From Clavibacter tessellarius (lineage in GTDB: Bacteria; Actinomycetota; Actinomycetes; Actinomycetales; Microbacteriaceae), in contig NZ_LQXA01000026.1 of NCBI RefSeq assembly GCF_001618005.1, positions 1 through 42,219 of the forward strand: 42,219 nucleotides of DNA, given 5' to 3'. Shown piece after piece: positions 1 to 42,219 of this stretch (the stretch's first letter is position 1; every line of letters starts with the position of its first letter). Below the pieces are notes generated by a model. It was not told the DNA's origin and ran no database searches. It saw only the letters and a program-made list of their open reading frames with translations. A program made the translations under genes and the position numbers.

Positions 1-372
1 TGGCGGTTCTCGCGGTCGTCCGGGCCCGGCGGGCAGCACGTCAACACGTCGGACAGCCGGGTGCAGCTCACGTGGGACGTCGCCGGATCGCTCGTGCTCA
101 CCGACCCGCAGCGGGCGCGGATCCTCGATCGGCTCGGCCGACGCCTGGTCGCGGGGACGATCACGGTGACGGTCTCCGAGCAGCGGTCGCAGCTGCGCAA
201 CCGGGTCGCCGCGATCGACGGGCTGCGTCAGCTCGTCGCGGATGCGCTGGCACCGGATGCCGCGCCACGACGTCCGACGCGCCCCACCAAGGGATCACAG
301 AAGAGACGCCTCGCGGCCAAGACGCAGCGGTCCGCCACGAAGCAGCAGCGCAAGCGGCCGACCGGCGACTGA
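1..372 (+). CDS. arfB: ArfB-like peptidyl-tRNA hydrolase, 3' part only
   Basis: This is the C-terminal 123 residues of a release-factor-like peptidyl-tRNA hydrolase; the start lies before the window. The frame opens with a GPGGQHVNT segment containing the GGQ motif that release factors and ArfB/YaeJ place in the peptidyl-transferase centre. The basic tail, rich in Lys, Arg and Gln and ending KQQRKRPTGD, is typical of ArfB, whose tail enters the empty mRNA channel of stalled ribosomes. The family is usually about 140 residues, so only roughly 15-20 residues are missing. A full-length RF1 or RF2 is unlikely because the basic tail follows the GGQ domain directly. Confidence 0.88.
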   Translation, partial: WRFSRSSGPGGQHVNTSDSRVQLTWDVAGSLVLTDPQRARILDRLGRRLVAGTITVTVSEQRSQLRNRVAAIDGLRQLVADALAPDAAPRRPTRPTKGSQKRRLAAKTQRSATKQQRKRPTGD

Positions 373-399
373 GCCGGCGGACGAGCAGGGGTCAGCGGA

Positions 400-1449
400 T
401 CAGGCCGACGCCCCCACCGCCGCATCCGCCCGGTCCCACCCCAGCGCCTCCCCGATCCCCTTGATCGCCGCGAGCGAGCGCAGGTTGAAGTCCACGCCGA
501 GTTGGTTGGGGATCGTGACGAGGAGGGTGTCCGCCGCGGCGATCGCCTGGTCGGCGCCGAGCTCCTCGATGAGGCGCTCCGGGGTGCCGATGTAGGAGCG
601 CCCGAAGCGCCACTTCTCGCCGCCGACCTCGCCCACCTGGTCGCGGCCCTCGATCTGCGAGCGGACGCCGAAGAAAGCTTCCGACTCGTCGTCGATGATC
701 GGGATGATGCTGCGGCTCACGCTCACGCGCGGCTCCCACGCGTGCCCGGCGGCGGCCCAGCCGTCGCGGAACAGCTGGATCTGCTCGGCCTGGAGCACGT
801 CGAGCGGCACGCCGGTGTCCTCCGAGAGGAGCGTCGACGACATCAGGTTCATGCCCTGCTCGGCCGCCCACTGGCCGGTGGCGCGCGTGCCGGCGCCCCA
901 CCAGATCCGCTCGCGGAGGCCGGGCGACTGCGGGGTGATCGCGACACCACCCGCGATCATGCCGCGCTGCGGGGCCGCGGTCGCGAGCTCCTCGCCCTCG
1001 AGCGCGCGGAGGAAGAGGCCGGTGTGGCGGCGGGCCATGTCGGCGTCGGTCTCGCCGTCGCGGGGCACGTAGCCGAACGACTCGTAGCCGGCCTCGACCT
1101 GCTCGGGCGATCCGCGGCTGATGCCGAGCTGCACCCGGCGGTTGGAGATGAGGTCGGTCATGGCCGCCTCCTCGGCCATGTAGAGGGGGTTCTCGTAGCG
1201 CATGTCCACGACGCCGGTGCCGATCTCGATCCGGCTGGTGCGGCTCGCGATGGCGGCCAGCAGCGGGAACGGCGATGCCTGCTGCGGCGCGAAGTGGTGC
1301 ACGCGGAAGTACGCGCCGTCGATGCCGATCTCCTCCGCCGCGACCGCGAGGTCGATCGACTGGAGCAGCGAGTCCTGGGCGGTGCGCACGCGGGATCCGC
1401 GCACGTCCTGCCAGTGGTTGAACGACAGGAAGCCGATCTTCGTGGCCAT
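400..1449 (-). CDS. LLM-class flavin-dependent oxidoreductase
   Basis: A 349-residue luciferase-like monooxygenase (bacterial luciferase family, TIM barrel, FMN-dependent). The N-terminus begins with a KIGFLSF strand, followed by EIGIDGAYFRVHHF and, near residues 70-90, TSRIEIGTGVVDMRYENPLYMAEE, the pattern of the alkanal monooxygenase-like subgroup. The stretch VQLGISRGSPEQ is the usual barrel loop. The length fits the family. The start is supported by GAGGAG about 7 bases before the ATG. It is monocistronic. The substrate cannot be read from sequence; candidates are long-chain aldehydes, sulfonates or coenzyme F420-type reactions, although nothing specifically shows F420 use. Confidence 0.85.
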   Translation of the reverse strand: MATKIGFLSFNHWQDVRGSRVRTAQDSLLQSIDLAVAAEEIGIDGAYFRVHHFAPQQASPFPLLAAIASRTSRIEIGTGVVDMRYENPLYMAEEAAMTDLISNRRVQLGISRGSPEQVEAGYESFGYVPRDGETDADMARRHTGLFLRALEGEELATAAPQRGMIAGGVAITPQSPGLRERIWWGAGTRATGQWAAEQGMNLMSSTLLSEDTGVPLDVLQAEQIQLFRDGWAAAGHAWEPRVSVSRSIIPIIDDESEAFFGVRSQIEGRDQVGEVGGEKWRFGRSYIGTPERLIEELGADQAIAAADTLLVTIPNQLGVDFNLRSLAAIKGIGEALGWDRADAAVGASA

Positions 1450-1528
1450 GGGGCGCTCCTCGGTGCTCGGCGGCGACGGATCCGGGTGGATGCGTCTGCA
1501 TGGAGTCGAACCGCGCCGGGGCGGCTGC

Positions 1529-1684
1529 CTATTCCCGCGTCGGGTGTGCCTCGGGCGCGATCGGCGCCTCGCTCAGCTCGCGCTCCTCGAACTCCCCACG
1601 CTGGGCGCGTTCGAGTGCGGCGAGCAGCCGCCGTGCGCCGGCCGGGTTCCGGAGCAGGTAGGAGGTCTCGTCTTCGGGAGACAT
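1529..1684 (-). CDS. Orphan YefM-type antitoxin C-terminal region, 51 aa
   Basis: This small frame starts MSPEDETSYLLRNPAGARRL, which closely follows the C-terminal part of the antitoxin YefM (in E. coli, EETAYLLRSPANARRL from memory). That is the segment that folds onto the YoeB toxin. The N-terminal Phd/YefM DNA-binding half is missing: the preceding in-frame codons do not resemble it, and GAGAGGA lies about 6 bases before this ATG, so the short form looks like the translated product. No YoeB-like toxin is seen next to it. It diverges from the DUF2200 gene. It may be an anti-toxin remnant, or a free-standing toxin-binding peptide that neutralises a toxin encoded elsewhere. Confidence 0.6.
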   Translation of the reverse strand: MSPEDETSYLLRNPAGARRLLAALERAQRGEFEERELSEAPIAPEAHPTRE

Positions 1685-1713
1685 GGGAGGTCCTCTCATC
1701 GGGATCAGGCGAC

Positions 1714-1725
1714 GGTACCTGTACC
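1714..1725. promoter_or_regulatory. GGTAC-CT-GTACC inverted repeat in divergent spacer
   Basis: A 5-base perfect inverted repeat with a 2-base spacer lies between the divergent antitoxin-like gene and the DUF2200 gene. The TGTACC core resembles the TGTACA core reported for YefM operators, but the neighbouring YefM-like product lacks the DNA-binding half. It is a candidate operator only. Confidence 0.3.
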
Positions 1726-1742
1726 TCCCGTCCGCACCGGCA

Positions 1743-1748
1743 TACGCT
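1743..1748 (+). promoter_or_regulatory. -10 hexamer of a probably leaderless DUF2200 gene
   Basis: TACGCT (TAnnnT pattern) ends 6 bases before the ATG at 1755, and no Shine-Dalgarno sequence is visible there. This places the transcription start at or beside the A of the ATG, as in leaderless actinobacterial mRNAs. The -35 region is poor. Confidence 0.4.
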
Positions 1749-1754
1749 CCGGAC

Positions 1755-2099
1755 ATGCACCGCATCTACACGACCTCGTTCGCGTCGGTCCACGCGCTCT
1801 ACGTGAAGAAGGTCGAGCGCAAGGGCCGCACGCGCGCGGAGGTCGACGAGGCGATCACGTGGCTGACCGGCTTCGACGCCGTGGAGCTGGAGCGCCACCT
1901 CGATGCGGAGACGACGTTCCAGGACTTCTTCGCCGCCGCCCGCCTCAACCCCCTCGCCGACGAGGTGCGCGGCGTGATCTGCGGCGTCCGCATCGAGGAG
2001 ATCGACGATCCGCTGATGAAGCAGGTGCGGATCCTCGACAAGCTCGTCGACGAGATCGCCCGCGGCCGCCCGATGGCGAAGGTGCTGCGCGGCAGCTAG
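1755..2099 (+). CDS. DUF2200 family protein
   Basis: A 114-residue cytosolic protein that I recognise as DUF2200 by its opening HRIYTTSFASVHALYVKKVERKGRTR and the middle segment of the form ITWLTGF. Function is unknown. The length is that of the family. The start at 1755 is chosen because the conserved sequence begins there; the frame is open further upstream, but that stretch holds the divergent promoter of the antitoxin-like gene. No ribosome binding site is seen, which suggests leaderless translation. It is transcribed towards the DUF2283 gene, and the two stops overlap by 4 bases on opposite strands. Homologues often accompany DNA-uptake or transformation-type neighbourhoods, but nothing here shows that. 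Confidence 0.8.
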   Translation: MHRIYTTSFASVHALYVKKVERKGRTRAEVDEAITWLTGFDAVELERHLDAETTFQDFFAAARLNPLADEVRGVICGVRIEEIDDPLMKQVRILDKLVDEIARGRPMAKVLRGS

Positions 2100-2323
2100 C
2101 CGATCCGCTCCGCCTCCGCGAGCACCGCCGCCGGCAGCACCGCGCTCGCGTGCAGCACCTCGATGCCGAGGAGCCGGTCGTCGGCGTCGAAGTCGAGGGC
2201 GACCTCGCCGCGGTCGCCGGGCGTCAGGATCGAGTGGATGGTCGTGGCCGCCTCGCCCTCGCCGACCGGCCCCGCGAGGGCGATGTACGCGGCGTCCGCG
2301 ACCGCGTCGTACGTGACCCGCAT
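2096..2323 (-). CDS. DUF2283 family protein
   Basis: A 75-residue protein with the DUF2283 pattern: MRVTYDAVADAAYIAL at the start, then LDFDADDRLLGIEVLHAS in the middle. The family is small, cytosolic and of unknown function. Its ATG overlaps the stop of the upstream TetR gene by one base (TGATG), so it is translated by coupling with the regulator and has no separate ribosome binding site. Co-expression with the TetR regulator suggests the two products work together, but no mechanism is visible. Confidence 0.75.
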   Translation of the reverse strand: MRVTYDAVADAAYIALAGPVGEGEAATTIHSILTPGDRGEVALDFDADDRLLGIEVLHASAVLPAAVLAEAERIG

Positions 2324-2898
2324 CACGCGCCCGCCGCCATCACCCGACGGAACGCGCCGAGCGTCTCGCGGAGCACCTCGGCGAGGTCGGCGGCGCCGCC
2401 GTCCTCCGACAGCCACCGCCCGATGGACACCCCGAAGACCGTCGCGGTGGCGTGGGCGACGAGCACGGCCGTGAGCGGATCCACCCCGCGCTCCACGAAG
2501 CCCGCGCGCACGGCCTCCTGCATCGCCGCCACCTTGCGCATCTCGCGCTCCTGCAGCCCGGCATCCGCGACGATGATGCGCTTGCGGGCGAGCAGCGTCG
2601 CGCGCCCCTCCGCGAACTGCGACGCGACGACCTCCGGGAACCCGTCCTCCACGACCTGGAGCGGCGAGCGGTCGGGCGCCGCCTCGCGGATGATGCGCGT
2701 GACGAGGGCCGGCAGCTCGTCCTCCTCGGCGAAGAGCACCTCGCGCTTGTCGGCGAAGTGGCGGAAGAAGGTGCGGGTGGTGAGGCCGGCGCGGGCGGTG
2801 ATCTCGGGCACGGTCGTCTCCGCGAAGCCCCGCTCGCCGAACAGCTCGAGGGCGGCGGCGGCCAGGCGCTCGCGCGCGTCCGGCTGCCATCTGCTCAT
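2323..2898 (-). CDS. TetR family transcriptional regulator
   Basis: A 191-residue regulator. The helix-turn-helix is clear at about residues 10-55: ALELFGERGFAETTVPEITARAGLTTRTFFRHF, followed by the conserved DKREVLF. The ligand-binding C-terminal half is variable, as usual. It is divergent from the MDR oxidoreductase gene, and the spacer carries two matching imperfect palindromes (2913-2931 and 2944-2962), so autoregulation and control of the oxidoreductase are likely. The downstream DUF2283 gene overlaps its stop. The inducer is unknown; an electrophile or quinone would fit the oxidoreductase. Confidence 0.9.
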   Translation of the reverse strand: MSRWQPDARERLAAAALELFGERGFAETTVPEITARAGLTTRTFFRHFADKREVLFAEEDELPALVTRIIREAAPDRSPLQVVEDGFPEVVASQFAEGRATLLARKRIIVADAGLQEREMRKVAAMQEAVRAGFVERGVDPLTAVLVAHATATVFGVSIGRWLSEDGGAADLAEVLRETLGAFRRVMAAGA

Positions 2899-2912
2899 GC
2901 GTCGATCCTAGT

Positions 2913-2931
2913 GATGACACGGCGTGCCATG
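2913..2931. promoter_or_regulatory. TetR-type operator 1 (GATGACA-N5-TGCCATG)
   Basis: An imperfect copy of the second site, with left arm GATGACA and right arm TGCCATG. Its centre is 31 bases (about three helical turns) from the second site, so both would lie on the same face of the DNA. It is 15 bases upstream of the tetR start. Confidence 0.55.
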
Positions 2932-2943
2932 ACGGACTATGGT

Positions 2944-2962
2944 GATGACACGCGATGTCATC
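2944..2962. promoter_or_regulatory. TetR-type operator 2 (GATGACA-N5-TGTCATC)
   Basis: A perfect 7-base inverted repeat with a 5-base spacer, located between the divergent tetR and oxidoreductase genes. The site overlaps the upstream ATG at 2955, which argues that the oxidoreductase starts later, at the GTG at 2994. Confidence 0.65.
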
Positions 2963-2993
2963 GGATGCCGCGACCCGAGATCGGAGATCCGCC

Positions 2994-4133
2994 GTGCCCA
3001 CCGAATCCGCCGCCTGGCTCGCCTCGTCCGCCGCCGACCTCACCGTCGGCGCGGCGCCCTCCACCGCACCCCGCGCGGGCGAGGTCGCGATCCGCGTGCG
3101 CGCCGTCGCGATCAACCCGCTCGACACCATGAAGCAGCACATGGGCGACCTCATGTACCGCTGGCTGCCGCACCCCGCCGTGCTCGGTGAGGACGTGGCC
3201 GGCGTCGTCGACGAGGTCGGCCCTGGCGTCACGCGCTTCGCCGTGGGCGACCGGGTCGTCGCGTATGCGGTCGGCATGGAGAAGGGGCGGCGTCACGCGC
3301 CGGAGGGCGGGTTCCAGACCCGCGTCATCGTGCGCACCGACCTCGCCGCGCCGATCCCGGACTCCCTCGCGTTCGCCGACGCCGCCGTGCTCCCGCTCGG
3401 GATCTCGACCGCCGCGTCCGGCCTCTTCGGCGCCGGCCAGCTCGGCCTGCGGTTCCCGGACGCGACCACGCCGGCGACGGGGGAGACCGTGGTGGTGTGG
3501 GGCGGATCCACGAGCGTCGGCCTGAACGCGATCCAGCTCGCGGTCGCCGCCGGCTACGACGTCGTGACCACCGCCTCGCCGCGCAACCACGAGCTCGTGC
3601 GCTCGCTCGGCGCGAGCCGCGCATTCGACTACCGGAGCCCGACGGCGGTGCAGGACATCGTGCGGCACCTGGCCGGGCGACGCGTGGCGGGCGTGCTGGC
3701 GATCGGCACCGGATCCGGCGATCCGGCCGTGCGGATCGCCGCGGCCACGGGCGCCAAGCGGGTCAGCATGGCGAGCCCGCCGGTCTCGTTCGACACCCTC
3801 CCGCGCGGCGGCCGCGTCGGCCTGCCGCTCGTGCGCCTCGGCCTCCGCATGGGCACGATCACCCCGGCCCTGATGCTGCGGGCGCGCGTCCGCGGGATCC
3901 GCGCGAGCTTCATCTGGGGCAGCGCCCTCATGCACGACGAGGTCGGTCCGATGCTCTGGGAGCGCTTCCTGCCGGACGCGCTCGCCGAGCGCCGCTACGT
4001 CGCGGCGCCGCAGGCGGAGGTCACGGGCACCGGGCTCCAGGCGATCCAGCCCGCGATGGACCGGCTGCGCGAGGGCGTCTCGGCGCGGAAGCTCGTGGTC
4101 ACGCTCGGCGGAGGGACCGCCGAGGGCCGCTGA
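2994..4133 (+). CDS. Zinc-independent MDR alcohol dehydrogenase/quinone oxidoreductase-like protein
   Basis: A 379-residue medium-chain dehydrogenase. The N-terminal GroES-like fold shows GEVAIRVRAVAINPLDTMK, then HPAVLGEDVAGVVDEVGPGVTRFAVGDRV. The Rossmann fold follows, with the nucleotide-binding loop GGSTSVGLNAIQLAVAAGYDV. The structural and catalytic zinc ligands are absent, as in the quinone oxidoreductase and enoyl reductase branch, so NADPH-dependent reduction of an activated double bond or quinone is most likely. The GTG start is chosen because GGAG lies about 8 bases upstream; the ATG at 2955 falls inside the operator. Two operators and the divergent TetR gene point to induction by a ligand. 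Confidence 0.82.
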   Translation: MPTESAAWLASSAADLTVGAAPSTAPRAGEVAIRVRAVAINPLDTMKQHMGDLMYRWLPHPAVLGEDVAGVVDEVGPGVTRFAVGDRVVAYAVGMEKGRRHAPEGGFQTRVIVRTDLAAPIPDSLAFADAAVLPLGISTAASGLFGAGQLGLRFPDATTPATGETVVVWGGSTSVGLNAIQLAVAAGYDVVTTASPRNHELVRSLGASRAFDYRSPTAVQDIVRHLAGRRVAGVLAIGTGSGDPAVRIAAATGAKRVSMASPPVSFDTLPRGGRVGLPLVRLGLRMGTITPALMLRARVRGIRASFIWGSALMHDEVGPMLWERFLPDALAERRYVAAPQAEVTGTGLQAIQPAMDRLREGVSARKLVVTLGGGTAEGR

Positions 4134-4149
4134 CGCCGCCGGATCATCC

Positions 4150-4165
4150 GAAAGTCTCACGGATC
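4150..4165 (+). promoter_or_regulatory. Element shared with the peptide promoter (GAAAGTCTCACGGATC)
   Basis: This 16-base stretch, ending 48 bases before the padR ATG, matches 13 of 16 positions in the region upstream of the 28-aa peptide gene (6592-6607, minus strand), in the same orientation relative to transcription. It may be a binding site for the neighbouring response regulator. Similarity by eye only. Confidence 0.25.
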
Positions 4166-4213
4166 CGATACCTCCGTATTCGCCCCCGCCATAGGTCGCG
4201 TCACGATCTATCC

Positions 4214-4564
4214 ATGGACATCGGATGGTCATCGGACTGGAGCCGCGTGACGTTGCCCCTGACCGTCCTCCTCCTGCTCGGATCTGAGCCCGATCACGGG
4301 TACCGGCTGCTGGAGCGGCTGACGGAGTCCGGGCACGCCGAGGCCACGGGGAGCACGGTCTACCCGCTCCTCGCACGGCTGGAGGACCGGGGCTGGGTGC
4401 GACACGACTGGCAGCACGTGGGGCCGGGCCCCGGCCGGAAGGTGTTCTCGGTCACGAGCCAGGGACGCGAACGTGTCGCGGTGCTGCTGGACGAATGGGC
4501 GCGGGTCCGCACGACGCTCGACGCGATCGCGTCGGGTCACGACGGGATGAGGAGCGGGACATGA
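4214..4564 (+). CDS. PadR family transcriptional regulator
   Basis: A 116-residue winged-helix regulator. The PadR pattern is plain: LPLTVLLLLGSEPDHGYRLLERL at the start, then GSTVYPLLARLEDRGWVRHD (the wing and recognition helix), then GPGRKVFSVTSQGRERV. It lacks the long C-terminal coiled-coil domain of PadR itself, so it is of the short PadR-s2 type, which often controls an adjacent HAAS-domain protein and ABC exporter. Its stop overlaps the ATG of the HAAS gene (ATGA). No convincing Shine-Dalgarno precedes the ATG. It is likely autoregulatory. Confidence 0.88.
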   Translation: MDIGWSSDWSRVTLPLTVLLLLGSEPDHGYRLLERLTESGHAEATGSTVYPLLARLEDRGWVRHDWQHVGPGPGRKVFSVTSQGRERVAVLLDEWARVRTTLDAIASGHDGMRSGT

Positions 4565-4965
4565 ACTACTACAGGAGGCTGGCGTTCGAGCTGCGGGTGC
4601 GGGGCCTCGACGAGGACCGGATCCGCTCGACGCTCGACGACGTCCGGAGCGACTGCTCCCTCGCGGACGCGGGGCCGGAGGACCGCTTCGGCGACCCCCG
4701 CGTCTTCGCCGCGCAGTTCCCCCAGCATCGGACGTGGACGCCGGGCAAGCGGTTCGTGACGGTCGTGGTCGTGGTCGTGGTCGCCGCGCTCCTCGCGGTG
4801 TCGCTGATCGCGCTGTCGGCCACGCTCGACATCCCCATGCGGGTCGGCCCGCTGTCGGTGCCGCTGTGGTCGGCTCTGTTGCTGGCGGTCGGGGGCTGCG
4901 TCGGCGGCTTCGTGCTGGACCGGCGACTGCCGCGTGGGTTCGACGCGACGGAGGCCGGGCGGTGA
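4561..4965 (+). CDS. HAAS-domain membrane protein
   Basis: A 134-residue protein with an N-terminal HAAS-type alpha-helical domain (residues about 1-60: MNYYRRLAFELRVRGLDED, then FGDPRVFAAQF) and two predicted membrane helices (about 65-90, VVVVVVVAALLAVSLIALSA; and 97-117). HAAS domains couple PadR regulators to membrane modules, commonly ABC exporters. GAGGAG precedes the ATG by about 7 bases. Both ends overlap the neighbouring genes (ATGA with padR, GTGA with the ABC gene), so the three form one translational unit. Its likely job is a sensor or accessory subunit of the exporter that is now truncated. Confidence 0.7.
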   Translation: MNYYRRLAFELRVRGLDEDRIRSTLDDVRSDCSLADAGPEDRFGDPRVFAAQFPQHRTWTPGKRFVTVVVVVVVAALLAVSLIALSATLDIPMRVGPLSVPLWSALLLAVGGCVGGFVLDRRLPRGFDATEAGR

Positions 4966-5216
4966 TCGTCGTCGACGGGCTCGCCAAGTCGTACGGACGC
5001 CGACGCGTCCTCGACGGCGTCACCTTCAGCTGCCCGCCGGGGACGGTCACGGGATTCCTTGGCCCCAACGGAGCCGGGAAGTCGACCACGCTGCGGATCC
5101 TCGCCGGCATGACGCGGCAGGACGCGGGGATCGCCACGGTGCACGGGCAGGCGTACGCGCGACTGGAACGCCCCGCCGCCACGGTGGGCATGATGCTCGA
5201 CGCCGCCGCGCGCTCA
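4962..5216 (+). pseudogene. ABC transporter ATP-binding protein, 3'-truncated
   Basis: About 84 residues of the N-terminus of a drug- or peptide-exporter type ATPase (BcrA/CcmA-like). The Walker A motif is intact (GPNGAGKST), and the sequence continues through LRILAGM and VGMMLDAAA, where this family normally goes on with a HPGRT-type segment. At about base 5210 the match stops and the frame runs backwards through the 3' end of the histidine kinase gene. The Q-loop, signature, Walker B and H-loop are all missing, so no working ATPase can be made. GGAGG supports the GTG start, which overlaps the HAAS stop. The partner permease gene is absent. A deletion or rearrangement joined this gene to the kinase locus. 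Confidence 0.8.
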
Positions 5217-6401
5217 GTGACGCGGCAGGCGGGCGCTCAACACCCAGGATCCCTCGACCTCGCGAGCCTCCAGGCTGCCGCCCAGGAGCGTGACGCGCTC
5301 ACGCATCCGGTGCATCCCGTACCCGGAAGAGGGGATCGGGCTCGTGGTGGAGGTGGGCGCCATGGTGCTGGTGATCGTCACCGTCACGTCGTCCTGGCCC
5401 GGATCGATGTCCACGCGCACGTCCGGGCGGGGGGCCGCGTGCTTCGCGACGTTGGTAGCCCCCTCCCGTAGCAGGCGGACGATCGTCAGCTGGATGGCGC
5501 TCGACACGTCCAGGCCGTCGAGCGGCCCCACGACGACATGCGCTCCGAGGGCCTCGAGGTCGTGACGGACCGAGTCCACGGCGCCGGCGATGGTGTCTCC
5601 GTCCTCATCCCGATCGCCGATGGTCGTGCTCCGGTCGTCCCGCACCACCCGCAGCACGCGCCGGATGTCCGCGAGCGCCTGGTCGGCGCTGTCGCGGATC
5701 GCGACGACGGACTGCTCACGCAGCGCGGGGTCGTCGACCCGCCCCAGCACGCGCACGTGCATGGCGACGAGCGTGACGTCGTGGGCGATGATGTCGTGCA
5801 GCTCGTCGGCGATGCGCTGCCGCTCCGCTTCGAGCTCCGCGTCACGCGCCCGCTCCAGGTCCAGGAGGTCGACGGCCAGTCCCCGCTCGCGCCGGAGCGA
5901 GGAGCGCAGGGTGCGGCCCACGAGGGCAGCGAGCGCGCCGATGAGGAGCACGGCGGGCAGGGCCGTCGTCGTGAGGGACTCCGCGGTCGTCCAATGCAGC
6001 ACGACCACCGCCGACGCCGTCACCGCGTACAGGCCGCTGAACCAGCGGGGACTCGTGTAGACGACCAGCCCGGTCGCGACGGCGAGGTAGACGGCGAGGC
6101 CGCCGCCCTGGCCCGCCGCGGTCTCCAGCAGGGCGGCGAGGAGCAGCGAGATCGCTGCGGCGGGCGGTGACCACGCGAACAGCGCGACGGCCATGGTCGG
6201 CGCCTCCTGCGCCACGAGCTCGCGCCAGGACGGTGCTGGATCCTCCAGGAAGCCGACGATGTCGACGACCAGCACGAGCGTGATCACCGTCAGAAGCGCG
6301 ATGCGCGCACGGGGCGGGAGGTTCGAGAAGTCCGGTTCGCGTCCCCGCCACGGCTGGGGCAGGCCGCTCATCCGGCGTCGGAGGTACCCAGCTCTCGTCA
6401 C
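5214..6401 (-). CDS. NarL-type sensor histidine kinase
   Basis: A 395-residue membrane sensor kinase. Residues 30-165 hold about five hydrophobic segments with almost no extracellular domain, typical of intramembrane-sensing kinases. The HisKA_3 box is RIADELHDIIAHDVT with phospho-acceptor His202. The HATPase domain shows the N-box LLREGATNVAKHA and the G-box SGYGMHRMRERV. The C-terminus VEGSWVLSARLPRH looks complete, and its stop sits at the junction with the broken ABC gene. The GTG start is weakly supported by GGGCGG. It lies 30 bases downstream of the 28-aa peptide gene on the same strand, so the two are probably co-transcribed, and it is divergent from its likely partner regulator at 6648. 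Confidence 0.9.
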   Translation of the reverse strand: MTRAGYLRRRMSGLPQPWRGREPDFSNLPPRARIALLTVITLVLVVDIVGFLEDPAPSWRELVAQEAPTMAVALFAWSPPAAAISLLLAALLETAAGQGGGLAVYLAVATGLVVYTSPRWFSGLYAVTASAVVVLHWTTAESLTTTALPAVLLIGALAALVGRTLRSSLRRERGLAVDLLDLERARDAELEAERQRIADELHDIIAHDVTLVAMHVRVLGRVDDPALREQSVVAIRDSADQALADIRRVLRVVRDDRSTTIGDRDEDGDTIAGAVDSVRHDLEALGAHVVVGPLDGLDVSSAIQLTIVRLLREGATNVAKHAAPRPDVRVDIDPGQDDVTVTITSTMAPTSTTSPIPSSGYGMHRMRERVTLLGGSLEAREVEGSWVLSARLPRH

Positions 6402-6431
6402 CCGCCCATCATGACTGGTCGCGTAGGCCGT

Positions 6432-6518
6432 TCACTTGCAGATCTTGAGGAGCTTGCATGCCTCGTTCCAGAAACCCGTCGGTCGGATGAGTCCCATCAG
6501 CGTGATCAGTGCCTGCAT
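6432..6518 (-). CDS. 28-residue cationic Cys-containing peptide, leads the kinase operon
   Basis: A very small gene with a strong ribosome binding site (AAGGAGA, about 6 bases before the ATG). The N-terminal half is hydrophobic (MQALITLMGLI) and the C-terminal half is GFWNEACKLLKICK, with Cys21 and Cys27, Trp17 and four Lys. No signal-peptidase site is obvious. It precedes the histidine kinase by 30 bases on the same strand. GC is clearly lower here (57% in the 60 bases from 6421) than around it. I do not recognise the peptide. Reasonable options are a pheromone for the adjacent kinase, a leaderless bacteriocin or toxin-like peptide, or an upstream regulatory peptide. The strong binding site and Cys pair make chance coding less likely, but expression is unproven. 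Confidence 0.6.
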   Translation of the reverse strand: MQALITLMGLIRPTGFWNEACKLLKICK

Positions 6519-6591
6519 CGTCGTCTCCTTCTCCGTGCGTCTGGAGAAGCGTCTCGGCGCCGGTGCGCGCGTCGATGCATCCGAAGGTCGC

Positions 6592-6607
6592 GACCCACGA
6601 GACTTCC
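6592..6607 (-). promoter_or_regulatory. Element shared with the padR promoter (GGAAGTCTCGTGGGTC)
   Basis: Lies 74 bases upstream of the peptide gene and in the divergent spacer with the response regulator. It matches the element before padR at 13 of 16 positions. It may be a response-regulator site; weak evidence. Confidence 0.25.
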
Positions 6608-6635
6608 GTATGGTCATCGGCGACGGACGGCCCCG

Positions 6636-6641
6636 TAGGCT
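6636..6641 (+). promoter_or_regulatory. -10 hexamer of a probably leaderless response regulator gene
   Basis: TAGGCT (TAnnnT) ends 6 bases before the ATG at 6648, with no Shine-Dalgarno sequence. The geometry is the same as before the genes at 1755 and 11288. Confidence 0.4.
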
Positions 6642-6647
6642 CGCGGC

Positions 6648-7340
6648 ATGGCACCCATCCGCGTCCTCATCGCCGATGACGAAGCGCTGGTGCGTCATGC
6701 GCTCCGCATCTTCGTGGCGTCGGCTCCCGACATGACGGTCGTCGGCGAAGCGGAGGACGGCGTCCTCGCGGTGCGCGCAGCCGAGGAGCTGCAGCCCGAC
6801 GTCGTGCTGATGGACCTGCAGATGCCGCGCATGGGCGGGATGGAAGCGACTCGGCGGATCACGGCGGCGCTGTCGGACACACGGGTGCTGGCCGTGACCA
6901 CGTTCTCCTCCGAGCGGCACGTGGTGCCCGCGCTCCGCGCCGGTGCGTCCGGTTACCTCGTCAAGGACAGCGAGCCGGACGACATCCTGCACGCCATCCG
7001 CGAGGTCCGGGCGGGGCGGTCTGTCATGTCGCCACGCATCACGCGCGATCTGATCCTGTCCCTCCGCGACGATTCGGAGACCGGCTCGATGGCGGCCTCG
7101 GGGCACGAGCCGTTGACGACGCGCGAGTACACCGTCGTCCGCCTCATCGGACGCGGCATGTCGAATGCCGAGATCGCCCGGGAGCTGCATCTCTCCGAGC
7201 CGACCATCAAGGCCAACCTCAGCCGTGTGATGACCAAGTGGGACGTGCGCGACCGCGTGCAGGTGCTGATCCACGCGGTGCGCCACGGCATCGTGGACCT
7301 CTCGCACTACGAGGGCGAGCCGTCGGTCAGAGCCCGATGA
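6648..7340 (+). CDS. NarL/FixJ family response regulator
   Basis: A 230-residue two-component regulator. The receiver domain (1-125) carries the acidic pair IADDEA, phospho-acceptor Asp56 in VVLMDLQMPRMGG, a conserved Thr in TTFSS, and Lys in YLVKDSEPDD. The LuxR-type DNA-binding domain (about 150-215) shows LTTREYTVVRLIGRGMSNAEIARELHLSEPTIKANLSRVMTKW. It is the natural partner of the kinase at 5214-6401, but is transcribed divergently from it, which is unusual for NarL-type pairs. Its stop overlaps the ATG of the YdeI-like gene. Likely targets are its own divergent spacer (the peptide-kinase promoter) and possibly the padR operon. Confidence 0.92.
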   Translation: MAPIRVLIADDEALVRHALRIFVASAPDMTVVGEAEDGVLAVRAAEELQPDVVLMDLQMPRMGGMEATRRITAALSDTRVLAVTTFSSERHVVPALRAGASGYLVKDSEPDDILHAIREVRAGRSVMSPRITRDLILSLRDDSETGSMAASGHEPLTTREYTVVRLIGRGMSNAEIARELHLSEPTIKANLSRVMTKWDVRDRVQVLIHAVRHGIVDLSHYEGEPSVRAR

Positions 7341-7930
7341 CCCCGGTCGGCGGGGGAGTGCACGACCTCCTCACCCTCCCCGACCGCGCCGCGTGGCGCG
7401 CCTGGCTCGACGCGCACGAGGAGTCGTCCGACGGCGTGTGGCTGGTGCTCGCGAAGAAGGGCACGACGGATCCGACCTCCCTCACCTACGCGGAGGCCCT
7501 CGACGAGGCGCTGTGCAGCGGGTGGATCGACGGGCAGACCGCGAGCATCGACGAGCGGGTGTTCCGCCGCCGGTTCACCCCCAGGCGGAAGGCGTCGCTG
7601 TGGTCGGAACGCAACATCGGACTCGTCGCGACGCTCACGGCCGAGGGGCGGATGCGGCCGGCCGGGATCCGCGAGGTCGAGCGCGCGCAGGCCGACGGGC
7701 GGTGGGAGCGGGCGTACGCGGGTCAGGCATCCGCTGCGGAGCCCGAGGACCTGCTGGCCGCGCTCGCCGCGTCGCCCGCCGCCGCGGCGACCTTCGCGAC
7801 GCTCAGCAAGGTCAACCGCTACGCCGTGATCCACCGGGTGTCGACGGCGCCGAACGCGACCGTGCGCGCCAACCGGCTCGCGAAGCTCGTGGCGATGCTC
7901 GAGCGCGGGGAGGCGGCGCACCCGCAGTAG
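7337..7930 (+). CDS. YdeI/OmpD-associated family protein
   Basis: A 197-residue cytosolic protein of the YdeI (OmdA) family. Recognisable blocks are DRAAWRAWLDAHEESSDGVWLVLAKK, then EALCSGWIDGQTASID, then FTPRRKASLWSERN, and the C-terminal NRYAVIHRVSTAPNATVRANRLAKLVAML. Family members have been linked to tolerance of antimicrobial peptides in enterobacteria, and are often annotated as bacteriocin-protection proteins. The ATG overlaps the response regulator stop (ATGA), so it is co-expressed with it. Given the neighbouring kinase, ABC remnant and Cys peptide, a role in response to peptides is plausible, but this is inference. Confidence 0.82.
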   Translation: MTPVGGGVHDLLTLPDRAAWRAWLDAHEESSDGVWLVLAKKGTTDPTSLTYAEALDEALCSGWIDGQTASIDERVFRRRFTPRRKASLWSERNIGLVATLTAEGRMRPAGIREVERAQADGRWERAYAGQASAAEPEDLLAALAASPAAAATFATLSKVNRYAVIHRVSTAPNATVRANRLAKLVAMLERGEAAHPQ

Positions 7931-7954
7931 GGCGGCGGATCGGCGCCAGCCGCG

Positions 7955-8533
7955 TCAGCGCGCGAACCACTCCCGCGCCAGCACCGACATCACGATCTCG
8001 TCGTGGAACGCGCCGTCGTGGAAGACCGTCTCGCGCCGCACGCCCTCCTCCACGAAGCCGACCTTCCGGTACGTCGCGCGGGCCCGGGCGTTGTAGGCGA
8101 AGACGTGCAGCTCGATCCGGTTCAGCCCCATCTCGCGGAACCCGTAGCCGACGAGGGTGCGCACGGCGTCCGTGCCGTAGCCGACGCCCACGTGCTCGGA
8201 TCCGATCATCACCGTCAGCGTCGCCGCGCGCGTCAGCAGCCCGGCGCCGTAGAGGGTGACGTGGCCGACGAGGCGGCCGGAGATCCGGTCGGTCACGCAG
8301 AAGCCCACGGAGCCCGCGGGTTCGTTGTCGCTCCACTTCCGGAACTGCTCCGCGACGTCGGCCTCGGGCCGCGGGCGCACCGTGAGCTGCTGCAGCACCG
8401 CCCACTCCGGATCCCGCCACCAGCGCACGAGGTCCGGGAGGTCAGCGTCCTCGAGGGCCCGCAGGCGTATCCGCTCGCCCTGGAGGATGCCCGCCCCGTA
8501 CCGCTGCGGGTCGCCCGCGTCCGTCCATGCCAT
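7955..8533 (-). CDS. GNAT family N-acetyltransferase (RimJ-like)
   Basis: A 192-residue acetyltransferase. The pattern is that of the RimJ/RimL-type GNATs: RIRLRALEDADLPDLVRWWRD at the N-terminus, GRLVGHVTLYG as the beta-4 strand, VGVGYGTDAVRTLVGYGFREMG as the acetyl-CoA binding loop and helix, then LNRIELHVFAYNARARATYRKVGFVEEGVRRE. The acceptor may be a protein N-terminus or a small molecule. It is convergent with the YdeI-like gene, 24 bases apart. No strong Shine-Dalgarno is visible before this ATG. Confidence 0.9.
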   Translation of the reverse strand: MAWTDAGDPQRYGAGILQGERIRLRALEDADLPDLVRWWRDPEWAVLQQLTVRPRPEADVAEQFRKWSDNEPAGSVGFCVTDRISGRLVGHVTLYGAGLLTRAATLTVMIGSEHVGVGYGTDAVRTLVGYGFREMGLNRIELHVFAYNARARATYRKVGFVEEGVRRETVFHDGAFHDEIVMSVLAREWFAR

Positions 8534-8573
8534 GAGGTGATCGTGCCATCAGCGGGCGGCGCGGCGCTGCGGG

Positions 8574-8888
8574 TCAGTGCCCGAGCTCGATGAGCAGCAC
8601 GCCGGCGATGATGAGCACGATGCCGGCGACCATCGTGCGGGTCAGGGGATCGCGGAAGAGCAGGCGGCCGAGGATCGCGGTGAGGGCGACGCCGGTCGCG
8701 GCCCAGATCCCGTACGCGACGCCGATGGGCAGGCCGAGCGCGAGCGCGCCGCCCAGCATCGAGAACGCGGTGACGTAGCCGACCGCCACGACGGCGTACC
8801 AGCGCTTCCGGCCGTCGGTGGCGAGCTTGAGGGAGATGGTGGCGGCGACCTCGGTGACGATCGCGATCGACAGGAGCAGCCAGGCCAT
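8574..8888 (-). CDS. SMR family drug/cation efflux subunit
   Basis: A 104-residue small multidrug resistance protein with four membrane helices. The essential membrane Glu is present (Glu13, in SIAIVTEVAATISLK). The signature PIGVAYGIWAATGVALTAILG is in the middle, and GIVLIIAGVLLIELG closes helix four. Its ATG overlaps the stop of a second SMR gene by one base (TGATG). Paired SMR genes of this kind often make hetero-oligomeric pumps such as EbrAB or YkkCD. This one has the shorter tail. Confidence 0.9.
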   Translation of the reverse strand: MAWLLLSIAIVTEVAATISLKLATDGRKRWYAVVAVGYVTAFSMLGGALALGLPIGVAYGIWAATGVALTAILGRLLFRDPLTRTMVAGIVLIIAGVLLIELGH

Positions 8889-9256
8889 CAGCGGGCCTCG
8901 CCGGAGGCCGCGGTGGCGGCGGTCGCGCGGGCGGCCTGCGCGCGCTGCGACCCGAGCTCCACGAGCAGCACGCCGGCGACGATGAGCACGAGGCCGACGA
9001 TCATCGGGCCGGTGAGCGGCTGGTCGAGAAGCGCCGCGGCGGCCACGGCGGTGAGCGCGACGCCGGTGGCGCCCCAGACCCCGTAGGCGACACCGACGGC
9101 CATGCCCGTCCTCAGCACGCGCGTCAGGAACCAGAACGCCGCGAGGTACCCGGTGACGACGAGCGCGTACCAGCCGGGCGCGTCGACGGCGGCCTGCAGC
9201 GCGAGGGTGGCGGTCACCTCGCTGACGATGGCGCCGCCGAGGAGGACCCACCTCAC
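8888..9256 (-). CDS. SMR family drug/cation efflux subunit with C-terminal extension
   Basis: A 122-residue small multidrug resistance protein. Glu13 is conserved (GGAIVSEVTATLAL), as is the block AVGVAYGVWGATGVALTAVAAA. A 15-20 residue cytosolic tail rich in Ala and Arg extends beyond the fourth helix, unlike its partner. The start is a GTG that overlaps the stop of the HAD gene (GTGA), so the HAD gene and both pumps form a single translational unit. Different tails on the two halves suggest a hetero-oligomer with fixed opposite orientation, as in other paired SMR proteins. Confidence 0.88.
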   Translation of the reverse strand: MRWVLLGGAIVSEVTATLALQAAVDAPGWYALVVTGYLAAFWFLTRVLRTGMAVGVAYGVWGATGVALTAVAAAALLDQPLTGPMIVGLVLIVAGVLLVELGSQRAQAARATAATAASGEAR

Positions 9257-9930
9257 GGGGTGGGCGTGAGGGCGTCGCCGGGGAGCGTGAGCGTGAGGAC
9301 CCCGTCGCGCACCTCGACCGTGGTGCCGCGGTGGTCGCGGACGCGGGGGAGGCCGACGGTGGCGTCGCTCGCGTGATCGCCGACGACGACCACGCGCATG
9401 CCGGCGGCGAGGCCCGCGCGGATGCCGGCCTCGGCGTCCTCGTAGACGATCGCGTCGGCCGGATCAACGCCCAGGCGCTCCGCCGCGAGCAGGTAGCCGG
9501 AGGGGTCGGGCTTGCCGGCGGTGACGTCGTCGGCGGAGACCACGACGTCGGGCACGCGGATCCCGGCGCCGGCGAGACGGGCGCGCGCGAGGTCCGGGCC
9601 GGCGCTCGTGACGAGGGCGTGGGATCCGGCGGGCAGCGCGGCGACCAGGTCGCGGGCGCCGGGGATCTCGACGGTCGCGGGGCTGCCGTCGAGCTCGAGC
9701 CGGTCGAGCTCGGCGAGGAGGGCGGGCACGTCGCTGCCGGCGGGCGCGAACCGGGCGATGCTGTCGGCGGCGCGCACGCCGTGGATCCGTCGCATCAGGT
9801 CCGCGGGGTCGTGGCCGAAGCGCCGGGCGAGCATCGTCCAGATCTCCTCCACGAGCGCCGTGGAGTCGACGAGCGTCCCGTCCATGTCGAGGAGGAGCGC
9901 GCGGGCGGTGAGCGTGACGGGTGCGGTCAT
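9253..9930 (-). CDS. HAD-IA family sugar/polyol phosphatase or mutase
   Basis: A 225-residue HAD hydrolase. Motif I is ALLLDMDGTLVDS with nucleophile and acid Asp, motif II Ser is in HALVTSAGPD, motif III Lys is in DDVTAGKPDPSGYLLAAERLG, and motif IV is AIVYEDAEAGIRAGLAAGM. The helical cap holds WTMLARRFGHD and RRIHGVRAADS, the form seen in glycerol-3-phosphatase and 2-deoxyglucose-6-phosphatase relatives rather than beta-phosphoglucomutase. GGGAGGA lies upstream of the ATG. It is the first gene of an operon with two SMR pumps, so a link to efflux of a dephosphorylated metabolite is conceivable but not shown. Confidence 0.85.
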   Translation of the reverse strand: MTAPVTLTARALLLDMDGTLVDSTALVEEIWTMLARRFGHDPADLMRRIHGVRAADSIARFAPAGSDVPALLAELDRLELDGSPATVEIPGARDLVAALPAGSHALVTSAGPDLARARLAGAGIRVPDVVVSADDVTAGKPDPSGYLLAAERLGVDPADAIVYEDAEAGIRAGLAAGMRVVVVGDHASDATVGLPRVRDHRGTTVEVRDGVLTLTLPGDALTPTP

Positions 9931-10027
9931 GCGTCCATCCTCCCGGACGGGCGGCAGCCGGACGCGCCCCGGTCGGCCACGATGGAGGGGTCGCCGCGAG
10001 CCGACGCTGCGCGGGGGCGGAGGCGGC

Positions 10028-10180
10028 ATGGGCGCGGGCGACACGGACGAGGTCGAGGGCGGGTTCCGCTGGGAGGCTCCGGCCTGGCTCTGCGCCGGCA
10101 TCTTCGCGCCGTTCGGGCTCGCGGGTCTCGGCTGGGCGGCCGTGCGGGGGATCCGGCTGCGGAGGCGGGCCCGTGGGTGA
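10028..10180 (+). CDS. Small membrane protein, 50 aa
   Basis: A short frame with one clear membrane helix (AWLCAGIFAPFGLAGLGWAAV, about residues 18-39), an acidic N-terminus and a positively charged C-terminus (RGIRLRRRARG), which predicts the N-terminus outside and C-terminus inside. GGAGG lies 4 bases before the ATG. It overlaps the next small membrane gene by 8 bases, which itself has a good ribosome binding site, so the pair looks real. I do not recognise a family. Confidence 0.5.
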   Translation: MGAGDTDEVEGGFRWEAPAWLCAGIFAPFGLAGLGWAAVRGIRLRRRARG

Positions 10181-10367
10181 CCCGCTGGCGAAGGCGCTGC
10201 AGGTCGTGACCATCGTCTGCATCGTCGGGATGGGGATCGGCTTTTTCCGCACGCTGAACCACACGTCCCGGACGAACGAGCCGGCACCGCGTTCGATGTG
10301 CCTCGCCGCCCTGCCCTTCGCGGTGGTCGGCCTGCTGGCGGTCATCGTGGGGATCGCGCTCGACTGA
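10173..10367 (+). CDS. Small membrane protein, 64 aa
   Basis: Two predicted membrane helices (about VVTIVCIVGMGIGFF, residues 11-25, and ALPFAVVGLLAVIVGIAL, residues 46-63) joined by a polar loop with NHTSRTNEPAPRS. The GTG start is supported by GGAGG about 7 bases upstream, inside the preceding small gene. The family is unknown. The pair ends about 70 bases before a strong hairpin terminator. Confidence 0.55.
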   Translation: MGDPLAKALQVVTIVCIVGMGIGFFRTLNHTSRTNEPAPRSMCLAALPFAVVGLLAVIVGIALD

Positions 10368-10433
10368 TCGGCCCCGCATCCGCGGTCGCCGCCGCCGGGC
10401 ATCTCCGGTCGTGGTGGAGCGCAGGTCCGACTA

Positions 10434-10469
10434 AGGGCCGGGCCGGAGGCGATCCTCCGGCCCGGCCCT
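10434..10469. terminator. Perfect 16-bp GC-rich hairpin terminator
   Basis: The left arm 10434-10449 and right arm 10454-10469 are perfectly complementary over 16 bases with a CGAT loop. No long T run follows. It lies between the convergent genes ending at 10367 (+) and 10558 (-), so it can serve both directions. Confidence 0.8.
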
Positions 10470-10557
10470 CAGCCAGGCAGCCGTCGCGACGACGCGACGC
10501 CAGCCTGGTGCCCGCGGCGCGACCTCCACAGGGTGGTGGTGGGGACGACCGGCGCGA

Positions 10558-11019
10558 TCAGGGGCGGTGGCCGCCCGGCGGGATGTGGATCGGCGGGAGG
10601 TCGATGTGGGGGAGCGGGACGTGGATGGGGATGTGGATGTTGATGGACGGGACGTGGATGTGCGGGATGTGGATGTGGACGGGGGGCAGCGGGATGTGGA
10701 TGTGGATGCGGATCTCCGGCCAGTGGATGCCGAAGAGCTTCTGCTCGGCGATCGCACCATCCGTGGGCGACGTGGGGATGTGCTGACCTGCGATGCCGGT
10801 GGCCGTCGCATCCGTGAGGCGGCCGGACCCGACGTCCTGCTGGAGCTGGCCGTGCTCGATCGATGCGGCGACGCGTGCCTGCGGGGTGCTCTCCTCCGCG
10901 CTCGCGCTGTGGGCCGGGCCGGTGAAGGCGAGGCCGAGGGCGGTGAGGGAGCCGATCGCGAGGGTCGCGAGGAGCTTCGGTGGGAAGAGGATCCGGATCG
11001 TCTTCGTTCGGCGTGACAT
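10558..11019 (-). CDS. Secreted histidine-rich repeat protein
   Basis: A 153-residue exported protein. A Sec signal peptide is clear (basic start, hydrophobic LLATLAIGSLTALGLAF, cleavage expected after AHSASA, residue 41). The mature N-terminal half is ordinary and charged. The last 64 residues contain 12 His and many Pro and Ile, in an alternating pattern such as RIHIHIPLPPVHIHIPHIHV and then INIHIPIHVPLPHIDLPPIHIP. Every second residue faces the same side if extended, so it should make a His-lined strand or a polyproline-broken ladder suited to binding Zn, Ni, Cu or Co. AAGGAGG gives a very strong start. No known family is recognised. It is monocistronic and convergent with the terminator at 10434. 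Confidence 0.75.
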   Translation of the reverse strand: MSRRTKTIRILFPPKLLATLAIGSLTALGLAFTGPAHSASAEESTPQARVAASIEHGQLQQDVGSGRLTDATATGIAGQHIPTSPTDGAIAEQKLFGIHWPEIRIHIHIPLPPVHIHIPHIHVPSINIHIPIHVPLPHIDLPPIHIPPGGHRP

Positions 11020-11119
11020 GGTGACGCACCTCCTTGTCGGGGCGGGGGGAGCCCGCGAGGAGACGGTAGGGCGCCGTGCGTGGGCAGGGCGGCCGCTCAC
11101 AGGGCCCGCGAGTGAACGC

Positions 11120-11133
11120 CAGACGAACGTCTG
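11120..11133. promoter_or_regulatory. CAGACG-AA-CGTCTG inverted repeat
   Basis: A perfect 6-base inverted repeat in the divergent spacer between the His-rich protein (starts 11019, minus) and the oxidase gene (starts 11288, plus), about 100 bases from the former. It is a candidate operator; the regulator is unknown. Confidence 0.3.
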
Positions 11134-11275
11134 ACCTACCGCGCGGGCGGGAACGGTGCGGGTGCGCCCGGGATTCGCCCTCGCGGACCGACGCCCGTCG
11201 GCTCCTCGCCCGGCCCACGGCTCGCGGCGGGCTTACGGCTCCCGGGCCCGGCACCCGGAAGCGGGGGCGCGACCG

Positions 11276-11281
11276 TAGCCT
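11276..11281 (+). promoter_or_regulatory. -10 hexamer of a probably leaderless oxidase gene
   Basis: TAGCCT ends exactly 6 bases before the ATG at 11288, and no Shine-Dalgarno sequence is visible. This is the third example of the arrangement in the window. Confidence 0.4.
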
Positions 11282-11287
11282 GGCCGC

Positions 11288-12460
11288 ATGACGGGATCCA
11301 CCGGGCGCGGGCGCGCGACCCACCACGTGGTCATCGGCGCCGGGCTCGCCGGGGCGGCCACCGCCTGGCAGCTCGCAAGCCGCGGGCACCAGGTCACGGT
11401 GCTGGAGCGCGACCGGCCGGCGAGCATGCGGGGCAGCTCGCACGGATCCGCGCGCATCCTCCGCTACGCCTACCCCGACCCCTTCTACGTGCGCCTGATG
11501 CGCGACGCCCGCGTGCTCTGGGACCGGCTCGAGCGCAGCACGGGCACGCGGCTCGTGACACCGACCGGATCCGTCGACTCGGGCCTCGTGCGCCGCCCGG
11601 CCGAGCTCGCGCGCGTGCTCGAGCGCGTCGGGATCGACCACGAGCTGATGTCCGCGCGCGCGGCCGAGGACCGCTGGCCCGAGATGACCTTCGACTCCGA
11701 CGTGCTCTTCCACCCGGCCGCCGGCGTGGTCGACGCCGAGGTCGCCGTGCGCACGATGCTCGACCTGGCCGTCGCGCACGGCGCCGTGGTGCACGAGGGC
11801 TGGACGGCCGCGTCGGTGGAGCGCGCCGGCGCCGGCTTCCGGGTGGCCTCCGACGACGGGCGCCGCGTCGACGGCGACAGCGTCGTGGTGGGCGCGGGCG
11901 GCTGGCTGCCCGAGCTCCTGGCCGCGCTGCCGTTCCCGCGCGCCGCCCTCGACCGCATCCCGCCGCTGCGCGTGCGGCAGGAGCAGGTGTTCCACTTCCC
12001 GTATCGGCAGAGTCCGTATCGGCAGAGTCCGTATCGGGATGGCCCGCCCGCCCGATCCGTCCCCACCTCGATCCACATGGACGAGCGCATGCAGGTCTAC
12101 GCGTTGCCCGGCGGCCGCGACGTGGAGGGCCGCGGCCACAAGGTCGCCGAGTTCGAGGGCGGGCGCGTGATCCCGTCGGCCGCGCATCAGGACGGCCGCG
12201 TGGATCCGGCGAACCGCGCGCGCGTCGTCGACTGGGTGCGCCGCAACCTGCCGGGCGTGGATCCGGTGCCGTACGCCGAGTCGACGTGCCTGTTCACGAG
12301 CACCCCGAGCGAGGACTTCGTGATCGACCGGATGGAGGGCATCACGATCGTCTCGCCCTGCTCCGGCCACGGCGCCAAGTTCGCGCCGCTGATCGGCAGC
12401 CTCGCGGCGGATGCGGCGACCGGCGAGCGCGTCGAGCCGCGGTTCGCGTTCGCGCCCTGA
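11288..12460 (+). CDS. N-methyltryptophan oxidase / monomeric sarcosine oxidase-like flavoprotein
   Basis: A 390-residue FAD-dependent amine oxidase. The dinucleotide-binding motif is VVIGAGLAGAATAWQLASRGHQVTVLERD near the N-terminus. SSHGSARILRYAYPD is the conserved flavin loop of the MSOX/MTOX family. Near the C-terminus SPCSGHGAKFAPLIG holds the Cys that binds FAD covalently in this family. It oxidises N-methyl amino acids or similar secondary amines, giving hydrogen peroxide and formaldehyde. A tandem SPYRQ repeat (bases 12001-12037) is inserted after EQVFHFPY. It is probably leaderless and convergent with the coiled-coil gene at 12488. Confidence 0.88.
   Translation: MTGSTGRGRATHHVVIGAGLAGAATAWQLASRGHQVTVLERDRPASMRGSSHGSARILRYAYPDPFYVRLMRDARVLWDRLERSTGTRLVTPTGSVDSGLVRRPAELARVLERVGIDHELMSARAAEDRWPEMTFDSDVLFHPAAGVVDAEVAVRTMLDLAVAHGAVVHEGWTAASVERAGAGFRVASDDGRRVDGDSVVVGAGGWLPELLAALPFPRAALDRIPPLRVRQEQVFHFPYRQSPYRQSPYRDGPPARSVPTSIHMDERMQVYALPGGRDVEGRGHKVAEFEGGRVIPSAAHQDGRVDPANRARVVDWVRRNLPGVDPVPYAESTCLFTSTPSEDFVIDRMEGITIVSPCSGHGAKFAPLIGSLAADAATGERVEPRFAFAP
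12001..12037 (+). repeat. Tandem 15-base repeat inside the oxidase gene
   Basis: GTATCGGCAGAGTCC occurs twice in direct succession (12001-12015 and 12016-12030) and a third copy begins (GTATCGG). It encodes the pentapeptide SPYRQ in frame, so copy number can change without a frameshift. Family members do not usually carry this insert. Confidence 0.9.
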
Positions 12461-12487
12461 GCCGGGGGCGCCGGCGAAGCCGCGCCG

Positions 12488-13174
12488 TCACACCTTCTGC
12501 GGTCGCCCCCGCGCCGGCGTCCGCGTGCGGGTCCGCGCCGGATCCCGCGTGCCCGCGCGCTCCTCGGCCCGCGCCCGCTCGGCCGACAGCCGGGCGAGCT
12601 CGTCGCGCAGCTCGCCGACCCGGTCGTCGCGCCCCTCCTCGGGGAACGCGCCGGGTAGCAGCTGCGGGCTGAGCCGCGCGCGCACGATCTGCTCGAGCGC
12701 CGAGTCGCGCGCGATGACGAGCACCTCGCGCAGCGCCTCCGGATCCCGCGACAGCGCGCCGAGCCGCTCCACGATCTCCTCCGCGATCTCGGCGCGCAGC
12801 CGGAGGCCCGGCACGTCGCCCTCGCGGTAGTCGTCGGGCCGCCGGCCCTTGCCGTCGCGCAGCGCCGCGCGCTCGCAGGCCATGCGTAGCCGCTCGGCCT
12901 CGCCGCGCTTCTCGCCCGTGAGCTCCGCGAGCTCGCCGCGGAGCGCCTCGATGAGCGACTCCTCGTCGAACGGGCGCCGCTCGCGCAACGTGCGCAGGAT
13001 GATGAGGTTCTCCATCTGCAGCCGGAGCGCCACGCCCACGAGCAGCAGGGCCTCCTCGACGAGGACCTCCTTCTGCGCCGGATCCGCGGCCACGCGGGCC
13101 GCGACGGACGGCGGCGGAGGCCCGGGCTTGCTGCTCTTGGCGGGCTTCGCGGGGCGGATGCGGGGCCGGGGCAT
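12488..13174 (-). CDS. Coiled-coil protein of unknown function, 228 aa
   Basis: I do not recognise this gene. The N-terminus is Pro/Lys-rich and basic (MPRPRIRPAKPAKSSKPGPP). The centre is predicted to be almost wholly helical (EEALLLVGVALRLQMENLII, then ELAELTGEKRGEAERLRM), and charged helices continue to an Arg/Thr/Pro-rich tail (TRTRTPARGRPQ). There is no signal peptide or membrane helix. GGGAGG about 6 bases before this ATG supports the start over an upstream one at 13201. Basic ends and a coiled coil suggest oligomerisation and perhaps nucleic acid contact, but no function can be given. It is monocistronic. Confidence 0.72.
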   Translation of the reverse strand: MPRPRIRPAKPAKSSKPGPPPPSVAARVAADPAQKEVLVEEALLLVGVALRLQMENLIILRTLRERRPFDEESLIEALRGELAELTGEKRGEAERLRMACERAALRDGKGRRPDDYREGDVPGLRLRAEIAEEIVERLGALSRDPEALREVLVIARDSALEQIVRARLSPQLLPGAFPEEGRDDRVGELRDELARLSAERARAEERAGTRDPARTRTRTPARGRPQKV

Positions 13175-13323
13175 GACGTCCTCCCGGTCCGCTCGCTCCA
13201 CCGGCGAGGTGGTCCCAGGCTACGCGGAACCGCCGACCCCGGGGCGGGTCGCGCCCCCATCCGTGAGCGGATCCGCGGGCGGGTCCGCGCGCCGGTCCGC
13301 GCGCGAGCCCGGCAGCGCCCGCG

Positions 13324-14283
13324 TCACCCCATCCGCCGCCGTAGGAACGCGAGCGTGCCGAGCTCGTCGTCGATGCCGCCGCCGTCGTGGCCGTTGTACT
13401 CCCACTCGACGATCTCCTTCTCGCCCGCGTAGGAGTTGAAGGCGCCGTAGACGGTGGAGGGCGGGCAGGTCGCGTCCATGAGGCCCACCGAGAAGCGCGC
13501 GGGCGCGGTCGCGCGGCGCGAGAACGCGACGCCGTCGAAGTACCGCAGCACGGCGTGCACGTCCTCGCCGCGGCCCCGGTGCGTCTTCAGGTAGTCGACG
13601 ACCTCGTGGTACGGGTACGCGTCGGTGATGTGCGTGGCCCGCTCGATGTCGCAGAGGAACGGCACGTAGGCCGAGACCGCCGCGATGTCGTCGCGGAGGC
13701 CGGCGACCGCGAGGGCCATGCCGCCGCCCTGGCTGCCGCCCTGCACGGCGATGCGCGACGCATCCACCACGTCGAACGAGCGGGCGACGTCGACCGCGCG
13801 CACCGCGTCGGTGAAGAGGCGGCGGTAGTAGTAGGTCTCCCGGGAGGCGATGCCGCGGGTCATGAAGCCGGGGATCGCGGGGCCGGCCTCGCCGTGGTCG
13901 GCGGTGTCGCCGGCGCTCCAGTACGAGCCCTGGCCGCGGGTGTCCATCTGCAGGTGCGCGAAGCCGGCGGCCGCGTAGATCAGGGTCTCCTCGGCGCGTC
14001 CCCGCCCGCCGCCGTAGCCGACGAACGAGACCACGGTGGGCAGCGGGCCCGTCGCGCCCACGGGGGTGCGGAGCCAGGCGCGGACGTCGGTGCCGCCGGA
14101 TCCGGCGAAGGTCACGTCCTGCACGTCGACGAGCGCGAGGTCGGTCTCCACGGGCGCGAGCCGCACGTCGAGGTCGTGGCTTCCGGCCTCGGTGAGGGTG
14201 TCGGACCAGAAGGCGTCGAAGTCGTCCGGGTCGACGTGGCTGCTGACGTGCGCGCGGGCGGCGTCGACGGGTTCGATGAGCAT
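13324..14283 (-). CDS. Acetylxylan esterase / cephalosporin-C deacetylase family (AXE1)
   Basis: A 319-residue alpha/beta hydrolase of the AXE1 (CE7) family. The nucleophile elbow is QGGSQGGG with Ser184; the general acid is Asp270 in SVGLMDATCPPST, and the base is His299 in YNGHDGGG. RGQGSYW (residues about 116-122) and CPPST are family hallmarks. No signal peptide is present, so it acts inside the cell and deacetylates imported short acetylated sugars or acyl compounds. It lies 88 bases downstream of the TetR gene on the same strand. It may be the last gene of the importer operon or a separate unit under the same control. Confidence 0.9.
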   Translation of the reverse strand: MLIEPVDAARAHVSSHVDPDDFDAFWSDTLTEAGSHDLDVRLAPVETDLALVDVQDVTFAGSGGTDVRAWLRTPVGATGPLPTVVSFVGYGGGRGRAEETLIYAAAGFAHLQMDTRGQGSYWSAGDTADHGEAGPAIPGFMTRGIASRETYYYRRLFTDAVRAVDVARSFDVVDASRIAVQGGSQGGGMALAVAGLRDDIAAVSAYVPFLCDIERATHITDAYPYHEVVDYLKTHRGRGEDVHAVLRYFDGVAFSRRATAPARFSVGLMDATCPPSTVYGAFNSYAGEKEIVEWEYNGHDGGGIDDELGTLAFLRRRMG

Positions 14284-14371
14284 GGGTCCTCCGGGCGTTC
14301 GGCGGTGGGCGGTGACGTGTCGGCGTGCCGCGTGCCCTCGGGCTGCGTCGCCTCGATCATCATGGCCCGGC

Positions 14372-15049
14372 TCAGCGGAAGAGCGGCGTCCCGTCGGCGA
14401 GCTCCGCGTCGAGGAGGGTCCAGATCCACTCGAGCGCCCGCGCGGTGTCGAGGCCGGGCACCTTCTGCGACAGCTGCGTCGCGATGCCGTCGCTGTAGGC
14501 CGCGACCTTCAGCGCGACCTCGGGCGCGTCCACCTGTCGGAAGACGCCGGCCTCGACGCCGCGGCGGATCGTGCGCACGAGGCACGCCTCCCACACGCGG
14601 AGGCGCTCGAGGCGCTCGGGCGTGAGGGCGGGCTTCCGGGAGACGGCGGTCCAGTAGTCCGACCAGAGCCGCCAGTGCGACTCGGACGCGTCGGTGCCGT
14701 CGAAGAGCGGCTCGACCAGCAGGCGGATGCCGTGCACCGGATCCGGATCCGCGTCGACCTCCTCGACGGTCCCCGCGTAGAACCGGTCGGTCTCCAGCGC
14801 GACGACCTCGTCGAGGATCTCCGTGACGCTGCCGAAGTGGTACGTGACGGTGCCCACGGACACGGCGCCCTCGGCGGCGATGTCGCGGAGGCCGGTGGCG
14901 GTGAGGCCCTGGCGGAGGATCACGGCACGGGCGGCCGCGACGATCATCGCCCGCCGCACCTCGGGCTTCTCGCGCTTGCCGCGCCCGGTCGACGCGGGCG
15001 AGCCGGCGGGCGCGATCGGACCCGGGGCCGCGGCCGTCTCGGCCGTCAC
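14372..15049 (-). CDS. TetR family transcriptional regulator of the importer operon
   Basis: A 225-residue regulator with an unusual 25-30 residue Ala/Pro/Gly-rich N-terminal extension. The HTH follows: RQGLTATGLRDIAAEGAVSVGTVTYHFGSVTEILDEVV. The C-terminal part has WRLWSDYWTAVSRKPALTPE, like the BetI/TetR_C_6 group. The GTG start overlaps the stop of the CocE hydrolase (GTGA). Being the sixth of six overlapping genes, it would be made whenever the importer is, giving negative feedback. The palindrome at 22417-22436 in front of the first gene is its most likely operator. Confidence 0.85.
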   Translation of the reverse strand: MTAETAAAPGPIAPAGSPASTGRGKREKPEVRRAMIVAAARAVILRQGLTATGLRDIAAEGAVSVGTVTYHFGSVTEILDEVVALETDRFYAGTVEEVDADPDPVHGIRLLVEPLFDGTDASESHWRLWSDYWTAVSRKPALTPERLERLRVWEACLVRTIRRGVEAGVFRQVDAPEVALKVAAYSDGIATQLSQKVPGLDTARALEWIWTLLDAELADGTPLFR

Positions 15050-17109
15050 GCCGAGGTCCGCGGCACGAGGTCGTCGAAGACGCGGTCCGCGACGAGCACC
15101 TCGGGGGCGTCCGGGCCGCCGTCGCGCGCCCATGCCTTGAGCGTGTTGACGACGCGGAAGGCGTCCGCGTCGGCGGTCACGCGAGAGGTGGTCTCGAGGC
15201 GCGCGCGCCAGCCCGCCTGCTCGAGGCCGATGGCCCACCGCGACTCCGCGACGGCCGAGGTGGGGTCGCCCTCCGTGATCCGGTACGTCTCGCGGCTCGA
15301 CTCGGTGAAGACGAGGCCGTCCGGGTAGACCCGGGATCCGCCGTAGCCGGGGTCGACGTCGAGCGTCCACTCGCCGGTCGCCACGTCGTGGGAGACGCTG
15401 CGCTCGGGCAGGCCGGAGGCGTCGGGGATCCGCTGGATCGCGATCGGCGTCGCCTGCACGGCCGCCTCGAAGCGCACGCCGTCGTCCTCCGCGCGCGTCC
15501 AGACGGGCAGGGTGACGGCGCTGCGGGAGGGCGCGATGGCGAGGGTCGCCTCGCGGGCGTGGGGCCAGATCCACGGCCAGTACGCCGACGACACCGCGAT
15601 GCGCAGCCGGTGCCCGGCGGGGAAGGAGTGACCGGTGGAGACGAGCGGCACGCGCACGACCGCCTCCTCGCCGGGGACCATCGGGTCGATCCGGGCGCGG
15701 TCGATCCGCTTGTTGAGGTTGAGCACCCCGCGCGTCACGAGGGTGGATGCGCCGTCGGGCGCGACGTCGCAGAGCCGCACCACGACGTTCGCGTCGGGCA
15801 GGTCGCTCGTGACCGCGAGGTCGACGAGCACGTTGCCGAGCACGTCGAGCGGCTCGTCGAGGAGCAGGTCGAAGCACACCGAGAGGCCGTCCTCGGCGCG
15901 CTGGTCCGGCGGCAGGTCGGTGGCGTTGCCGAACGGGAAGAACCGGCCGGCGTCGAGCCCGGTGTGCTGGGGCGAGCGGACGACGACGGGGTCGCCCACG
16001 GTGGCGGGACCGTGGAACACGTCGAGCGGCAGCACGGGCGAGGCCGAGACGGACGCGGGCGGCGGCCACGACGCGGCGGCGACCCAGCGGCCGGTCCGCT
16101 CGGGGTAGCTCGTGGCGGGCGGCTCGGAGTCGCTGAGGAAGGCGCGGAGCGCGGGATCCGCCTCCACGCCGGTGTCGACGCCCTTCAGCCAGCGGTCCCA
16201 CCAGCGCAGCGTCTCCTGCAGGAAGCCGATCGACGGGCCGGGCGTCAGGCCGCGGTCCGGGTACTGGTGCGACCACGGGCCGATGACGCCCTTCACCGGC
16301 GCGGACACGTTCTCCACGAGACGCAGCACGGCGTCGCGGTACGGATCCGCCCACCCGCCGACCGCGAGCACGGGCGCGGTGATGGCCGCGTAGTCCTCGC
16401 ACACGCTCCCGTGGCGCCAGTAGTCGTCGCGCTCCTGGTGCGCGAGCCAGGTGGGCGTCATCGGCCGGTTGGGGTCGAGGCGCTCCCGCCAGCGCTCCAC
16501 CCAGCCGTCGCCCACGACCTCGGGGCGCGGCGGACGGGAGTTGAACGCGAACATCGTCGCGCCCCACGCGGCCATGTCGATGCCGAGCACCGCGCCGCCC
16601 ATGTAGTGCACGTCGTTGTCGAACCGGTCGTCGGTGGAGCAGACCGTCACCACGGCCTTCAGGGCCTCGGGCGCGCGGGCCGCCAGCTGCAGGCCGTTGA
16701 AGCCGCCCCAGGAGATGCCGAAGATCCCGACGGCGCCCGTGCACCAGTCCTGCGCGGCGATCCACTCGATCACCGCGACGCCGTCGTCGAGCTCCTGCGC
16801 GGAGTACTCGTCGACGAACAGGCCGTCGGAGGATCCGGTGCCGCGGATGTCGACGCGGATGGACGCGTACCCGTGGGCCGCGTACCAGGGGTGCCGCTCG
16901 CTGTCGCGCGGGGCGGTCCAGTCGTCGAGCCGGTAGGGGAGGTACTCGAGGAGCGCGGGGACGGGCCCGTCGCCCGCGCGCGACCAGATGCGGGCGTGGA
17001 GGGGCGTGCCGTCGGGCATCGGGATCCAGACGTCGCGATGCGTGACGCCGTCGGCGCCGTCCGCGCCGTCGGCTCCGGCCTCGGTGGTCTCTCGTGCGGC
17101 GTCGGTCAT
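15046..17109 (-). CDS. CocE/NonD family hydrolase
   Basis: A 687-residue serine hydrolase related to cocaine esterase and X-Pro dipeptidyl aminopeptidases. The N-terminal alpha/beta domain starts VWIPMPDGTPLHARIW. The nucleophile elbow is GISWGGF (Ser123). Asp in AVGGWADPYRD and His in GPWSHQYPD complete the triad. The C-terminal jelly-roll domain holds SGLPERSVSHDVATGEWTLD. No signal peptide is present, so it is cytosolic. The ATG overlaps the stop of the fused ATPase gene. It should hydrolyse the ester or amide of whatever the linked ABC importer brings in, for example an acylated plant compound or a proline-containing peptide. Confidence 0.9.
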   Translation of the reverse strand: MTDAARETTEAGADGADGADGVTHRDVWIPMPDGTPLHARIWSRAGDGPVPALLEYLPYRLDDWTAPRDSERHPWYAAHGYASIRVDIRGTGSSDGLFVDEYSAQELDDGVAVIEWIAAQDWCTGAVGIFGISWGGFNGLQLAARAPEALKAVVTVCSTDDRFDNDVHYMGGAVLGIDMAAWGATMFAFNSRPPRPEVVGDGWVERWRERLDPNRPMTPTWLAHQERDDYWRHGSVCEDYAAITAPVLAVGGWADPYRDAVLRLVENVSAPVKGVIGPWSHQYPDRGLTPGPSIGFLQETLRWWDRWLKGVDTGVEADPALRAFLSDSEPPATSYPERTGRWVAAASWPPPASVSASPVLPLDVFHGPATVGDPVVVRSPQHTGLDAGRFFPFGNATDLPPDQRAEDGLSVCFDLLLDEPLDVLGNVLVDLAVTSDLPDANVVVRLCDVAPDGASTLVTRGVLNLNKRIDRARIDPMVPGEEAVVRVPLVSTGHSFPAGHRLRIAVSSAYWPWIWPHAREATLAIAPSRSAVTLPVWTRAEDDGVRFEAAVQATPIAIQRIPDASGLPERSVSHDVATGEWTLDVDPGYGGSRVYPDGLVFTESSRETYRITEGDPTSAVAESRWAIGLEQAGWRARLETTSRVTADADAFRVVNTLKAWARDGGPDAPEVLVADRVFDDLVPRTSA

Positions 17110-18848
17110 CGTGCGTCCTCCCAGTCCCGGATCCGGTGCCCGTCGCCGAGCTCCCTCCACCCTCCACCCGCGGCGTCGCGCCAGGTGGCCCGCACGTCGT
17201 CGACGACCGGCAGCTCCGTGGCGCCCGGCTCCAGCGTCGCGTCGAGCAGCTGCCGCGTGTACGGGTGGTTCGGCCCGGCGAAGACGCGCTCGGTCGGGCC
17301 GACCTCCACGATGCGCCCGCCCGTCATCACGGCCACGCGGTCGGCGACCCCGCGCACGACGGCGAGGTCGTGGCTGATGAAGAGGCAGCTGAGGCCCTTG
17401 TCGCGCCGCAGGTCGGCGAGCAGCTGGAGGATCTCCGCCTGCACGCGCACGTCGAGCGCGGTCGTGATCTCGTCGGCGATCACCAGCTGCGGCCCCGCAG
17501 CGAGCGCCCGGGCGATCCCGACGCGCTGCCGCTGGCCGCCGGAGAGCTGCCCGGGGAGCCGGCCGGCGAAGTCCGGCGACAGGCCCACCTCGGTGAGGAT
17601 CTCGCCCACGCGCTCCGGCGACGCGCTGCCGGTGAACAGCTTCAGCGGCCGCGCGATGGCCGCGCCGACGGTGCGCCTGGGGTTGAGCGAGGTGTCCGCG
17701 TTCTGGAACACGAGCTGCACCGCGCGGCGCAGGTCGAGCGGCCGGTGCGCGACCGCGGAGGTCAGGTCGCCCTCGACGCCGTCGCCCTGGAACCGGAAGG
17801 TGCCGGACTCCGTGGGCACGAGGCCGGCGAGCGCGGTCGCGAGCGTGGTCTTGCCGCTGCCGGACTCGCCCACGACGGCGAGCGTCTCGCGCGGCGCGAT
17901 CGTGAACGACACGTCCGAGACGGCGGGCGGCAGGCCGCGGCCGTAGCGGACGACGAGGCCGTCGGCGACGACGACCGGCGGCACGGGGGCGGGTGCGGGC
18001 GTCGCGGCGTCCGCGGATCCGGCGCGCGGGCCGCCCGGGATCGCGGCCAGCAGCTCCCGCGTGTACGGGTGCGCGGGCGACGCGAAGAGCTCCGCGGTCG
18101 GCCGGTGCTCCACGATGACGCCGTCGCGCATCACGGCGATCTCGTCGACCATCGTCGAGACGACGCCGAGGTCGTGGCTCACGAGCAGCACGGCCATGCC
18201 GAGCTCGAGCGCGAGGTCGCGGATCAGGGTCAGCACGGCCGCCTGCGTCACCACGTCGAGCGCGGTGGTCGGCTCGTCGAGAACGAGCACGCGGGGGCGC
18301 GCCGCGACGGCCATGGCGATCGCGATGCGCTGCTGCTGCCCGCCGGACAGCTGGTGCGGGTAGCGGCGCACGATGGTCGCGGGGTCGGGCAGGCGCACGA
18401 GCCGGATCAGCTCCTGCACCCGCTCGTCGTCGCTCGGCAGCCCGTGGCTCTCGAGCGCCTCGCGGAGCTGGCGGCCCACGCGCATCGACGGCGTGAGCGA
18501 CTGGCCGGCGTTCTGCGCGACCACGGCCGCCGTGCCGCCGCGGAGCTCCCGCGTGGCGGCGGGGGAGAGGGCGAACACGTCGTCCCCGCCGACCTCCACG
18601 CGACCGCCGACCACCCGGGATCCGCGGCGCAGGTGCGCGAGGAGCGTGCGGGCCACGGTCGACTTGCCGCTGCCGGACTCGCCGACGAGCCCGAGCGCGC
18701 GTCCGGCGCGGATCTCGAAGCTCACGCCGCGCACGACGGGCACGTCCGCGCTCCCGCTCGAGTACGAGATCGCCAGGTCGGCGACGCGCACGACGGTGCC
18801 GAGGCGCACGGCCCCGGTCAGGGTGTCCTCGACGGTCCCGGGCCTCAT
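17106..18848 (-). CDS. Fused double ATP-binding protein of an oligopeptide-type ABC importer
   Basis: A 580-residue protein carrying two complete ABC domains, equivalent to DppD plus DppF. The first has Walker A GESGSGKST, signature LSGGQQQR and Walker B VLVLDEPTTALD. The second has Walker A GESGSGKTT, signature LSGGQRQR and the degenerate Walker B LVIADEITTALD. Each ends in the HPYTR block that is typical of oligopeptide and nickel importers. The linker (about residues 270-290) is Ala/Pro-rich. The fusion is common in actinobacteria. The ATG overlaps the upstream permease stop, and its own stop overlaps the hydrolase ATG. Confidence 0.93.
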   Translation of the reverse strand: MRPGTVEDTLTGAVRLGTVVRVADLAISYSSGSADVPVVRGVSFEIRAGRALGLVGESGSGKSTVARTLLAHLRRGSRVVGGRVEVGGDDVFALSPAATRELRGGTAAVVAQNAGQSLTPSMRVGRQLREALESHGLPSDDERVQELIRLVRLPDPATIVRRYPHQLSGGQQQRIAIAMAVAARPRVLVLDEPTTALDVVTQAAVLTLIRDLALELGMAVLLVSHDLGVVSTMVDEIAVMRDGVIVEHRPTAELFASPAHPYTRELLAAIPGGPRAGSADAATPAPAPVPPVVVADGLVVRYGRGLPPAVSDVSFTIAPRETLAVVGESGSGKTTLATALAGLVPTESGTFRFQGDGVEGDLTSAVAHRPLDLRRAVQLVFQNADTSLNPRRTVGAAIARPLKLFTGSASPERVGEILTEVGLSPDFAGRLPGQLSGGQRQRVGIARALAAGPQLVIADEITTALDVRVQAEILQLLADLRRDKGLSCLFISHDLAVVRGVADRVAVMTGGRIVEVGPTERVFAGPNHPYTRQLLDATLEPGATELPVVDDVRATWRDAAGGGWRELGDGHRIRDWEDAR

Positions 18849-19750
18849 GCCATCCCCTTCTGCGCGCGGTCGATGCCGAGCGACTTGCTGAGCCCGTCGG
18901 CGCTGAGGTTGAGGCCGATCACGAGGGTCGCGAGCGCGACGATCGGCGCGAGCGTGCCCATGGGCACGACGGTCAGGGCGGTGCGGTTCTCCTGCACCAT
19001 GAGCCCCCAGTCGGGCGTCGGCGGGTTCGCGCCGAAGCCGAGGAACGAGAGCGAGGAGATGAGCAGCACGATCCACGACGCGCGCATCGCGTACTCCACG
19101 AGCACCACGTCGAGCACGTTCGGGAGGATCTCGCGGAACACGATGCTCAGCGGGCGCTCGCCGCGGGCGCGGGCGGCCGTGACGTAGTCCTGCGTGATGA
19201 CGGTGCGCGCCGCTCCCCGCACCACGCGGGTGACGGCCGGCGCGTACACGACGGTGACGGCGAGCACGATGACCCAGAGGCCGGATCCGAACACCGTCAC
19301 CACCACGAGCAGCGCGAGGATCGACGGGATGCTGAGCAGCGCGTCGACGATGCGCATCACGACCTCGTCGGACCAGTCGTCCGCGTACGCCGTGACGCAG
19401 CCGACGACCGTGCCGATCGCGACCGCGATGGTCGTCGCGAGGAAGGTCACGACGAGCGCGTACCGGCCGCCGTTGAGCGTGCGGGAGAGGATGTCGCGCC
19501 CGTACTGGTCGGTGCCGAGCCAGTGCGCCCAGGTCGTGCCGGAGAGCACGTCGCCCGAGTCGGTGACCACGGGGTCGTGCCCGGCGATCCACGGCGCGAG
19601 CACCGCGAGCACCACGTGCAGCGCGATGAGCCCGAGCCCGATGGCGAGCGCGGTGGATCCCCGGAGCGGCGCCAGCCACGCGCGGATGCGACCGGTCGGG
19701 CCGGTCGGACGGCTCGACCCGGCGGGCCGGGCGGATGCGGGGGCGGTCAT
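18845..19750 (-). CDS. ABC importer permease, DppC type
   Basis: A 301-residue inner-membrane permease. The N-terminal region contains LAPWIAGHDPVVTDSGDVLSG, then the diagnostic GTDQYGRDILSRTLNGGRYAL, followed by helices of the binding-protein-dependent transport fold. The EAA loop, DYVTAARARGERPLSIVFREILPN, contacts the ATPase. About six membrane helices are predicted, and the family usually spans 280-310 residues. It overlaps both neighbours by ATGA, which fixes a 1:1 expression relation with the DppB-type partner. Confidence 0.93.
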   Translation of the reverse strand: MTAPASARPAGSSRPTGPTGRIRAWLAPLRGSTALAIGLGLIALHVVLAVLAPWIAGHDPVVTDSGDVLSGTTWAHWLGTDQYGRDILSRTLNGGRYALVVTFLATTIAVAIGTVVGCVTAYADDWSDEVVMRIVDALLSIPSILALLVVVTVFGSGLWVIVLAVTVVYAPAVTRVVRGAARTVITQDYVTAARARGERPLSIVFREILPNVLDVVLVEYAMRASWIVLLISSLSFLGFGANPPTPDWGLMVQENRTALTVVPMGTLAPIVALATLVIGLNLSADGLSKSLGIDRAQKGMA

Positions 19751-20745
19751 GCGCGGGCCTTCCGTCGGGCGCCGCGCGGCAGGCGCCGGGGACGCTGCCT
19801 CGTGCGGAGCCGGGGATCGAGGGCGAGGGCGGCGAGGTCGGCCGCGAGGTTGCAGACCACGTACACGCCGGCGCTCAGGAGGGCGATCGCCTGGATGGTC
19901 GGCAGGTCGCGCGTGGAGACGGACTCGAGCATCAGCTTCCCCATGCCCGGGTAGTTGAAGACGTTCTCGACCACGACGACGCCGCCGAGCAGCCACGCGA
20001 CGTTGAGCGCGACCACGTTGAGCGTCGGCAGCAGGGCGCTCGGCACGGCGTGCCGCCACACCACCTGCCGGGTCGTGAGGCCCTTGAGCTCGGCCGTCGT
20101 GATGAACTCCGACGCCATCACGTCGATGGTCGACGACCGCATGGTGCGCAAGATGTAGGCCGCCATCGCGAGGGTCAGCACGATCACGGGCAGCCCCACC
20201 GAGGGCAGGAGCTCGGCGACCGTGGCGTCGCTGCCGCGGAGCACCACGGCGGGGAAGACGGGGATCGCGATGGCGAACGCGAGCACCAGCACGGTGGCGA
20301 CCATGAACTCGGGCACGCTCATCACCACGAGGCTCACGACGCTGATCACCGAGTCGATGCGGCGCCCGCGGCGGACGCCCGCGACCACGCCGAGCGCGAG
20401 CGAGACGGTGACGCCGACGAGCATCGCCGGTATCGCGATGAGCATGCTGTTGCGGAAGGCGAGGAGCAGCGTCGGCGCGACCGGGTCCCCGCTCACGAGC
20501 GAGGTGCCGAAGTCGCCGCGCGCGGCGCCGAGGAGCCAGTCGCCGTAGCGCAGCCACACGTTCCGGTCGAGCCCGAGCGACTCGCGGAGGGTCGCGACCG
20601 CCTCGGGCGTCGCGTTCTGGCCGAGGAGCTGCTGCGCCACGTCGCCCGGCAGCAGCTGCACGGCGAGGAACACGAACAGCGAGGCGAGCACGATCGTGAG
20701 GAGCGCCGTGCCGATGCGGCGGACGACGGCCAGCGACGCGGTCAC
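19747..20745 (-). CDS. ABC importer permease, DppB type
   Basis: A 332-residue permease. The first helix (RRIGTALLTIVLASLFVFLAVQLLPGD) with the LPGD end is characteristic of DppB/OppB. The periplasm-side segment has LRESLGLDRNVWLRYGDWLLGAARGDFGTSL, and the EAA loop reads EFITTAELKGLTTRQVVWRHAVPSALLPT. The C-terminal tail is strongly basic. The GTG start overlaps the binding-protein stop (GTGA), and its own stop overlaps the DppC start. Confidence 0.93.
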   Translation of the reverse strand: MTASLAVVRRIGTALLTIVLASLFVFLAVQLLPGDVAQQLLGQNATPEAVATLRESLGLDRNVWLRYGDWLLGAARGDFGTSLVSGDPVAPTLLLAFRNSMLIAIPAMLVGVTVSLALGVVAGVRRGRRIDSVISVVSLVVMSVPEFMVATVLVLAFAIAIPVFPAVVLRGSDATVAELLPSVGLPVIVLTLAMAAYILRTMRSSTIDVMASEFITTAELKGLTTRQVVWRHAVPSALLPTLNVVALNVAWLLGGVVVVENVFNYPGMGKLMLESVSTRDLPTIQAIALLSAGVYVVCNLAADLAALALDPRLRTRQRPRRLPRGARRKARA

Positions 20746-22397
20746 GCGCGGAACCCGATCGTGAGGTGGTCGAACTCGAAGCCGTGCTCGCGGTAGTTGA
20801 CGACGTCGCGCGAGATGCCGACGAGCCGGTCGCCGAACATGGGCGTCATGTCCGCGCTGTCCTCCACGACGAGCCGCTGGGCGTCCTGGTAGAGCATCAG
20901 CCGCTTCGCGTCGTCCATGGTGGCGCGGGCGTCGTCGAGGAGGGCGTCGAACGTCGGGTTCGACCACGCGCTCTCGTTGTAGGAGGACCCGGTGCGGAAG
21001 ATCTGGTTCAGCACCTGGTCGATGGGCCGGCCGGTGAACCAGTAGCTCACCATCAGCGGCTTCTGCATCCAGATCTCCGTGAAGTAGGAGTCGGCGGAGG
21101 AGCTCCGCACGGTGAGGTCGATGCCCGCCGCCTTCACCTGGTCGCGGTACGCGACGGCCATGGGCGTGAAGACCGACTCGTAGCTGGAGGTGTGGATCTC
21201 CGTCTTGAGGCCCGCCATGCCGGCCTTCGCGAGCAGCGCCTTGGCCTGGTCGGGGTCGTAGGGGCGCTCGACGTCCACGAACGCGGCGAGCGACGGCGGC
21301 ACCGGGTTGTCGCGCGCCGGCGTGCCGGTGCCCTGCAGGGCCGTGGCGACGATCTGCTCGGGGTCGTACGCGAGCTTCATCGCCTGCCGCACGAGCGGGT
21401 CCCGGAACTCGTCGCTCGTGGCGAGCATCGGGATCGTGTACCACTGCGCGTCCACCACCCGCGCGACCGTCGCCCGGCTCGAGGCCGAGACGACGCGGGC
21501 GGTCGCGAAGTCGAGGTTCGTCTGCGAGATGAGGTCGATCTGCCCGGCGAGCAGCGCGTTGACGCGGGCCGTCGTGTCCTGGATGGAGGAGAAGTCGATG
21601 CCGTCGAGCACGGGTCGGCCGGCGAAGTGGTCGTCGAACGCCTCGACGCTGCCGGATCCGGCCGGGTGGAACGACGAGAGGCGGAACGGCCCCGTGCCGA
21701 TGCCCGCGCGCCCGATCGTGCCGATGGCGGCCGCCGGCACGATGTAGCACTGGTACGCCGTGAGCAGCGACGGGAACTCCGCGTTCGGGGTGAGCAGCTG
21801 GAACCGGAGCGTGTACGGGTCGGGCGCCGACATGCTGTCCGGGCCGATCATGTCGGCGAGCACGCCGCCCTGCGGGGAGGCCGTCGCCGGGTCGAGGATG
21901 TGCTGGATGGAGGCGATCGCGTCGGCGGCCGTGAAGGTCGACCCGTCGTGGAAGCGCACCCCGCGGCGGAGCCGGAAGGTCCAGGTGGCGCCGTCGGCGC
22001 TCGCCGCCCACTCCTCGGCGAGGTCGGGGATCGTCTGTCCCTTCTCATCGAGCCTCACGAGCCGGTTGTAGAGGGCGCCGAGGTACTCGTACGCCGAGAG
22101 CGAGCTGGCGGAGTCGAGGGTCTCGGCGGCGGATGCGGCCGGCCGCGCGACGCGGAGGCGGCCCCCGCGGGCGGCGGTGCCGGTGGCGGCGGCCTCGGGG
22201 ATGGTCGTGCTGTTCGCGCCGGTGGCGCATCCGGTGAGGGCGAGCAGGCCGAGGCCGGCGATCCCGGCGGTGCCCGCGAGGACGGCGCGGCGGCTGGGCG
22301 CGGCCGGTCGGTCGGGGCGCGCGGCGCGGTCGACGACGCGGATGGAGCGCGAGCTCGCGTCCGCGAGCGCGGTGCGGGTGGTGACGATCGATGGCAT
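20742..22397 (-). CDS. Lipoprotein substrate-binding protein, family 5 (oligopeptide type)
   Basis: A 551-residue solute-binding protein. The export signal has a twin-arginine style SRRAVLAG (Arg36, Arg37) and a lipobox LTGC with Cys57, so it is probably exported by Tat and anchored in the outer face of the membrane. Family-5 features are LAEEWAASADGATWTFRLRRGVRFHDGSTFTAADA near residues 120-155 and DRLVGISRDVVNYREHGFEFDHLTIGFR at the end. GAGGAGG about 10 bases upstream supports the start. It is the first gene of the operon. A perfect palindrome (22417-22436) abuts the ribosome binding site, so repression here would control all genes. Confidence 0.92.
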   Translation of the reverse strand: MPSIVTTRTALADASSRSIRVVDRAARPDRPAAPSRRAVLAGTAGIAGLGLLALTGCATGANSTTIPEAAATGTAARGGRLRVARPAASAAETLDSASSLSAYEYLGALYNRLVRLDEKGQTIPDLAEEWAASADGATWTFRLRRGVRFHDGSTFTAADAIASIQHILDPATASPQGGVLADMIGPDSMSAPDPYTLRFQLLTPNAEFPSLLTAYQCYIVPAAAIGTIGRAGIGTGPFRLSSFHPAGSGSVEAFDDHFAGRPVLDGIDFSSIQDTTARVNALLAGQIDLISQTNLDFATARVVSASSRATVARVVDAQWYTIPMLATSDEFRDPLVRQAMKLAYDPEQIVATALQGTGTPARDNPVPPSLAAFVDVERPYDPDQAKALLAKAGMAGLKTEIHTSSYESVFTPMAVAYRDQVKAAGIDLTVRSSSADSYFTEIWMQKPLMVSYWFTGRPIDQVLNQIFRTGSSYNESAWSNPTFDALLDDARATMDDAKRLMLYQDAQRLVVEDSADMTPMFGDRLVGISRDVVNYREHGFEFDHLTIGFRA

Positions 22398-22416
22398 CGG
22401 GACGGGCCCTCCTCGT

Positions 22417-22436
22417 TATCGTTCAGGTGAACGATA
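22417..22436. promoter_or_regulatory. Perfect palindrome TATCGTTCA-GG-TGAACGATA
   Basis: A 9-base perfect inverted repeat with a 2-base spacer, 20 bases before the ATG of the binding-protein gene. The architecture is that of a TetR-family operator. It is the best candidate site for the TetR regulator encoded at the end of the same operon. The rest of 22437-22711 holds no other feature I can support. Confidence 0.7.
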
Positions 22437-22711
22437 GGCGAGATGCCGGCCCGTGGCGAATGCTGACCGGATGCGCGGCGATCGTCGGCGCCGTCGCGCG
22501 GGCTCGACTCCCCCCTGCGAGACGCCCGATGTGGACGCCCCCGGCGGCGTCCGCCGCCGTCCTCCATCCTGTCCACGCGGGCCGAGGGGGCCACCGCCCT
22601 CGGGGCGGCGCACGACCTCCGCGTCCCGCGCATCCGTCGGGGGCCCCGCTCCCGCGCATCGTCCGCCGGAGCTCGTTCCGCGCGTGATCCGAAGAAGAGA
22701 AGAGGCACGGA

Positions 22712-23452
22712 ATGCTCGCGAACCTGCTCGTGGCCGGCGTGGCCATCACCCTGGGGCTGTCGGGCGGCGCGCCCACGCCGACGACCGCGGATCCGGCGCA
22801 GTCCCACATCGTGGCCGGCCGCGTCGCGCCGTTCACCCCGTGGGCGGTCCAGATCGTCGAGACCGGCGGCACGATCGCCGCGGGGCGGGAGGAGGACTGC
22901 ACGGGCGTGCAGGTCGACGCCTCCTGGGTCCTCACCGCGCGGCAGTGCACGGGGGACACCGACGACATCGACGTCTACCAGTCGAACTCGGTGACGCACT
23001 CGGGCCCCGCGACGCCCGTGGACCGCGTGGTCGTTGCCCCGAAGGGCGACATCGCGCTGATGCACCTCGCCGCGCCCGCGCCCCTGTCGGCGTACGCCCC
23101 CCTCGACCTGCGATCCGGGGCGGCCGCCTCCGGCACCGGGACCATCGAGGGCTACGGCTTCCGCGCGCACGGGAAGCAGGCGACGAGGCTCTACGCGGCC
23201 ACCGTCCGCCTCACCGGCGCCGAGGTCGACGGCTTCCACGGCGCGGCGCAGGAGGTCACGGGCATCAACGGAGTGCCGAACGACGGCGACTCCGGCGGTC
23301 CGCTCCTGGTCGACGGCCGCGTCCGCGCCCTCTGCTCCCAGGGCTTCGGCGACGAGCGGGACGACCCGCACGGCGTCTCCGTCTACGCCCTCCTCTCGCA
23401 GGACGCGGCGTGGATCCGGAGCACGACGGGGGTGCGCGGCGCCGGTCGGTAG
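22712..23452 (+). CDS. Secreted chymotrypsin-like (S1) protease homologue with Gln for catalytic His
   Basis: A 246-residue S1-fold protein. A short signal peptide (LLVAGVAITLGLSGGA) precedes IVAGRVAPFTPWAVQIV, the usual start of the mature enzyme. The Asp of the triad lies in GDIALMHL (Asp113) and the nucleophile in GDSGGP (Ser194). At the place of the invariant TAAHC motif the sequence reads TARQC (Gln78), so the catalytic His is missing. AAGAGG precedes the ATG. Clavibacter carries families of related secreted serine proteases (Pat-1/Chp/Ppa) involved in plant infection, and some members are thought to be non-proteolytic. This may be a binding protein or a decayed enzyme. Confidence 0.8.
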   Translation: MLANLLVAGVAITLGLSGGAPTPTTADPAQSHIVAGRVAPFTPWAVQIVETGGTIAAGREEDCTGVQVDASWVLTARQCTGDTDDIDVYQSNSVTHSGPATPVDRVVVAPKGDIALMHLAAPAPLSAYAPLDLRSGAAASGTGTIEGYGFRAHGKQATRLYAATVRLTGAEVDGFHGAAQEVTGINGVPNDGDSGGPLLVDGRVRALCSQGFGDERDDPHGVSVYALLSQDAAWIRSTTGVRGAGR

Positions 23453-23521
23453 GGCGGCGGGCGCGCTTCCCGACGACGAGCGACATGCCCGCGCGGCGCG
23501 GCGTCGTCGTGCCGAGCCTCT

Positions 23522-23593
23522 ACTCACGTGCACGTCCGGCCGCCGGGCCCTCACGGGCTCGGCCCGCCGCAGCACCTCGCGCGTGACCGGGGC
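23522..23593 (-). pseudogene. Third copy of the APC permease 3' end (about 72 bases)
   Basis: Read on the minus strand, this encodes [20 protein letters not shown], the end of the APC permease at 27761. The stop codon is replaced: after HVS the frame reads AGA instead of TGA. Similarity stops abruptly on both sides. It lies in the same orientation as the intact gene and as the longer copy at 25862. Confidence 0.7.
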
Positions 23594-23726
23594 CTGCGAC
23601 GTCGGGGCCCGGCACGTGGCCTGGCGGACGGGGGGAGGGCGGGCGCGCAGGTCCCGGGTCCTCGGCTACCGTCCATCCGCCTCGCGTCCGCGACGGCTCA
23701 CCCCGCCTCACCACGGAAGGTCCACC

Positions 23727-24197
23727 ATGATCCCTGACTCCTCCACGCCACCCCCGGCGTCCCGCCGTCCCGCTCTCCGCGGCATGCGGCTGATCGCGTG
23801 CGCTCTGGCCGTGGCGGGCGCGTTCACCGCCCTGCCGGTCGCGGCGCCGCCCGCGAGCGCGCAGCCCGAGGCCTTCGCGCATCACGGCTGGGGCGACGGG
23901 TTCGACCTCTTCGTCACGACCAGCAAGTACACGGCCGTCCAGGTCGGGCCCACGCCCACGAGCGACAAGGTCTGCATCCCCATCTCCCCGGGAAACAGGT
24001 GGAACTCGCTCGACTTCACCACCGCCCAGGGCTGGGGTGCGACGATCAACCCGGTCCCGGACTGCAGCAGGGATTGGGGCATCTTCCCGAGCAACTTCCG
24101 GGCCCACCTCGGTGAGCACTGGCATCTGGAGGGCACGGTCGCGCGGTGCGTGAAGTACGCGGGCGGCCCGACGCACCAGTGCGAGGGCCGCCTGTAG
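23727..24197 (+). CDS. Secreted Cys-containing protein of unknown family, 156 aa
   Basis: An exported protein with a clear Sec signal peptide (LIACALAVAGAFTALPV, cleavage after PPASA near residue 45). The mature part is about 110 residues, rich in Trp and Gly, with four Cys (in KVCIP, PDCSR, ARCVK and HQCEG) that could form two disulfides. Segments such as HHGWGDGFDLFVTTSKYTAVQV and GEHWHLEGTVARCV suggest a small beta-sandwich. GGAAGG lies about 6 bases before the ATG. It sits just after the short APC 3'-end copy and ends in a hairpin terminator. No family is recognised. Confidence 0.68.
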   Translation: MIPDSSTPPPASRRPALRGMRLIACALAVAGAFTALPVAAPPASAQPEAFAHHGWGDGFDLFVTTSKYTAVQVGPTPTSDKVCIPISPGNRWNSLDFTTAQGWGATINPVPDCSRDWGIFPSNFRAHLGEHWHLEGTVARCVKYAGGPTHQCEGRL

Positions 24198-24243
24198 GAA
24201 GGCGCAGCCTCCACCCGCCACGGCGCGGGAGCCCGCGCATGAT

Positions 24244-24277
24244 GAGGCGGTCGGCACCTCCGGGTGTCGGCCGCCTC
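24244..24277 (+). terminator. 15-bp hairpin terminator
   Basis: The arms 24244-24258 and 24263-24277 pair over 15 positions (two G-U wobbles) with a TCCG loop, 47 bases after the stop of the secreted protein gene. No long T run follows. The VOC gene ends nearby from the other side, so it may work in both directions. Confidence 0.65.
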
Positions 24278-24295
24278 GTCGTCGTCGCCGTCGGG

Positions 24296-24763
24296 TCAGC
24301 CGGCGGACGGCGCCTGCACGTCGATGACCCAGGTCACGCCGAACCGGTCGGTGAGCATCCCGAAGCCCGCCGCCCAGGCGGATGCGGCGAGCGGCTCGAT
24401 CACGGTCGCGCCCTCCGCGAGCCCCGCCCAGCAGCGCTCGACCTCGGCGAGGGACGCGCCCCGCAGCGACTGGAAGAAGGTGCGGTCGGTGATCGTCGCG
24501 CCCTGCTCGCGCGTCGTCGTGCCGGCGATCGCGCTGCCGTCGGCGTCGTCATGGCCGGGCACGTCGTAGGCCATGAGCCGGAGGCCGTCGGCGGTCTCGA
24601 GCTGGCCGAAGACCACCTTGTCCGCGCCGGGCGCCTCGGCCGGCATGCCGAGGTCGGCGTAGGTGGCGACGACGACGTCCCCGCCGAGGACGCTCCGGTA
24701 GAGCTCGAGCGCCTGGCGCGCGGTGCCGCGGAAGTTGAGGTGGGTGGTGGTCGTGATGCTCAC
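24296..24763 (-). CDS. VOC family protein (PhnB/glyoxalase-like)
   Basis: A 155-residue protein of the vicinal oxygen chelate fold, PhnB/3-demethylubiquinone-like group. The marks are HLNFRGTARQALELYRSVLGGDVVVATYADLGMP, LETADGLRLMAYDVPG, and the C-terminal FGMLTDRFGVTWVIDV. The exact chemistry cannot be inferred, since metal ligands vary in this group. The GTG start is supported by GAGGAGA about 5 bases upstream. It is divergent from the WYL regulator at 24871, a very common pairing in actinobacteria, and likely to be under its control. Confidence 0.88.
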   Translation of the reverse strand: MSITTTTHLNFRGTARQALELYRSVLGGDVVVATYADLGMPAEAPGADKVVFGQLETADGLRLMAYDVPGHDDADGSAIAGTTTREQGATITDRTFFQSLRGASLAEVERCWAGLAEGATVIEPLAASAWAAGFGMLTDRFGVTWVIDVQAPSAG

Positions 24764-24870
24764 GGTGTCTCCTCGTGCTGGGTGGTGCGGCTCCGGATCC
24801 GGGCCGCTGAGGAGCACCCTCCCGGCAGTGGCGGACAGCTGCGGTCCTCCACTCCCGCGAGACTGGATCC

Positions 24871-25845
24871 ATGATCGGGAGCTCGTCGCGGATGCTGTCC
24901 CTCCTGTCGCTGCTGCAGACCCGGCGCGACTGGCCGGGGCGGATCCTCGCCGAGCGCCTCGAGGTCACGCCGCGCACCGTCCGCCGCGACGTCGAGCGCC
25001 TCCGCGAGCTCGGGTACGAGATCCGCTCGGTGAAGGGGCCGGACGGCGGCTACCGGCTGGCCGCCGGGTCGGAGCTGCCGCCGCTGCTGTTCGACGATGA
25101 GCAGGCCGTGGCGATCGCCGTCGCGCTCCAGTCGGTGCCCGCGATGGGCGTCGACGTCGACGAGGCCGCGGAGCGCGCCCTCGCGACCGTGCGGCAGGTG
25201 ATGCCGTCGCGGCTGCGGCACCGGATCGACGGCATCCGCTTCACGGGCGCGGAGCCGGAGCCGGGGCCGGGCGCTGAGCCACGGGTGGATCCGGTGGTGC
25301 TGGAGGCCGCGAGCGCCGCGGTCCGCGACCGGCTGACCCTGCGCTTCGACCGCGTCGGCGAGGAGGCGGGGCCGCCCCGGCGCGTCGAGCCGCACGCGAT
25401 CGTCGCCCGGCGCTCGCGGTGGTACCTCGTGGCGTGGGACCTCGACCGCGACGACTGGCGCACCTTCCGGCTCGACCGGATGCTGCCGCGCACGCCCACC
25501 GGCCCGCGCTTCGCGCCGCGGGAGCTGCCCGCGACGGAGGCGCGCACGTTCCTCGCGGCCCGGGCGAAGGGATCCGCGGCGGAGGACCGCTGGCCCTGCA
25601 CCGGTGAGCTGCTCGTCGAGCTGCCCGCCCGCGAGGTCGCCCTGTGGATCGGCGACGGCGAGATGGAGGAGGTGTCGGCGACGTCGACGCGGATCACCGT
25701 CGGCTCGTGGTCGTGGACCGGGGTCCTCGCCGCCGTGGCCCGCTTCGACGCCCCGATCACGGTCGTCGCGCCGGAGGAGCTGCGCGCGGCGGCCGGCGTC
25801 CTGGCCGCGCGCCTCCGCTCCGCGCAGGAGCCGCCGCGCGCCTGA
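24871..25845 (+). CDS. WYL-domain transcriptional regulator (YafY-like)
   Basis: A 324-residue regulator. The N-terminal winged HTH reads RMLSLLSLLQTRRDWPGRILAERLEVTPRTVRRDVERLRELGYEI. The WYL domain (about 150-260) contains RRSRWYLVAWDLDRDDWRTFRLDRM, which binds nucleotides or other ligands in relatives. The WCX C-terminal extension ends with EELRAAAGVLAARL. It is divergent from the VOC gene and ends only 16 bases from the partial APC copy at 25862, which suggests that this convergent pair was the original chromosomal arrangement. Confidence 0.9.
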   Translation: MIGSSSRMLSLLSLLQTRRDWPGRILAERLEVTPRTVRRDVERLRELGYEIRSVKGPDGGYRLAAGSELPPLLFDDEQAVAIAVALQSVPAMGVDVDEAAERALATVRQVMPSRLRHRIDGIRFTGAEPEPGPGAEPRVDPVVLEAASAAVRDRLTLRFDRVGEEAGPPRRVEPHAIVARRSRWYLVAWDLDRDDWRTFRLDRMLPRTPTGPRFAPRELPATEARTFLAARAKGSAAEDRWPCTGELLVELPAREVALWIGDGEMEEVSATSTRITVGSWSWTGVLAAVARFDAPITVVAPEELRAAAGVLAARLRSAQEPPRA

Positions 25846-25861
25846 CCGGCCCGTCGCCGCG

Positions 25862-26161
25862 TCAGCTCACGTGCACGTCCGGCCGCCGCGCCCGCACCGG
25901 CTCCGCACGCCGCAGCACCTCGCGGGTCACCGGGGCGACCTCGCCCGTGCCCGTCACGAGGAAGCGGAGGAGGTTGCCGACGGGGGACCCCTCCGTCCAC
26001 TCGAAGTAGACGCCGGGCTTCACTCCGGTGAGGTCGCGGACGGCGAGGAGCACGGCCGCGATCGTGTTGGGGACGTTGCCGCTCGTGACCTGGAGCACGC
26101 GGAAGCCGCAGCGGACGATGCCGCGCACCACGAGGTCCTCCTCGAACTCCGACGAGTCGCC
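25862..26161 (-). pseudogene. Second copy of the APC permease 3' end (about 300 bases)
   Basis: Encodes the last 99 residues of the APC permease (from [14 protein letters not shown] to VHVS and a stop) with no start. Compared with the intact gene I count eight base differences over about 300; seven are synonymous and one changes Ser to Ala near the end. This bias means the two versions diverged as working coding sequence, so this is an allelic or orthologous copy and not a fresh duplication. The similarity also runs about 15 bases beyond the stop. Upstream it ends at 26161, followed by unrelated sequence. Confidence 0.88.
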
Positions 26162-26182
26162 CGGGGTCCCTCGTCCGCAGGC

Positions 26183-26275
26183 GCGGCTCGAGTGATGGTC
26201 TGGTGCATCGGGAGCGGCACTCTTCGTCATCGATCAGGCGAACATGACGAGAGGCCGGCCGGTGGCGACTGAGGC
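26183..26275 (-). other. Relic of an importer-type regulatory region and gene start
   Basis: This region is about 75-80% identical by eye to 22379-22465, the start codon, ribosome binding site and palindrome region of the binding-protein gene. The motif GCATCGGGA (around the start codon), the operator-like TCATCGATCAGGCGAACATGA half, and GGCCGGCCGGTGGCGA line up in order. The minus-strand ATG at 26208 starts a short frame (MHQTITRAAPADEG) that soon runs out of phase into the APC fragment. It looks like the broken 5' end of another importer operon. Nothing is recognised in 26276-26364. Confidence 0.5.
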
Positions 26276-26364
26276 ATCGCATCGGTCTCGGCCCGGCAGC
26301 CCGCCCGCCTGCCGAGCGCGGAGGATGGCGTCTCTCTCTGAGACGGCGGCTCGCCTGCCGGTCG

Positions 26365-26898
26365 TCACCAGCTCTTGGTCACGTACGCGTTGGCTGTCGG
26401 CGCGACGCTGTTCCCGCCCTGGGTGTCGGTCACCACGCATGCCCGGTTGTATGTGGTCGCCGTCCACGAGAAGGCCTTGCCGGCGGAGCCGAGCTCGATG
26501 TACTGCCCGTTCAGCCCTTCCGGGACCGTGTAGGACGCGGAGGCGCTCTGGGTGATGGTCTGCGCAACGCCCAGCGTCACCCCCGCGGTCACGCTCGCCG
26601 ATGCCACGACAGCGTCGGCGGTCACCGTGCCGGACACGCTGACATCCGCATGCACCTCGGATGACTGGCCCGATTCGATAGAGAGGACCGCGCCGCTGTC
26701 GCCATAGATCCGCAGGTTGCCGGGTACGTACGTATCGGAGACGTTGGAGACGGCGATGTCGGGCCCATCTCCTGAGCACTCGGAGTTCGTGCCAGCGCCG
26801 ACCGCCTGCGCTGCGGTACCTCCGGAGAGGAGGAGAAGAGCGGCGATGCCTACGGTGGAAGCGCTTCGTGCAACGACGGATGTGCGTGTCATGGTCAT
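26365..26898 (-). CDS. Secreted beta-rich protein of unknown family, 177 aa
   Basis: An exported protein with a Sec signal peptide (STVGIAALLLLSGGTAAQA). The mature domain begins GTNSECSGDGPDIAVSN and has two Cys. The centre is strongly alternating Ser/Thr/Val (VSVSGTVTADAVVASASVTA, then GVTLGVAQTITQSASASYT), followed by VPEGLNGQYIELG. Such amphipathic paired strands followed by a VPxG turn recall the membrane-inserting hairpin of aerolysin/MTX-type proteins, but this is a pattern only. It follows the lipoprotein gene by 8 bases, with a weak AAGAAG site. Local GC is about 63-70% in the stretches I counted, below the flanks. Confidence 0.65.
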   Translation of the reverse strand: MTMTRTSVVARSASTVGIAALLLLSGGTAAQAVGAGTNSECSGDGPDIAVSNVSDTYVPGNLRIYGDSGAVLSIESGQSSEVHADVSVSGTVTADAVVASASVTAGVTLGVAQTITQSASASYTVPEGLNGQYIELGSAGKAFSWTATTYNRACVVTDTQGGNSVAPTANAYVTKSW

Positions 26899-26906
26899 GA
26901 TGCTTC

Positions 26907-27476
26907 TTATTCCCTCGTGTAGTAGGTCGACAGCCAGAAACGGCTGCCATCGGGGATCGTGATCTCGAGCTTCGTCGGGGCGGTCGGATCGTCGAGGGGG
27001 ACGCCGTAGATGCCTCTGCCTTCCGTACCGCATGTGGTCCCCACGCGGTTGGGGTTGGGCTGCGCGACGTTGATCCAGTAGTTCTCGCTCCCTGTGCACG
27101 TGACGGTCATGACGACCTTCTTCGCCGCCGGATCGCTCGAAGCAGGCAGCGTCACGTCAACGACGCTCCCGCTACCCGGCTCGATGGTGGCCGCAGCCGT
27201 ATCAGTTCGAGGCACCTCCGCCAGCTCGGCCGCGCTGCCTGTGAAGTCCCCGGCGTGCTCCCACGAGGAGAACTTGCGGTTCACGGATGCTTCGAGCGAG
27301 GAGAACTGCTCCGCATCACTCGGCGTCGCTTCCGGGACCGCAGGGGCGAGCGTCGACGCCGAGCTCGGGTCTCCCTCTTCGCCGGTCGGGCCGCTGGTGC
27401 ATCCCGCGAGCGCGAGGAGCCCGATGAGGCACGCTCCGGTCATCGCGTCTGGACGGAGTCGATGGTGCCAGGTCAT
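26907..27476 (-). CDS. Lipoprotein of unknown family, partner of the secreted protein
   Basis: A 189-residue lipoprotein with lipobox LAGC (Cys26) and a long Ser/Thr/Pro/Glu linker (GPTGEEGDPSSASTLAPAVP) that would space the folded domain from the membrane. The C-terminal domain has VVDVTLPASSDPAAKKVVMTVT, two Cys (in TCTGSE and TTCGTEG) and ends FWLSTYYTRE. AAGGAG lies 6 bases before the ATG. It is the first gene of a two-gene unit with the secreted protein. The lower GC, the flanking APC repeats and the lack of known families suggest acquired cargo. An immunity or anchoring role for the secreted partner is possible but unproven. Confidence 0.65.
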   Translation of the reverse strand: MTWHHRLRPDAMTGACLIGLLALAGCTSGPTGEEGDPSSASTLAPAVPEATPSDAEQFSSLEASVNRKFSSWEHAGDFTGSAAELAEVPRTDTAAATIEPGSGSVVDVTLPASSDPAAKKVVMTVTCTGSENYWINVAQPNPNRVGTTCGTEGRGIYGVPLDDPTAPTKLEITIPDGSRFWLSTYYTRE

Positions 27477-27529
27477 GTGCGCTCCTTCGTGGTCGTCAGC
27501 AGGCTCTTGGGAATCGACCTTGGTCGCCC

Positions 27530-27543
27530 GCGTCAAGTGACGC
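27530..27543. promoter_or_regulatory. GCGTCA-AG-TGACGC inverted repeat
   Basis: A perfect 6-base inverted repeat with a 2-base spacer, 54 bases upstream of the lipoprotein gene. It is a candidate operator for the two-gene unit. The rest of 27544-27760 is lower-GC sequence without a gene I can support. Confidence 0.35.
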
Positions 27544-27760
27544 AAGGGGTTGCTCCAGATCGCGGAGGGGAGCGCACCACCCGATCCCCGTGATGACGGG
27601 CTTCACGACGCGACCGAGACGTTTCGTGGTGGCCATGGGCATCTAGGGGACCTTGACGTACGACTAACTACGCGCTCGCGCTCGTCCAACAGCTGCCCAC
27701 GGCACGAGACGTCGGAGTTGTTGCTCGACATCACCGCCATTCGGCCGGCGCGCCGCCGCC

Positions 27761-29890
27761 TCAGCTCACGTGCACGTCCGGCCGGCGCGACCGCACCGGC
27801 TCCGCCCGCCGCAGCACCTCGCGCGTGACCGGGGCGACCTCGCCCGTGCCCGTCACGAGGAAGCGGAGGAGGTTGCCGACGGGGGACCCCTCCGTCCACT
27901 CGAAGTAGACGCCGGGCTTCACTCCGGTGAGGTCGCGCACGGCGAGGAGCACGGCCGCGATCGTGTTGGGGACGTTGCCGCTCGTGACCTGGAGCACGCG
28001 GAAGCCGCAGCGCACGATGCCGCGCACCACGAGGTCCTCCTCGAACTCGGACGAGTCGCCGTGCGTCACCTCGAGGAAGATCACGGGCGCTCGCGCCGGG
28101 ATCCCGCTGTCGCGCCGCTCGTCGCTCGCCTTCCGGCGGTACTCGGCGACCTGCTCGGCCTCCGTCAGCGCCTCGTCGGGCTCGTCCGGCTCGTGGGCGA
28201 TGATGCTCACCGCGCCGTAGTCCTCCGCGTCCTCGATGACGAATGCGCGGGCCTGCTCGTCCATCGTGAGCGAGGTCGCGCGCAGCTGGAAGGAGCGCTG
28301 CACGCGGCTCACGATCGACACCACGAGGATCCCGAGGATGAACAGCGCCGCGATGCGCACGCCGTCCGGCCGCTCGATCACGTTCACCACGGTCGTGTAC
28401 GCGAACACCGTCGCGATGGCCGCGAAGCCGACCATGCGCTTGCGCTGCCCGGCCTTCCGCGCCGACAGCGTCACCGCGACCGAGGCCGAGGTGATGAGCA
28501 CGAGCACGCCGGTGGCGTAGGCGCCGGCCTGCGCGTCCACGTTCGCCTGGAACACGACCGTCACGAGCACCGCGATGGCCGTGAACACGAGCACGAGCGG
28601 GCGCACCGCCGCGGCCCAGTGCGGCGCCATGCCGTAGCGCGGCAGGTAGCGCGGCACGATGTTGAGGAGCCCGGCCATCGCGGAGGCGCCCGCGAACCAG
28701 AGGATGCAGATCGTGCTGATGTCGTAGAGCGTGCCGAAGCCGTCGCCGAGGAACTGGTGCGCCAGGTACGCGAGCGCCCGGCCGCTGGCCTTGCCGCCCG
28801 GCTGGAACTCGGCCTGCGGGATCAGGAGCGTGGTCACGAAGCTCGACGTGATGAGGAACGCGCTCATGATGAGCGCCGCCGTCGCGAGCAGCCGCTTCGT
28901 GCCGTGGATCCGCGTGCGCGGCACCCCGTCGGCGTCGTCCTCGCCGCGCACCTGCGGCATCACCGCCACGCCCGTCTCGAAGCCGGAGAGGCCGAGCGCG
29001 AGCTTCGGGAAGACGATGAGCGCGATGCCCACCATCACGAGCGGGTTGCCGTGCTGCGCCGTGAGCGCGAGCCACCAGTCGTCGATGACCTGGAGGTTGC
29101 CGGCGACGTGGAAGAGGGAGACGACGATCACGACCGCGTTGAGGGCGAGGAAGACGCCCACGAGCACGACCGCGATGGAGATCGCCTCCCGGAACCCGCG
29201 GAGGAACACGAAGGCGAGCGCCGCGATGAGCACGAGCGTCAGGAGCACCTCGTTGCCCGCGAACCACGACGGCGCGAACGGGTTCTCGACCGCGTGCGCG
29301 GTCGCGTCCGCCGCCGACAGCGTGATGGTGATGAGGAAGTCCGTCGCCGCGAACCCGAGCAGCACGAGCACGAACAGCTTGCCGCCCCACCAGGGGAGGA
29401 GGCGCTCGAGCATGGCGATGGATCCCTCGCCGCGCGGGCTCTCGCGCGCCACCCGCCGGTAGACGGGCAGCGCGCCGAGCAGCGTCAGAAGGATGAGGAC
29501 GAGCGTCGCGAGCGGCGACAGCAGGCCCGCCGCGACGGCCGCGATGGCGGGCTGGTAGCCGAGCGTGGAGAAGTAGTCGACGCCGGTGAGGCACATGACG
29601 CGCCACCACGAGTGCGTCTTCCCCACGGTCTCGGCGTGCGGACCGGGGTGCGCGCCGGATGCGCCGGGCAGGCCGTCGAGGAGCCAGGCGGTGATCCCGG
29701 CGCGGGCCCGCCGCTGCTCGGGCGCGCGCAGCAGCTTCGGGCCGCTCACGACCGGTCTCCGGCGGGGGCGGTTCGGGGTGTCGACGTCGGGCAGCCGTTG
29801 ATCGGGCAGCGCACCGGTGATCCTCCTGAGGCGGCGCCGGGGCCCCGTCTCGCGGATGCGACGGTCGGGCCCGGCAGCATCGTCGCCCAT
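27761..29890 (-). CDS. APC superfamily permease with C-terminal cytoplasmic domain
   Basis: A 709-residue transporter. Residues about 1-75 are polar and end at the first helix region, [22 protein letters not shown]. About twelve membrane helices follow, including [20 protein letters not shown]. The soluble C-terminal domain (about 540-709) has [21 protein letters not shown] and ends [38 protein letters not shown]. The set is a conserved actinobacterial APC permease; the substrate (amino acid, or ion) is not determinable. GGAGG about 7 bases before the ATG supports the start. Its 3' end occurs two further times downstream, so the last part of this gene may derive from recombination. Confidence 0.9.
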
Positions 29891-30042
29891 GGTGCCACCT
29901 CCGGGCGGGAGCGGGGTGCGCGTGCAGGGTGCGGTCAGGTGCGCGGGTGCTGGGCGGATGGTCCTGGGCGGGCGGAGCGGGATGCGGCGGCACGGGACCG
30001 CGCCCGGTTCGCATCCGACCAGCGCGCATCCGCTGACCGCCG

Positions 30043-31272
30043 TCAGCCTCCCGTGTGTGCTCGCGAGGCCCAGAGCTGCGCGGCGAGCCCGACGACGATG
30101 AAGCCGCACATCAGCGATCCCATGGCGGTCGCGGTGCCGCCGAGGGCGCCCGCGAGCGGCGTCGCCAGGCCCCCGAGGCCGAATTGCAGGCCGCCGACGA
30201 GCGCGGAGGCCGTGCCGGGGTGCCGGTGGCCGAGCGCCTGCGTGAGGGTGATGGATCCCGGGATCACCCACCCCCAGCCCGCGGTGACGAGGGCGAGGGC
30301 CGGCCAGACCAGCGCCGGGCCCGCGCCGCTGACCGCGCCGACGAGCACGAGGGTGGAACCGATCGCGCAGGTGGCGAGGCCGATCGTGAAGAGGCGGTCC
30401 TCGTCGAAGCGCCCGATGAGGCGGCGGAACATGAGCGTCGAGGCGATCATGCAGGACGCGTTGGACGCGAACACCAGCGTGTAGAGGCCCTCGCCGAAGC
30501 CGTACTGCTCCTGGAACACGAAGGAGGAGGTGGCGATGTAGGAGAAGAACCCGATGGTCGCGGTGCAGCCGGTGACGAGGTACCAGCGGAAGCGGGGGAT
30601 CCGCAGCAGCTCCGCCATGCGGCCGAGGACGGCGCGGGGCGACGTGCCGCCGGCGCCGGTGCGGACGAGGGTCTCGGGCAGCAGGCGGGCGGCAGCGAGC
30701 GTGAGGGCCAGGCCCAGCGCGGCCAGCACGACGAACGCGGCGCGCCAGGACGAGAACGACAGCACGAGCCCGCCGACGAGCGGGGCGACGACCGGGCCGA
30801 CGGAGTTGACGACCGCGAGCGTCGCGAAGAGGCGGCTGCGGAGGGTGCCGGTGGAGGCGTCGCCGACCATGGCGCGGGCCGAGACCGCGGCGGCGGCACC
30901 GCCGAGGCCCTGCACGACGCGCGCCAGGATCAGGATCCCCACGTCGGGCGCGATCGCGCAGACGACGCTGGCGAGGGTGAAGAGCGCGGTCCCGGCGAGG
31001 AGGATGCGGCGGCGGCCCACGCCGTCGCTGATCGGCCCGATCACCAGCTGGCCGACGGCGAACGCGACGAGGAAGGCGGTCAGCGTCAGCTGCACCGAGG
31101 CGGTCGACGCGTCGAGGTCGGTCGCGATGGCCGGGAGGCCCGGGATGTAGAGGTCGGTCGCGAACGGCGAGATGCCGACGATGAGGGCGACGGTGAGGAG
31201 CGGTCCGCGGCGCGCGGTCCACGACGTCCGCGGGTCGGGGTCGGGATCCGGGTGCCGGGCGTCGTCGCTCAT
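30043..31272 (-). CDS. MFS multidrug efflux transporter, Bcr/CflA type
   Basis: A 409-residue major facilitator with twelve helices. Motif A of the DHA1 group is intact ([20 protein letters not shown]), and GQLVIGP precedes it. [21 protein letters not shown] is the motif C/helix-4 region of Bcr/CflA drug exporters, and [25 protein letters not shown] follows. It exports hydrophobic drugs or metabolites by proton antiport. It is followed by the APC permease on the same strand, 152 bases downstream. It has no linked regulator. Confidence 0.92.
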
Positions 31273-31426
31273 CCGTCCCGACAGTAGACCGGTTGCCGGT
31301 GGGAGGGCGGGCGGCGGACGGGAGGCCGGTCCCGCTCGCGTCGGGACCCCGCCGGTGGCGGGCTCGTCGCCTCCCCGGGGCGGGCCCGCCGACCCCGACC
31401 CCGACCGTGGGCACGGGCGGACGGGG

Positions 31427-31591
31427 CTACCCCCTGCCGTCGAACTCGCCGTTCAGGCGGTCGCGGAGGAGGAGGAGCTGGACGCGCTGGGCGCCCGGCA
31501 CCTCCCCGCCGCTCAGGACCTCGTCGAGGACGCCGGCCTAGACGCCGCCCTCCTCGACGGTGAACACGATCCGATCCCGGGAGTCGCTCAT
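31427..31591 (-). pseudogene. Small frame interrupted by an in-frame amber codon
   Basis: On the minus strand, ATG at 31591 opens MSDSRDRIVFTVEEGGV, then TAG at 31538-31540, then AGVLDEVLSGGEVPGAQRVQ and LLLLRDRLNGEFDGRG before a normal TAG. Both halves read like a single acidic, helix-rich 54-residue protein, and one base change (for example GAG to TAG) would explain the break. No start codon with a ribosome binding site is obvious for the second half. It is a probable nonsense pseudogene. The remainder of 31273-31845 has no gene I can support. Confidence 0.5.
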
Positions 31592-31845
31592 CGTCCGAGC
31601 ATGGTCCTGCTCGCGGACTCCGCGCGCGTCGATCGGGGACATCGTCTCGCGTGCCTCGGGATGCGGGACGTCCCGCGCACGGCGGAGCTCGCCGCGGACC
31701 GGGCCGAGGACCGGGCGGCGTCCGTCGTCATGCGCCTCCGGGCGGGCGCCGCTCCGCACGACCACCGCCCGCCGCTGCGCCTAGCCTCGGATCGGGCGCG
31801 CCGCACCGTCGCGCCCACCCGCATCCACGAGGAAGAGGAACGCGC

Positions 31846-32679
31846 ATGACGACCTGGCTGATCACGGGATGCTCCACCGGACTCGGACGCGCCTTCGCGG
31901 AGGAGGCGCTGTCGCGCGGAGAGGACGTCGTCGTCACGGCCCGCGACGCCGCCAACGTGCAGGACCTCGCCGACCGCTTCCCCGAGCACGCCCTCGCGCT
32001 CGACCTCGACGTGACCGACCCGGCGCAGGTCTCGCTCGCGGTCGATGAGGCGACCGCCCGCTTCGGCGGCGTCGACGTGCTCGTCAACAACGCGGGCTAC
32101 GGCTACCGCGCGGCCGTCGAGGAGGGCGACGACGAGGACGCCGCGCGCCTGTTCGACACCCACTTCCACGGCAGCGTCCGCATGATCAAGGCGGTGCTGC
32201 CCGGCATGCGCGAGCGCCGCAGCGGCACCATCGTGAACCTGTCGTCGATCGGCGCCGCTCGCACGGGCGCGGGATCCGGCTACTACGGCGCCGTGAAGGC
32301 CGCGATCGAGCAGATGACCATGGCGCTGCGCACCGAGCTCGCGCCGCTCGGCATCGTCGCGACGGTCGTGGCGCCCGGATCCTTCCGCACCGACTTCTCC
32401 GGCCGCTCGCTCACGCAGTCGTCCACGGTGATCGACGACTACGCCGAGACCGCCGGGAAGCGCCGCAAGGAGAACGACTCCACCGACGGCACGCAGCCCG
32501 GCGACCCGGCCGCGGGTGCGCGCGTGCTCGTCGACGCCGTCGCCTCGGGACGCGCTCCCTACTACCTCCTGCTCGGGGCGGACGCGGTGGAGATCGTGAC
32601 GGGCGCGCTCGACGACCTGCGCGCCGACATCGACGCGTGGGCCGCGGAGAGCCGGTCGACGGGGTACGACGCCGGCTGA
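31846..32679 (+). CDS. Short-chain dehydrogenase/reductase
   Basis: A 277-residue classical SDR. The cofactor-binding glycine motif is ITGCSTGLGRAFAEEAL, and VLVNNAGYGYRAAVEEGDDED holds the NNAG motif. The catalytic Ser is in IVNLSSIGAARTG, with Tyr and Lys in GYYGAVKAA. The substrate-binding loop VAPGSFRTDFSGRSL is normal. The Arg at the end of strand 2 (VVVTARD) favours NADPH. GGAAGAGGAA supports the start. It converges with the FAD monooxygenase gene, 5 bases apart. The reaction is oxidoreduction of an unknown alcohol or ketone. Confidence 0.92.
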   Translation: MTTWLITGCSTGLGRAFAEEALSRGEDVVVTARDAANVQDLADRFPEHALALDLDVTDPAQVSLAVDEATARFGGVDVLVNNAGYGYRAAVEEGDDEDAARLFDTHFHGSVRMIKAVLPGMRERRSGTIVNLSSIGAARTGAGSGYYGAVKAAIEQMTMALRTELAPLGIVATVVAPGSFRTDFSGRSLTQSSTVIDDYAETAGKRRKENDSTDGTQPGDPAAGARVLVDAVASGRAPYYLLLGADAVEIVTGALDDLRADIDAWAAESRSTGYDAG

Positions 32680-32684
32680 CCGGA

Positions 32685-33926
32685 TCAGGCGGCGGTCGCG
32701 GTCGCGGTCTCCGGCGCCGGCGCGGCGGGCGCAGCGGCGGCCGACGTCCCCTTCGGCTCGCGCGGGGCGCCGACGCCCATCACGCGGAACCGCTTCGATG
32801 CGAGCAGGCGGCGGCGGATCCACCAGGTGATGCGCCCCGACGGCACGAACAGCTGCGACTTGATCGCCGCCGTGCGCTGGTGCTTCACGACGAACGGCCG
32901 CATCTCCGCCTCGAACGCGGTGAGGGCGGCCTCGATGTCGTCCGGATGCGCGGCCAGCGCGTCGCCGAGCGCGGCGCCGCCGAGGAGCCCGGACGTCGCG
33001 CCCATGCCCGAGAAGAGCGTGAGGCACCAGGCGGCGTCGCCGATGACGACGACGCGTCCGCGGTGCCACGACGGCAGGCGGATCTGCTCCACCGAGTCGA
33101 ACAGGGTGGCCTCCGCCGCGTCGAGCTCGCGCAGCGCGTCCTCCACGACGCCGCCCGCGGAGAGCCCGGCGAAGGTGCGGCGCAGGGCGTCGGCGGGGGA
33201 TCCCTGGAGGTCCTTGCCGGCCTTGCGCGTGCGGTAGCTCATCATCACGGTGGGCGTGGTGCCGGCGAGCGCGAAGACCCACATCGCGCGGCGGGGCTCG
33301 GAGACGATGACGCTCTCGTGCTCGGCGAACCCGGGCATCTGCCCGCGCGCCTGGAACGCGCAGACCACGGCGGGCATGGGCTTCACGGAGCGGCCCTCGG
33401 GATCCAGCACGAGCGTGCGCACGGCGGAGCGCACGCCGTCGGCGCCGACGACGAGGTCGAACGACTCGCGGTGCGTCGCGCCGGTGGCGACGGTGCGCAG
33501 GGTGACGTGGGCGGCGTCGGCGTCCTGGTCGACGCCCACGGGCTCGAGGCCGAAGCGCACCTCGATGCGGTCGCCCATGCGCTTCCACAGCGCGGCCTCG
33601 ATGTCGCTGCGGAGCACGGCCTCGGGGGCGCCGGGCTGGTCGGCGAGGCCGGGGCCGGGGCGGCGCGTGCCGTCGGCGTCGAGCTGGAGCGTGACGCGGT
33701 CGGGCCGGTCGCGGGATCCGATGTCGTCCCGCACGCCCAGCCGCTCGGCCGCGACGACCCCCTCGGCGAACATCCCGACCATGTAGCCGGCCATCCGCCG
33801 CGACGGCTTCCGCTCCACGATCACCGGCTCCCAGCCGGCCTCCTCCAGGCGGATCGCGGCGGACATGCCCGCCACCCCCGCGCCGACGATCAGGGCCCTG
33901 CGACGTCCGGCCATGTGCTCCCCCAT
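32685..33926 (-). CDS. FAD-dependent aromatic-type monooxygenase
   Basis: A 413-residue PHBH-fold flavoprotein. The Rossmann motif is VGAGVAGMSAAIRLEEAGW, the DG motif is VVGADGVRSAVRTLVL, and the GD motif reads VVVIGDAAWCLTLFSGMGA (the usual His after GDAA is Trp here). Such enzymes hydroxylate phenolic or polyketide-like compounds with NAD(P)H, and some inactivate antibiotics such as tetracyclines. An Ala/Pro/Thr-rich tail of about 30 residues follows the fold and looks disordered. GGGAGGA lies upstream of the ATG; a second ATG 12 bases downstream also has GGGGGAG. No regulator is linked. Confidence 0.88.
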   Translation of the reverse strand: MGEHMAGRRRALIVGAGVAGMSAAIRLEEAGWEPVIVERKPSRRMAGYMVGMFAEGVVAAERLGVRDDIGSRDRPDRVTLQLDADGTRRPGPGLADQPGAPEAVLRSDIEAALWKRMGDRIEVRFGLEPVGVDQDADAAHVTLRTVATGATHRESFDLVVGADGVRSAVRTLVLDPEGRSVKPMPAVVCAFQARGQMPGFAEHESVIVSEPRRAMWVFALAGTTPTVMMSYRTRKAGKDLQGSPADALRRTFAGLSAGGVVEDALRELDAAEATLFDSVEQIRLPSWHRGRVVVIGDAAWCLTLFSGMGATSGLLGGAALGDALAAHPDDIEAALTAFEAEMRPFVVKHQRTAAIKSQLFVPSGRITWWIRRRLLASKRFRVMGVGAPREPKGTSAAAAPAAPAPETATATAA

Positions 33927-34002
33927 CCGTTCCTCCCAATCTACGGCGGGCGGGCTCCGCGCTGTCGGGTGGGATCCGGGCTGTCGGGCGGAAGGGCGTG
34001 CG

Positions 34003-34275
34003 TCAGCGGGCGTCTTCTCCGGGAGCGGGCGAGTCCGGATCCGTCGGCACCTCCGCCGGAGCCGCGGTTCCGCTCTTCCTCGGGCGGATCCCCATCACGA
34101 AGAAGGTGATCCCGAGGACCAGGAACGGCAGGCCGGCGACGCGCGTGTCCTCGAGGGCCAGCACGAGGCCGAGACCGAGCATCGTGAACACGATGCCGAG
34201 CGCGATGTTCGGGTTCGTCGCGTCGTCGTCGTCCGGCGGGGCCGTGGGGCCGCCGGGTGCTTTCGATCCGCTCAT
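34003..34275 (-). CDS. Small two-helix membrane protein, 90 aa
   Basis: A short protein with an acidic, disordered N-terminus (PPDDDDATNPN), two membrane helices (IALGIVFTMLGLGLVLAL and AGLPFLVLGITFFVMGI) and a Pro/Ala-rich tail. A short basic stretch (RPRKSG) follows the second helix. It resembles small actinobacterial membrane proteins of unknown function. It is monocistronic, between the FAD monooxygenase and the ogt gene. Confidence 0.65.
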   Translation of the reverse strand: MSGSKAPGGPTAPPDDDDATNPNIALGIVFTMLGLGLVLALEDTRVAGLPFLVLGITFFVMGIRPRKSGTAAPAEVPTDPDSPAPGEDAR

Positions 34276-34339
34276 GTCCTCGACGCTAGGCGGCCGGGCG
34301 CCCGACCGCGTCCGCCTCCCGGGGGACGCGGCCGGCGGG

Positions 34340-34978
34340 TCAGCCGCGCCCCTCCAGCTCCAGGAGCGTCGTCTTCGCCGCGAGACCGCCGATGTAGCCG
34401 CCGAGCGTGCCGTCGGAGCGGAGGACGCGGTGGCAGGGGATCACGACGGGCAGCGGGTTCGTCGAGCACGCCGTGCCGACCGCGCGCGTGGCGGCCGGGC
34501 TGCCCGCGGTCTCGGCGACCTCGCGGTAGGTGCGGGTGGACCCGTACGGGATGTCCGGGAGCAGCCGCTGCACCCGGTCGCGGAAGCCCGTCGACAGGCG
34601 GCGGTCGAGCGGGAGGTCGAAGGTGCGGCGGCGGCCGGCGAAGTACTCGTCGAGCTCGCGGGCGGCCGCATCGAGTCGCTTCGGGGCGCGCAGGATCCGC
34701 GGGCCGAGCCGCCGCGCGAGGTCGCCGAGCACGGTGTCGTGGTCCTCGCGGGAGTAGGCGACGCGGATCAGGCCGCGGTCGGTGGCGGCGAGGAGGAGCG
34801 GGCCGACGGGGGAGTCGATCGTCGTGAAGCCGACGTCGAGCGCGTCCGCCTGCTCGGCCGCGTCGGCGAGGCGGAGGCGGAGGGCGGCGAGGGTGGGGGC
34901 GACGGGATCCGCGCGGTCGAGCGCGTCGGCGGCGAGGAAGGCGGCGTCGTCGGATGCGCGGTCGTCGGGGTCGGTCAC
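34340..34978 (-). CDS. ogt: Methylated-DNA--protein-cysteine methyltransferase (Ogt type)
   Basis: A 212-residue repair protein that removes alkyl groups from O6 of guanine by irreversible transfer to its own Cys. The active site PVVIPCHRVLRSDG is intact, and the preceding RAVGTACSTNP and following GGYIGGLAAKTTLLELE are conserved. The recognition helix YREVAETAGSPAATRAVG is normal. An N-terminal extension of about 50 residues precedes the family's usual start at FTTIDSPVGPLLLAATDRG. The GTG start overlaps the sigma-factor stop (GTGA), so repair enzyme and sigma factor are co-translated. Confidence 0.93.
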   Translation of the reverse strand: MTDPDDRASDDAAFLAADALDRADPVAPTLAALRLRLADAAEQADALDVGFTTIDSPVGPLLLAATDRGLIRVAYSREDHDTVLGDLARRLGPRILRAPKRLDAAARELDEYFAGRRRTFDLPLDRRLSTGFRDRVQRLLPDIPYGSTRTYREVAETAGSPAATRAVGTACSTNPLPVVIPCHRVLRSDGTLGGYIGGLAAKTTLLELEGRG

Positions 34979-35577
34979 GGTCGTCCTCCTCGGGTGGGTG
35001 CGGCGGCGGGTGCCGGGTCGGATGGGGCGGCCGGGCCGGGTGCGGGTGACTCGTCGGGATCGGGTGGGTCCGCGGCGCCGACGCGGGCGGATGCGGCGCC
35101 GCGCGGATCGTCGGCCATCGTCCGCCGCAGGCTCGCCACCCCGTCCGACGCCGCCCGCCGCGCGGCCTCGGGGGTGCCGCCGACGATCGCGGCGACCTCC
35201 GCGTACGGCAGCCCGCCGAGGTGCCGGTAGGCGACCGCGAGCCGCTGCCGCTCGGGCAGCCGGGCGACGGCGTGCCAGAGGTCGGGGTCGCCGGATCCGG
35301 GCACGCCCAGGTCGGAGATCCGCTCGGGCACCTCGTCGACGGGGAGCGCGCGGCGGCCGCGGGCGCGGATCGCGTCGAGGGCCTTGCGGTGCGCGATGGT
35401 GACGAGCCACGCCCGCACGTCGGCGCGCGGCCCGAGCCGCGGATACGCGACGAGCGCCGACAGGAACGTCTCCGACCACGCGTCCTCGGCGTCCGCGTGC
35501 CCGCCGAGCACGGCCCGGCACACGCGGAGCACCACGGCGCCGTGCTCGGTCACGACCCTGTCGAACGGCTGCATCAT
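34975..35577 (-). CDS. ECF-type RNA polymerase sigma factor
   Basis: A 200-residue sigma-70 family factor. Region 2 is FDRVVTEHGAVVLRVCRAVLGGHADAEDAWSETFLSAL with the DAEDA(W/V) core, then DVRAWLVTIAHRKALDAIR. Region 4 reads ARLPERQRLAVAYRHLGGLPYAEVAAIVGGTPEAARRAA, a normal HTH. The C-terminal 50 residues are Pro/Ala/Asp-rich. No anti-sigma gene is adjacent. The stop overlaps the ogt start, so it is probably a damage-linked or self-regulating unit. Start choice is between two adjacent ATGs at 35577 and 35574; GGAG is immediately upstream. Confidence 0.88.
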   Translation of the reverse strand: MMQPFDRVVTEHGAVVLRVCRAVLGGHADAEDAWSETFLSALVAYPRLGPRADVRAWLVTIAHRKALDAIRARGRRALPVDEVPERISDLGVPGSGDPDLWHAVARLPERQRLAVAYRHLGGLPYAEVAAIVGGTPEAARRAASDGVASLRRTMADDPRGAASARVGAADPPDPDESPAPGPAAPSDPAPAAAPTRGGRP

Positions 35578-35821
35578 CTCCACACCGGGTAGACGCCGGG
35601 GCGGGGTGATCCGTGAGGTCGGCGTGCGGATCAGTCTCGCGGATCCGCGGGCCGGGCTGGTAGGCGGCCGCCGCCGCTCCCGCCTGCGCGCCCCGGCCCG
35701 CGCACCTCCGGACGCGCCGTGCGCCTCCTCGCGATCCCCGATGCCCCGGCCGTGCACCCCGTGGGGACCACCCGTGATCCTCCCCGGGGCGGATGCCCGG
35801 GCGTCCGCCGATCGCGACGAT

Positions 35822-35893
35822 GGGGGAGCGGCTCCCCCGCCGCGGCTCCGCCAGGAGCCCCCGCCGCCGATCCGTCCCCCGGGTCGGCGGCGG
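35822..35893 (+). promoter_or_regulatory. Three consecutive hairpins in the leader of the response regulator gene
   Basis: GGGGGAG/CTCCCCC (35822-35838), GGCTCC/GGAGCC with GCCA loop (35844-35859), and a perfect 10-base stem CCGCCGCCGA/TCGGCGGCGG (35861-35870 with 35884-35893) follow each other within 72 bases and end 27 bases before the ATG. They form a structured leader or a local transcript end. GC-rich DNA makes short stems easily, so the 10-base one is the strongest. The rest of 35578-35821 has no feature I can support. Confidence 0.45.
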
Positions 35894-35919
35894 CATCCCG
35901 GCGCGACGAGAGGATCCCC

Positions 35920-36714
35920 ATGACCGGCACCGCGCTCCCCGCCTCCCATGACGACGGGCGGGCCGTCCCCGGAGCCCGGGCGGGAGCGGACGCCGCGGCA
36001 CCGGCGGCATCCACCGCATCCGTCGCGGCCACCGCGCCCCGCGCGCTCCGCGTCGCCGTGGTCGACGAGGAGGCGCCCATCACGCAGCTGCTGTCGCTCG
36101 CGCTGGGGATGGAGGGCTGGGATGTGCGCGTCTTCGGGTCGGGACGCGCGGCGATCGCCGCGGCGGTCGAGGACGCGCCCGACGCGATGCTCCTCGACAT
36201 GATGCTGCCCGACGTCTCGGGCGTGGAGGTGGTCGCCGAGCTGCGCCGCGCGGGCGTCGCGACCCCCGTGGTCTTCCTCACCGGCCGCGACTCGCTCGAG
36301 GACCGGCTGGCCGCGTTCGGAGCGGGCGCCGACGACTACGTGACGAAGCCGTTCGGCCTCGAGGAGGTGGTCGGCACCGTGCGCGACCTGTTCCGCCGCC
36401 GCGGCCTCGCGCCCGCGCTGGTCACCGTCGGCGACCTCGTGCTGGATCCCGCGACAGGCGAGGCGTGGCTCGCGGGCGTGCCGCTGGAGCTGGATCCGAT
36501 CGAGCTCGTCGTCGTGCAGGCGCTCGCCGCCGAGCCGACGCGCCGGCTCCCGCTGCGCGAGCTCGCCCAGCGGCTGACCGACGCGGGCCACGATCCCGTC
36601 GCGCCGCTCGCGCTCCTCGACCTTCCCGTGGTGACGGGACGACGTGCGGGTCACGACCGCATCGTGCTGCTCGCCGCCTCCGGGGACGACCTGGTGCTGG
36701 CGCCCGCGGGCTGA
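35920..36714 (+). CDS. Orphan OmpR-like response regulator with atypical output domain
   Basis: A 264-residue regulator. Residues 1-42 are an Ala-rich extension. The receiver domain shows VAVVDEEA (acidic pair), phospho-acceptor Asp in AMLLDMMLPDVSG, Thr in VFLTGRDS, and Lys in DDYVTKPFGLEE. The C-terminal domain starts like OmpR wHTH (LVTVGDLVLDPATGEAWLAG) but the region that should hold the recognition helix is altered, with PLRELAQRLTDAGHDPVAPL then LDLPVVTGRRAGHDRI. DNA binding may be lost or changed. No histidine kinase is adjacent. GAGAGGA lies about 7 bases before the ATG, behind the hairpin leader. Confidence 0.8.
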   Translation: MTGTALPASHDDGRAVPGARAGADAAAPAASTASVAATAPRALRVAVVDEEAPITQLLSLALGMEGWDVRVFGSGRAAIAAAVEDAPDAMLLDMMLPDVSGVEVVAELRRAGVATPVVFLTGRDSLEDRLAAFGAGADDYVTKPFGLEEVVGTVRDLFRRRGLAPALVTVGDLVLDPATGEAWLAGVPLELDPIELVVVQALAAEPTRRLPLRELAQRLTDAGHDPVAPLALLDLPVVTGRRAGHDRIVLLAASGDDLVLAPAG

Positions 36715-36835
36715 CGCCGGCACCGCCTTGTCCCGCCCCGCGGCCTCCCCGTACATTTGACGCGAGCCGCAACCAATCCCCGCACGCGGATCCGCCCGCA
36801 CGCCGATCCACCCCCGAATGAGACGAAGGAGTCCC

Positions 36836-38050
36836 ATGTCCGACACGCAGCCCGCCGCGACGCCCACGGAGAGCGGAGGCGCCCTCGGCGTCGCGATGAT
36901 CGGCCACGGCTTCATGGGCGCCGCCCACTCGCAGGCCTGGCGCGTCGCCCCCGCGTTCTTCGACCTGCCGCTCGCGCCGCGCATGGTGTCCGTCGTCGGC
37001 CGCGACCAGGCGCGCACGCAGGAGTCCGCGGACCGCTGGGGCTGGGAGCGCGCGGAGACGGACTGGCGGGCCGCGATCGAGCGCGACGACATCGACGTCG
37101 TCGACATCTGCTCGCCCGGCAGCACGCACGTCGAGGTCGCGGTCGCCGCGCTCGAGGCGGGCAAGCACGTGCTGTGCGAGAAGCCGCTCGCGAACACGGT
37201 GGAGGAGGCCGAGATCATGGCCGCGGCCGCCGAGAAGGCCGCGGCCCGGGGGATCCGCGCGATGGTCGGCTTCAGCTACCGCCGCGTGCCCGCCATCACC
37301 TTCGCCCGCGACCTCGTCGCCCAGGGCGCCATCGGCGAGCTCCGCCAGGTGCGCGCGCTCTACCTGCAGGACTGGCTGACCGACGCCGAGGGCCCCATGA
37401 CCTGGCGCCTCGACAAGGAGGCGGCCGGATCCGGCGCGCTCGGCGACATCGGCGCGCACATCGTCGACGCGGTGCAGTTCATCTCGGGCGACCGGCTCGA
37501 CGCGGTCAGCGGCCTGCTCCGCACGTTCGTCGAGGAGCGCCCGCTGCTCGCCGAGACGCGCGGCCTCGGCGGCGTCGCCTCCAGCGAGCGCGGGCGGGTG
37601 ACGGTCGACGACGCGGCGTACTTCACCGGCAAGCTCGCGGGCGGCGCGCTCGCCAGCTTCGAGGCGACCCGCATGGCCACCGGCCGCAAGAACGCGCTGC
37701 GTCTGGAGTTCAGCGGATCCGGCGGCGCCATCTCCTTCGACCTCGAGCGCCTCAACGAGATCGAGCTGTACGACGCGACCGCGCCCGCCGACAAGCTGGG
37801 CTTCCGGCGGATCCTCGTCACCGAGCCCGAGCACCCCTACACGGCCGCCTGGTGGCCCACCGGCCACGGCCTCGGCTACGAGCACGCGTTCACCCACCAG
37901 GTGCGCGACCTCGTGCACGACATCGCCGCGGGCCGCGAGCCGCAGCCGTCGTTCGCCGACGGGCTCCGCGTGCAGCGCGTGCTCGACGCCGTGGAGCGCA
38001 GCTCGGCCGACGGCAGCGCGTGGGTGCAGGTGGATCCCGCCGAGCGATAG
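36836..38050 (+). CDS. Gfo/Idh/MocA family oxidoreductase
   Basis: A 404-residue NAD(P)-dependent oxidoreductase. The Rossmann start is GVAMIGHGFMGAAHSQAW; the signature EKPLANTVEEAE sits at about residues 117-128; DIGAHIVDAVQFISGD holds the substrate-binding His. The C-terminal beta-sheet domain includes RLEFSGSGGAISFDLERLNE. Members act on sugars, inositols or sugar acids; the precise substrate is unclear. GAAGGAG lies 4 bases before the ATG. It is monocistronic. Confidence 0.92.
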   Translation: MSDTQPAATPTESGGALGVAMIGHGFMGAAHSQAWRVAPAFFDLPLAPRMVSVVGRDQARTQESADRWGWERAETDWRAAIERDDIDVVDICSPGSTHVEVAVAALEAGKHVLCEKPLANTVEEAEIMAAAAEKAAARGIRAMVGFSYRRVPAITFARDLVAQGAIGELRQVRALYLQDWLTDAEGPMTWRLDKEAAGSGALGDIGAHIVDAVQFISGDRLDAVSGLLRTFVEERPLLAETRGLGGVASSERGRVTVDDAAYFTGKLAGGALASFEATRMATGRKNALRLEFSGSGGAISFDLERLNEIELYDATAPADKLGFRRILVTEPEHPYTAAWWPTGHGLGYEHAFTHQVRDLVHDIAAGREPQPSFADGLRVQRVLDAVERSSADGSAWVQVDPAER

Positions 38051-38282
38051 GCCCGCCGGCCGCCGCGGGCCGCCGCGGAGACGTGCGGTGGCTGTGAAGA
38101 CGCCGCACGGCCGCCCCCGCCCGTCGTTACCGTGACATCACCTCGCCCGCCGCGTCCTGTCGGCGGCGCTGACGGATCACGACGCTCCTCCTCCCGGTAC
38201 GGCACATGCGCCCGCGCGCGTGCGCGTGCGCACCGGCGTGCTCCGCTGCGCCCGCGTGAGCCCGCGTCGGGAGACACGCCCC

Positions 38283-40292
38283 ATGCACCGCATCCGATCC
38301 ATGAGACCGTCCCGCGTGCGGGCCGCCCTCGGCGCCCTCGCCGTGGCGACCGCCGCCCTGTCCTCCGTCGCACCCGCCGCGGCGCCCTCCGCGGAAGCCG
38401 CCACCGGCGGCATCGCGGCGGGCCACGTGCTGGGAGCGGACGGCCGCAGCGCCGAGGTCTACACCCTCGCCGACGCGATCCTCGAGCACGTCTACGTGCA
38501 GTCCGACATGGACTCCGACGGCGACGGCCGGAAGGACCTCATCCGCGTCGACATCCAGCGCCCGAGCACGCCCGCGGCGGTCACCGTCCCGAGCATCATC
38601 AAAGCGTCCGGGTACTTCGGCACGCCGGGCTACCCGGGGGTCAAGCCCTACGTGGATCCCGAGCACCGCGCCACGAGCGACCTCGCGGTCATGCCGGGCT
38701 GGGAGAACAACTACTTCGTGCCCCGCGGCTACGCCATCCTCTCGCTCGACGTCGCGGGCACGAACTTCTCGGAGGGCTGCGTCGACGATGTCGGCCCCCA
38801 CGACGTCGAGTCCGTGGCCGCGGTCATCCGCTGGCTGCACCACGAGGCCGGCTCGGTCGCGTACCGCGACCTCGACCGCGCCGTCCCCGTCGACTCCGGA
38901 TGGAGCTCCGGCCTCAGCGCGGTGAGCGGGATGTCCTACGACGGCGGCATCGCGCACGCCATCGCGACCTCGGCCCAGGTGCCGGGGCTGAAGACGGTGG
39001 TCCCCATCGAGGGCGGCACGAGCGCCTACGACACCCGCCCGAACGGCATCGACGTGGGAGGCGGCACGGCCGAGTTCTCGAAGTGGCTGACCGAGCCCGA
39101 GCCGGCGGGCACCGAGGCCCCGACCCTCCCGCAGTCGCTGCGCGACCACCAGGCCGCCAAGCGGAAGATGTGCCAGCCGTCGTTCGACGCCATGCACGCG
39201 CAGTCGGATCCCCAGGGGCGCACGGACAACGCGTTCTGGCAGGCCCGCGACTACACCAGGAAGGTCGACCAGATCGCCCGCAACGGCGTCAGCGAGTTCA
39301 TCGTGCAGGGCCAGAACGACATGAATGTCCGCACCAACGAGCTGGCCGCGCACTGGCAGGCGCTGCAGCGGGCGGGCGTCACCTCGAAGCTCTGGCTGCA
39401 CATCGGCGGGCATCTCGACCCCTTCACGTTCGAACGGCCGGCCTGGGCGGACACGCTGCTGCGCTGGTACGACCACGCGCTCCTCGGGGTGGACAACGGG
39501 ATCACCGGGGAGCCGCCCGTGCAGATCCAGATGACCCCCACCACCTGGCAGGAGAGCGCGACCTGGCCCGTCGCCGGGAGCGCCGTCACGACGCTGCACC
39601 CCGGCGCCGTCACGGCCGGTCTCGGCGCGCTCGGCATGGCGCCGACGCCCGCGGCCGGATCCGCGTCCTTCGCCGCGGGCCGCCTCGCGGACGACCGGCC
39701 GACGGACCTGACGGAGGGCGCCGCCGAGCCGACCGCGGGCGCCGATCGCCTCGTCTTCACCACCCCCGTCCTCGACCACGACGTGCGGATCTCGGGCACG
39801 CCGCGGATCGCGGTGCGGGTGACGCCGGGGGCCGGCGACACCGACGTCTCCGCCGCCCTGGTCGACTACGGCCCGCAGACGTACGTGGACACCTCCGTGA
39901 AGGACGGCTCGATGGTCCTGACGACCAGCGCCACGTGGGGCCAGGCGACCCCGGCCGACGGCTCGTCGTACTACGACGAGGCCCTGTTCACGCGCACCAC
40001 CGACAGCTTCGTCTTCACGCGCGGCATCGGGAACACGGCGCACCACCAGTCCCTCCAGGCCTACACGCCGGTGGCCGCCGGGCAGACGATCGACCTCGCG
40101 TGGGATCTGCTGCCCATCGACCACGTCGTCCCCGCCGGACACCGGCTCGGGATGATCGTCTACAACGACGGCCGCCGCTCGATCGCGGGCCAGCACCGCT
40201 CGCGGGTCGTCACGGCCGGGTCGACGGTGGACCTCGCGCACAGCTCGCTCGCCCTGCCGGTCGTCGGCGGCACCCTCGGGACCACGCGATGA
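38283..40292 (+). CDS. Secreted PepX-like X-Pro dipeptidyl-peptidase / CocE hydrolase
   Basis: A 669-residue exported serine hydrolase. The signal peptide is ALGALAVATAALSSVAPAAA, with cleavage expected near SAEAA. The triad candidates are Ser218 in SGMSYDGGIA, Asp in VQGQNDMNV, and His in HIGGHLDP. DMDSDGDGRKDLIRVDIQRP at about 75-95 is the usual PepX entry segment, and the C-terminal jelly-roll ends with AGHRLGMIVYND. It cleaves X-Pro dipeptides from peptide N-termini outside the cell. GGGAGA lies about 8 bases before the ATG. Its stop overlaps the ATG of the metalloprotease (ATGA). Confidence 0.88.
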   Translation: MHRIRSMRPSRVRAALGALAVATAALSSVAPAAAPSAEAATGGIAAGHVLGADGRSAEVYTLADAILEHVYVQSDMDSDGDGRKDLIRVDIQRPSTPAAVTVPSIIKASGYFGTPGYPGVKPYVDPEHRATSDLAVMPGWENNYFVPRGYAILSLDVAGTNFSEGCVDDVGPHDVESVAAVIRWLHHEAGSVAYRDLDRAVPVDSGWSSGLSAVSGMSYDGGIAHAIATSAQVPGLKTVVPIEGGTSAYDTRPNGIDVGGGTAEFSKWLTEPEPAGTEAPTLPQSLRDHQAAKRKMCQPSFDAMHAQSDPQGRTDNAFWQARDYTRKVDQIARNGVSEFIVQGQNDMNVRTNELAAHWQALQRAGVTSKLWLHIGGHLDPFTFERPAWADTLLRWYDHALLGVDNGITGEPPVQIQMTPTTWQESATWPVAGSAVTTLHPGAVTAGLGALGMAPTPAAGSASFAAGRLADDRPTDLTEGAAEPTAGADRLVFTTPVLDHDVRISGTPRIAVRVTPGAGDTDVSAALVDYGPQTYVDTSVKDGSMVLTTSATWGQATPADGSSYYDEALFTRTTDSFVFTRGIGNTAHHQSLQAYTPVAAGQTIDLAWDLLPIDHVVPAGHRLGMIVYNDGRRSIAGQHRSRVVTAGSTVDLAHSSLALPVVGGTLGTTR

Positions 40293-40873
40293 TCCGCGAC
40301 GGTTCGGCGAACCCCGCCGCACGGCGCACGCGCCGACGCGGTGGCGTCCGCCTCCTCGCGATGACGGGCCTCGCCGCTCTGGCCGCGCTCGCCGTCGCGG
40401 CGCCCGCCCAGGCCTTCAACCGGGAGGGCCCGCACTGGCCCACGGACCGGCTGACCATCGACACGTCCGCGGTGCCGACGGGAGGGTTCCACGATGCCCT
40501 CACCGACGCGGCGGCCGAGTACACCGCGCTCACCGACGTGAAGGTGGGCACCGAGGACGCGATCGGCTCGCCGTGGACCGCTCAGGTCATCGACGCCGGC
40601 GACGACGGCTACGAGGGCTACGCGCACTGGCGCTACGACGGCGCCATGCACACGACCTCGGCGGACATGCACCTCAACAGCCAGTACCTCGACGACTCCC
40701 TGCCGCGGGACCGGCTCAAGGTGGTGTGGGAGCACGAGTCGGGGCACGTGCTGGGGCTCGCGCACGTGACGGACCTCGACCGCGTCATGTACCCCATCCC
40801 CTCCGACGCCTACGCCGACGGGGTCACCGGCCTCACCGACGACGAGGTCGCCGGGATCGACTTCCTCTACTGA
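40289..40873 (+). CDS. Secreted matrixin-like metalloprotease (M10)
   Basis: A 194-residue exported zinc protease. A signal peptide (LLAMTGLAALAALAVAAPAQA) is followed directly by the catalytic domain. The zinc motif is HESGHVLGLAH (His149, His153 and His159, with Glu150), and the Met-turn is VMYP with Met167. No propeptide with a cysteine-switch motif is present. This small single-domain layout fits bacterial matrixin-like enzymes. It overlaps the PepX-like gene upstream and the lipoprotein gene downstream (TGATG), so all three are co-translated. Endoprotease plus X-Pro peptidase would suit digestion of proline-rich host or matrix proteins. Confidence 0.88.
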   Translation: MIRDGSANPAARRTRRRGGVRLLAMTGLAALAALAVAAPAQAFNREGPHWPTDRLTIDTSAVPTGGFHDALTDAAAEYTALTDVKVGTEDAIGSPWTAQVIDAGDDGYEGYAHWRYDGAMHTTSADMHLNSQYLDDSLPRDRLKVVWEHESGHVLGLAHVTDLDRVMYPIPSDAYADGVTGLTDDEVAGIDFLY

Positions 40874-41586
40874 TGGGCACGCAGATGAACGCACGCACGA
40901 GCACCCTCCACCTCGCCGCCCTCGCCTCCCTCGCGCTCGGGGCGAGCGCGCTCCTGCTCACCGGCTGCAGCGCGGGCACGGCGCCTGGCCCCGCCGCCGC
41001 GCCGGCGGGCGACGGCATGTCGATGCAGATGGGCGACGGCTCGTCGATGCCCATGGGCGACGGCACGTCGATGCCGGCGGGACCGGGATCGCACACCCAC
41101 GGATCGCGCCACACCCACTACGGCTCGCTCGCCGCGCTCGCGGGCGACAGCGTCGAGATCGTCACGGGCACCGTCGTCGCGCAGCGCGTGGTGACCGACC
41201 TCGGGCCCAGAGCGCCGGCCACCGTCTCGACCGTCCGGGTCGCGACGGTCGCGAAGGCGGCCGACGGCCTCGCGGCCGGAGGGACGGTCGACGTGCGGCA
41301 GATCGGCACGGCCGCGCAGCCCGGCCCTGCGGCGATGATGCAGGCGGGATCCACGTACCTCCTCTACCTGCGGCCGTCGCGCCTGCCGGGCGAGGCGGCG
41401 TCCCAGTCCTTCGTGACGGGCGGATCGGCGGGGCTCTTCGGCGCTCCCGACCCGGCCGCGGCCCACGCCCAGGCCGACACGGACGCCGCGGAGGAGTCGA
41501 CGCAGCCGGCGGCGTTCCTGCGGCTCGACGACGACGGGGGCGACACCCTGCCGGAGCGGGTCACCGCCGACGGAGCCCTCGGCTGA
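40873..41586 (+). CDS. Met/His-rich lipoprotein, probably copper related
   Basis: A 237-residue lipoprotein with lipobox LTGC (Cys32). The segment right after it is a near-repeat of Met- and Gly-rich units, GDGMSMQM, GDGSSMPM, GDGTSMPAG, then SHTHGSRHTHYG, of the kind that bind Cu(I)/Cu(II) in copper tolerance proteins. The rest is an ordinary domain (VEIVTGTVVAQRVVTDLGP) with a disordered acidic tail. The ATG overlaps the metalloprotease stop. It is followed by a membrane protein also rich in Met and His. Copper binding is inferred from composition only. Confidence 0.75.
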   Translation: MGTQMNARTSTLHLAALASLALGASALLLTGCSAGTAPGPAAAPAGDGMSMQMGDGSSMPMGDGTSMPAGPGSHTHGSRHTHYGSLAALAGDSVEIVTGTVVAQRVVTDLGPRAPATVSTVRVATVAKAADGLAAGGTVDVRQIGTAAQPGPAAMMQAGSTYLLYLRPSRLPGEAASQSFVTGGSAGLFGAPDPAAAHAQADTDAAEESTQPAAFLRLDDDGGDTLPERVTADGALG

Positions 41587-41672
41587 CGGACGGCGACGTG
41601 CCTCCGGGTCTCCGGTCCCGGGGGCGCGGCGGCGCTCGCGTACCCTGGTCGGGACGACCGGGAGGCGGACGG

Positions 41673-42219
41673 GTGCAGGCACGGCAGGAGCGGATGCGGC
41701 GCGCCGCGCTGTCCGCGCTGGTCTGCACGCTCGTCACGGCGACCGCGCACGCGGCCGCGGGTGGCGGGGTCCCGCATCCGCTCGTCCTCGGCCTCGCGCT
41801 CGTCGCGGGCGTCGTCCTCTGCTTCGCGCTCGGCGGCCGTCGCGTGACGCTCGCGCACCTCGCGCTCGCCGTCGGCGCCACCCAGGGCGTGCTGCACGCG
41901 GCCTTCACGTTCGGCGGCTCCGGCATGGGCGCGGGCGGGGGCATGGCCGGCGGATCCGCCGCGTCGCTCGCTGGCGTCGGGCACGGCCACGCGCTCGCCG
42001 CCGCCGAGGCCGCACGCGCGCTCGCCGACCCGGGCGCCATGGCGATGCCCGCCGACCACGACGGCGCGATGCTGCTCGCCCACGTCATCGCCGGCCTCAT
42101 CAGCGTGTGCTCGCTGCGCGCCGGAGCCGACGCCGTCCGCCGCGTCGTCCGGGCGCTCGCCGTGCGCGTGCGCGGCGCGATCTCCGGGGCCGTCGGCGCG
42201 CTGGTCGCAGCGGCCGTCG
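41673..42219 (+). CDS. Met/His-rich membrane protein, 3' end outside window
   Basis: An incomplete frame of 182 codons that stays open to the window edge. It has membrane helices at VLGLALVAGVVLCFALGG, LALAVGATQGVLHAAFTFG and MLLAHVIAGLISVCSL. A loop rich in Gly, Met and His (GSGMGAGGGMAGG, then VGHGHALAAAEAARA, then MAMPADHDGAM) lies between the second and third. Similar small membrane proteins occur beside copper-responsive YcnI/CopC genes in actinobacteria, but this is from memory. GTG is chosen because GGGAGG lies about 8 bases upstream; an ATG at 41694 is an alternative. Confidence 0.6.
   Translation, partial: MQARQERMRRAALSALVCTLVTATAHAAAGGGVPHPLVLGLALVAGVVLCFALGGRRVTLAHLALAVGATQGVLHAAFTFGGSGMGAGGGMAGGSAASLAGVGHGHALAAAEAARALADPGAMAMPADHDGAMLLAHVIAGLISVCSLRAGADAVRRVVRALAVRVRGAISGAVGALVAAAV

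What the first reader, a model, noticed from the sequence alone, without database searches (positions are those of the whole stretch)
23522..29890. Three same-direction copies of one permease 3' end flank accessory blocks
The APC permease ends intact at 27761, again (300 bases) at 25862, and again (70 bases) at 23522. The 300-base copy differs at eight sites, seven synonymous, so it came from another lineage's working gene. The WYL gene ends 16 bases from the second copy, which suggests the original neighbour. The pattern fits repeated Campbell-type capture of circles that carry the gene's 3' end, giving an intact gene, cargo and a cut copy. No recombinase is visible.
Basis: partly seen in the sequence, partly recalled or inferred. 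Interest (0 to 1): 0.78.

Follow-up and report, generated by a model that had tools for sequence, protein, structure and literature searches.

The report
Permease 3'-end scars of stacked gene insertions
In the plant-associated bacterium Clavibacter, leftover pieces of one transporter gene's end mark places where alternative sets of accessory genes seem to have been added side by side by ordinary DNA recombination, without a visible integrase.

Summary
The permease 3' end occurs three times: intact gene at 27761, a ~313-bp relic (c2) at 25862, a ~71-75-bp relic (c3) at 23519; the first 300 bp of c2 differ at eight codons, seven synonymous. Among 17 other Clavibacter genomes, three show the predicted empty site, one has SBP directly beside the permease, others carry other cargo; G012 and G013 have their own relics (176, 112 bp).

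The locus reads SBP-cargo-permease(cut)|SBP(cut)-cargo-permease: two alleles of one variable interval joined head to tail. The same joint occurs at two unrelated Clavibacter loci met in control stretches, but was not detected at seven other relics. Between G000 and sister G016 the block ~22900-27744 is 99.6% identical outside c2; c2 is 96.5% and shares strain-specific alleles with its own intact permease.

Best reading: recombinase-free, homology-anchored addition of donor fragments (Campbell-like circle or homology-facilitated illegitimate recombination), then homologous exchange. Circle versus linear is unresolved. New variant of a known kind.

The parts
20742..22397 (-). SBP gene (family 5 extracellular solute-binding protein): conserved left flank
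   Evidence: Pfam PF00496 E 1.7e-71; DNA conserved up to ~22463 in 14 of 17 relatives (all but G001, G007, G015)
22334..22462 (.). SBP 5' end plus upstream block; original of the relic at 26150-26271
   Evidence: local alignment
22712..23452 (+). trypsin-family serine protease ORF, accessory (described only)
   Evidence: PF00089 E 3.3e-17; at DNA level (E <= 1e-8) 22464-24287 matches only G016 among 17 relatives, apart from the permease relic inside it
23519..23593 (-). c3: second permease 3'-end relic (~71-75 bp)
23727..24197 (+). small ORF of unknown family (secreted-looking by eye), accessory
   Evidence: no Pfam hit; DNA matched in G016 only among relatives, and a 122-bp piece elsewhere in G000 (C47, 75%)
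24296..24817 (-). VOC/glyoxalase-like ORF
   Evidence: PF00903 E 2e-05
24871..25845 (+). WYL-domain regulator
   Evidence: PF13280 E 1.1e-17
25862..26173 (-). c2: permease 3'-end relic (~313 bp), exchanging sequence with the intact copy
26150..26271 (.). decayed copy of the SBP 5' end/upstream block, abutting (alignment slightly overlapping) the broken end of c2: novel joint; clearest part 26205-26271
   Evidence: 81% over 69 columns, E 5e-10; score 97 vs best 63 of 314 tiles elsewhere in the window; rank 0 of 176 tiles in G000 and 0 of 172 in G016
26365..26898 (-). accessory ORF, unknown family, secreted-looking by eye
   Evidence: DNA relatives elsewhere in G012 and G003
26907..27476 (-). 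accessory ORF, unknown family; homologues at this locus in G003 and G014
27761..29890 (-). intact permease-like gene, conserved right flank
   Evidence: ORF of 709 aa; DNA of its 3' part present in 18 of 18 genomes
22900..27744 (.). block apparently exchanged recently between the G000 and G016 lineages (possibly on to ~27880)
   Evidence: 20 differences in 4530 columns outside c2, c2 11 in 315; 22464-22899 has 48 in 433, 27881-28073 10 in 193; flanks

Best explanation
The interval between the SBP gene and the permease is a variable locus. At least twice in this lineage, a donor DNA fragment from another Clavibacter-like lineage, carrying cargo plus the permease 3' end (and for the c2 event also the SBP 5' end), was added instead of swapped in. 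One end was placed by homology in the permease; the other end was joined without homology inside the resident permease 3' end. The product is old cargo - cut permease 3' end | donor end - new cargo - intact permease, so newer cargo should lie nearest the intact gene. Circularisation of the fragment followed by one crossover, or direct homology-facilitated illegitimate recombination of a linear fragment, both give this. The finished block then moved between the G000 and G016 lineages by ordinary homologous recombination, and c2 keeps exchanging sequence with the intact gene. Shown: anatomy, empty sites, novel joint at c2, identity profile of the block, strain-wise sharing between copies. Inferred: how the joints formed, the order of events, circle or linear, direction of transfer.
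For: Empty sites and alternative cargo. The G012 and G013 relics are contiguous with the resident left neighbour (WYL in G012, SBP in G013), as expected for the displaced resident end. Related cargo beside the permease comes with different relic lengths: 176 bp (G012), 112 bp (G013), ~67 bp at 79% (G014), none (G003). SBP relic abutting c2. Two-ended joints at unrelated genes in G017 (HrpA-type helicase/GNAT; the two cut 3' ends overlap by 6 bp) and G012 (unknown gene/aldose epimerase); each truncated copy found in 1 of 18 genomes, with a 282-bp interval in G011 for the second. c2 anomaly inside the block: 11 of 315 against 20 of 4530, Fisher p 1.9e-6. Columns 124, 127, 163, 166 and 208 are shared between c2 and intact copy within each strain, columns 25, 30, 64 and 67 follow orthology. 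The 26370-27760 cargo is 66% G+C against 72-77% for most neighbouring genes. Ku in 18 of 18 genomes.
Against: The SBP relic is found only at c2 (G000 and G016), not at c3, G012, G013, G014 or G003, and no second flank was found at L226 or L254; those joints are one-ended or too decayed. The excess of gene-end relics over other genera is not significant. Uptake of DNA or NHEJ activity in Clavibacter was not tested; a ComEC-type protein in G000 proves little, since 10 of 14 control genomes also have the family. The exact break at the c2 joint is not resolved.
Confidence: 0.65

Rival explanations
1. Tandem duplication plus allele swap: a spontaneous duplication first made interval-permease(cut)|SBP(cut)-interval-permease within the strain, and one of the two copies then had its cargo replaced by homologous exchange.
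For: Gives the same novel joint; homologous exchange of the whole block between G000 and G016 is indicated. At L198 the cut and intact copies of the first gene are 99.5% identical, as a fresh local duplication would give.
Against: At L215 the cut ends are about as different from the intact genes (HrpA 96%, GNAT 83%) as G017 is from G012 there (HrpA 95%; 87% over the stretch that includes GNAT), which suggests a donor joint; but decay could mimic this.
Confidence: 0.2
2. Site-specific elements: integrase-mediated insertion into the permease 3' end, restoring the gene as in the E. coli e14/icd case (recalled), with the integrase lost or acting in trans.
For: Gene 3' end restored by a diverged, mostly synonymous copy; same direction; empty sites exist; all stop-bearing relics include the first ~67 bp, so a core there is not excluded.
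Against: No recombinase family among the cargo proteins scanned at this locus; relic lengths vary (313, 176, 112, ~75, ~67); the sequence left of the permease stop is not conserved between genomes with different cargo; a copy of the opposite flank at the c2 joint is not expected; other genes show the same pattern.
Confidence: 0.06
3. Insertion-sequence or transposon activity captured flanking DNA.
For: An IS481-type transposase lies in the second cargo of one comparable locus (L198).
Against: The window proteins scanned gave no transposase hit; the repeats are gene 3' ends rather than short target duplications.
Confidence: 0.04
4. Draft assembly artefact.
For: G000 is in 61 contigs.
Against: G016 (4 contigs) has the same arrangement with its own differences.
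Confidence: 0.01

Closest known systems
V. cholerae T6SS effector-immunity module stacking (Kirchberger 2017, PMC5361080; passages seen)
   Same: New module anchored by homology on one side, proposed to be illegitimate on the other; older material shifted away; in one case the 3' end of an effector gene is shifted back; homologous exchange also occurs.
   Different: There the effector gene is displaced; here the anchor is an unrelated conserved permease kept whole, and a piece of the opposite flank sits at one joint.
Minimal mobile elements of Neisseria (Saunders and Snyder 2002, recalled; definition seen as quoted in PMC3082526)
   Same: Alternative gene cassettes between two conserved genes, moved by homologous recombination.
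   Different: The quoted definition has different cassettes in different strains; here two or three are kept side by side with gene-end scars.
Homology-facilitated illegitimate recombination (de Vries and Wackernagel 2002, Prudhomme 2002: recalled and seen in reference lists; start of the abstract of PMC3240628 seen)
   Same: One homologous, one illegitimate end; no recombinase.
   Different: The abstract seen concerns laboratory transfer; here it is inferred from natural stacked scars.
Transformation merodiploids in S. pneumoniae (PMC3784515; passages seen)
   Same: Tandem presence of two alleles after DNA uptake.
   Different: Those are ~100-900 kb, and arise between repeats.
e14/icd-type integration at a gene 3' end (recalled)
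   Same: Gene restored by a diverged 3'-end copy.
   Different: Needs an integrase; none seen here.

Membership tests
Minimal mobile element | Different whole-gene cassettes between two conserved genes in different strains | tested here: met
   SBP-permease interval differs among the 18 genomes; one genome per species, so species rather than strains
Minimal mobile element | Incorporated by homologous recombination | tested here: met
   indirect: G000/G016 identity profile
Minimal mobile element | One cassette in place of another (single occupancy; my reading of the concept) | tested here: not met
   Cargo sets stacked with relics in G000, G016, G012, G013
Homology-facilitated illegitimate recombination product | One homologous end | tested here: inconclusive
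   intact permease continuous beside cargo is consistent, crossover not located
Homology-facilitated illegitimate recombination product | One joint with little or no homology | tested here: met
   c2/SBP joint and L215 joint with 6-bp overlap
Homology-facilitated illegitimate recombination product | Shown to arise on entry of foreign linear DNA | not testable with these tools
   needs an experiment
Campbell-type circle integration | Cut copies of both circle ends meet at one joint | tested here: met
   met at c2, L215, L198; not detected at c3, G012, G013, G014, G003, L226, L254
Campbell-type circle integration | Circular intermediate | not testable with these tools
   no reads available
Integrase-driven genomic island | Recombinase gene in element | tested here: not met
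   no recombinase Pfam hit among the cargo proteins scanned at this locus
Integrase-driven genomic island | Fixed crossover core and constant attP arm | tested here: inconclusive
   arm not conserved between different cargo, relic lengths vary, but the stop-proximal ~67 bp is in every stop-bearing relic

The most novel reading that the evidence does not exclude
Clavibacter has a genus-wide, recombinase-free way of accreting genes: incoming fragments spanning a variable interval are circularised or end-joined (Ku is in all 18 genomes searched) and added beside the resident allele, leaving cut gene ends as permanent scars at about two sites per megabase (4 in 2.0 Mb) that also serve as handles for later exchange.
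Probability: 0.35. Interest if true: 0.75.

Novelty: new variant of a known kind. Interest (0 to 1): 0.52.

Why it matters
It shows how a high-GC actinobacterium, without a visible integrase at this site, may stack alternative accessory genes (several secreted-looking by eye) at a fixed place. The cut gene ends are a readable scar from which the number of additions, their relative order and sometimes the partner flank can be inferred, which makes the question of how integrase-free islands grow testable across a genus.

Tried and rejected
Site-specific integration at the permease 3' end: no recombinase among the proteins scanned, no fixed relic length, no conserved arm; a core in the stop-proximal bases is not excluded. 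Not every cargo ORF was scanned. tRNA-linked island: no tRNA in the window. Permease 3' end as a hotspot in other genera: 74 of 80 loci had at least 1500 bp downstream; the only 3'-end copies were in the Clavibacter locus L057 (112 bp, and a weak 49-bp match), the other 73 had none at E 1e-4. A low-threshold self-search gave many GC-driven weak matches, which I disregarded except where supported elsewhere. A loose gene-end criterion flagged 17 pairs in 79 other-genus permease loci, none of which passed the strict one (stop plus at least 50 bp of coding sequence inside the repeat). That strict criterion was set after L198, L215 and L226 had been seen; of the 40 Clavibacter stretches fetched later 1 qualified (L254). 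The contrast 4 of 100 Clavibacter stretches against 0 of 99 other pieces is not significant (p 0.12), and 79 of those 99 are permease loci, not sampled stretches. The second p-value (permease locus 5 of 18) is not used, because one of the five (G015) is a repeat at another place. The Fisher test used a rough count for part of the block; one search recounts it and replaces it. SBP-like pieces were sought and not found at c3, G012, G013, G014 and G003, nor a second flank at L226 and L254. Copies of the MFS gene's 3' end between it and the permease: none. Permease family: unresolved.
Full report
OBSERVATION. The window is from Clavibacter: G013, one of the 17 same-genus genomes, has its permease on a contig of the same length (399,716 bases) as the record Clavibacter sp. 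VKM Ac-2873 found. Three same-direction copies of the permease 3' end are present at the stated places; the first 300 bp of the longer relic differ at eight codons, seven synonymous. G000 has no further strong copy.

COMPARISON ACROSS THE GENUS. All 18 genomes have the permease. Only G016, the sister of G000 in an rpoB tree (support 0.985), has all three copies. G012 has a 176-bp and G013 a 112-bp relic, G003 an internal fragment, G014 a weak ~67-bp one. G002, G006 and G017 are empty sites with SBP-VOC-WYL-permease contiguous (the WYL ORF of G002 looks shortened). G010 has SBP directly beside the permease. Others carry different genes between: an FAD-dependent oxidoreductase and acetyl xylan esterase (G001), a luciferase-like monooxygenase (G015), a DUF7882 protein (G004), and a 298-299-residue protein (G005, G009, G011, G013; no Pfam hit in the G009 and G013 ones scanned). 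The G012 relic is contiguous with its WYL gene and the G013 relic with its SBP gene, which suggests that the relic is the resident end and the cargo next to the intact gene the addition.

THE JOINT. If a fragment spanning the whole interval had been added, a piece of the left flank should lie against the broken end of c2. It does: 26150-26271 aligns with 22334-22462, the SBP start and its upstream region. The alignment scores 97, against at most 63 in 314 tiles of the window, and ranks above all 176 tiles of the G000 locus and all 172 of the G016 locus. BLAST gives E 5e-10 against the window's own SBP region and also matches the homologous block in G016 and 12 other genomes. The locus thus reads SBP - protease, c3, small ORF, VOC, WYL - permease(cut) | SBP(cut) - two small ORFs - permease. 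The same test was negative at c3 and at the relics of G012, G013, G014 and G003.

THE SAME SCAR ELSEWHERE. Control stretches meant to measure background contained the same thing. In L215 (G017) the 3' end of an HrpA-type helicase gene (DUF3418 and helicase domains) is repeated 3.2 kb on at 96%, and the 3' end of a GNAT gene is repeated 2.6 kb back at 83%; the two cut ends meet with a 6-bp overlap. In L198 (G012) a small gene's 3' end (192 bp, 99.5%) and a 105-bp piece of an aldose epimerase gene (75%) meet in the same way. Each truncated copy of the first gene occurs in 1 of 18 genomes, and G011 has a 282-bp interval at the second site. L226 and L254 show one-ended versions. Under the strict criterion 4 of 100 Clavibacter 20-kb stretches qualify (2.0 Mb, ten genomes), against 0 of 99 pieces of other genera (1.89 Mb: 20 spaced 20-kb stretches and 79 permease loci). 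The criterion was set after three of the four had been seen, and the contrast is not significant (p 0.12).

RECENT HISTORY. Aligning G000 with G016: 22900-25845 has 12 differences in 2946 and 26161-27744 has 8 in 1584, while 22464-22899 has 48 in 433, the SBP gene is 97.7% identical, the permease 95.7-97.7% and the MFS gene 93.3%. Two stretches outside do not fit a simple contrast: 22398-22463 is identical (66 bp) and 31273-32600 is 98.2%. The block looks exchanged between the lineages as a piece. Inside it c2 stands out with 11 differences in 315, against 20 in 4530 for the rest (p 1.9e-6). At columns 124, 127, 163, 166 and 208 the two copies of each strain agree with each other and differ from the other strain, while columns 25, 30, 64 and 67 follow orthology and column 253 is swapped. 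The copies have exchanged sequence with each other, so the divergence of c2 from the intact gene is not a clock.

MECHANISM. Shown: anatomy, empty sites, joint, signs of exchange. Inferred: a donor fragment anchored by permease homology, joined illegitimately at the other end, either linear or after circularisation. Ku is present in 18 of 18 genomes. A ComEC-type protein is in G000, but the family is also in 10 of 14 control genomes. Natural transformation is reported for two freshwater Actinobacteria, Rhodoluna lacicola and Aurantimicrobium photophilum; [quoted passage not shown] None of this shows that Clavibacter takes up DNA. A tandem duplication followed by allele swap is the strongest rival.

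KNOWN. The closest published models are sequential displacement in V. cholerae T6SS clusters (PMC5361080, passages) and minimal mobile elements (definition quoted in PMC3082526, passages). Small variable segments, some flanked by direct repeats, have been described in other species (PMC2884548, passages). Searches with 'Clavibacter' (all 10, 6 and 2 papers listed; 10 of 13 listed) showed no paper whose title or abstract start describes this locus or such gene-end scars. One Clavibacter comparison (PMC4059874, passages) speaks of low-GC islands and has no occurrence of 'direct repeat' in its main text. These searches cover open-licence papers only.

Noticed in passing
L215 (G017:C1:2550001-2570000), 7952-13753: Two cut gene 3' ends (HrpA-type helicase, GNAT) meet head to tail between two cargo sets; clearest example of the joint.
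   Followed up: yes
L198 (G012:C2:600001-620000), 2614-7627: Second two-ended joint, with an IS481-type transposase in the following cargo.
   Followed up: yes
L226 7225-8808 (G009); L254 6044-7036 (G011): One-ended 3'-end duplications at the end of a 481-aa ORF (L226) and of a gene that looks like ychF (L254; name recalled from its C-terminus).
   Followed up: partly
G012 permease 3' end (L042): The permease next to the new cargo appears frameshifted near its 3' end; described only.
   Followed up: no
G015 (rel. 2189-4234) and G011 (rel. 2377-3995), 5' side of the permease: 72-83-bp direct repeats 1.5-2 kb apart on the other side of the permease.
   Followed up: partly
L060, L068, L073, L074, L096 just downstream of the permease: In five Frigoribacterium records short repeats (60-82 bp, 85-99%) about 1.2 kb apart lie right after the permease; function unknown.
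   Followed up: no
G008 vs G005/G009/G011: G008 lacks about 0.8 kb covering most of the 299-aa ORF present in the others.
   Followed up: no
G002 (L041), WYL gene: The WYL ORF of this empty-site genome is only 148 aa in the ORF list, so it may be broken.
   Followed up: no
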